Virus record (IMG/VR): IMGVR_UViG_3300033571_014373
Span: 1-42,104 of that record
From: a virus
Strand: one strand, 5' to 3'
Length of the DNA: 42,104 nucleotides
Shown: one piece after another, positions 1 through 42,104 of the stretch
Layout of the letters: every line of letters begins with the position of its first letter
How positions within the stretch are numbered: position 1 is the first letter of the stretch
Notes under the pieces: generated by a model
Seen by the model: the letters and a program-made list of their open reading frames with translations, nothing else
Databases searched by the model: none
What the model was told of the DNA's origin: nothing
Position numbers and translations under genes: made by a program

Positions 1-207
1 CAAACCAGCGTTCATGGTAGTAATATTGATTGTGTTTCGATTGTGGTTCCAATCGCCGCAGAAAATAGCGGTATCACAATTTTCTTTTTTAGCAGTTTCT
101 ATAAACCAGTCTACAAATTCTTCACAATCATCATTGTGAATTTTTGAGTTTGATTTTAAGCCAAAGTGAATGTCAGTAAATGCTGCTATCTTTTTAAAGA
201 GTCCCAT
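1..207 (-). CDS. 47: gp47-like recombination nuclease subunit (partial, N-terminal 69 aa)
   Basis: This reading frame starts at 207 and runs off the left edge of the window. The visible protein begins MGLFKKIAAFTDIHFGLKSN and continues to a GDWNHNR segment near residues 52-58. DIH and GDxxH-type motifs are the first metal-binding motifs of calcineurin-like phosphoesterases (SbcD/Mre11 family). In T4, gp47 pairs with the ATPase gp46 in the nuclease that processes DNA ends for recombination-dependent replication. The third motif (GNHD/GH) would lie outside the window. It follows gp55 on the same strand after about 31 bases, so the two are probably co-transcribed. The family call is firm; the exact partner gene is not visible. 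Confidence 0.85.
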   Translation of the reverse strand, partial: MGLFKKIAAFTDIHFGLKSNSKIHNDDCEEFVDWFIETAKKENCDTAIFCGDWNHNRNTINITTMNAGL

Positions 208-238
208 AACTTAATTGTAAGGCCTTTGTATATAATGA

Positions 239-1066
239 TCAATCTTTCTTTTCTTTATGACGCTCAACTGCCTGCTGCCATTCGTGATTGCTTTGGCGTG
301 TATAGCTAGGATTAAAATTATTCATCTCGAGAATATCGTCTCTGATGTTCTGATTCTTCTTTTCAATATTAATAACTCTAACAAAACTATTTGTAACAGC
401 GGCAGTATAGTAAGCAAAAGGATTATTAGATTTACTTTCGTCAAACTGTAGTCCTATTTGTGTGAGCTGTAATATTGCTTGACCACGCATTTCGTCGTTG
501 TAAGTATATCCTCTAACATTACTTCTTGTAGCGTATCTTTCACAGAGTTTCATAAACATTTTTGCTAATTTATTAGTAAATTGACCATGTTCTTTAGAGA
601 AATAACCATTCTCCATACCTCCGACCCAATGACTCTTTCCTACACAAATTAAATTACCGTTATCATCAAATTTCCAATGTTGAAACGGTGGAAAATTAAT
701 TTTTTCATGTGCATCTGCTCTAGTTTTAGTTTTCTTTTTTCTTCCAGGGGCAAGGGGAATATGATCAAAAGTCATAATACGAAAAACTACATCTGTTTTA
801 TCTATTTTTCTATAATCTATTTCGCATTCGCTTAATTTTACTTTTTTATCACCTAATAACTTGCGTTTCTCAAACTCTTTAGCAGTCATTTTTTTAGCTT
901 TATTTTTCTTAGCTTCTGCTATTGTGCGTATGTTTATCTTTTCTAAAGTAGGTAAAATTAAGTCATATTCACTGTAATTGCTATCTATATAACTACAATA
1001 TGTTGCTTTACTTTTATGTATTTCTTCTAATAAATCTTTATTATTTAGGTAATTTACTTTGGCCAT
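239..1066 (-). CDS. 55: late-transcription sigma factor, gp55-like
   Basis: This encodes a 275-aa protein if translation starts at MAKVNYL (1066), which has a GGAG about 7 bases upstream. An in-frame ATG at 1099 would add 11 residues but has no such site, so I prefer 1066. The C-terminal half carries the sigma region 2-like segment: YTYNDEMRGQ, then NPFAYYTAAVTNSFVRV, then KKNQNIRDD. This matches gp55 of marine T4-like phages, which directs host RNA polymerase to late promoters together with the sliding clamp and gp33. T4 gp55 is about 185 aa; the extra length here is a lysine-rich N-terminal half with a GRKKKTKTRADAHEK segment. It is divergent from the structural genes that it probably activates. 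Confidence 0.85.
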   Translation of the reverse strand: MAKVNYLNNKDLLEEIHKSKATYCSYIDSNYSEYDLILPTLEKINIRTIAEAKKNKAKKMTAKEFEKRKLLGDKKVKLSECEIDYRKIDKTDVVFRIMTFDHIPLAPGRKKKTKTRADAHEKINFPPFQHWKFDDNGNLICVGKSHWVGGMENGYFSKEHGQFTNKLAKMFMKLCERYATRSNVRGYTYNDEMRGQAILQLTQIGLQFDESKSNNPFAYYTAAVTNSFVRVINIEKKNQNIRDDILEMNNFNPSYTRQSNHEWQQAVERHKEKKD

Positions 1067-1133
1067 CAGACATCTCCAACCATAGTATAATATAAGCACT
1101 TAATTATTGCAATAAATATCTAAGGAGAATAAT
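1067..1133. promoter_or_regulatory. divergent control region between gp55 and the late baseplate genes
   Basis: This is a 67-base AT-rich spacer between divergently oriented genes. On the plus strand AATAAATA (1111-1118) is one base away from the T4 late consensus TATAAATA, and AAGGAG (1122-1127) is a strong ribosome site 6 bases before the ATG at 1134. On the minus strand TTGCAA (1112-1107) and TATACT (1089-1084) are 17 bases apart, a sigma70-like arrangement reading towards gp55. Both predicted start points fall close to the respective ribosome site, which makes either promoter uncertain. Transcription of the plus strand could instead start upstream. Confidence 0.4.
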
Positions 1134-1991
1134 ATGCCTGATATTTATGGTAACCAGTCTAATGCACAAGTTTTATCGCAGGGCGGAATAGGTGAGACTA
1201 ATAGTCTAGGTAATACGTATGGAGATCTTATAGGAGATTCTTTATATGGATTATCGGGTCCAACTAGGGTTTACGGATCTGATCCAAATCTGTTAGCTAG
1301 TACGATAAGATCTGCTGGAATTCCCGACGGAGCAGAAGCAAATTATGATATAATTACAGTAGCAGCACAATTTAGTGAACCTGCACCGAGCAAAGATTGG
1401 AGAGTTCGAATATCATGTCCATTAGTTACAGATTCTAGTCAGTTAATGGCTCCATTAACAAATACTAATGGAATGATATTTCCTTATCTCCCTCAAATTA
1501 CTATGAGTCATACTGCAAATTATCAACAAATGGATATAGCACATATAAATTATCCATTTTTTGCTTATAAAAATAGTCAAGTAGATGAGATACAAATAAC
1601 AGGAAAATTTACAGTACAGGATAGAGTAGAAGCAGATTATTGGTTAGCAGCAGTTCATTTTTTAAGAACTGTTACAAAAATGTTTTTTGGAACTGGACAA
1701 AATTTAGGTAATCCACCTCCCATATGTACACTTAATGGTTATGGTGATTTTGTTTATAAAGATGTTTCTTGTTTTATTAAAAATTTTACAGTAACTATGC
1801 CTAATGATGTTGATTATATACAAGCCGGCGATGGGGGAAGTGGAAGTGTAGTAACATATGTTCCAGTTTCGTCTGATATTTCTGTTACAGTACAGCCTGT
1901 TTATAGTAGAGAAAAAATTAAAAGTTTTGACTTAACAGCGTTTGCTAATGGTCAATTAGTATTAGGTAACGATGGCAAAGGATTTGTATAA
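1134..1991 (+). CDS. baseplate tail-tube initiator/cap protein (gp48/gp54 family)
   Basis: This is a 285-aa protein with a strong AAGGAG site before its ATG. The N-terminal ~60 residues are Gly/Ser/Asn-rich. The core has an ITMSHTANY stretch, then FFAYKNSQVDEIQITGKFT, EADYWLAAVHFLRTVTKMFF and a PPICTLNGYGDFVYKD segment, followed by TMPNDVDYI. This pattern is seen in marine T4-like proteins annotated as baseplate tube cap or initiator, which sit on the hub and nucleate tail-tube polymerisation. I cannot decide between gp48 and gp54 from sequence; the ~EA.YW.A..F.R..TKMFFG segment leans to gp48. The stop codon shares one base with the start of gp53 (TAATG), suggesting coupled translation. Confidence 0.7.
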   Translation: MPDIYGNQSNAQVLSQGGIGETNSLGNTYGDLIGDSLYGLSGPTRVYGSDPNLLASTIRSAGIPDGAEANYDIITVAAQFSEPAPSKDWRVRISCPLVTDSSQLMAPLTNTNGMIFPYLPQITMSHTANYQQMDIAHINYPFFAYKNSQVDEIQITGKFTVQDRVEADYWLAAVHFLRTVTKMFFGTGQNLGNPPPICTLNGYGDFVYKDVSCFIKNFTVTMPNDVDYIQAGDGGSGSVVTYVPVSSDISVTVQPVYSREKIKSFDLTAFANGQLVLGNDGKGFV

Positions 1992-2293
1992 TGGCTGCGG
2001 ATTATAATGTTACAAGCCCCTGGTTCGAAACTCCTATTAGACAAAATTATTTAGACATATGGGTACCTAGACCTGTTCCTGCACAATTAGATGATTATGA
2101 TTATCAAATTAGAGCTCAATATAATTATAGACCAGATCTATTAGCCTATGATTTATATGGAACATCCAAATTGTGGTGGGTGTTTATGCAAAGAAATATA
2201 GATATAATTTATGATCCCGTATATGATTTTAGGGCAGGAATAATTATTAAACTTCCTAAAAAAAGTCAATTATTTAAAAATTTAGGAATGTAA
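1991..2293 (+). CDS. 53: baseplate wedge subunit gp53
   Basis: This is a short 100-aa protein. Its core DLLAYDLYGTSKLWWVFMQR followed by DP..DFRAGIIIKLP is the hallmark of gp53-type wedge proteins: a region resembling the LysM-like YG....W.....N.I.DP....G..I.IP pattern. T4 gp53 is about 196 aa, so this copy is a compact version, as in other marine relatives. In T4, gp53 joins the wedge to the central hub and completes baseplate assembly. The start overlaps the preceding stop by one base, and the next gene starts 4 bases after its stop without a clear ribosome site of its own, so the three are likely translated in series. Confidence 0.85.
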   Translation: MAADYNVTSPWFETPIRQNYLDIWVPRPVPAQLDDYDYQIRAQYNYRPDLLAYDLYGTSKLWWVFMQRNIDIIYDPVYDFRAGIIIKLPKKSQLFKNLGM

Positions 2294-2297
2294 CGAT

Positions 2298-4439
2298 ATG
2301 CCATATACTACAGGTGGAAGTTTATTAACAACAGAGGGACAAGGAACAAATGTTTTAGATAAATTTCAAACATTTAATTGTCTTTTTACATTAGCTGCAT
2401 TAACACAGAATCAAGTTAACGGACACAGTATTAATAGATCAGCAATACAAAATATTATTTGTAGATCTCAAAGTATAGGGCCTAGCGGCGGCGTAGGTAC
2501 ATCGTTTGGAAAATATGATTATTTTATTGACGATGTATTAATATCGGCAATTCCTGCATTAACTAAAAAAACAGGAAATTCTTTTGCTACTAAAGTTACA
2601 TTTAAGGTTTATGAACCTTATAGCATGGGATTGTTTATGTTAACAATGCAACAGGCAGCAAAAGAAGCAGGGTATGGACAAAGTTTTAAAGAAGCTCCTT
2701 ATCTTCTTATGATTGAATTTGTTGGTTATGTTGACGGACAACCAGGGAGTCCTGAACCAGGAACAGAGCTAGTAAGATACATACCTATTAAGATAATAGA
2801 TATTAAATTTAATGTAGGTATTACAGGATCAACTTATCTCGTAACAGCTATACCTTATAACGAACATGCATTTAGAGAACAAACTGTAAGAACTGTTTCT
2901 GACATAAAAATAGCAGGTGAAACAGTTGCACAATTATTATTAAAAGGTGTAGGTGAAGGTAGCGAACAACGACCAGAAACAAGTTTATTAGGAGCTCTAC
3001 AAGAAAGAAAAGATATAGAACGTAAAGCAGGCCGATTGAATAATGACGATGAATATTACATTCATTTTCCAACAGATTATCAAGATGTACCTGGAACAGA
3101 AAACGAAATATCTGATGCAAAAGTTTATACTGATTTTTCTAATGCGGGAACACAAATATTTCCAGAGTTACAGGAAATATTTGATAGCAACAAACACATT
3201 TATAAAAGTCCTAAATTTAAACTAGAAAAAAATAGAGTTTGGCATTTTGTTCAAGAATGTACCATTCCTGAAATCATTACAGAAGTTATCTTAAGAAGTG
3301 AATATATTCAAAATCAGGTTTTAACAGAATTAAATCAACAGGGACAACAAACCTTTAAATCATTTAAGGTTGACTCTAATGGAATGATTAAATGGTTTAG
3401 AATAGAAACTCATGTTAGAGATAAAGATTTTAATGCACAATTAGGAAGACAACAAAGAGAATATCATTATCGAGTATTAGTCTATAAAGTACATGTTCAC
3501 AGATTTTTACCTCCGGGAGAAACATCTCCAGGATTGCAGACACTAAAAAATTCTGTAGCTAGAGTATATGATTATATCTATACAGGGAAGAATACAGAAA
3601 TTTTAGATTTTCAAATTAATTTTGATTTAGCATTTTTTACACCAGTTCCTTTTGATGCTAGTGAGAATGTTGGACAAAATAATCCATCACAAGCAGGAAT
3701 AGATGCCGGCGGTGTTCCTCTATTTTATAAATTTACACAAGGACAAGGAATTGGTAATTTAGCAGAACTGACTACAGCAAATGTTCAAGCAGCACAAAGA
3801 CAATATCATTCAAAAGGAATGGGCGGGTCTGGAAATGATAATGAAAAGACATCACAAATAAGAACTATGCAAGCCTTATTAACAAATAAAGGTGATATGG
3901 TAAATCTAAATATGGATATTATGGGAGACCCTTATTATATTCCTAGTACAGGTATGGGTAATCTAATTGTGCCATCTAGCGGATTTGGAATAACAAACGA
4001 GGGCTCAATGAATTATCAAAGTAATGAGCTTTATATTCAAATTAATTTTAGAACTCCAATTGATTTAGATCCTGAAACTGGTCTTTATAAATTTGAAAAA
4101 GGAATCGATATATGGAGTGGATTGTATCAAGTTACAGGTATTGAATCAAAATTTAACGGTGGAAAATTTACACAAACTCTTACAGGGTTTCGTTTAAGAG
4201 CTCAACTTGGCGGCAAAGATGGCCAACAAGGTGTATTCCTTGAACCCCGCAAAAATTCACAAGAGAACCAAGGTGGAACACCGGGTGGTGGACAATATGG
4301 AGCAGGAGTTCTTAATCCTGATACCGGAGGTAAGACTGGAGGAAGTGGCGGCGGAACCAGAGGATCTAGCGGCGGCGGTTCTAGCGGAGGTAGTGGTCGT
4401 GATAGTAGTGGAAGATATGGTGGCGGTAATAGAGGTTAA
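2298..4439 (+). CDS. baseplate hub-like structural protein, possible gp27 counterpart
   Basis: This 713-aa protein lies between gp53 and gp5. The N-terminal third contains FGKYDYFIDDVLISA and FATKVTFKVYEPYSMGLFM, followed by a beta-rich IPIKIIDIKFNVG stretch typical of tail hub proteins. The middle part includes VLVYKVHVHRFLPPG (about residue 393) and FDLAFFTPVPFD (about 441-452). Residues from about 640 are a low-complexity Gly/Ser-rich tail with GGG and SSGG repeats. No gp27 is otherwise visible in the window and the gene precedes gp5, whose T4 partner is gp27, so I infer a hub role. Direct similarity to gp27 cannot be claimed by eye. It belongs to a family of large virion proteins seen at this position in marine T4-like phages. 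Confidence 0.6.
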   Translation: MPYTTGGSLLTTEGQGTNVLDKFQTFNCLFTLAALTQNQVNGHSINRSAIQNIICRSQSIGPSGGVGTSFGKYDYFIDDVLISAIPALTKKTGNSFATKVTFKVYEPYSMGLFMLTMQQAAKEAGYGQSFKEAPYLLMIEFVGYVDGQPGSPEPGTELVRYIPIKIIDIKFNVGITGSTYLVTAIPYNEHAFREQTVRTVSDIKIAGETVAQLLLKGVGEGSEQRPETSLLGALQERKDIERKAGRLNNDDEYYIHFPTDYQDVPGTENEISDAKVYTDFSNAGTQIFPELQEIFDSNKHIYKSPKFKLEKNRVWHFVQECTIPEIITEVILRSEYIQNQVLTELNQQGQQTFKSFKVDSNGMIKWFRIETHVRDKDFNAQLGRQQREYHYRVLVYKVHVHRFLPPGETSPGLQTLKNSVARVYDYIYTGKNTEILDFQINFDLAFFTPVPFDASENVGQNNPSQAGIDAGGVPLFYKFTQGQGIGNLAELTTANVQAAQRQYHSKGMGGSGNDNEKTSQIRTMQALLTNKGDMVNLNMDIMGDPYYIPSTGMGNLIVPSSGFGITNEGSMNYQSNELYIQINFRTPIDLDPETGLYKFEKGIDIWSGLYQVTGIESKFNGGKFTQTLTGFRLRAQLGGKDGQQGVFLEPRKNSQENQGGTPGGGQYGAGVLNPDTGGKTGGSGGGTRGSSGGGSSGGSGRDSSGRYGGGNRG

Positions 4440-4460
4440 TTAGGTAAAGGAAACAGAAAT

Positions 4461-7316
4461 ATGTCGTCGGTTGATAAAAGAGCGGAAAATAGAATTAATG
4501 CTACACTTCTTCCTAATCCTGGTCCTTATCTTGCAAGGATTGTTAATAATGTTGATCCAATGAAACAGGGAGCATTAGAAGTAGAACTTTTGAGACCAAT
4601 AGGAAATCAAAAAGAAGTTGGTGGTCAATTATTTAATGTTAGGTATTTGAGTCCTTTTTACGGAGTAACACCGTTAGATTGCACTGGTACTGATCCTAAT
4701 GAGTTTAATGATACACAAAAAAGTTATGGTTTTTGGGCAGTACCACCTGATGTAGGTGTTACTGTTATGGTAATTTTTGTTGATAGTGATCCTGGACAAG
4801 GATTTTGGATAGGATGTGTACAAGATGCTTTAATGAATTATATGATTCCGGGCATTGCTTCCAGCTCTCACTTCCAAGATAAAGTTAGAGGAAATACTGA
4901 TATTGAATGGGAACAAGTAGAAGAAACTAAAAAAAGATATGGTGAGGAAATTGAATATCTTCCAGTCGGTGAGATTAATAGAAGAATTTTTAAAGAAGGA
5001 GGGAATAATGCATCTTCTCCAAACCCGGATGTAGAAGCAAATAAGAAACCAGTTCATCCTCTTGCAGAAAGACTTCTTATACAAGGATTAGAAAAAGATA
5101 TGGCAAGAGGTCATACTACTAGTTCTGCAAGAAGAGAAAGTCCAAGTAATGTATATGGGTGGAGTACACCCGGTCCTATTGATAAGAGAAAAGGTGCAAA
5201 ATTAGGAAAAATAGGTAAAGTTAACGATAAGATTGATAAGTTTGTAAGTCGTTTAGGTGGACATTGTATTATTATGGACGACGGCAATGATCGTTTTCTT
5301 AGAAAACAAAGACCGTGGGAAGGACCGCCCGAATATGCTGATATTGAGGCAGGGGAAGAAGGATTAGTTGATTTTCCGTTAGATGAACAAATTAGAATTA
5401 GAACCCGTAAAGGCGCTCAAATACTTTTACATAGTTCAGAAGATTTAATTTATATTACTAATTCTAGAGGAACGGCATGGATGGAATTTACGTCTGAAGG
5501 TAAAATTATCATGTATGCAGAAGCTGGTATCGAACAAGCATCTGGAAGTGATATATCATTAACTTCTCGTAGAGATATGCATTTTGATATAGGACGTGAT
5601 CACAATAAAAAGGTAGCTTCTAATAGCACAGAAAAAGTAGGAGCAACGAAAACAGCGCATGTTCAAGGTTCTTACTTCCAAATGGCAGAAGCTGATATGA
5701 GTCATAATGCTGGTAATAATTATTATATGCAAGCAGCGTATAGTGCAGAATCTAGAGCACAGAGTGTTAATATGACCGGAACTAATTTTCAATGGGCAGT
5801 TGGTGGTAATTTATTGATCGATTGTACCGGAAAAAACTTTGAAGTTTTAGCAGCAAACATTGCCTTAACAGGTACAAATGATATGCATTTAAAAGCAACT
5901 ACAGATTTACGATTAACTGGGGCACATCTAGATCTTGCTGCAAGTGACGGTTACATACAAGCATCAGCATCTGCAGGCGTATTTCTTAAGTCTGGATCAT
6001 CTATAGTGTTAGAATCGGGAGGAGATACATCCGTTAATTCTGGTGCAGCAACTAGGTTAACATCAAAAGCAGCTACAAGTATAACTGGAACGGCTGGAAT
6101 TAAAATGCAAGGAGAAAGCGGAAGAATTTCTATTGCAGGTAAAATTTTCCAAAAAGCAGGAGAAATACATCTTAATGGTGATGATCCTCCAGCACCTGAT
6201 GCTGCTGAAAAAGATATTGATAATGCGAAAGAAGCTATTCCTGCTTCTCCTGCAGGCGCAGCAGCAAGTCCAGCGTCAGCGGGCGGCGGCCAAGAATTTC
6301 CGATAGATCTTGCAAACTATGTATATCCTAGTGATGCAGGTGGAACATTATCACCGACAGCACCAAATAGACAACCCTATGCATGGTCGGAGAACATGAA
6401 TCCTAAAGTAGCTCATCCAGGAAATGCAGATGCTAGAAATAAATCTATAGAATATCCTTCAGGAAAGAAATATAACTTCGGAAGAATGGATGATTTTGAT
6501 AATGTTTCTTATGAAGATGGAGGTAGCTCTGATGGTACAATTAATGTTGCTTACAAATTTGGAGCAGGACATCTTCCGAATGTAGGAAAATCTTATACAT
6601 CAGTGCCGTTACATAGGGATTACCTTTCCAAACAGCCGTTAAATTGGACTAAAGATAAAGAATTTTTAAACAAAGTAGGACAAGTTGCTGGAAGTTTAGG
6701 AGTTGAAAAAGAAGATTTATTAGCTGTATTTGCTATAGAATCAACTAAAACTATGAATCCTAGTATACGAAGCCCCGGAGGAACTCGTGTAGGTTTAATT
6801 CAGATGGGAGAAAAAGAAGCAAAGTCTGTAGGAACTACAACGGCAAAATTAAGAAATATGAGCAGAGCTGAACAAATGGATTATGTTCAAAAGTATTTTC
6901 AATCTAGATCAAAAGGTAGTATTGACGGAGTTGGCGGCCTGTATCTACTAGTTGCTGCTCCTGCTAAAGCTAATACTCGAGGTGACCAAGAGATTTACAA
7001 AAAAGGTACAAAAGCCTGGCATCAAAATCCGTTATGGAGAGAAAATGGACCAAACGGTAAAATTACTAAAAAAAGCATAACAAAAGCAGTTGAAAAAGTA
7101 AAAGAATGGGTAAAAGCACAACTAGGTTCTGGATCAAATAATTCAGCTCAACAATCGGGTCAAGGTCCGAGACCTGCACAAACAGCACCTACAAATAGAT
7201 CACCTTCGGTGCCTTCTCCGTCACCAACTCCTGGAATAAAATCTTATAATCCTTCGGCTAGTGGAACAAATGTTCCGTTTATTCGAAGAGATGGCAGCGG
7301 CGGACAAAATATTTAA
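4461..7316 (+). CDS. 5: gp5-like baseplate hub/puncturing protein with C-terminal transglycosylase
   Basis: This 951-aa protein has a purine-rich AAAGGAAA site before its ATG. Residues about 15-130 form an OB-fold-like region (PGPYLARIVNNVDP to GFWIGCVQD). Residues about 265-355 hold the VgrG/gp5-type segment GGHCIIMDDGNDR, then RTRKGAQILLHSSEDLIYI. Residues about 356-570 are short beta-helix-type repeats rich in G, S, A and T. Residues about 730-875 look like a soluble lytic transglycosylase: AVFAIES with E760 as the likely catalytic acid, then VGLIQMG and KAWHQNP. A Pro/Ser-rich tail ends the protein. T4 gp5 instead carries a T4-lysozyme domain between OB and helix. The role is membrane puncture and local peptidoglycan cleavage. 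Confidence 0.85.
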   Translation: MSSVDKRAENRINATLLPNPGPYLARIVNNVDPMKQGALEVELLRPIGNQKEVGGQLFNVRYLSPFYGVTPLDCTGTDPNEFNDTQKSYGFWAVPPDVGVTVMVIFVDSDPGQGFWIGCVQDALMNYMIPGIASSSHFQDKVRGNTDIEWEQVEETKKRYGEEIEYLPVGEINRRIFKEGGNNASSPNPDVEANKKPVHPLAERLLIQGLEKDMARGHTTSSARRESPSNVYGWSTPGPIDKRKGAKLGKIGKVNDKIDKFVSRLGGHCIIMDDGNDRFLRKQRPWEGPPEYADIEAGEEGLVDFPLDEQIRIRTRKGAQILLHSSEDLIYITNSRGTAWMEFTSEGKIIMYAEAGIEQASGSDISLTSRRDMHFDIGRDHNKKVASNSTEKVGATKTAHVQGSYFQMAEADMSHNAGNNYYMQAAYSAESRAQSVNMTGTNFQWAVGGNLLIDCTGKNFEVLAANIALTGTNDMHLKATTDLRLTGAHLDLAASDGYIQASASAGVFLKSGSSIVLESGGDTSVNSGAATRLTSKAATSITGTAGIKMQGESGRISIAGKIFQKAGEIHLNGDDPPAPDAAEKDIDNAKEAIPASPAGAAASPASAGGGQEFPIDLANYVYPSDAGGTLSPTAPNRQPYAWSENMNPKVAHPGNADARNKSIEYPSGKKYNFGRMDDFDNVSYEDGGSSDGTINVAYKFGAGHLPNVGKSYTSVPLHRDYLSKQPLNWTKDKEFLNKVGQVAGSLGVEKEDLLAVFAIESTKTMNPSIRSPGGTRVGLIQMGEKEAKSVGTTTAKLRNMSRAEQMDYVQKYFQSRSKGSIDGVGGLYLLVAAPAKANTRGDQEIYKKGTKAWHQNPLWRENGPNGKITKKSITKAVEKVKEWVKAQLGSGSNNSAQQSGQGPRPAQTAPTNRSPSVPSPSPTPGIKSYNPSASGTNVPFIRRDGSGGQNI

Positions 7317-7333
7317 AAAGGATAATTATTAGT

Positions 7334-7774
7334 ATGGCAACAGTCGGATATGAAAATACTAGAATAGGTTCTACAAAAACTGAAGGACAACGTAAAGCAT
7401 TAACCTCTAGAACATATAGAGGATTTAGTACAATTGAGTCCGATGTTCGCAATTCTGTATTGTATGATCTTGCATTAATTAAACAAGACCTTATTAATCA
7501 TTTTCATATTCGTAAAGGCGAAAAATTAGAGAATCCAGATTTTGGAACAATTATTTGGGAATTACTTTATGAGCCATTAACCGATCAATTAAAAACATTA
7601 TTAGTAAATGATGTTACACAGATTGTTAATTCTGACCCTAGAACAAAAGTTATAAAGACAATTGTTTCTCAAAAAGATAATGCTATTCAGATAGAAGTAA
7701 CTCTTAATTATTTGCCCTATAATATACAAGAAACTATGCAATTTCGATTTGATCAGAAAAACGGCATAAAGTAA
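7334..7774 (+). CDS. 25: baseplate wedge subunit gp25
   Basis: This 146-aa protein has an AAAAAGGA site upstream. It carries the gp25/GPW family signature: SVLYDLALIKQDLINHFHIR, then GEKLENPDFGT.IWELLYEPL and a DPR motif near residue 101. Length and layout match T4 gp25 (132 aa) and its homologues in type VI secretion (TssE) and contractile tails. gp25 links the wedge (gp6 dimer) to the sheath and starts sheath polymerisation. It lies directly before gp6, its structural partner, separated by a 50-base spacer that holds an inverted repeat and a late-promoter-like element. Confidence 0.9.
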   Translation: MATVGYENTRIGSTKTEGQRKALTSRTYRGFSTIESDVRNSVLYDLALIKQDLINHFHIRKGEKLENPDFGTIIWELLYEPLTDQLKTLLVNDVTQIVNSDPRTKVIKTIVSQKDNAIQIEVTLNYLPYNIQETMQFRFDQKNGIK

Positions 7775-7819
7775 ACTACCCACTTTATTTTTATAATAAA
7801 TAAAGAAAACAAGGTAGTT
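7774..7819 (+). promoter_or_regulatory. nested inverted repeat with late-promoter-like element before gp6
   Basis: The spacer contains two nested perfect inverted repeats: AACTACC (7774-7780) with GGTAGTT (7813-7819), and CTTTATTT (7783-7790) with AAATAAAG (7798-7805). AATAAATA at 7795-7802 is one base from the T4 late promoter consensus and lies on the inner arm. A start of transcription is expected near 7808, upstream of the AAGG ribosome site at 7811-7814 and the ATG at 7825. In read-through RNA from gp25 the outer arm would cover part of the ribosome site, while RNA started at the local promoter would lack the left arms. The structures are seen; the regulatory effect is inferred. Confidence 0.5.
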
Positions 7820-7824
7820 AATTC

Positions 7825-10800
7825 ATGTCAACAACCGGTCGTCAAAATAATCTTTTCCTCGCAGAGGATTGGAGAAAAGTATATCAAACCTTTAAGAATG
7901 CTGATTTTCAAAGCTATGATTTTGATAATTTACGCAGGGTAATGATTCAATATCTTCGAGAAAAATATCCTGAAGATTTTAATGATTATATTGAATCAAG
8001 CGAATATCTTGCTCTTATTGATTTGATAGCATTCCTAGGACAAAGTTTATCTTTTCGTATCGATTTAAATTCTCGTGAAAATTTTTTAGAGCTTGCTGAA
8101 CGAAGAGAAAGCATTTTAAGATTATCACAATTAATCAGCTATAATCCTTCTAGAAATGTTTGTGCTAATGGATTACTTAAAATAGATTCTATATCTACAA
8201 CAGAAGAAGTTATTGATGCTAACGGCAGAAATTTAGCCAGTCAGGAAGTTGTATGGAATGATAATACTAATAATAATTGGTATGATCAATTCGTTAAAAT
8301 TATGAATGCTAGTATGATAGATGAAAATGAAGTTGGAATTCCGCTATCATATGATACCGTTGGAAATATATATTCTGAACAGTATAAAATTAACACAAAT
8401 ATTAATGAATTGCCTATTTTTAGTTTTTCTAAAATAATTGATGGTAGATCTCTTCCTTTTGAGATTGTGAGTACAACTATTAGAGATAATAGAATATTAG
8501 AGGAAACTCCTAAAAAAGGAAATAGTTTTTCTTTCGTATTTAGAAATGATTATAGGGGATACGGAAGTATTAATACCGGATGGTTTGCACATTTTAGACA
8601 AGGAACTATAATTAATAATACATTTACAATAAACAGTCCTACAACTAACGAAATAGTTCAGATTGAGGATGTTAATATTAATCAAGATGATGTTTGGCTA
8701 TATCAATTAAGTCAAACAGGTGTAGAAGAGACTTTATGGACACAAGTACCTAGCACTATTGGTAATAACATAATTTATAACAGTCTTGATAAAACAATTA
8801 AAAATATTTACAAAGTTGAAACAAAAACAAATGATTCTATATCTTTAAATTTCGGTGACGGCATATTCGGCAATTTACCTAAAGGAAGTTTTAGATGTTA
8901 TTATAGAACATCAAATGGATCAACTTACACAATAAATCCAAAAGATTTAAGAGGAATTAATATTACAATTCCTTATATTTCAAAAAAGAAAACAAACGAA
9001 TTATTAAAAGTAACTTTTTCATTAAAATCAGCAGTTTCTAATGCTTCTATAGCTGAATCTAATGATGAAATAAAAGTAAATGCCCCAGCAAATTATTACA
9101 CACAAAATAGAATGATAACCGGTGAGGACTATAATCTTGCACCGCTTAATGTAAGTCAAACTATTGCTAAAGTAAAAACAATTAATAGAACTGCTAGTGG
9201 AGTTAGTAGAAATTTTGATTTAATAGATCCTAGCGGAAAGTATAGTAAGGTTAGCTCATTTTGTACAGACGGAATAATTTATAGAGAAAATATTCAGAAT
9301 TCTTTTGAGTTTAAATTTGTTAGTAGAACAGATATTAGTGACGTTATTAAAAATAGAATAGAACCGTTACTTAAATCTAAATTTATTAGAGATTTTTATT
9401 ATGAATATTTTAATAGAATAATATTAACAGAATTAAATCCTAAATTTACTCAAGTAACAAGTGCTTATAATGAAACAACAGGATTTTTTTCAGACCCGGC
9501 AGATAATTTGCCTTTTAAAGTTGGTGGATATACTACTAGTAATTTAAAATATATTGAGCCTGGTGCATTATTAAAATTTGTATTACCTTCGGGACAATAT
9601 TTTGATAAAGACGGAAAAATTGTTAATATTCCTACAAATACAACTACAGATAGAATATGGGCAAAAGTAACTACTATAGTAGGAGACGGAAGTGCTTCTG
9701 GATACGGTATATTATCATCAGGGTTTGGTCCTATAGTATTAAATGAAGTAATACCTACTACATCGGCATTAAATCAAATTATACCAAGATTTATTAGTAA
9801 TTTAGATAGTGATATAGAATCGATGATGGTTGAGTTAATTTTTAATAATAAAAATTTCGGATTAAGGTATGATATTAATTTGAGAAATTGGCAAATAATA
9901 TATGATAGAAATTTAGATATTATTAATAATTGGACACTAGGCAAGGCTGGTGATAATACAGGAAATAAATTAGATAGTAGTTGGTTACTAGCTTTTGAAA
10001 CCGACGGTGAAACCTATACAGTTACATATAGAGGATTAGAATATTATTTTGAATCGATTAAGGAAAATAGATTTTTCTTTGATGGATCAAAGAAAATTTA
10101 TGATGTATCTACTGGAAAGACACAAAAAGATATAGTTAATATTTTAAATTTTAATACAAAACCTAATTCATCCACATCTATTGGGAAAGATTACACTTTT
10201 GAAATTATTGGAACTACAGTTGAGGAAGAAGGCTATTCGAGTAGTAGAACAGTTAAATTAACTTTCTCTGATAGCGACGACGACGGAGTAGTTGATAATC
10301 CTGAAGCATTTAATATTATCGTTGATCCTGAAACAAATAATTTAAATCGATTTGTATTTTTTGAAAAATATATAACAGATGCATACATTGAAGATTATAG
10401 ATATATGGTTGATGGTTTAGAAAAATTCATTGTTTTAAGAAGAGAAGATGACGTTCAATCATTGTTAGGATACAATGATGGACAATTATTCTATTTTTGG
10501 TCAACTGATTTAGTAAAAAAATTCGATAAAGCATTAAGTAAATTAATAATAACAACTGATTATTTTGTTAATGTTGGAAGAAATGATTTAAAGTTTCATT
10601 ATTTACATAATGCAGATTCTAATTATAGGATTGATCCTAGTGCAAGTAATATAATGGATACTTATATACTCACTAAATCTTATGATTCAAGATATCGAAA
10701 TTGGCTAAAAGGAAATATAGACGAAGAACCGTTACCTCCAAGTTCAACGGAATTGAAATTAAATTATGGTTCAGGTCTTGACGCAATTAAGAGTATTAGT

Positions 10801-11268
10801 GATGAAATTATTTTTCATCCAGTAAAATACAAAATTTTGTTTGGTACAATGGCTCATGCAAGATTGCAAGCATCATTTAAAATTGTAAAAAATAAAGAAC
10901 AAATTATTACAGATAACGATATCAAGGCAAGAATTATACAATCTATAAATCAATTCTTTAATATCGATAATTGGGATTTTGGTGATACTTTTTTCTTTAC
11001 AGAATTATCAGCATATGTAGTGAAAGAAGTTTCTCCTTTTATAACTACTTTTTTAATAGTTCCTACAAATAATGATCAAGTGTATGGTAGTTTGCAACAA
11101 ATAACAGCAGCACCTAACGAAATTTTTATTAGTGGAGCAAAAGTAAGTGATATTGAGGTTATCGATGCAATTACGGCAGCAAGAATAAAAGCTCAAGGAT
11201 ATATTATAACTTCATCAACTTTTGATGTTAATACAACAAATTTACAAAGTTCAATTCTTTCAAAGTAA
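7825..11268 (+). CDS. 6: baseplate wedge subunit gp6
   Basis: This 1147-aa protein begins MSTTGRQNNLFLAEDWRKVY and has the typical gp6 N-terminal region: FDNLRRVMIQYLREKYPEDF, DYIESSEYLALIDLIAFLGQ, then DLNSRENFLELAERRESI. The middle has a beta-rich FGDGIFGNLPKGS segment, seen in gp6/gpJ-type proteins, around residue 350. The C-terminal part includes VKYKILFGTMAHARLQASF and a FFNIDNWDFGDTFFFTELSAYV segment typical of the gpJ-like dimerisation end. T4 gp6 is 660 aa; here a long insert, roughly residues 560-980, accounts for the difference. gp6 forms the ring that holds the wedges together and triggers sheath contraction. The stop lies 17 bases before the next gene. Confidence 0.85.
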   Translation: MSTTGRQNNLFLAEDWRKVYQTFKNADFQSYDFDNLRRVMIQYLREKYPEDFNDYIESSEYLALIDLIAFLGQSLSFRIDLNSRENFLELAERRESILRLSQLISYNPSRNVCANGLLKIDSISTTEEVIDANGRNLASQEVVWNDNTNNNWYDQFVKIMNASMIDENEVGIPLSYDTVGNIYSEQYKINTNINELPIFSFSKIIDGRSLPFEIVSTTIRDNRILEETPKKGNSFSFVFRNDYRGYGSINTGWFAHFRQGTIINNTFTINSPTTNEIVQIEDVNINQDDVWLYQLSQTGVEETLWTQVPSTIGNNIIYNSLDKTIKNIYKVETKTNDSISLNFGDGIFGNLPKGSFRCYYRTSNGSTYTINPKDLRGINITIPYISKKKTNELLKVTFSLKSAVSNASIAESNDEIKVNAPANYYTQNRMITGEDYNLAPLNVSQTIAKVKTINRTASGVSRNFDLIDPSGKYSKVSSFCTDGIIYRENIQNSFEFKFVSRTDISDVIKNRIEPLLKSKFIRDFYYEYFNRIILTELNPKFTQVTSAYNETTGFFSDPADNLPFKVGGYTTSNLKYIEPGALLKFVLPSGQYFDKDGKIVNIPTNTTTDRIWAKVTTIVGDGSASGYGILSSGFGPIVLNEVIPTTSALNQIIPRFISNLDSDIESMMVELIFNNKNFGLRYDINLRNWQIIYDRNLDIINNWTLGKAGDNTGNKLDSSWLLAFETDGETYTVTYRGLEYYFESIKENRFFFDGSKKIYDVSTGKTQKDIVNILNFNTKPNSSTSIGKDYTFEIIGTTVEEEGYSSSRTVKLTFSDSDDDGVVDNPEAFNIIVDPETNNLNRFVFFEKYITDAYIEDYRYMVDGLEKFIVLRREDDVQSLLGYNDGQLFYFWSTDLVKKFDKALSKLIITTDYFVNVGRNDLKFHYLHNADSNYRIDPSASNIMDTYILTKSYDSRYRNWLKGNIDEEPLPPSSTELKLNYGSGLDAIKSISDEIIFHPVKYKILFGTMAHARLQASFKIVKNKEQIITDNDIKARIIQSINQFFNIDNWDFGDTFFFTELSAYVVKEVSPFITTFLIVPTNNDQVYGSLQQITAAPNEIFISGAKVSDIEVIDAITAARIKAQGYIITSSTFDVNTTNLQSSILSK

Positions 11269-11285
11269 GCGGAGCAGATAGATAA

Positions 11286-14200
11286 ATGGCCCAAGAAGAT
11301 AACAACGAATTACCAGTTCCAATAAGTTTAGACGACCAATCTAATAGAAAAACTTATAGGCATTTACCTGCTTTTTTTAGAACTGATTCTAATAAAAAAT
11401 TCCTTGGCGGAACAATGGATGTTTTTACACAACCGGGGTCATTAACTCGTTTAAGTTCATTTGTTGGACGTAGAGATATACCAAATTATTCATTCGACGA
11501 CACATACATTCAAGAGACATCAACACCTCGACAATATTATCAGTTAGAACCGTCATATGTAAATGAAAACGATGTAACTGGTGAAGTTAATTGGTATGGC
11601 GATTATATTGATTATATTAATAGTTTAAAGTATTTTGGAGCTAATGTATCTAATCATAGTAAACTTAATAAAGCAGAAGCATACACCTGGAACCCTCATG
11701 TCGATTGGGATAAATTAGCAAACTATCGTGAATATTATTGGTTACCAAATGGTCCCGACCCTGTTACAATTTATGGAGAACTTGAAAAACAAGATTCAGA
11801 GTTTACGATTACCAGTATTGATCAGGGAGATAATATTGGGTATATCTTTACGCCAGATGGATTAACTGTTAATCCTAGACTTACTTTATATAGAGGGTTA
11901 ACATATAGATTTAATATTAACACCCCAAATAAATTCTTTTCTATTAAGACACAAATACAAGAAGGCGATAGTTATTTTTATGATATCGGAGTTAGCGATA
12001 GAAAAGTTGAAGTAGGAACTATTGTTTGGACTATTCCATATGAAGCACCAGACATTCTTTATTATATGGATAATGATGATAAGAATACATTTGGTATCAT
12101 AGATATAAAAAATATAGATGAAGCAAGAAGATTAGATGTTGAATCAGAAATTGTCGGAAAGAGAACTTATACCAATAGTTTTGGAATTGAATTTATAAAT
12201 GGACTTAAGGTTAAGTTTGAAGGTCAAATTACTCCTAAAGAATATTTAGAAGATTTTTGGTATGTTGAAGGAGTTGGCGATAGAATCAAATTAGTTTCTA
12301 GTAGAAATTTAGAAGCTCCTGCTACTTTTACACGAAGTTTAGATGTTCCCTTTGATGATCAAGGATTTGATAGTTTACCGTTTGATAATGCAGACAATTA
12401 TCCTAATGTTAGAGATTATCTTGTTATAAACAGATCTTCTAGAGATAGAAATAATTGGTCTAGAGGAAATAGATGGTTTCATAGAAATGTATTAGAAACA
12501 TCTGCTAAAGCAAATAATTCAAATCCAATTTTAGATCAAGAGTCGAGAGCTATCAGACCAATTATAGAATTTGAGTCAGACTTAAAGTTATTCAATCATG
12601 GTTGGCGATCAAAGGGTGACGTAGATCTAGTAGATACATTTACAACAGATGTATTCTCAATCATCGAAGGAAGTACAGGATATTTTGTAGACGGCGAGAA
12701 ATTACTTCCCGGATATAGAATACTTTTTACAGCAGATCCAGACATTCTAGTAAAAGGTAAGATCTTCGAAGTTAAACAGATTTTAAATGTTAATGTTAAT
12801 GCTGATGAGCAAATTACAGTTTTATCAACAAAGGCATCAAATGATACTATATCGGTTACTACTACAGAAAAATTTCGTGTTGGACAAAAAGTTCAGTTTA
12901 CAGGAACTGTAGTTGGCGGGCTAACAGCAGGAACAGTTTATTATATAAGTCCTACTAATTTTACTTCAACTACTTTTTCGGTTACAACTAACACAAGGTT
13001 TCCAACACAATTAGTTCAATTAACTGATTCTGCAATATTAACTATGAAAGTTTCTGTGGTTAGTAATAGAGCAACTTCTAGAAAATTACAATTAACTTTA
13101 CAACAGGTTGAGGATACTGATCCTGTTGAAGGCGAAAATGTTTATATTACTAAGGGTAAAGTTTATAAGGGGTCATCGTTTCATTACACAAATGGTGAGT
13201 GGAAAATATCTCAAAAGAAAACAAAATATAATCAAGCTCCTTTATTTGATTTGTTTGATGAAGAACTTGATAGTTTTTCTGATGTTACAAAATATCCCTA
13301 TAATACTTTTTCTGGAGTAAATCTTTTTAGATATAAAGTAGGAACAGGAACTAATGACACACAATTAGGATTTCCATTAGTTTATAAAAATATTAATAAT
13401 ATTGGCGACATTGAATTTGAATTTGATTTACAAAATACTTCGTGGACGTACATAGGTAATAATAATGAATTACAAAATCTAAATTCTACAAATGCATTTT
13501 TAAGAAGATATACATTAAATGAAAAATTTGATTATAGTAATGGATGGGTTAAAACTGATAGGCCTCTAGAGCAAAATGCAGTTAAGATTTTAAAGATTGA
13601 ACAAAATACATCTTTAATTCCTATCGATTTGTTTAATGATAATAAGAAAATTTATGAAATAGAAGAAGCTAATAGAATATCTTCTCTAGCAAATTTTTAT
13701 ATTGCAAAACAGGACAGTTCTAATAGAGATTTAAATGATTCTCAATATTGGAATATATTTGATTATAAAACATTATTCAAAGGAGAGTGGGTCAGCACAG
13801 AAAAATATCTGCAAGAAGATATTGTAAGATACAGAAATTTTATATATGTTTGTATTGCTGATCCTATGGAAGATACTACAGGACAATTACCATCAGATAC
13901 AAATTATTGGAAATTGTTATTCAAAGGTTTTCCAAATCGAGGAGATTTTTCTAGAGCTGTTTCTTATGAGATAGATGATATAGTTAGATTTGAAAAGAAT
14001 ACATATATCTGCATAGAAACAAATAAAGGATTATCACCTACTAATTTAGTATACTGGAAAAAGTTAATTGCAAATAACTCAACTTATTTAGGAGAATTTA
14101 ATCCAAATCAAAGATATGTAGCCAATGATATAGTAAGTTACGGATTATATCTTTACATTGCTAAAAAAGAGACAATGGATTTAACCCAATCTAAAAGTTA

Positions 14201-17200
14201 TATTCCTTTCGATATCACCTATTGGAATCAACTTTCTTCGGGAACGTCATATCCTAATTATTACAGTAAGAAAAAATTATATAAAACAGGTGATATTGCA
14301 GTTTTTGATAAAAGACCAAAACTTGATTACAGAATTAGAGTTTACGTCAATGACAAGAAAAGAACAGATGTTAGTATCATAACGATTGAGGGAATAGTTT
14401 ATATAAAGTTTGATAATGAACTATTAATCAATGATAAGGTTGTATATAAGATAAGGACATTATCTCTTAAAAATCTTAAAGGTTACTATGAAATTCCAAC
14501 CAATTGGCAAAATAACCCATTCAATGATGTTATAGAGAATTTTACATTAGGAGAAGTAACTGATCATGTTAGATCAATAATTGAAAATACTCCCGATTTC
14601 CTAGGAGATTATCCTGGTATTAGTAATCTATCAAATTTAGGTCATATTTCTCAATTTGGTCGTAAATTTATGCAACATTCGGGATCGATGCCATTATCAT
14701 CATATTTGATGATCGATAAGGATGTAAATCTAATAAAGGCATTAAGATGGAATGCAGTAGAATATACACAATTCAAAAAAGAAATTTTGTTAAAAGCTAC
14801 TACTACAGCATTTGACGGATCGATAAGAGAGATTGTTGACGACTTATTGCATTCATATTCTGGGGCAAAATTTAATGAAAAATCACCATTCTATTTTTCA
14901 GATACACTTGCTTATGGAGCAGCATCTGTAAGAGAATATAGTGTTGTTGATCCTAGATTTCCAGTTTTTGTTATTGACAGTGTATTTGATATAACAAGTC
15001 AAAAGACTAGAGCTATTTTAATATATGTTAATGAGGAACAAATTCTTTACGGTAAGGAATATGAATTCAGTACAGACGATACTTTTGTTACTATAACAAG
15101 ACCATTAAACATTGGCGATAAGATATTAATTAAAGATTATTCTAGTACAGATGGATGTTATATTCCTGCAACGCCTTCTTCTTTAGGATTATATCCTTTA
15201 TATGAACCTAGAATATATAAAGACGATACTTATCTAAATCCTAATTATATTGTTGAAACGGTTGTTGAAGTTGATTCTTCAAATAATTCTTTTATCACTG
15301 GTTCGTCTCATAATTTAGAAATTGGAGATGCAATATCATTTAAGGAAACAGACATTGACGGAGTTTCAAATAAATTAGTTTATTATGTTTTATCGATTAT
15401 CGATGGAAATACTTTTACATTATCGAAAACAAAAGAAGAAATAGATCCGGTCATTATAACTAAAAGCATTAGAGTAAACATGCGAATAATGTTTGCTGAT
15501 ACTTCTTTATATAAAATTCCAGATACAAGTGTTACAGTTATTCAAGGACACGACGGAAGTATAATTAAAACTTATGGTGATTATCGCGATGAAGTTATTC
15601 TTGAAATAGAAAAAAGAATTTTTAATAACGTACGTGTACATTACGACCCGAAAATTTTCAATATTCATGATATATTAACTGGATATTACAGAAGAAATGA
15701 TTTTACTAAAGCAGAAATTAATAATATTTTGTTAAGTGAATTTTTAAGATGGAATTCTATTTCTAAATTTGATTTTAATTCTAACAATTATTTTATAGAT
15801 GAAGAATCTTTTACTTACAATTATAATCAAAGTATAGCACCTAATGGTGTTGAAACACTTTACGGGTATTGGAGAGGAATTTACAAATATTTTTATGATA
15901 CTGATCGTCCTCACAGTCATCCTTGGGAAATACAAGGATTTACTATTAAGCCTATATGGTGGGACGATGTATACGGCTCTGCTCCGTATACAAGTGATAA
16001 TAAAATCATGTGGGACGCTATTGAAAAAGGATTAATTAATGATCCTATTAATAAAAGAATCGATTTGCGATATGCTAGACCCGGAATGGGAAATTATCTA
16101 CCAGTTAACGATCAAGGAATTCTTATAAGTCCATTAGAAAGCGGATTAGCACAAAGATTTGCTAAAGTTAATTCTAAAGGAAGATATACATTTGGAGATC
16201 AAGCACCAGTAGAAACAGCATGGAGAAGATCTAGTGAATATCCATTCTCTGTAATGATACTTTGCTCCATTTTAAGAGGCTCTGAATTTATAGGAAAGAT
16301 GTGGGATAGATTTTCTATCAAACGCAATCTTGTTGGACAAATTTATTCTACAATAACTAATAAAAAAATAAATCCAAAAGAGTTAGTTTTTGCTAACACC
16401 ATAAGCAATAATACTAGATCTATTACAAGTGGTTTAGCAAACATTATTGACGAATATGTTAAAAATCAAAAGAATATAGATCATAATTATTATAAAAAGA
16501 CGTTAACATCGTTAAATGTAAAACTTGCTTATCGTCTCGGAGGGTTTACAAGTAAAGAAAAAATTAAAGTATTACTTGATAGTCGTACTCCTAACTCTTC
16601 TGGAACAATCTTCTTACCGCAAGAAAATTATAAGATTTTTTATAATAAAAGTGCCCCAGTAAGTACTGTTAATTACAGTGGTGTGATAATAGAAAAGATT
16701 TTTATCACAGATGAAATAGATGGATATCGTATTGACGGATATGATAAAGAAAGAAATAGTTTTGAAATATTTGTACCTCGCAAGTCAGCATATGATCCTG
16801 TTTTTAATGTAGGAGGAGTATCTGAAAATTATGTAGAATGGGATACTAACAACTATTATAAAAAAGGACAAATTGTAAAAACTGCAATTTCAGAATTTTT
16901 TAGAGCTAAAATAAATCACACGTCGTCTGCAACTTTTGAATCGGATGTTGTTGATAAATGGCAAAAGTTACCTTTCTTACCTTTAAAAGGTGGAAGAGAT
17001 GCTATTAGAAGAACTAAATTTAAAACAGATTCTGCGGTTAGAATTCCTTATGGAACGGTCTTTACTGATATACAATCAGTAGTTGATTTCTTATTAGGGT
17101 ATCAAGAAAGATTAAGAGATTGGGGATTTGAGTTTGAACAATTTAGTAAAGATCTTGAATTACCTCTTAATTGGTTAACTAGTGCTAAAGAATTTATGTT

Positions 17201-20200
17201 CTGGACTTTACAGAAATGGCCTTCTGGTAATACTACTACGCAAACTCCAGGATCTATAATAACTTTAAGTCCGGCAGCAAATTATTTAAAATTTAAACCA
17301 ACTATCAATGCTAGTGTTGATAATCTAGATGCTGATTTTTACGAATATTCGATATTCAAAGCAGACGGAAAACCATTAAGATCGGACCTAACTAACATTT
17401 ATAGAGAAGATAATGGGTTTGAGATTAAACCAGCAAGTGATACAAAAGACGGAATTTATCATATAAGAACAAACTTAGTTTATCAAGAACATGTTTTATT
17501 ATTTGATAATATTTCTATTTTTGGTGATGTGATATATGATGTTGTTCCTGGATATAGACAAGGAAGAATTAAATTAGTAGGGTTCAAAACTAATAAATGG
17601 GATGGCAGTTATTATACTCCGGGATTTATGTATGATAATGCAACTATATTAGATTGGGAACCAAACACTGATTATAATATGGGAGATGTTGTAAAATATC
17701 AAAATTATTATTTTACTGCATTAGAAAAAATATATGGTAGTGTAGATTTTGAATATTCTAATTGGAAAAAATTAGATGAAAAACCCGAGCCTTCTTTGAT
17801 ATCTAATTTTGATTATAGAGTAGAAGAATTTAGAGATTATTATAGTTTAGAGGCTAGTAACTTTAATACCGACCAACAAAATTTAGCAAGACATCTTACA
17901 GGTTATCAACCTAGACAATATCTTGAAAATATAATAGTAAATGATGTTTCTCAATATAAATTTTATCAAGGCTTCATTAAAGAAAAAGGAACTTTTAATA
18001 GCGTTACAAAACTTTTTGATGCACTTCGTGCAAGTGGATTCAGTTCTATAGACCTTAAAGAGGAATGGGCATTTAAGGTTGGAGATTTTGGAGCATCGGA
18101 TGCTTTTACTGAAATAGAATTTAAATTAGACGAAGAAAAATTTGTCCAAAATCCTCAAAACGTGGTACTAACAAACGGGCCACAAGATTTTTCTGATTCG
18201 TCAATTTACAATATTACAAAATTAGACACGGTTAAAAAACCTGTTTCTTATGAGTCAAAACCATTTAAGATGAAATCTCTAGATTTTGATAAAATTGATT
18301 ATGGTATATTCAAATATAGGACAGCAGGTTATGTAAATCCAGAAGATGTTGATCACATAGTATTTGATGAAAATAGTTTGTTTAATTACGATCTTACTTT
18401 ATTAAATCATAGAGACAAAATCTGGATAGGAAATACTCCGAATGGAAACTGGAATGTTATGGAGTATTTTAATACTAAAAAGATAATTATAAATTGGGAA
18501 CGAATAGTAAATGTTATCAATTTATATATTGACGGAGATATTAGTGATATTCAAATAGGTAATATAATAACTATTAGAAATCTTTTCTTACTTGACGGTA
18601 TCTATAAAGTTGTTAATGTATTTCAAAATGTAATTCAAATTTTTACATCAAATGTAACAATTTCAAAAGCATCAGATGATAGTACATCGGGTTTATTGTT
18701 TAAATTTGTTTCAGTAAGATATCCTACAATTAATAATGTTACGGTTAGTAGTTATAACGAAGCCAAAATTAGAGGAGAAAAGATTTGGATTGATGCTGAC
18801 TATGATAATTCTTGGAAAGTTTTATCGAATGAAGATGTTTTTACTGAAAGAAATATAATTCCTCCAACATTTATAAGAAATTCAGTAAAAGATTCACAAA
18901 ATGGTTATGATGTAAAGATTAGCGAAAATAAAAAATATATGTTTGTAGGTGTTATAAACAATAAAAACGGTGCAGTTATTGTTTATTCTAGACCTAATAA
19001 TACAGGAAATTGGGCATTTTTACAAACAATAAGGCTTCCAGAAGATTTTAGTACAATTACAGGAAATGAGAAATTTGGATTTAGTATAGATGTTTCCGGA
19101 GACGGCGAAATTCTAGTTATCGGTGTTCCAGGAATGACAAACATAAAAACTAAATTTAAAGGAAATTATAACGAAACTTTAGATTATAATAAAGATGATG
19201 TTGTTAGATATAATGAAAAATTATATAGAGCACTACAAAAAATTAATCCAGATGGATCTACATTATCAATTACTGATCCACTTGATTGGGAATTAGCATC
19301 TGAAACATATGAAGTCACAACATCTGGGGTACCGAGTGGATTAAACAATCAAGGTGCAGTTTTTATATACAAATACAATCAAGCAAGTAGACGTTATTAT
19401 GAAAGAGATAATTATACAACTATTAAAGAAATAACTACGCCTTTAGGAGTAGTAAATTTTGAATCAACTAGAGAACAGATCATTTGTTCTTATGAACCGC
19501 AAAACAATGAAAAGTTTGGATCGAAGGTAAAACTCTTTAAAGATGGTGATAATTATTGGCTCTTTGTAACTAGCGAAAATTATAATAATGGAACAGGTAG
19601 AGTACAAGTATTTAGAAGAACTGAAGACGGTAGATGGGTATATAACGAACAATGGAATTTAGATATTTCATATGATAGCATTAATATAAACTATGATATG
19701 CAGATTGTAGAACCTAATTACATTACTGTTTATCCAGGAACAAACAGTAGATTTGGATATGATATTGCATTTGATGGATTATTATTATTAATATCGGCAC
19801 CATTTTTAGATTCTGGTGTAGTCTATGTCCTAGAACTTCAAAGAGATCGTAAAACATTCCAAATAATTCAAGTTATTGATAGGTATACTATTAATAATGG
19901 ATTTATGGTCAATAATGCTGGAGAGAATGCATTTTTAAATGATAATGATTATTTTGGCTACAGTATGTCATTTAAGAATGGACTATTATTTGTTACATGT
20001 CCTAACAGTGATCTAAATAATACAAACGTGGGATCTGTTTATCAATTTTCTTATTCTGGTAGAGACAGTTCGTTATTTGTCTTCACGTTAGATAAAATTA
20101 TACTTCCTCCGTCGTTCATACAAAATGAACGTTTTGGAATGAAAGTAGATATTAACTCAAAAAATGATACATTGGCAATATCTGCTGCCGGCGGAAATGT

Positions 20201-23200
20201 TATATTAGACACTACATTTGACACATATATTGATAGACTATCGTTTACATTTGATTCAACGAGAAATTATGAACTTGATCCTAATAGTGGCGTATCAGAA
20301 TTTACTACTACTTTTGATAATAGTTCAACTGCTTTCTTTGATAAAATTCCTTATACAGGAGCAGTCTATATTTTTAATAATTTTAATAATACATTTTTAT
20401 ATGCAGATAAATTATCCCCAATTGATAACTTATATACAGGAGATAATTTTGGTTTTTCTTTATCAATTGTTGATGATTCGATTGTTGTAGGAGCCCCAAG
20501 TAAAGAATATAATAATCGTGTCACGGGAATGGTATATGTCTTTGACTATAACGAAACTAGCTGGAAAGTAAAAGAAAAACAGAGCGAATTAGTTGATATA
20601 GAGAAATTTAAAAAAGCATTTATATATGATTCGAAAGAAAATAAATTAATCGATAATCTTGATTTTTATGATCCGGTAAAAGGAATTATTCCAGGCCCGG
20701 CAGAACAAGAAATCAGATATAAGACAATGAGAGATCCTGCTGTATATGAATATACAGAGAATACAGAAGTTATCACAGATACATCACAACCTTGGTCAGA
20801 TGATCATATTGGAGAGTTATGGTGGGATTTATCTAACGTAAAATGGATATGGTACGAGCAAGGAACTACAACATTTAGAAATAATTCTTGGGGAACAATA
20901 TTTCCTGGATTTAGTATAGATATTTACGAATGGGTAGAAACTACGTTATTACCGTCGGAATGGTTAAAAGAAGTCACTTTACAAGTAAGGAATTCTACTA
21001 TTAGTGGAATACCAATTTATACAAATGATATTACTTATAGTACAAAAATAAAATATGACAAGTATACAGGATTAACAACTACTTATTATTATTATTGGGT
21101 AAAGAATAGAACAACTGTTCCTCGTGTAAACTTTAGAAGTATACCAGCAGCTGATGTAGCACAACTTATTGCAGATCCAGCAGCAGTAGGCTATAAATTT
21201 ATAGCTATTACAAGCAATAGTAGTTTTTCATTGTTTAATATAGAATCAAATCTAAAGGATACACAAACACATTTAAATGTTCAATTTTATGAAATAGATA
21301 ATACCGAATTATTAGTTCATAGAGAATATGCTTTATTAGCAGAAGATGATCCAACTACAGTTATACCTTCTTTAATAGAAAATAAATGGTTTGATAGTCT
21401 CATAGGATATAATGAAAGAGGACAACCTGTTCCTGATACACGATTAAGTTGGAGAGAAAGATTTGGATCTAGTTATGAACCTAGACAATCTTGGTTTGTT
21501 AATAGATTTGAAGCATTGAAGCAATATTTTGAATATGTTAATCTAATCTTAAAGAAAAATCAGATAGTTGATAATATTAATTTTACAAAATTAAAAACAT
21601 TTTCTCCACCACCTGTATTAAATCAACTAGAGTTTGCTGATAATCCTTGTCAAATTGATCAAATTGTTGATATAGAAGATGATTTAAGATTTATTAGTAT
21701 TTTAAAATTAGCAACAGCTAAAGTATCTCCTACTATTATAGATGGAAAGATTGTTTCGGTATCTGTTACTAATCCCGGATATGGTTACAAAACTCCTCCG
21801 TCAATTAAAATATTAGGAATAGGAACAGGAGCAAAATTAAAAACAATTATTGATTCATCAGGAAGAGTAGTTTCTGTAATAGTAATTAAAACAGGACAAA
21901 ATTATGAAGATATTGCAACTACCTTAAAAGTGAGAAATTATTCTGTATTAGTACAGTCTGACGAATCTTCTGATGGAAGATGGAGCGTATATGATTGGAG
22001 CGGCGATACAAAAAAGAGATGGAACAGAATTAGAACTCAAGCATATAATGTATCTCGTTATTGGAACTATGTTGATTGGTATGCACAAGGGTATGATATA
22101 AATTCCGAAATCGGTTTTCAAGTTGAAAGGACAGTAGACTTGTACGGAATACTTGCTGAAATAGGAGATGTAGTTAAGGTAAACAATGTTAACGGAAGCT
22201 GGCTCTTATTAAAAAGAAAATCTATTACAGAGACTCCTGATTACATAGATGACTATGAAGTAATAGGAAGACAAAATGCTACTATAGAATTTTCTGATAA
22301 ATTATACAATTTAAATAAAGATTTAGGATATGATATAAAATTTAGTTATGATTTAAATTTATATGATCAAACACCTACAGTAGAATTAAGAATAATATTA
22401 AAGGCTATTCGTGATGATATTTTAACAGATGATTTAAGAATTGAATATATAAAATTATTTTTTAATAATATAAATTATGCACTAAACGAAAATCTATTTG
22501 TAGATTGGGTATTTAAGACTAGTTTCTTAAGACTAAATCATAATGTAGGAACATTAAAACAAAGAATAACTTTTCAAAGTGATGAACTTCCGAGTTATCA
22601 ACAATATATTGAAGAAATTAAACCTTATAAGAGTAAAATTAGAGAATTTTTAGATTCTTATCAATATATAGATCCTTCTTATAGTCAGACAACTGATTTT
22701 GATTTATTCTCTTCATATAACTATAGTACAAAACAGATTGAAAGAACTACTGTTAATACAATTAATATTGAAACTTATCCTTGGAAAAGTTGGTCTGATA
22801 ATCATTTTTATGAAATTACAGAAATTGAAGTTTATGATCAAGGTGACGGATATATTTCTAGACCTAAAGTAATAATTACTGGGGACGGTAGAGATGCATC
22901 TGCAATTGCCTATATAGCAAAAGGAAAAGTTTATAAGATTGTTGTAGATAATCCTGGTTTTGGATATAGTTCAGCTCCTATTGTTTATATAAGCGGAGGC
23001 ATTGATGAAACAAATAACAGATCAGTTAGAGCAAAAGCTATTGCAAAAATTGGTAATTGTCTGGTTAGAACTAATAATCTGTCAATAAAATATGATAGAA
23101 TATCTCCAACGGTTACTGTAGATAATTTACAATATGTTGATACATTTAAAGGAACAGGTAAACAGAAAAGATTTAAATTAACATATGCTCCTGATCCTAA

Positions 23201-26200
23201 AAAAATAAACTTTAATATTCTAGTTAATAATATTGAAGTATACGGTTCAGCTTTTGATGTTGAAATTGTAGAAACTTTACACGACACTTATAAAGCGTTA
23301 GAAGGGTATGTTGTGTTTGCTACTGCTCCTTCTGCTCCGATTACTAGTATCAATAATATCAGAATAGAATATGATAAGAATATCAGATTATTTGACGCAG
23401 CAGACAGAATAGAGAAATCATACAACCCAACTACTGGAATGTACGGTAAAGAATTGGGTCAATTAATGACCGGAGTTGATTATGGTGGAGTTCAATTAAC
23501 AAGCATCGACTTTGAAATTGGCGGCGGCTGGGACGTTCTTCCTTGGGAAAATTCATCATGGGATAATGTAATAACAACTAACGATGATTATGTTATCAAA
23601 GTTGATACAGATTCTACACATTCATGGAATTTACCATATGTACCTGCTAGAGGTGAAGTTATTAATGTTTATATTAATGATATAAGAGTTGACGATCCGT
23701 ATTTTAATCTTTACGACGGTAGTACTCCACAAGAAAATGGTTTATATGAAGCACCAACAGGAATTATAATGAATTCATTTGTTGGAGATGGATTCAACAA
23801 TGAAATTTTAATTCCTTATTCATACGAATTTGTTCCAAATACTTATATAACTTTCCGTAAAAGTACTAGTGATGGAACTATTCTTCCAACAGATAGAAGT
23901 TTACTTGATACATTTGTTGAAGGTGGTGATTTAGCATACTCAACTGCTAAAGGAATAAATGCAGAAGAAATAATAATAGACGGCGACGGATTTGTAACAT
24001 TAGATACAAGCCATGGCCCAGAAGAATTGGTACAAGGTCAAGTTGTTGATACATTAGAAATAAATGTGTATCATGCACCGTCAGATGGCGGTCCTAATGT
24101 TTTAGTAAAAAATTATACAGGTGATGGTATTACAAAAACTTTTGATGTTGGACACAAATTAACAACAACTAGTGGAATAATTGTAATATTAAATGATAAA
24201 CTTTTGATTAACGTAGATGATTCTACATCTGTACCAGATAATGATTACAATCACTATAAAGTAAACTTTAAAGAAAATACTATTACTTTAAGTAATATTC
24301 CTGCACAGGGAGATAAACTTTCTATAGTGTCTATAGATACAGCCGGGTATGATATATCTGAAAAGATAAGTTTTGTTGGTGATGGATCAACTACAAGCTT
24401 CTTAACAGGTTCTCGTTACGATAATGGGGATATAAGTGGATTTGTCACTATAAACGGAGTTTCAACTGATTTTAATTTATTAGAAAACATAAGTCAAATT
24501 AAAGTTCCTTTTAGAGATATTATAGTAGGAAGAAAGTATAGAATTATCGATTCTGGAACCGAAGGATTTGAAACAGATTTTAGATTAATTGGTGCAGCTG
24601 ATAATAGTCCTAACACAGTTTTCACTTCTACAAGTGACGGATCTAAATTAACAGGAAACGGAACAATAGCTTATAATGTTACAGGAAATGCTATTATTTC
24701 TTTTGATGAGGCTCCAGCTGATGGCGATATTATTAATATAATAGTATTCAAAGGAACAGTTACAAAATGGAGTGAAATAACAACTCAAGATATTCCTATA
24801 AATTATAACTACGGAAATAATAAAGATCAAATTCAATATGAATATCCGTTAAATCCTTTGCCTGCGGTGTTAGGACCGTTAAGTGCAATGGCATTTGTTA
24901 TAATAGATAATAAATTTTTACAAGCCCCAGATTATGAGCATTATATATACGACGGTAACTATTTGCAAATAAATGATTTAAGATATCTTCCAAGATCCTT
25001 AAAACCGCAAGATATTGATGTCTATAGGGCTGGAAATAAATTGACGCCAATTAAAGATTATACTCTTAATAGCGAATTAGGTACAGTTACACTTGTAGAA
25101 GATGTAGCACAAATAGGTGATGAAATTACTATTGAAATATATAAATTTGCAGATTTCCGAATAGATGTTAAAGGTTGGGATGGATCTAGCTTTACACAGT
25201 TATCAGTAATATTAAGTCCGTCGTACTTAGTAACAACTCAACAGATGATGAGAGTAATAACATTTACTAACCATGATATAGTTAAAATAAAAACATCTAA
25301 TGTAGGATTTAGATTTAATACTGGATATGACGTTTTAAGATATGATATAGTACAATTTGATATTTTAAGCACATCTATTAATACTAGTGGTATATTTAAC
25401 TTGCCAAGAACTGTAGGAAATACTAGTGGAGTTTTTGTTGCTCTCAATAGAAGATTATTAGCACCAAATGTTGATTATGTTGTTCTTGATAATAAAAATC
25501 AAATTAAAGTATTATTACCAGACATTTTAAGTGGTAGTGATTATATTCAAATAATAACATTTAATGATAAAACAGTTCAACCAAGTTACGGATTTAAGAT
25601 TTTTAAAGATATGATGAATAGATATTCATATAAAAGATTAGATGACAGTACTACTACAAAACTTTTACAAGATTTAACATATCTAGATACGAGAATTGTT
25701 GTAGAAAATGCAAATGTATTACCTACACCAAATAGATCTTTAAATCTTCCGGGAGTAATCGAAATTGACGGAGAACGTATTGAATATCTAGTTAAAGAAG
25801 GAAACGTTCTTCGTCAACTTCGAAGAGGTACACTAGGAACAGGAATTAAAACATTCTATTCTGTAGATACATTAGTAAAAGACTTCGGAGTTGAACAAAC
25901 AATTCCTTATAGTGATAAAGAGATGAAAAAAACATACTACGGAGATAAATCTACTCAAATGTTCGAATTAGATTTTGTTCCAATTAATAACGGAGTAGTT
26001 AATTACTTTAAAGAATTTGGATATGTTTATAAGAGTTCTTATAATGAATTATACACATATTCTACAAATGATGTTGTAGTGTTTGAAGGAAGTTATTTTG
26101 TAGCACAGAACACAACTATAGGAAATACACCAGTTGTTGGAGATAACTGGGTTTTTTGGAGTGATATTGTTGATAGTGTATATCCTTATACAATAAGTAG

Positions 26201-26705
26201 TAGCTACGAAGGAATTTACTCATCTGATAGAAAATATTATTCCGGTGATTATGTCAAATATAAAGGGTCATTTTATGAATGTAAAAAAGATGGAACAGGA
26301 AAAATTCCAGGAAAAGATATAGAATATTGGATTCTTTATAATTTAGGTGTTGATGTTAATTGGTATAGATCAACAATACCTGATAACTATGGTCAATGCG
26401 ACGAAATTGAAGTTTTTGTTGCAGGAAGAAGATTAAGGAAAAATCCTATTACTGTGTATGATCAATCTTTAGGCCAAGACAGTTATAATGGAGCGGGGGA
26501 TAAGATAATTGAAGCAGAATTCTCCGTAGACGGAATTAATAATCGTGTAAGATTGACTGAAATACCTCAATCAGGACAGCTGGTTGTTATAGTTAGAAAA
26601 AATGGTAGAATATGGCAAAATGCAGATGAAACAAATTCATTAGTGTTTAGTCCTACATCTATAGCTAGATTCTTAAGAGCAAAACAGGTAAATTTACCAA
26701 GGTAA
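11286..26705 (+). CDS. giant baseplate/tail structural protein at the gp7 position (5139 aa)
   Basis: One uninterrupted frame of 5139 codons fills more than a third of the window; T4 gp7 at this position has 1032 aa. GGAG lies about 10 bases before the ATG. The N-terminal ~180 residues (DDQSNRKTYRHLPAFFRTDSN, NWYGDYIDYINSLKYFG, YREYYWLPNGPDPV) match the start of large wedge-type proteins in marine T4-like phages. Further along come at least eight W/Y-GDxVxY carbohydrate-binding-like modules, a seven-bladed FG-GAP-like propeller (residues about 2539-3099), two GxGYxxxP repeats (about 3488-3550 and 3846-3905), and a C-terminal series with F.GDG.T motifs and ending in RKNGRIWQN. An N-terminal baseplate anchor followed by a long array of binding modules is inferred. 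Exact equivalence to gp7 is unproven. Confidence 0.75.
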   Translation: MAQEDNNELPVPISLDDQSNRKTYRHLPAFFRTDSNKKFLGGTMDVFTQPGSLTRLSSFVGRRDIPNYSFDDTYIQETSTPRQYYQLEPSYVNENDVTGEVNWYGDYIDYINSLKYFGANVSNHSKLNKAEAYTWNPHVDWDKLANYREYYWLPNGPDPVTIYGELEKQDSEFTITSIDQGDNIGYIFTPDGLTVNPRLTLYRGLTYRFNINTPNKFFSIKTQIQEGDSYFYDIGVSDRKVEVGTIVWTIPYEAPDILYYMDNDDKNTFGIIDIKNIDEARRLDVESEIVGKRTYTNSFGIEFINGLKVKFEGQITPKEYLEDFWYVEGVGDRIKLVSSRNLEAPATFTRSLDVPFDDQGFDSLPFDNADNYPNVRDYLVINRSSRDRNNWSRGNRWFHRNVLETSAKANNSNPILDQESRAIRPIIEFESDLKLFNHGWRSKGDVDLVDTFTTDVFSIIEGSTGYFVDGEKLLPGYRILFTADPDILVKGKIFEVKQILNVNVNADEQITVLSTKASNDTISVTTTEKFRVGQKVQFTGTVVGGLTAGTVYYISPTNFTSTTFSVTTNTRFPTQLVQLTDSAILTMKVSVVSNRATSRKLQLTLQQVEDTDPVEGENVYITKGKVYKGSSFHYTNGEWKISQKKTKYNQAPLFDLFDEELDSFSDVTKYPYNTFSGVNLFRYKVGTGTNDTQLGFPLVYKNINNIGDIEFEFDLQNTSWTYIGNNNELQNLNSTNAFLRRYTLNEKFDYSNGWVKTDRPLEQNAVKILKIEQNTSLIPIDLFNDNKKIYEIEEANRISSLANFYIAKQDSSNRDLNDSQYWNIFDYKTLFKGEWVSTEKYLQEDIVRYRNFIYVCIADPMEDTTGQLPSDTNYWKLLFKGFPNRGDFSRAVSYEIDDIVRFEKNTYICIETNKGLSPTNLVYWKKLIANNSTYLGEFNPNQRYVANDIVSYGLYLYIAKKETMDLTQSKSYIPFDITYWNQLSSGTSYPNYYSKKKLYKTGDIAVFDKRPKLDYRIRVYVNDKKRTDVSIITIEGIVYIKFDNELLINDKVVYKIRTLSLKNLKGYYEIPTNWQNNPFNDVIENFTLGEVTDHVRSIIENTPDFLGDYPGISNLSNLGHISQFGRKFMQHSGSMPLSSYLMIDKDVNLIKALRWNAVEYTQFKKEILLKATTTAFDGSIREIVDDLLHSYSGAKFNEKSPFYFSDTLAYGAASVREYSVVDPRFPVFVIDSVFDITSQKTRAILIYVNEEQILYGKEYEFSTDDTFVTITRPLNIGDKILIKDYSSTDGCYIPATPSSLGLYPLYEPRIYKDDTYLNPNYIVETVVEVDSSNNSFITGSSHNLEIGDAISFKETDIDGVSNKLVYYVLSIIDGNTFTLSKTKEEIDPVIITKSIRVNMRIMFADTSLYKIPDTSVTVIQGHDGSIIKTYGDYRDEVILEIEKRIFNNVRVHYDPKIFNIHDILTGYYRRNDFTKAEINNILLSEFLRWNSISKFDFNSNNYFIDEESFTYNYNQSIAPNGVETLYGYWRGIYKYFYDTDRPHSHPWEIQGFTIKPIWWDDVYGSAPYTSDNKIMWDAIEKGLINDPINKRIDLRYARPGMGNYLPVNDQGILISPLESGLAQRFAKVNSKGRYTFGDQAPVETAWRRSSEYPFSVMILCSILRGSEFIGKMWDRFSIKRNLVGQIYSTITNKKINPKELVFANTISNNTRSITSGLANIIDEYVKNQKNIDHNYYKKTLTSLNVKLAYRLGGFTSKEKIKVLLDSRTPNSSGTIFLPQENYKIFYNKSAPVSTVNYSGVIIEKIFITDEIDGYRIDGYDKERNSFEIFVPRKSAYDPVFNVGGVSENYVEWDTNNYYKKGQIVKTAISEFFRAKINHTSSATFESDVVDKWQKLPFLPLKGGRDAIRRTKFKTDSAVRIPYGTVFTDIQSVVDFLLGYQERLRDWGFEFEQFSKDLELPLNWLTSAKEFMFWTLQKWPSGNTTTQTPGSIITLSPAANYLKFKPTINASVDNLDADFYEYSIFKADGKPLRSDLTNIYREDNGFEIKPASDTKDGIYHIRTNLVYQEHVLLFDNISIFGDVIYDVVPGYRQGRIKLVGFKTNKWDGSYYTPGFMYDNATILDWEPNTDYNMGDVVKYQNYYFTALEKIYGSVDFEYSNWKKLDEKPEPSLISNFDYRVEEFRDYYSLEASNFNTDQQNLARHLTGYQPRQYLENIIVNDVSQYKFYQGFIKEKGTFNSVTKLFDALRASGFSSIDLKEEWAFKVGDFGASDAFTEIEFKLDEEKFVQNPQNVVLTNGPQDFSDSSIYNITKLDTVKKPVSYESKPFKMKSLDFDKIDYGIFKYRTAGYVNPEDVDHIVFDENSLFNYDLTLLNHRDKIWIGNTPNGNWNVMEYFNTKKIIINWERIVNVINLYIDGDISDIQIGNIITIRNLFLLDGIYKVVNVFQNVIQIFTSNVTISKASDDSTSGLLFKFVSVRYPTINNVTVSSYNEAKIRGEKIWIDADYDNSWKVLSNEDVFTERNIIPPTFIRNSVKDSQNGYDVKISENKKYMFVGVINNKNGAVIVYSRPNNTGNWAFLQTIRLPEDFSTITGNEKFGFSIDVSGDGEILVIGVPGMTNIKTKFKGNYNETLDYNKDDVVRYNEKLYRALQKINPDGSTLSITDPLDWELASETYEVTTSGVPSGLNNQGAVFIYKYNQASRRYYERDNYTTIKEITTPLGVVNFESTREQIICSYEPQNNEKFGSKVKLFKDGDNYWLFVTSENYNNGTGRVQVFRRTEDGRWVYNEQWNLDISYDSININYDMQIVEPNYITVYPGTNSRFGYDIAFDGLLLLISAPFLDSGVVYVLELQRDRKTFQIIQVIDRYTINNGFMVNNAGENAFLNDNDYFGYSMSFKNGLLFVTCPNSDLNNTNVGSVYQFSYSGRDSSLFVFTLDKIILPPSFIQNERFGMKVDINSKNDTLAISAAGGNVILDTTFDTYIDRLSFTFDSTRNYELDPNSGVSEFTTTFDNSSTAFFDKIPYTGAVYIFNNFNNTFLYADKLSPIDNLYTGDNFGFSLSIVDDSIVVGAPSKEYNNRVTGMVYVFDYNETSWKVKEKQSELVDIEKFKKAFIYDSKENKLIDNLDFYDPVKGIIPGPAEQEIRYKTMRDPAVYEYTENTEVITDTSQPWSDDHIGELWWDLSNVKWIWYEQGTTTFRNNSWGTIFPGFSIDIYEWVETTLLPSEWLKEVTLQVRNSTISGIPIYTNDITYSTKIKYDKYTGLTTTYYYYWVKNRTTVPRVNFRSIPAADVAQLIADPAAVGYKFIAITSNSSFSLFNIESNLKDTQTHLNVQFYEIDNTELLVHREYALLAEDDPTTVIPSLIENKWFDSLIGYNERGQPVPDTRLSWRERFGSSYEPRQSWFVNRFEALKQYFEYVNLILKKNQIVDNINFTKLKTFSPPPVLNQLEFADNPCQIDQIVDIEDDLRFISILKLATAKVSPTIIDGKIVSVSVTNPGYGYKTPPSIKILGIGTGAKLKTIIDSSGRVVSVIVIKTGQNYEDIATTLKVRNYSVLVQSDESSDGRWSVYDWSGDTKKRWNRIRTQAYNVSRYWNYVDWYAQGYDINSEIGFQVERTVDLYGILAEIGDVVKVNNVNGSWLLLKRKSITETPDYIDDYEVIGRQNATIEFSDKLYNLNKDLGYDIKFSYDLNLYDQTPTVELRIILKAIRDDILTDDLRIEYIKLFFNNINYALNENLFVDWVFKTSFLRLNHNVGTLKQRITFQSDELPSYQQYIEEIKPYKSKIREFLDSYQYIDPSYSQTTDFDLFSSYNYSTKQIERTTVNTINIETYPWKSWSDNHFYEITEIEVYDQGDGYISRPKVIITGDGRDASAIAYIAKGKVYKIVVDNPGFGYSSAPIVYISGGIDETNNRSVRAKAIAKIGNCLVRTNNLSIKYDRISPTVTVDNLQYVDTFKGTGKQKRFKLTYAPDPKKINFNILVNNIEVYGSAFDVEIVETLHDTYKALEGYVVFATAPSAPITSINNIRIEYDKNIRLFDAADRIEKSYNPTTGMYGKELGQLMTGVDYGGVQLTSIDFEIGGGWDVLPWENSSWDNVITTNDDYVIKVDTDSTHSWNLPYVPARGEVINVYINDIRVDDPYFNLYDGSTPQENGLYEAPTGIIMNSFVGDGFNNEILIPYSYEFVPNTYITFRKSTSDGTILPTDRSLLDTFVEGGDLAYSTAKGINAEEIIIDGDGFVTLDTSHGPEELVQGQVVDTLEINVYHAPSDGGPNVLVKNYTGDGITKTFDVGHKLTTTSGIIVILNDKLLINVDDSTSVPDNDYNHYKVNFKENTITLSNIPAQGDKLSIVSIDTAGYDISEKISFVGDGSTTSFLTGSRYDNGDISGFVTINGVSTDFNLLENISQIKVPFRDIIVGRKYRIIDSGTEGFETDFRLIGAADNSPNTVFTSTSDGSKLTGNGTIAYNVTGNAIISFDEAPADGDIINIIVFKGTVTKWSEITTQDIPINYNYGNNKDQIQYEYPLNPLPAVLGPLSAMAFVIIDNKFLQAPDYEHYIYDGNYLQINDLRYLPRSLKPQDIDVYRAGNKLTPIKDYTLNSELGTVTLVEDVAQIGDEITIEIYKFADFRIDVKGWDGSSFTQLSVILSPSYLVTTQQMMRVITFTNHDIVKIKTSNVGFRFNTGYDVLRYDIVQFDILSTSINTSGIFNLPRTVGNTSGVFVALNRRLLAPNVDYVVLDNKNQIKVLLPDILSGSDYIQIITFNDKTVQPSYGFKIFKDMMNRYSYKRLDDSTTTKLLQDLTYLDTRIVVENANVLPTPNRSLNLPGVIEIDGERIEYLVKEGNVLRQLRRGTLGTGIKTFYSVDTLVKDFGVEQTIPYSDKEMKKTYYGDKSTQMFELDFVPINNGVVNYFKEFGYVYKSSYNELYTYSTNDVVVFEGSYFVAQNTTIGNTPVVGDNWVFWSDIVDSVYPYTISSSYEGIYSSDRKYYSGDYVKYKGSFYECKKDGTGKIPGKDIEYWILYNLGVDVNWYRSTIPDNYGQCDEIEVFVAGRRLRKNPITVYDQSLGQDSYNGAGDKIIEAEFSVDGINNRVRLTEIPQSGQLVVIVRKNGRIWQNADETNSLVFSPTSIARFLRAKQVNLPR
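13783..14234 (+). repeat. three tandem carbohydrate-binding-like modules in the giant protein
   Basis: Residues about 833-983 of the giant protein are three consecutive ~47-residue units with the pattern G-x-W/F, x-Y, xxDIVxY/F, xxxxYxC/A, and a final YWxxL. The copies read EKYLQEDIVRYRNFIYVC...YWKLL, VSYEIDDIVRFEKNTYIC...YWKKL and QRYVANDIVSYGLYLYIA...YWNQL. This resembles the chitin/cellulose-binding CBM5/12 fold, where aromatic residues contact sugar. Further single copies occur near 16836-16978, 17650-17790, 19158-19305, 26040-26165 and 26205-26348. Sugar binding is inferred from the pattern only. Confidence 0.65.
18901..20580 (+). other. seven-bladed FG-GAP-like beta-propeller domain of the giant protein
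   Basis: Residues about 2539-3099 contain seven repeats of the form xFGxSxxxxxDxxxLxVGAPxxxxxxGxVYVFxx. Clear starts are NGYDVKIS, KFGFSIDVSGDG, KFGSKVKL, RFGYDIAF, YFGYSMSF, RFGMKVDI and NFGFSLSI, each followed by a hydrophobic strand (such as LLLLISAP or SIVVGAP) and a G.VY.F/Y strand. This is the layout of integrin-alpha-type propellers. Blade 2 is interrupted by a complete carbohydrate-binding-like module (nt 19158-19305), and blade 6 carries another insertion. The repeat count was done by eye. Confidence 0.65.
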
Positions 26706-26711
26706 ATAAAG

Positions 26712-27383
26712 ATGAACAAAAAAGTTAAAAAAACCAAGATATTAACCCAGGAAGTGAAAATGCCAAAAATGCCCGACGAAAAAGGCCCTTTCCATATAGA
26801 AGGACATATTAAGATTTTTGATCCAAAGAGTGGAGAAATATTTGTTAATAAAAGAAATGCTATTCATTATGAAAATATGAGTATAGCATTAGCTGAAAGT
26901 TTGGCTAATTCTGGACAAGGGTATATATACGAAATGTCGTTTGGAAACGGCGGCACAACAGTAGATCCTACTGGTATTATAACTTATCTTACACCAAATA
27001 CTGTTGGAACAAATAGTTCATTATATAATCAAACATATACTAAAGTTGTAGATGATAGAAATTCAGCAAATTTAGATCCTGTAAGAAATAAAATAGAAAC
27101 AAGACACGTTACTGGTACAAGTTATACTGACATTGTTGTTTCTTGTTTACTAGACTACGGAGAACCTTCGGGTCAAGAAGCGTTTGATAATGCAGCAGAT
27201 ATTAATAATTTATATACTTTTGATGAATTAGGATTAAAAGGATATGATCCTGATAATGTACCTAGTTCAACAGGTAAACTTTTAACTCACGTTATTTTTC
27301 ACCCTGTTCAGAAGAGCTTGAACAGATTAATTCAAATTGATTATACAGTTAGAATACAAAGCCTATCGGGGTTTAATGCATAA
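26712..27383 (+). CDS. conserved virion structural protein, function unknown
   Basis: This is a 223-aa protein 6 bases after the giant gene. After a Lys-rich start it has FHIEGHIKIFDPKSGEIF, NKRNAIHYENMSIALAESLA, YEMSFGNGGTTVDPTG, then a VSCLLDYGEPSGQEAFDN stretch and LLTHVIFHPVQKSLNRLIQI near the end. I recognise it as a type found next to baseplate genes in marine T4-like phages, but I do not know a T4 counterpart; it could correspond to a wedge part such as gp8 or to an adaptor for fibres. The ribosome site is weak (AAAGATG only), suggesting coupling to the preceding gene. The stop overlaps the following start by one base (TAATGG). Confidence 0.55.
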   Translation: MNKKVKKTKILTQEVKMPKMPDEKGPFHIEGHIKIFDPKSGEIFVNKRNAIHYENMSIALAESLANSGQGYIYEMSFGNGGTTVDPTGIITYLTPNTVGTNSSLYNQTYTKVVDDRNSANLDPVRNKIETRHVTGTSYTDIVVSCLLDYGEPSGQEAFDNAADINNLYTFDELGLKGYDPDNVPSSTGKLLTHVIFHPVQKSLNRLIQIDYTVRIQSLSGFNA

Positions 27384-29527
27384 TGGCCTACTATAACGTC
27401 AAATACACCGACAACACTAAAGATCCTATTAGAGTTAATGATAGCGATTTTAATTCAGAAACTTCTATATCTATTCCTGGTAGAAATCAAAGAGGATATG
27501 GTCCAGTTATTGCTGAAAACTTTTTACATCTTTTAGAAAACTTTGCTAATACCACAGCCCCTGCAAAACCGATTGAGGGACAAATATGGTATGATACAAC
27601 CGAAGGAGTTCAAGAATTAAAAGTTTATGATGGAACTCAGTGGAAATCATCAGGATCATTAAAGAAAACAGCTAGTACTCCTAGTTCTGCAATAACAGGA
27701 GACTTATGGGTTGATACAGATAATCAACAATTATTTCTTTTTAATGGAGCAACTTGGGTATTAGTTGGGCCTACATTCAGTAGTGGATTAAGAACTGGAT
27801 TAGTAGCAGAAACAGTTATAGATGTTAATGATTTAGATAGAGTAATCTTAAAAACATATGTACAAGATCAAGTTGTTTCTATTTATAGTGCTGATAGTTT
27901 TATTCCTAAATCAGCTATTTCAGGTTTTACAGAAATTAAATCAGGACAAAATTTAAGTTCTTCAATAACATTAGATTCGATAACATATAATCCTAAAGTA
28001 TATGGTGTAGCAGAAAAGGCAGAAAACTTGCTTGTCGAAGGAACAGTAGTATCGGCTGCATCCTTTTTAAGAAAAGATAAAGCAAACATTACTAATGCTG
28101 CTTTAACTGTAAAAGTTGATCAAGGAATTTCAACAGGAAGTGAAGGTCAATTACGTCTATTAGTTGATTCAAATGCTACTGGAAATATATACCATTCAAC
28201 TCCGGATTCACAATTTGATATTCGAATTAACTATAGAGGAGAAGTTACTACACTTTTTAGAGCTTCATCTAACGGCAACATTGGAATAGGAATTAATAAA
28301 CTTGATCCTTCTTATACATTAGATGTTGATGGTACTTCCAGGTTTACTGATATTTTAAAAATTGATTCTACTTACGATACAACAGATTCACCCGGCGCCT
28401 CAATACAAATAGCAGGCGGAGCAAAAATAAACAAAAGTTTAAATGTAACGGGTCAAACTCTTATAAGGAAAGGTTTGAGAATTGGATCTTATGTTTCCGA
28501 AATTTCTAACGAAGTTTATAGTGATAATGTAATAACACCGTTAGCTAACGGAATTTTTGATATAGGAACATCGGATCTTAAATTTAGAAATATTTATGCT
28601 AATAAGTTTTATGGAGATCTTGAAGGTAATATTACTGGAAATATTAGCGGAACATCGAACATAGCAAATAGATTAACTTCTGGTACAACATTTAAAATAA
28701 AAGGTGATGTTGAAACAGAAGAGGATATAACTTTTGACGGGTCTACAGGAGGCAATCTTAAAGAATTTGTAACAACTATTAGTTCTACATTTATAGATAA
28801 CAAGCCAGAATTTACAGATGTTAACGGATCTGATGAGTTTTTAGTTTTTAGATCTAATACCGGTGTACTAGGAAAAATGTATAGAAGTACATTATTTCAA
28901 CAAATTTCTACGATTCCAGTTGGAACTATATTGCCGTTTGCTGGAGAAATTATACCTTTAGGATATTTGTTATGTGACGGAAGCGAAAAAGCTAGAGCGT
29001 CTTATCCTGAACTTTTTGCAATTATTGGATATACATATGGAGATCCTGCATTCTTAACTGGCGATGTTACATTTAGATTACCTGATTTAAGAGGTAGATT
29101 TCCAATCGGTCGAAATACTATGGATAATGCTGATTCAATTGAAACTATTACTGGGCTAGTAGATAGTAATACTCAAGCAATCAACCCTGCATCTCAAGCA
29201 ACAGAATCAAATGCAGGAATATTAGGAAATTCAAGTGGTAATCCTTCAAAAACCTTAACTGTTGATAATATTCCTGAACATCAACATTCTTTAACAGATG
29301 AATCAAGTCCAGCAAACGATTATTTTACCATAGCTAACCGTGGCGGTTCTCCTGAGTCTCCAAATGCATCTGTTGAAAACGGATTACAAATAGATACAGC
29401 TTCTCAAGTATACGACAGAACTAACGGAATTTATGGAAGAGCAAATACATTTGCAACATCTCCCATTAATATTATGAATCCTTATCTAACAATAAATTAC
29501 ATCATCTATACAGGAAAGTTTACATAA
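27383..29527 (+). CDS. tail fibre protein with gp10-like N-terminal module and tail-collar domain
   Basis: This 714-aa protein is the first of three tandem paralogs. Residues 1-160 form the shared module: GYGPVIAENFLHLLENFANT, then PIEGQIWYDT and GDLWVDTDNQQLFLFNGATWVLVGP. The middle carries fibre-shaft motifs such as NIGIGINKLDPSYTLDVDG and DIGTSDLKFRNIYANKFYGD. Residues about 510-580 are a phage tail-collar domain: VGTILPFAGEIIPLGYLLCDGS, then YPELFAIIGYTYGD and FRLPDLRGRFPIGR, as in T4 gp12 and microcystin-dependent proteins. The HQHSLTDE region near residue 635 may bind metal as in collar-type fibres. A role as short or side tail fibre is inferred. The start and stop both share one base with neighbours (TAATGG). 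Confidence 0.75.
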   Translation: MAYYNVKYTDNTKDPIRVNDSDFNSETSISIPGRNQRGYGPVIAENFLHLLENFANTTAPAKPIEGQIWYDTTEGVQELKVYDGTQWKSSGSLKKTASTPSSAITGDLWVDTDNQQLFLFNGATWVLVGPTFSSGLRTGLVAETVIDVNDLDRVILKTYVQDQVVSIYSADSFIPKSAISGFTEIKSGQNLSSSITLDSITYNPKVYGVAEKAENLLVEGTVVSAASFLRKDKANITNAALTVKVDQGISTGSEGQLRLLVDSNATGNIYHSTPDSQFDIRINYRGEVTTLFRASSNGNIGIGINKLDPSYTLDVDGTSRFTDILKIDSTYDTTDSPGASIQIAGGAKINKSLNVTGQTLIRKGLRIGSYVSEISNEVYSDNVITPLANGIFDIGTSDLKFRNIYANKFYGDLEGNITGNISGTSNIANRLTSGTTFKIKGDVETEEDITFDGSTGGNLKEFVTTISSTFIDNKPEFTDVNGSDEFLVFRSNTGVLGKMYRSTLFQQISTIPVGTILPFAGEIIPLGYLLCDGSEKARASYPELFAIIGYTYGDPAFLTGDVTFRLPDLRGRFPIGRNTMDNADSIETITGLVDSNTQAINPASQATESNAGILGNSSGNPSKTLTVDNIPEHQHSLTDESSPANDYFTIANRGGSPESPNASVENGLQIDTASQVYDRTNGIYGRANTFATSPINIMNPYLTINYIIYTGKFT

Positions 29528-31221
29528 TGGCATATACTATTAATAAATCTAACGGCGACTTACTTATTACATTAATTGACGGGCAGTTAGATAATACTAC
29601 AACTGACCTTACTTTAATAGGTAAAAATTATACCGGATTCGGTGAACAACTTAATGAAAATTTTGTTAAATTATTAGAAAATTTTTCAGCAACAACCGAA
29701 CCAGATAAGCCTATTATAGGACAGTTGTGGTATGACTTAACCACTGCAAGATTAATGGTATATACTACGACAGGATGGAAAGCTGCCGGCGGTCCGATAG
29801 TACAAAGTCAATCTCCTCTTAATTTTTCTACTGGTGATATATGGATAGATAATAATGAAAATCAAATGTGGTTTTACGATGGAACAGATCTAATATTAGC
29901 GGGACAAATTTGGAAACGAACACAGGGAAAAACTGGATTTGTTGCTGAAACTTTATTTGATTCAAATAATAATGCAAAACCTGTACTATTTTTATATGTA
30001 AGAGATTCGTTATTAGGAATATTTTCAACAGAACAATTTACTCCTATTCCTCCGATTGTTGGTTTTGCAACAATTAAAAAAGGATTTACAGCAAATTCTG
30101 GCATATCATTTACTTTTGATACTACAGTTAAAAATGCAGAAACTTTAGATAATCTAGATCCTTCTAGGTTTATGAGAAGCGATGTATTAACAACAAATGA
30201 TCAGAAAATTTTCATTCAGAATAATGCCGGATTAACTATTGGTGCAAATCAATCGGTAGATTTTAAAGTAATTGGAACAACTGCTATATTTGAAAATGTT
30301 TTAAGTGGCGGGGACATAGCTATTAGAACTAATTCTGATACAGAAACTTTTGATGCTATCTATGTAGATTCGAGTACAAGTAGGGTTGGTATTTTTACTT
30401 CAGGTCCGCAACAAACAATGGATATTAATGGAACACTTCGTGTTAGAGGTGATTTTATTGTAGAGGGAGATACTGTAAATGTTAATGTAAGTTCATTAAC
30501 GGTAGAAGATAAAAATATTGAACTTAATATTAATAGTGATTCAACATCATCTAGTACGGATGCAAGTGCTCACGGGTCTGGTATTATTATAAAAGCAACC
30601 ACCGATAAAACTATATTATACAACAATACAATCGGGGCTAAATCATTTGATATATCAGAAAATTTAAATTTAGAATCCGGAAAAGTATTTAAAATAGGCG
30701 GAATCGAAGTATTAAGTGGAACTACGTTGTCAGCAGCTATTACAAGTGCTCCAGGCATCACTAATGTTGGACCACAAAATTCATTAACAGTTGATGATTT
30801 ATATTTCAACAATAATAGGATTTCTAATTTAGTTAATAATCAAGATATTGAAATTGAAGCCGCAGGGACTGGAAATATAGCACTTATAGGACTTCCTAGA
30901 ATTACAGGATTAAATCTGCCGATAGATTTTACAGATGCTTCAAATAAAGGATACACAGATTTAGCAATTCAAGCAGCTCCTCTTTCTTTAACAATAATAG
31001 AAAATGGGTTAACAGGTGCTCTTAACACTAATATTATATCATTATTAAATGATATAGCAGATCCTTCTAATTTTGTTTTCGGAAAACAAGCGTTTATTCA
31101 TATACAAAATATAGATTTTATAACATCTACAGTTACAAGATCTCTTAAACTTTTCACCATATATAACACGGGTAGTGGAAATTATTGGGATTTTACCAGC
31201 GATCTTCCTAGTAGCATATGA
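29527..31221 (+). CDS. tail fibre-like protein, second paralog
   Basis: This 564-aa protein shares the N-terminal ~180 residues of the preceding gene: GFGEQLNENFVKLLENFSAT, PIIGQLWYDLT, GDIWIDNNENQMWFYDGTDLILAG and GFATIKKGF. Beyond that it diverges. It has a VGIFTSGPQQTMDINGTLRV shaft motif, a GDFIVEGDTVNVNVSSLTVEDKN segment typical of trimeric fibre shafts, and a C-terminal end (KQAFIHIQNIDF...YWDFTSDLPSSI) without a tail-collar or recognisable adhesin domain. The most likely role is a fibre or fibre adaptor sharing the same attachment site as its neighbours. Its start is fused to the previous stop (TAATGG), and 50 bases of spacer follow its own stop. Confidence 0.65.
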   Translation: MAYTINKSNGDLLITLIDGQLDNTTTDLTLIGKNYTGFGEQLNENFVKLLENFSATTEPDKPIIGQLWYDLTTARLMVYTTTGWKAAGGPIVQSQSPLNFSTGDIWIDNNENQMWFYDGTDLILAGQIWKRTQGKTGFVAETLFDSNNNAKPVLFLYVRDSLLGIFSTEQFTPIPPIVGFATIKKGFTANSGISFTFDTTVKNAETLDNLDPSRFMRSDVLTTNDQKIFIQNNAGLTIGANQSVDFKVIGTTAIFENVLSGGDIAIRTNSDTETFDAIYVDSSTSRVGIFTSGPQQTMDINGTLRVRGDFIVEGDTVNVNVSSLTVEDKNIELNINSDSTSSSTDASAHGSGIIIKATTDKTILYNNTIGAKSFDISENLNLESGKVFKIGGIEVLSGTTLSAAITSAPGITNVGPQNSLTVDDLYFNNNRISNLVNNQDIEIEAAGTGNIALIGLPRITGLNLPIDFTDASNKGYTDLAIQAAPLSLTIIENGLTGALNTNIISLLNDIADPSNFVFGKQAFIHIQNIDFITSTVTRSLKLFTIYNTGSGNYWDFTSDLPSSI

Positions 31222-31222
31222 T

Positions 31223-31230
31223 GATAAATA
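31223..31230 (+). promoter_or_regulatory. late-promoter-like GATAAATA
   Basis: In the 50-base spacer before the third fibre paralog, GATAAATA differs from the T4 late consensus TATAAATA only at the first base. Transcription would start near 31236 and leave a leader of about 36 bases with an AGGAG ribosome site (31260-31264) before the ATG at 31272. This is the best-placed late-promoter candidate in the window. It is one of three NATAAATA elements found in front of plus-strand genes, at 1111, 7795 and 31223. Confidence 0.5.
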
Positions 31231-31271
31231 GTTATAAAGCTAAAGCACCATGAGAGTTCAGGAGCCCAAGA

Positions 31272-32846
31272 ATGCCATATCAAGTAGACCGATATAACGG
31301 AACACCACTAACAGTCGTAGATGACGGTACAATAAGTAATGATAAATCAACCCTCAAATTAGTGGGTAAAAATTATGCCGGTTACGGTGAAATTCAAAAT
31401 GAAAATTTTATTTGGTTAACGGAGAATTTTGCTAATTCTGCTCCGCCAGCAAATTATTTAAGCGGACAGATTTGGTTCGATAGTTTTAATAGAAAATTAA
31501 AATTTAATGACGGTGCTAGATGGAGAACCACTGGCGGCGCGGAAATTGGACCTGAGCCACCAGTAGGGTTAACAATGGGCGATTTTTGGTGGAATACAAC
31601 ATCAAAACAATTATATTCTTATGACGATGTCGGAAAAGAATTTATATTAATCGGACCGCAGGCAGTTCCGGGTGCTGGTGACACTTTATGGGAAAGTGTA
31701 AGTCTTATAGATACCGATGGTAATTCTCATGCTGTTATGAAAGGTGTTGTAGACGGAAAAGTTATTTACATCTGTAGTAGAGACACGTTTATCATTGATA
31801 GTAATATTAATCCTGTTACAGGATTTTCTTATGTTAGAGGAGGCCTTACTTTAGTTGATACAGATACAAACGGTGATACTAGCTCAACTTATAGACATTG
31901 GGGTACTTCTTCCGATTCAGACAGGTTAGGTAAGAAACCGGCTAGTGATTATGTTACTAAAAGTGGGGCAATATTTATTGACACAGCAACATTTGCAGAT
32001 GATGGATTAACTGTAGGATCTATTGCTAATCTTCACATTTATAATGCAAGTGGTACTACACCTACTATTGAAAATAGAGTATCCGGTCTTATAAGTTTTA
32101 AAGTAAAAACAGGATCTCCACTTACTTCTAAAGAAATAGCAAAGGTTAAAGATATTGCATTTGATCCTGGTCTTGATAACACATACGATCTAGGTGAAGA
32201 AACATTAAGATGGCGTAGAATTTATGGTGTTGATTTTTATGGCGGAACATTCCACGGTGCATTTGATGGCGATATGAGTGGAACTGCTTTACGTGCTAAA
32301 AAACTTTATTATGCTAATGCATTTGGAACCGCAGGTAACGAAGAAGATCCATTAAAATATGTATCAGCAACTGAATCTAATACTAACAATACTATAATTG
32401 CTAGAGATAATAGCGGGAACTTTTCAGCAAATATTATGACAGGTACAGCAACGCAAGCAAGATATGCTGACTTGGCAGAAAGATACGAGTCTGATGAAAA
32501 TTATGAACCAGGTACAGTTGTTATATTCGGTGGTAAAAAAGAAATTACCGTAACTGGAGAATTAGCTGATTACAGGGTAGCAGGTGTTATATCAACAAAT
32601 CCTGCTTATGAAATGAATGTTTCTCCAGAAACAAAAGACTTTTTACCAGTAGCATTAAGAGGAAAAGTTCCTGTAAAAGTAATAGGTAGAGTTAAAAAAG
32701 GAGACATTCTAGTTACAAGCGGAGTATCGGGTTATGCTGTATCAGCAGATGACGCTCATCAAGTTGCAGCAGCAGCAATTGTTGCTAAAGCAATTGAAGA
32801 GAAAAATACTGATGATCTTGGTGTAGTGATGGCAGTAATAGTTTAA
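31272..32846 (+). CDS. tail fibre-like protein, third paralog with conserved C-terminal domain
   Basis: This 524-aa protein has the shared N-terminal module: GYGEIQNENFIWLTENFANS, SGQIWFDSFNRKLKFND and GDFWWNTTSKQLYSYDD. The middle has NTYDLGEETLRWRRIYGVDF followed by GTFHGAFDGDMSGTALRAKKL, a shaft motif also seen in the first paralog. The C-terminal ~140 residues begin ARYADLAERYESDENYEPGT and contain ADYRVAGVISTNPAYEMN, VALRGKVPVKVIGRVKKGD and a final Ala-rich helix with MAVIV. This C-terminal domain is widespread in fibres of marine T4-like phages; its similarity to intramolecular chaperone/peptidase-type ends is my guess only. It has its own promoter-like element and ribosome site, and 11 bases separate its stop from the next start. 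Confidence 0.65.
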   Translation: MPYQVDRYNGTPLTVVDDGTISNDKSTLKLVGKNYAGYGEIQNENFIWLTENFANSAPPANYLSGQIWFDSFNRKLKFNDGARWRTTGGAEIGPEPPVGLTMGDFWWNTTSKQLYSYDDVGKEFILIGPQAVPGAGDTLWESVSLIDTDGNSHAVMKGVVDGKVIYICSRDTFIIDSNINPVTGFSYVRGGLTLVDTDTNGDTSSTYRHWGTSSDSDRLGKKPASDYVTKSGAIFIDTATFADDGLTVGSIANLHIYNASGTTPTIENRVSGLISFKVKTGSPLTSKEIAKVKDIAFDPGLDNTYDLGEETLRWRRIYGVDFYGGTFHGAFDGDMSGTALRAKKLYYANAFGTAGNEEDPLKYVSATESNTNNTIIARDNSGNFSANIMTGTATQARYADLAERYESDENYEPGTVVIFGGKKEITVTGELADYRVAGVISTNPAYEMNVSPETKDFLPVALRGKVPVKVIGRVKKGDILVTSGVSGYAVSADDAHQVAAAAIVAKAIEEKNTDDLGVVMAVIV

Positions 32847-32857
32847 GGAGAATTATA

Positions 32858-33856
32858 ATGCCAGCACAAGGCGCACTTATTAGGGCAAGTGATTATAGAG
32901 ATGTACGTAAAGCCGTTTCGAGAATACTAGGAGATAAAATTGCTGAATATTCTTCAGATCCTGATCGCGGCAAGTACGGATATGGACAAACAGTATTAAG
33001 TGATACAAGAACTGTTGTAAGTGAAATTGATCTAGTAGATGATTTAGATATAGGAACTTTAAGATCAGATGTTTTAAAAATAGCTGCTCACTGTGGAATT
33101 ACTACTGATCCTTTAATACAAGCAATACCACAGGTACAATCGGGCGATATTATCGATAACGATCATCTTGAAGCTTTTTTAGCAGCAGTTCCTGTATTGA
33201 ATAGTAATAGATTCTTATTAGCACCTGGACAATATTCAGATACACCCTTTGTTACAGATATTAGTAATAGTAGAAGTACTTCTTGGGGAGCATCTTGGTA
33301 CTATGGTGAAAATACTGTAAGACATTCTTTTACAGTTGATTTTGGTACTTCTGAAAGAGCTCGTTACTTTTTTAATAGCGGCGGACAGATTCGATTTTCG
33401 GCATCAAGATCTGGCGGAACTGGATCTAATGCACAAAATGAATCTTGGACTACATTACTATCTGAAATGGGAACTATCTTTTTTGATTATGACAAATGTC
33501 AAGGACAATCAGGTATTGGTAGTAATATTGGATATTATGATTTAACAGCTACTCCGCAACAAGTCTTTACTAAAACTTCAGGATCAATACCATTTTATGG
33601 TTCGGCATATTCAGCAAATGATTATACAATTACTATGTCCTGTAGTGTTGCTGATAATTCTCTCGGAGAAGCAAGATATCTTTACGTTAATATATATTTT
33701 AATGATGATCATACAGCAAGATTTCAATCAAACGATACAGTTGACGGTATTTTAACAAGTACAGTTAGTGTTCGTAGAGCAACAGAACCTGTTTTAAATA
33801 CAGGTGTTGAAGTACCCATTCCTAATGCTGTAAATACTATTCTATTAAATTCATAA
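32858..33856 (+). CDS. virion structural protein, first of a paralogous pair
   Basis: This 332-aa protein has a strong AAGGAGA site (32845-32851) overlapping the previous stop. The N-terminal ~125 residues are mostly helical (ASDYRDVRKAVSRILGDK, GTLRSDVLKIAAHCGI). The C-terminal ~200 residues look beta-rich and contain VRHSFTVDFGTSERARYFFN followed by SGGQIRFSASRSGG, then GYYDLTATPQQVFTKTSGS, NDYTITMSCSVADNS and YLYVNIYFNDDH. The next gene has the same order of motifs. I recognise the ARYFFNSGG type from tail regions of marine phages but cannot name its function. An accessory fibre or decoration protein would fit the position behind the fibres. Confidence 0.55.
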   Translation: MPAQGALIRASDYRDVRKAVSRILGDKIAEYSSDPDRGKYGYGQTVLSDTRTVVSEIDLVDDLDIGTLRSDVLKIAAHCGITTDPLIQAIPQVQSGDIIDNDHLEAFLAAVPVLNSNRFLLAPGQYSDTPFVTDISNSRSTSWGASWYYGENTVRHSFTVDFGTSERARYFFNSGGQIRFSASRSGGTGSNAQNESWTTLLSEMGTIFFDYDKCQGQSGIGSNIGYYDLTATPQQVFTKTSGSIPFYGSAYSANDYTITMSCSVADNSLGEARYLYVNIYFNDDHTARFQSNDTVDGILTSTVSVRRATEPVLNTGVEVPIPNAVNTILLNS

Positions 33857-33861
33857 TTTTC

Positions 33862-33905
33862 TTGCATTACACTATAATAAAAAGTATAATACTATTTTAT
33901 TATAG
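33862..33905 (+). promoter_or_regulatory. sigma70-like promoter overlapping a long AT palindrome
   Basis: TTGCAT (33862-33867) and TATAAT (33885-33890) are 17 bases apart, matching a sigma70-type layout with a perfect -10 and a weak -35. The -10 lies in the centre of an almost perfect palindrome: CTATAATAAAA (33872-33882), AGTAT-A-ATACT (33883-33893), one extra A, TTTTATTATAG (33895-33905). Predicted transcription would start near 33897, just before the AGGGTGA ribosome site (33904-33910) and the ATG at 33915. The palindrome could be an operator or an A/T-only hairpin in read-through RNA. It lacks the GC-rich stem of a standard terminator. Confidence 0.45.
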
Positions 33906-33914
33906 GGTGATTCA

Positions 33915-34898
33915 ATGTCTTCACAAGGTGATAAAGTAAGAAGGGTAGAGTATAATCAAATTTATACTTCAATGATTGGAGTATTAGGAAATGGTTCTGC
34001 CGCTACAGGATATGGTCAAACCCCAAATTCGATTGTAAGTTCTGTTGCCGCAGGTGAACGTGTTACTAGAGCACATTGGGCAAACATCAGAAATGATATT
34101 TTGAGAATTGCAGGGCATCAAGGATTAGCAGAAAATAGTGGGTGGACATCCGGAACTTTAACTTCTATTCCGTCATTACCGACAGTTACAGCTACTACTA
34201 AAATATCGGCAAATGTTGTTAATAAATTTATAGATGCAATGACAGTATTAAGTGATACATCTAATATCTATAGATTAGCGTTTGGACAATATTCAGATGA
34301 GGCATTTTTATCTACAACTAGAACAGCTAGTTGGAACGGAACTATTAGGCATTATTTTTCATTATCTTTTTCGTCAGCCAATCATGCCCGATATTTTTTT
34401 AATTCAGGAGGCAGAGTAAGAATAAATCCAACTCTTTCTCCTAGCTCGAGTACTAATATTAATACCGATTGGTTAGTTCTAGTGGGGAATAATACTACAT
34501 CTTATCCCGGAGTAGGAACAATAAGTTTTGGGCATACAAATACTACATCATTAACACTAACTTCATCCGAAGCAGAAGTTAGTTCTATAGGATTTTATGA
34601 TCTTACTAATTCGGCAACTCAGATTTATACTAGATCCGGCGGCTCTCAAAGTTCGTTCTATGCTGTTAATGATTATACAATTAGAGCATATTGTAATGTT
34701 GCAAATAATTCGTCAGGTACTGCTTCTGTGATATATTTTGAATGCGAATTTAAGGACGACAAAACAACTAATAATCCAACTTGGGGTATAGATGAATCTG
34801 TAACAGGAACAGTTAATAATACAGTTACTCTTCGAAGACCGACGGGATCGAATGTTAGTGTAGCAGCCCCTTCTGGATCAAATAGTATAACTTTGTAA
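33915..34898 (+). CDS. virion structural protein, second of a paralogous pair
   Basis: This 327-aa protein is the diverged sister of the preceding gene. It shows the same order: RRVEYNQIYTSMIGVLGNGS, a helical RAHWANIRNDILRIAGHQG, an AFGQYSDEAFLST segment (compare APGQYSDTPFVTD in the sister), RHYFSLSFSSANHARYFFNS followed by GGRVR, IGFYDLTNSATQIYTRSGGS and VNDYTIRAYCNVANNSSGT. Both end in a TVxxRRxT segment. The first ~40 residues differ, and linker regions are Ser/Thr-rich. The function is unknown; a tail or fibre-associated virion part is inferred. It is preceded by the palindrome-promoter region, so it may be expressed separately from its sister. Confidence 0.55.
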   Translation: MSSQGDKVRRVEYNQIYTSMIGVLGNGSAATGYGQTPNSIVSSVAAGERVTRAHWANIRNDILRIAGHQGLAENSGWTSGTLTSIPSLPTVTATTKISANVVNKFIDAMTVLSDTSNIYRLAFGQYSDEAFLSTTRTASWNGTIRHYFSLSFSSANHARYFFNSGGRVRINPTLSPSSSTNINTDWLVLVGNNTTSYPGVGTISFGHTNTTSLTLTSSEAEVSSIGFYDLTNSATQIYTRSGGSQSSFYAVNDYTIRAYCNVANNSSGTASVIYFECEFKDDKTTNNPTWGIDESVTGTVNNTVTLRRPTGSNVSVAAPSGSNSITL

Positions 34899-34922
34899 TA
34901 TATATTAATATGGGGAAATAGA

Positions 34923-35282
34923 ATGGATGAACGTTTAAAAAAAGCATTAGATGTTGCTAACTTAATGGTAACATTTAGTACCCAACGAGATTTAATAAAG
35001 CAAGAGTTCAAAGAAAATTGTATATATCATGTAACAGGGCATAGATTTACTATTAACAGAGAATTAATTAATTTTTTATCTACACTTGTAACATTAGATC
35101 ATAATGAAGATGTTGTTATACTAGATGATTTTGAAAATCCTTATATGATATCCGATGTTAAAGAATTTCTTAACACCATTTTTAATTTATATGTAGAAAA
35201 AACAAACGAGTATTATCACAAATATACAGAATTAAAATCAAAAAGAACAATAGAAAAGGTTATGAATATAAATGTCGAGTAA
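34923..35282 (+). CDS. small conserved phage protein, function unknown
   Basis: This 119-aa protein follows a GGGGAAA ribosome site. It contains FSTQRDLIKQEFKENCIYHV, TGHRFTINRELINFLSTLV, a DVVILDDFENPYMISDVKEF segment and an acidic/aromatic helical end with NEYYHKYTELKSKRTIEKVM. I recognise a similar pattern from tail regions of marine T4-like phages, but no function is known to me. It has no signal peptide or membrane segment. Its last 11 bases overlap the start of the first glycosyltransferase, which ties it to the following gene set. A helper of tail assembly or a late regulatory protein are both possible. Confidence 0.5.
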   Translation: MDERLKKALDVANLMVTFSTQRDLIKQEFKENCIYHVTGHRFTINRELINFLSTLVTLDHNEDVVILDDFENPYMISDVKEFLNTIFNLYVEKTNEYYHKYTELKSKRTIEKVMNINVE

Positions 35283-36156
35283 TGGTATATTAATTTTTGC
35301 TCACAATAATCGAGAAATTGACTATGGTAAAATGGCATATATTTCTGCTTTATATGCAAAAAAAAATCTTGACGTTCCTGTTAGTTTAGTAACCGATTCT
35401 GGAACAAAAAAATGGATGATAGAAAATGATTTAATAGATCTTGAAAAGATTTTTGATCAAGTCATTTTAACAGACGATATCGAAACTCCAACATTTATAA
35501 GAAAAAGATATTATGATGGATCTTTAGATTATAAAAAGGCAGATTTTAAAAATGTTTATAGAGCATGGGCATATGAATTATCACCTTATGATAAAACAAT
35601 AGTAGTTGATGTAGATTTATTAATAGTTAATAACAGATTAAATGCCGTATGGGATACTGATATTGATTTTATGATTAATAGAAAATCTCATGATTTAGCA
35701 AGAGATAGAGAAGATTTTGAATTTAAAAGAATTAGTGACCATGGAATTGATTTTTATTGGGCTACGGCATTTTATTTTGAAAAAACAGAATGGACGAAAA
35801 CATTTTTTGATTTATGTCAACATATAATTGAAAATTATGAATATTATCGATTTGTTTACAGAATAAATGTACCATTGATGCGTAACGATTATGTTTTTAG
35901 TATAGCAATTCATATGATGGGAGGATTTAATAATAAAATTACTCCTCCGTCTCTTCCTTGTGAAATTTATTATTCTCTCGATAGAGACGAATTAATTAGA
36001 ATTAATAATAATAAATCATTTTTATTCTTAATTCAAAAAAAAGGATGTTTAGGTGAATATACATTAGCATCGACAAATAATCAAAATATTCATATAATGA
36101 ACAAATATAGCATGAATAGATTTTCAGAAGAATTAATAAAGGCGTTAAATGTCTAA
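35272..36156 (+). CDS. GT-A-type glycosyltransferase
   Basis: This is a 294-aa protein. Residues 1-50 form a Rossmann-like start (GILIFAHNNREIDYGKMAYI, then VPVSLVTDSGTKKWM). Residues 100-120 read SPYDKTIVVDVDLLIVN with D113-V-D115 as the metal/nucleotide-sugar binding DxD motif. DHGIDFYWATAFYFEKTEW follows near residue 160, as in GT8-like families, where this part contacts the acceptor. No membrane segment is seen, so it is likely cytosolic. The family (GT8-like or a related phage GT) is inferred from layout; donor and acceptor are unknown. It overlaps the preceding gene by 11 bases and the next one by 8. It is related in layout, but only distantly in sequence, to the next gene. Confidence 0.7.
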   Translation: MSSNGILIFAHNNREIDYGKMAYISALYAKKNLDVPVSLVTDSGTKKWMIENDLIDLEKIFDQVILTDDIETPTFIRKRYYDGSLDYKKADFKNVYRAWAYELSPYDKTIVVDVDLLIVNNRLNAVWDTDIDFMINRKSHDLARDREDFEFKRISDHGIDFYWATAFYFEKTEWTKTFFDLCQHIIENYEYYRFVYRINVPLMRNDYVFSIAIHMMGGFNNKITPPSLPCEIYYSLDRDELIRINNNKSFLFLIQKKGCLGEYTLASTNNQNIHIMNKYSMNRFSEELIKALNV

Positions 36157-37003
36157 GGGATATGTAATACTTGCACAAAATAGTAACAATAATGATTATG
36201 TATCAATGGCTGCTGCTTGTGCGTTTTCTATTAAAGCAACACAAACAATAATTAATAAAGTAACTCTTATTACAGATGTTCCAGATGCAGTTCCTTATCA
36301 TTATCATGCTGCGTTTGATAAAATTTTACCTATAAAATGGTTTGATGATGCATATGAATCAGACTGGAAAATAGAAAATCGCTGGAAGTTATATCATTTA
36401 ACTCCTTATGATGAAACAGTAATATTAGATGCAGATATGTTATTTCTATCAGATGTAAGTCATTGGTGGGATTATATGAGTAAGAATTTTGATCTTTTAA
36501 TAACAGATAAAGTTTTTACTTATAGGAATGAATTAATTGTTGATTCATTTTATAGGAAAACTTTTAGAGATAACGATTTACCGAATTGTTATAGTGCTTT
36601 CACATATTTTAAAAAAGTCGATTCTGTAAGAGAGTTTTGGAAATTAGTTGAACTAATTGTTAAAAATTGGAAAACATTTTATAATGCATTCTTAAAAAAT
36701 TCAAAACCTAGACATTTAAGTATAGATGTTGCTTTTGCATTAGCAGTAAAAATATTAGGAATAGAAAATGAGGTATTTTCTAGTTTAGATATTCCAACAT
36801 TTACACATATGAAAAGTAGAGATCAGGGGTGGATAAGCTATACAGATAATTGGATAGATAACGCCGGAGTTTATCTAAATGATAATTGTCAATTAAAAAT
36901 AGGAAATTTTCAACAAACTGGAATATTTCATTATACAGAAAATAAATTTTTTAATGAAGGAATTATACCTAAATATAGAATTTTATTAGGAATAGATAAA
37001 TGA
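36149..37003 (+). CDS. GT-A-type glycosyltransferase, second copy
   Basis: This 284-aa protein starts MSKGYVILAQNSNNNDYVSM, parallel to the start of its upstream neighbour (GILIFAHNNREIDYGKMAYI). The core WKLYHLTPYDETVILDADML carries D94-A-D96 as the DxD motif. Later segments include NCYSAFTYFKKVDSVREFWK and RHLSIDVAFALAVKILGIEN. The C-terminal end has FQQTGIFHYTENKFF, containing an HYTE segment that may supply the metal-binding His typical of GT8-like enzymes. Both enzymes appear active by motif. The stop overlaps the following start as ATGA. The substrate is unknown; sugars on virion proteins, host surface glycan or modified bases would all fit. Confidence 0.7.
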   Translation: MSKGYVILAQNSNNNDYVSMAAACAFSIKATQTIINKVTLITDVPDAVPYHYHAAFDKILPIKWFDDAYESDWKIENRWKLYHLTPYDETVILDADMLFLSDVSHWWDYMSKNFDLLITDKVFTYRNELIVDSFYRKTFRDNDLPNCYSAFTYFKKVDSVREFWKLVELIVKNWKTFYNAFLKNSKPRHLSIDVAFALAVKILGIENEVFSSLDIPTFTHMKSRDQGWISYTDNWIDNAGVYLNDNCQLKIGNFQQTGIFHYTENKFFNEGIIPKYRILLGIDK

Positions 37004-37635
37004 ATGAATTAGAAATTTTTGAGTTGTTAAGAAAACAAGAAGAAGAGATACGAAAACAGCCAGTTTATTATGTTTATTATGACAAGTCAACTTATAGAGT
37101 AACTAGTCTTAAAAATTATCTAGACGAAATAGATAACAATCCTTATATAAAATTTACTCACACAGAATTTGATTTTACATCACCGGAATTTAATATAGTA
37201 AACTATATTATAGATCCTAATGAAAAAAAATTAAAAAAAATCGAAGATGAATTAATACAAATTAAGACAATAGATGATTACATTTACGAAATTCCAAAAG
37301 TTATAAGTGATAGAAGATTGACTTACGCAGATAGATCATTTGATTTACTAGTAGAACAAAACAACACGTTGAAGGAATTTAGAATAAAATTATCTAAAAA
37401 TTTAAAAGAAAAATTTTCACTTCAAAACATGTTTTCTCAAGATATGGCGGTTTATGTTACTGAAATAAGTGATCCAAATATTTTATATAAAACTTTAAAA
37501 TTTTCTTTCGGTGATGTTATAATTAATGAATACTATACTATTCCTTTTGAGGATTTCAAAGGCAATGCAACTAATGTTTATGCATTACGATATTTCGAAA
37601 ATTATTTACATGTGGATGTAAGGAATGACAAATAA
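37000..37635 (+). CDS. hypothetical protein in the glycosyltransferase/radical SAM set
   Basis: This 211-aa protein has an N-terminal helical start (MNELEIFELLRKQEEEIRKQ) and then PVYYVYYDKSTYRVTSLKNY and FNIVNYIIDPNEKKLKKIED. The second half has FDLLVEQNNTLKEFRIKLSK, then AVYVTEISDPNILYKTLKFS and a final YALRYFENYLHVDVRN. I do not recognise a family. The beta-strand pattern of the first part (YYVYYD...YRVTSL) and the repeat-like second part could be a binding domain for a partner of the neighbouring enzymes. It has no Cys cluster, no DxD and no membrane segment. It starts within the stop of the preceding gene and its own stop overlaps the next start by 11 bases. Confidence 0.45.
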   Translation: MNELEIFELLRKQEEEIRKQPVYYVYYDKSTYRVTSLKNYLDEIDNNPYIKFTHTEFDFTSPEFNIVNYIIDPNEKKLKKIEDELIQIKTIDDYIYEIPKVISDRRLTYADRSFDLLVEQNNTLKEFRIKLSKNLKEKFSLQNMFSQDMAVYVTEISDPNILYKTLKFSFGDVIINEYYTIPFEDFKGNATNVYALRYFENYLHVDVRNDK

Positions 37636-38524
37636 ATTAATACTTCATGAAATTGATACTATTTTTATAAGTTACGACGAACCTAATGCTGATAAGCATT
37701 ATGCAGAATTACTTAATATATTGCCGTGGGCCAAACGAGTCCACGGTGTTCACGGTAGCGATGCTGCTCATAAAGCCGCTGCTAATTTAAGTGAAACTGA
37801 TAGATTTATTACAGTTGATGCTGATAATATAGTTGATCCTAGTTTTTATTCTCAAGAAATAGAAATTACAGATGAAAATAAAAATTATATATTTTCTTGG
37901 GCAGGAAAGAACGCTGTTAATGGTTTAATATACGGCAATGGTGGTTTAAAGTGTTGGACAAAAGATTTTGTTCTTAATATGAAAACACACGAAAATTCTG
38001 ATCCGAATGATAGTGAAAGTGTACTTGAATTTTGTTTTGATCCTCGGTATTATCAATTTAATGATCATTTTTCAACAAGTTATATAAATGGTTCACCTTT
38101 TCAAGCCTGGAGAGCAGGTTTTAGAGAAGGTGTTAAAATGAGCCTTAATAGAGGTCGTAGAACAGATGATGTTCAAAGTGTCTGGTGGCAAAATTATCAA
38201 AGATTGTTGATATGGATGTCAGTCGGTGCTGATATTAAGAATGGTAAATGGGCAATGTATGGTGCTCGTTTAGGTTGTTATAAAACAAATTGTACAAAGT
38301 GGGATTATATTAATGTAAGAAATTTTGAATATCTTACAACATATTGGAACGAAGAAATAGAACCTAAAATCTCTGACAACGATTTAGATGAACAATTATC
38401 CTTATTAGGTGATTCTTTAAGATTAGAACTACAGCTCGAAATATCAGAATTAGATGAGAATGCATCTAAATTTTTTAAGAAAGTTTATACAAATACACCT
38501 AGGATTATTGGCAGGAAAAGATAA
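37625..38524 (+). CDS. GT-A-like (glycosyltransferase family 2-like) protein
   Basis: This 299-aa protein begins with DTIFISYDEPNADKHYAELL, then AKRVHGVHGSDAAHKAAANL and TDRFITVDADNIVDPSFYSQ. D65-A-D67 is a good DxD for metal and nucleotide-sugar binding, and the GNGGLKCWTKDF near residues 103-114 matches the acceptor-side loop in this family. The middle has SPFQAWRAGFREGVKMSLNR followed by GRRTDDVQSVWWQNYQRLLI, with conserved Trp residues. Proteins of this type occur in marine phages, often near tail-fibre or radical SAM genes; no activity is known to me. It starts 11 bases inside the preceding gene and ends 2 bases before the first radical SAM gene, so the two are probably translated together. 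Confidence 0.6.
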   Translation: MTNKLILHEIDTIFISYDEPNADKHYAELLNILPWAKRVHGVHGSDAAHKAAANLSETDRFITVDADNIVDPSFYSQEIEITDENKNYIFSWAGKNAVNGLIYGNGGLKCWTKDFVLNMKTHENSDPNDSESVLEFCFDPRYYQFNDHFSTSYINGSPFQAWRAGFREGVKMSLNRGRRTDDVQSVWWQNYQRLLIWMSVGADIKNGKWAMYGARLGCYKTNCTKWDYINVRNFEYLTTYWNEEIEPKISDNDLDEQLSLLGDSLRLELQLEISELDENASKFFKKVYTNTPRIIGRKR

Positions 38525-38526
38525 TA

Positions 38527-40020
38527 ATGGAGGGAAAAAATGAAGATAAGGAGAACAATTTAGACCTTAGCTTTTGTGAAGAAAAAATAAGTATAAAACA
38601 AGCTAAAGGCGAAAGAATAGATCCGCTATTTGGAAAATACGAATCTCCCTATATGCACGATTCTGATATAGTTTTAAAAAAATTAAATACAGTCAGTCCG
38701 AGTTTTTGTTTAGCAAAATGGTTTAATGTAAGTATTCACATTCCTACAGGAAGAACACATAGTTGTTATCACCCACCTGCACATCAAATTCCTTTAAATG
38801 AAGTTAAAAATAATTCTTCAGCACTACATAATACAGAATATAAAAAACAACAACGTAAGTTAATGTTAGAAGGAAAACGTCCCGCAGAATGTAGTTTCTG
38901 TTGGCAAATAGAGGATAGTGGAAATCAATTAAGTGATAGGGCATATAGAAGTTATGATATTTTTGAAAAAGGATTAATAGAAGAAGCTCAACAAGTGGGA
39001 TTTACAAAAAATGCTAATCCTAGATATGTTGAAGTTAATTTTAATCAAGCATGTAATTTTAAATGTGCATACTGTTCTCCTCATTTATCAACGTCATGGT
39101 ATAAAGATATTGAAGATAATGGTCCTATTGTTTTAGCAGATAGATGGCATAACGATTTAACATGGTTAAAAAAAGAGGATATGATTCCTAATAACGGTCC
39201 TGATAATCCTTATCTTATTGCATTTTGGGAATGGTTTCCGACAATCTATCCTACATTACAAACATTTCGTATGACCGGCGGCGAGCCACTTATGGATAAA
39301 AATACATTTAAAGTATTTGATTATGTTAAAAAAAATCCAAAAAATAATTTACATTTAAGTATTACCAGTAATTGCTGTCCTCCTGGTGATCAGTGGGATA
39401 AATTTATACAATCTATTAGTGAGATTAATGATAATAATGCAATAGATAAGTTTACTCTTTTTTGTAGTTTAGATAGTTGGGGTGATCAAGCAGAATATAT
39501 CAGACATGGTATGAATTTTGAGGTTTTATATAAAAATATAAAGGAATATTTAAAAAAATCTCAAAAGCATACTTTAACTTTTATTGTAACTTTTAATGCT
39601 TTAAGTTATACTAAATGGAATGAATATATTAAAAATATATTAGAATTAAGAAGAGAATTTAATACTGATAGACATTTGATTTGGTTTGATATTCCACAAC
39701 TTACAGATCCTGATTTTTTAAATCCTAAACTAATACCAGAATTAGTTTCAGAATTAGAAAAATCGATAGTGTTTATGAAAGAAAATATAGAGACTAAAGC
39801 CACACATTATAAAGGTTTTTTAGATTTTGAAGTAAGTAAGGTGCAGAGACTAATTGATTGGATTAAATCTGATACAGGATACAATAGAGAATTAGCTATG
39901 GAAAATTTTTATATCTATTGGACAGAGCTAGATCGTCGTAGAAATACAAATTTTTTAGATACATTTCCTGAATTAGAATCATTTTGGTTGGAGTGTAAAA
40001 AAATAAATGACGAATTTTAA
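38527..40020 (+). CDS. twitch-domain radical SAM protein, copy 1
   Basis: This 497-aa protein has two Cys sets. The N-terminal set, C61 (SFCLAKW), C80 (SCYHPPAH) and C122-x2-C125 (CSFCWQIED), fits a twitch-type auxiliary 4Fe-4S site. The radical SAM set C176-x3-C180-x2-C183 (CNFKCAYC) binds the catalytic 4Fe-4S cluster, and TGGEP (250-254) is the SAM-binding motif. This layout is that of the family annotated as N-terminal twitch domain-containing radical SAM proteins, whose reaction is unknown. Radical SAM enzymes abstract a hydrogen from a substrate; the auxiliary cluster often positions or oxidises it. The next gene overlaps it by 14 bases. No leader peptide substrate is obvious nearby. Confidence 0.8.
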   Translation: MEGKNEDKENNLDLSFCEEKISIKQAKGERIDPLFGKYESPYMHDSDIVLKKLNTVSPSFCLAKWFNVSIHIPTGRTHSCYHPPAHQIPLNEVKNNSSALHNTEYKKQQRKLMLEGKRPAECSFCWQIEDSGNQLSDRAYRSYDIFEKGLIEEAQQVGFTKNANPRYVEVNFNQACNFKCAYCSPHLSTSWYKDIEDNGPIVLADRWHNDLTWLKKEDMIPNNGPDNPYLIAFWEWFPTIYPTLQTFRMTGGEPLMDKNTFKVFDYVKKNPKNNLHLSITSNCCPPGDQWDKFIQSISEINDNNAIDKFTLFCSLDSWGDQAEYIRHGMNFEVLYKNIKEYLKKSQKHTLTFIVTFNALSYTKWNEYIKNILELRREFNTDRHLIWFDIPQLTDPDFLNPKLIPELVSELEKSIVFMKENIETKATHYKGFLDFEVSKVQRLIDWIKSDTGYNRELAMENFYIYWTELDRRRNTNFLDTFPELESFWLECKKINDEF

Positions 40021-41377
40021 GAGAAAAGATGAAACGAACATTCAATATAAAAAAAGAGTTCTAGATTCTTTATCTCCTTCTTTTTGTGGAGCAAAATGGT
40101 ATAATGCTACTATTTGGTTAGGATCTGGCATGACAACATCTTGTCATCATCCGCCTGCACATTTTGTTCCAGAAAAAGATGTACAAGACAATTATAAAAT
40201 GTTACACAATACAAATCAAAAAAAAGATGATCGTCGTAAAATGCAAATAGGTGAACGTCCTAGTGGGTGTGAATACTGTTGGAAAATAGAGGATATGTAT
40301 ACTGATAAAGTAAGTGATCGTGCTTACAAAAGTATGTGTTATTCTGATGAAGAACTTAAAGAAGCAAAAGAAACACCGTATACGCAAGATATAAATCTTA
40401 AGACATTAGAAATAGCTTTTGATAGAACTTGTCAATTTGCTTGTAGTTATTGTAATCCTGCATTTTCTACAACCTGGGTAAAAGATATTAAAAACAATGG
40501 ACCTTATATTGACTTAAAGACAGATGGCAGAGAACATTTTACATATGAACATGATCATTCTCAATTGTATTCTTTCAATGAAACTAATCCTTATATTGAA
40601 GCCTTCTTTCAATGGTGGGAAGCAGATTTACATAAAACATTAAGAGAATTAAGAATTACAGGTGGCGAACCTCTAATGAGCGGTCATACATGGAAATTAT
40701 TAGACTGGTTTAAGGAAAATAGAGGAAAAAGTAGAACTGAATTTGCACTCAATTCTAATTTAGGATTTGAAAAAGTAATAATAGATAGATTATTAGACTC
40801 TTTAGATGGTATACCCTTTACTCTCTATACAAGTAATGAAAGTATAGGGCCGTATGCAGAATACATTCGTGACGGATTAAATTGGGATCAATGGGTTAGT
40901 AATATGGTATATCTATTAGAATCTAAAAAAATAACTAGACTAAATGTTATGGGAACTGTAAATGCTTTATGTCTAGAAAGCCTAATAGATTTTATGAATC
41001 AAATTATAGAATGGAAATCAATTTACGGGAAACATCAAATTAGTTTTTCTTTGAATATTATGAGATTTCCTAGTTTTCAAGGATTATGTGTTTTCCCTGA
41101 TCATATGAGAGCATTTTATAAATCTAAATTACAAGAATGGTATCAACAAAATAAAAATAATAAATTTTTAGAAGAATCCGAGTTGAACCAACTTGATAGA
41201 TTAATTGATTATTTAGATCATGTAAAGATTCCACACGGAGAGGGATTTGTTAGAGAAAATGCTGAAAAAGATTTTAAGAGATTTTATCAGCAGTATGATA
41301 AACGAAGAGGAAAAGATTTTTATCAAATTTTTAGTAAAGAAATGATAAGTTGGTTTGACTCTATAGAATTAAATTAA
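40007..41377 (+). CDS. twitch-domain radical SAM protein, copy 2
   Basis: This 456-aa paralog of the preceding gene starts inside its 3' end. All cluster ligands are kept: C27 (SFCGAKW), C46 (SCHHPPAHF), C88-x2-C91 (CEYCWKIED), and C142-x3-C146-x2-C149 (CQFACSYC). GGEP is at residues 219-222 (RITGGEPLMSG). The shared segments SDRAYKS, WVKDIKNNGP and AYIRDGLN-like EYIRDGLNW match copy 1 (SDRAYRS, WYKDIEDNGP, EYIRHGMNF). It lacks the ~35-residue N-terminal extension of copy 1. Two complete adjacent enzymes suggest successive or alternative reactions, or a heterodimer; redundancy is less likely, as the sequences have diverged strongly. The next gene starts 13 bases after its stop. Confidence 0.8.
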   Translation: MTNFKRKDETNIQYKKRVLDSLSPSFCGAKWYNATIWLGSGMTTSCHHPPAHFVPEKDVQDNYKMLHNTNQKKDDRRKMQIGERPSGCEYCWKIEDMYTDKVSDRAYKSMCYSDEELKEAKETPYTQDINLKTLEIAFDRTCQFACSYCNPAFSTTWVKDIKNNGPYIDLKTDGREHFTYEHDHSQLYSFNETNPYIEAFFQWWEADLHKTLRELRITGGEPLMSGHTWKLLDWFKENRGKSRTEFALNSNLGFEKVIIDRLLDSLDGIPFTLYTSNESIGPYAEYIRDGLNWDQWVSNMVYLLESKKITRLNVMGTVNALCLESLIDFMNQIIEWKSIYGKHQISFSLNIMRFPSFQGLCVFPDHMRAFYKSKLQEWYQQNKNNKFLEESELNQLDRLIDYLDHVKIPHGEGFVRENAEKDFKRFYQQYDKRRGKDFYQIFSKEMISWFDSIELN

Positions 41378-41389
41378 GGTAGTAGCATT

Positions 41390-42104
41390 ATGTATGATAT
41401 TTTTTATATTTCTAAAGAAAAAGATAATCGTTACTACGAGTTAAAATCTCGATTTCCATTGTTAAAGATAGCAATCTATGAAGAAAAAGGACAAGGATTT
41501 TTTATAGCTCAAAAAAAATCTTTATCTAAATTCTTTTGGGTTATCGATGAAGAGTTTAGTATCCATAAAAACTTTACATTTGATTACGTAGTTCCTGAAT
41601 GGGATTCTAAATTTGTACATATTTTTAAGCAAGAGAATGGATTATATGGTGGCTTATACCTTATACCTAAAGATTATAAAATTACTCAAAAAGAATCTGA
41701 ATACAATTTCTTTATTACTAGAAAAGATATAGATGTAGTCTTTGGATATTTTCCATCCTATGATCAATTTATTATAGAAAAACCAGAAGATTATTATGAA
41801 GCACAGAAGAAATCTAAAACTTCTATGTTTTATGCTTTGAAAAAAGATTTTAAATTAAAGGATGGTTTTAAATTTGAAGTTCCTAAATGGGATAAAAAAT
41901 ATGTTCATGTTTTCAAGAAACAAGATAATGAATATGGAGGTGTTTCCTTAATTCCTAGAGATTATCCAATCTCTAAAAGAGAAGCAGAATATAGTTTTTT
42001 TATTAATAAAAAAGAAATTGACTTAATTGCATGTACAATAAACTATGACAAATTTATAATTAGTAAACCAGAAGATTATTTCGAAGCACAAAAGAAGTGT
42101 AAAA
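41390..42104 (+). CDS. repeat protein of degenerate GT-A-like units (partial, right edge)
   Basis: An open frame of 238 codons starts with MYDIFYISKEKDNRYYELKS and runs off the right edge. Residues 36-133 contain KFFWVIDEEF, then FDYVVPEWDSKFVHIF, YGGLYLIPKDY and DQFIIEKPEDYYEAQKK. The same series returns in residues 134-238: MFYALKKDF, FEVPKWDKKYVHVF, YGGVSLIPRDY and DKFIISKPEDYFEAQKK. The spacing between repeats is 96-98 residues. The first unit aligns by eye with the GT-A-like gene at 37625 (FISYDEPN...DRFITVDADN...GNGGLKCWTKDF), but its DxD is replaced by DEE and, in the second unit, by KKD. It was probably derived from a glycosyltransferase and may now bind rather than transfer. More repeats may follow outside the window. 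Confidence 0.6.
   Translation, partial: MYDIFYISKEKDNRYYELKSRFPLLKIAIYEEKGQGFFIAQKKSLSKFFWVIDEEFSIHKNFTFDYVVPEWDSKFVHIFKQENGLYGGLYLIPKDYKITQKESEYNFFITRKDIDVVFGYFPSYDQFIIEKPEDYYEAQKKSKTSMFYALKKDFKLKDGFKFEVPKWDKKYVHVFKKQDNEYGGVSLIPRDYPISKREAEYSFFINKKEIDLIACTINYDKFIISKPEDYFEAQKKCK
41498..42079 (+). repeat. two tandem ~96-residue coding repeats
   Basis: Two coding repeats lie at about 41498-41785 and 41786-42079. At the DNA level the boundary segments are still similar (GAAGATTATTATGAAGCACA near 41787 and GAAGATTATTTCGAAGCACA near 42072), which points to a fairly recent tandem duplication. Trp71/Trp167, His77/His173 and GG87-88/GG183-184 keep a spacing of exactly 96 codons, with a two-codon length difference nearer the unit start. 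Confidence 0.65.

Follow-up and report, generated by a model that had tools for sequence, protein, structure and literature searches.

In the window, by which I mean the whole stretch of 42,104 bases analysed here (virus record IMGVR_UViG_3300033571_014373 of IMG/VR), two fibre genes are followed by small, GT1, GT2, P and GT3, then by the radical SAM genes rSAM1 and rSAM2, and finally by a repeat gene, REP. The order fibre-small-GT1-GT2-P-GT3 is nearly invariant in relatives from IMG/VR. The glycosyltransferase (GT) core and the fibre are the invariant part of the locus, and the radical SAM genes are a layer attached to it. Because the order recurs in relatives and the genes are under purifying selection, the gene set is far beyond chance. 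Its make-up points to an unusual sugar coat that these viruses would make and chemically edit, most probably on the fibres of their own particles. The fixed block with its attached radical SAM arrays is new and each of its elements has precedent; I found no paper on this block in the open-licence literature of PubMed Central. The features are as follows.

31223..31230, + strand: GATAAATA, the nearest late-promoter-like site 5' of the set, one of three ATAAATA sites
32858..33856, + strand: FIB-type fibre gene, first copy, 332 aa (family alignment A7, conserved ARYFFN[AS]GG motif)
33915..34898, + strand: FIB-type fibre gene, second copy, 327 aa, directly 5' of the core; proposed glycan acceptor
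34923..35282, + strand: small, conserved core protein of 119 aa (alignment A5; position kept in relatives)
35272..36156, + strand: GT1, 294 aa, GT8/glycogenin-like GT-A protein with DxD (homology to GT2)
36149..37003, + strand: GT2, 284 aa, GT8/glycogenin-like GT-A protein (profile match to glycogenin; phrog_1903)
37000..37635, + strand: P, core protein of 211 aa (fibre-like divergence; AF2 model)
37625..38524, + strand: GT3, 299 aa, predicted GT-A fold (alignment A1, AF2, Foldseek)
38527..40020, + strand: rSAM1, 497 aa, N-twitch radical SAM (NF033640, motifs)
40007..41377, + strand: rSAM2, 456 aa, N-twitch radical SAM of a second orthologue group (NF033640)
41390..42104, + strand: REP, start of a repeat protein of degenerate GT-A copies, ending at the contig end

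The initial annotation had described eight tightly packed genes in one orientation behind the fibre genes, and the open reading frame list of the window bears this out: all eight frames of 34923-42104 lie on the + strand. From small through REP their junctions are overlaps of 11, 8, 4, 11 and 14 bases, or gaps of 2 bases (GT3/rSAM1, 38524/38527) and 12 bases (rSAM2/REP, 41377/41390). The three DxD proteins are likewise present, with DVD113-115 in GT1, DAD94-96 in GT2 and DAD65-67 in GT3. The extent of the set has to be amended, as it reaches upstream into the fibre genes. Baseplate and tail genes lie upstream of the fibre-glycan set; gp6 (7825-11268) is about 35% identical to its counterparts in jumbo myoviruses, such as Phosso, SCTP-2, Atu_ph07 and PA5oct, and an open reading frame of 5139 aa occupies 11286-26705, between gp6 and the fibre genes. 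Comparison with the relative L005 shows purifying selection on the genes of the window, with a dN/dS of about 0.10-0.20 in the core and in the radical SAM genes.

Viral contigs were scanned with radical SAM, GT3, GT1, fibre and GT2 queries. Environmental phage sequence abounds in the block, each alignment-based scan giving at least about 600 stretches, and the gene order of the window recurs in at least about 180 distinct loci. Locus counts refer to distinct loci with enough flank, drawn from the best-scoring relatives and leaning to one lineage. Among the matches listed, small, GT1 and GT2 are present in 47 of 47 GT3-anchored loci, GT2 and GT3 in 53 of 53 GT1-anchored loci, GT1 and the fibre in 57 of 57 and GT3 in 46 of 46 GT2-anchored loci, and at least one core GT in 50 of 50 fibre-anchored loci; the last set leans to one lineage because it is drawn from the nearest 80 matches. 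The position of small is kept in 47/47 GT3-anchored and 58/59 GT1-anchored loci, and the gene directly 5' of it is a homologue of the window fibres in 154 of 160 relatives (both among the matches listed). Core junctions in these relatives are overlaps with medians of 4-11 bases. By eye, GIY-YIG-like homing endonuclease frames are seen within the core or array of two relatives (L010, 6340-6963; L009, 8480-9076).

The carriers, large aquatic phages, form a widespread group that is for the most part uncultured; in a set of 50,697 phage records, GT2, GT3, rSAM1 and rSAM2 had no match. Two described groups resemble them, in each case as compared by description. In pelagimyophages, the host recognition cluster has been described as hypervariable; its fibre region has several GTs (GT8 being the commonest in those phages) and radical SAM cassettes that are gained and lost (PMC7029224). 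The cluster shares with the present loci a myophage fibre region, there marine, with GTs and radical SAM cassettes, but the present loci have a near-invariant six-gene order and a fixed radical SAM slot, and their lineage has a gp6 with about 35% identity to that of jumbo myoviruses. Moraphages are uncultured large aquatic phages as well, for which virion glycosylation has been considered and whose core genome includes four GT orthogroups; their description mentions no radical SAMs (PMC12619734). By the account given in that paper, mycobacteriophage GTs have been found by experiment to glycosylate virion proteins (Freeman et al. 2023, via PMC12619734). The targets named there are the capsid and tail tube, whereas here they would be fibre proteins and the GTs have radical SAM partners.

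GT1 is a homologue of GT2 (hhalign probability 99.8, E 2.3e-28). The GT2 profile matches glycogenin with E 1.7e-6 over about 105 residues, and GT2 also matches phrog_1903 (5.7e-7), whereas the comparison of GT1 with glycogenin gives only E 0.34. By sequence comparison they are thus best seen as paralogous glycogenin-like proteins, and since neither reaches a Pfam GT family at E<=1, GT8 included, I label them no further than 'GT8-like'. What GT2, and weakly GT1, has in common with glycogenin, a protein-glucosylating enzyme, is the N-terminal GT-A region with its DxD; the difference is that the match spans only those 105 or so residues of GT2 and that a Pfam GT8 match is absent. In GT1, D113 and D115 are invariant, and the DxD motif is kept in 98% of 181 relatives.

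GT3 is the most conserved protein of the core (alignment A1) and is predicted to fold as a GT-A enzyme. Its AF2 model (pLDDT 83.6) has GT-A glycosyltransferases, such as RmlT and SunS, as leading Foldseek matches, with a best E of 1.5e-4 but TM-scores of only about 0.3-0.4. As to the GT2 enzyme family, which GT3 would resemble, Pfam Glycos_transf_2 stays below its cut-off in GT3 (14 bits vs 23.3, E 0.05), and a relationship between GT3 and GT2 is undetectable by profile comparison. The repeat protein had been called GT-like, which holds, and the description can be sharpened: judged from its sequence, REP is a relative of GT3 and so a fourth GT-A type protein of the set. The complete REP of L005 (15326-17128) has four matches to the GT3 profile, namely three degenerate copies, in which DxD has become DDE, DGE or DSE, and an intact C-terminal copy with DGD.

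Both radical SAM proteins are, by score and motif, members of NF033640 (N_Twi_rSAM) with an N-terminal twitch, in agreement with the twitch enzymes announced by the initial annotation. They score 320.6 bits (rSAM1) and 280 bits (rSAM2) against a curated cut-off of 170 bits, and show in order a twitch C-x13-G-x4-C (the pattern tested was C-x9-15-G-x4-C), CxxCW and the CxxxCxxC core, with GGE also present; the radical SAM cysteines are invariant in an alignment of 19 rows. The window and its relatives differ from the family at large in that the genes form tandem arrays inside phages. In the literature searched I found no NF033640 member whose product is known. Sugars and peptides alike are substrates of known radical SAM enzymes.

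How firmly these enzymes belong to the GT core bears on whether the locus serves one purpose or two. It could be a hotspot shared by two modules, with the GT core there for one purpose and the radical SAM arrays acting on a peptide, a cofactor or nucleic acid, and many loci do hold the core without radical SAMs: among the matches listed, a radical SAM lies within 7 kb downstream in 15 of 45 GT3-anchored and 31 of 53 GT1-anchored loci. In GT2-anchored loci it is found downstream in 37 of 46 (again among the matches listed). Frequent separation of the two kinds of genes, which the initial annotation took as a sign against a joint system, is not what relatives show, as GT3 is found upstream in at least 50 of 59 radical SAM-anchored loci with room under a strict overlap rule, and in several of the other nine the core is visible in the architecture strings. 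The junctions between GT3 and the radical SAM in relatives are mostly overlaps, which also argues against two modules. On a FastTree tree of GT3 from 145 loci, moreover, radical SAM presence changes only 3 times, compared with a mean of 32 (minimum 28) after shuffling, and the 78 loci not found via radical SAM queries likewise give 3 changes against 26 (minimum 20). With so few changes, the link to the core is an old and stable lineage trait, while the number and the paralogue vary.

The idea of two modules draws some support from the first radical SAM of each locus, which, with paralogues pooled, shows no co-divergence with GT3 (rho 0.02). As the pooled set mixes paralogues, the comparison was repeated on orthologues: rSAM1 then tracks GT3 as well as GT2 does (distance correlation 0.68, n=19), and rSAM2 gives 0.27 (n=37), all these values, the pooled one too, including whatever part stems from genome phylogeny. 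These phages have radical SAM arrays at other places as well. Several large relatives have 9-15 N-twitch radical SAMs per genome, some in arrays away from the fibre region, with 13, 15 and 15 matches in three single genomes (G001, G003 and G005; L160, L198 and L216). To the eye, however, the outlying arrays seem to hold the same SGNH-like and carbamoyltransferase-like tailoring enzymes, and on balance I consider two unrelated modules rather improbable. The single joint system proposed initially thus survives in that its parts are not apart in relatives, and gives way to a layered unit, with one locus group being devoid of radical SAMs.

As judged by eye, CsgG-like (curli secretion) and FecR-like genes precede a second radical SAM array in one relative (L177, 3-5764). 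Carbamoyltransferase genes, with Pfam confirmation for L160 only, lie near the 3' end of radical SAM arrays at L023 19207-20775, L017 16207-17685 and L160 13910-15367.

With regard to transcription, the + strand of the window has three ATAAATA sites (1112, 7796, 31224), all intergenic and located 22-48 bases before the genes at 1134, 7825 and 31272, in an intergenic total of only 272 bases. In 3.55 Mb of relatives (L003-L024, L025-L104 and L131-L287), TATAAATA has the lowest count among its 56 permutations (153 vs a median of 718), as expected if a functional late signal is avoided elsewhere; this suggests a promoter of the T4/cyanophage late type, of which stray copies are avoided. The exact TATAAATA was discarded as a T4-style late promoter in the window itself, where it has one match only, on the minus strand, and the looser ATAAATA is the informative form. 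In relatives, ATAAATA precedes 119 of 454 fibre-region genes, where 14 are expected from permuted motifs, and none of the 786 GT1, GT2, P and GT3 genes. As the core genes overlap there is little room for promoters of their own, and the pattern fits a core read by read-through from the fibre unit. No NATAAATA-type sites lie inside the set, which, as far as promoter motifs can tell, supports late co-transcription. Scans for sigma-70 promoters and terminators gave no clear excess over shuffles.

The location of the genes is relevant to another explanation, in which both kinds of enzyme would act on phage DNA, adding sugars to its bases and editing them. DNA hypermodification is known to involve phage GTs and some radical SAMs, yet here the genes sit at the end of a fibre unit and not with DNA metabolism. 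Of 16 large relatives, only 5 have a protein of the thymidylate synthase/dCMP hydroxymethylase family, the largest (457 kb) not being among them, a count to be read with the possibility that records are fragments and with the other roles of thymidylate synthase in mind. I regard DNA as the target as very improbable.

That the set performs a multi-step modification of a glycan or of a virion protein, as first proposed, is plausible and remains the most economical reading. More specifically, it may be a late glycan-modification module tied to the preceding fibre gene, in which the Ser/Thr-rich FIB protein is glycosylated and its sugar radically edited, for which I see about an even chance. The acceptor, order of steps, chemistry and benefit that I infer are the following. 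GT1 and GT2 would begin a sugar chain at Ser/Thr residues of the FIB protein, with P, and perhaps small, bringing this fibre protein to the enzymes; GT3 and the repeat GT would lengthen the chain. The N-twitch radical SAMs could then alter sugar carbons (by dehydrogenation, epimerisation, deoxygenation or similar) or the glycosylated peptide, and in relatives additional tailoring genes may act further. The altered fibre coat might change host recognition or shield the virion. The bolder version, in which sugars or even the fibre backbone are rewritten after glycosylation by a diversifying radical SAM set, a surface chemistry undescribed in viruses, is more tentative.

Several observations support the fibre as target. 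Its linkage to the core is near-invariant, and the FIB family has a median Ser+Thr content of 24%, compared with 10-13% in the enzymes, although high Ser/Thr is common in beta-rich fibres. P diverges as fast as fibres do (52% identity to L005 vs 74-82% for the GTs), and the N-terminal domain of its confident AF2 model (pLDDT 89) has a weak, partial Foldseek resemblance to tail-fibre assembly proteins; the whole model had no significant match in the PDB. An outright assignment of P as a tail-fibre assembly protein was rejected (hhalign to Mu U probability 1.5, no Pfam match, PHROGs unsupportive). Among the matches listed, P is recognised by profile in 37 of 47 GT3-anchored and 46 of 53 GT1-anchored loci, and its slot is occupied by some open reading frame in nearly all; for small, a role as helper or chaperone is a guess. 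The glycogenin-like nature of the GTs points in the same direction, as do the stability of radical SAM presence by lineage, the sugar-tailoring accessory genes of relatives (NAD-dependent epimerase, carbamoyltransferase, SPASM and B12 radical SAMs), and the presence of ATAAATA at fibre-region genes and its absence from core genes.

The fibre module is opposed by Wroclawvirus isolates such as Ettore (PA5oct-like), which have a distant FIB homologue followed by an immediate strand switch and no GT core, so that FIB does not always need the core. The narrow origin of the fibre-anchored matches, the radical SAM arrays away from the fibre region and the pooled radical SAM comparison also count against it.

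As GT8-like enzymes also build LPS, in the synthesis of which GT8 enzymes are typical, the acceptor could instead lie on the host: late alteration of host LPS or capsule would hide the receptor used by the phage's own fibre, which would spare the progeny from being lost on debris and keep other phages out. For pelagimyophages, this idea has been published with regard to the cassettes of GTs and radical SAMs in their fibre region (PMC7029224). Some relatives have sugar-nucleotide genes (RfaE-like, epimerase) that would suit it, and the fibre-gene linkage could mirror receptor type. However, the core enzymes of the window and its relatives are practically without transmembrane segments, and in 16 large relatives no GtrA-type flippase, as in Gtr-type serotype conversion, is found above cut-off; both observations favour soluble enzymes acting on the fibre. 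The genes also close the fibre unit and lack a late-type promoter of their own, which points to late action, when surface remodelling is least useful. I therefore hold modification of the host surface to be unlikely, if less so than the other alternatives.

If the fibre module is real, radical SAM chemistry decorates virus particles, with up to 15 such enzymes per phage genome. It would offer a testable answer to why aquatic phages have so many GTs in their fibre regions, and these phages would be a large source of uncharacterised sugar- or peptide-editing enzymes.

The context of bacterial radical SAMs was considered as a clue and set aside, the Bdellovibrionota copies being mostly single chromosomal genes in varied surroundings. 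In a single case, a Bdellovibrio MAG (L111, 7980-10481), an N-twitch radical SAM gene lies between flagellin genes, near GT9-like genes.
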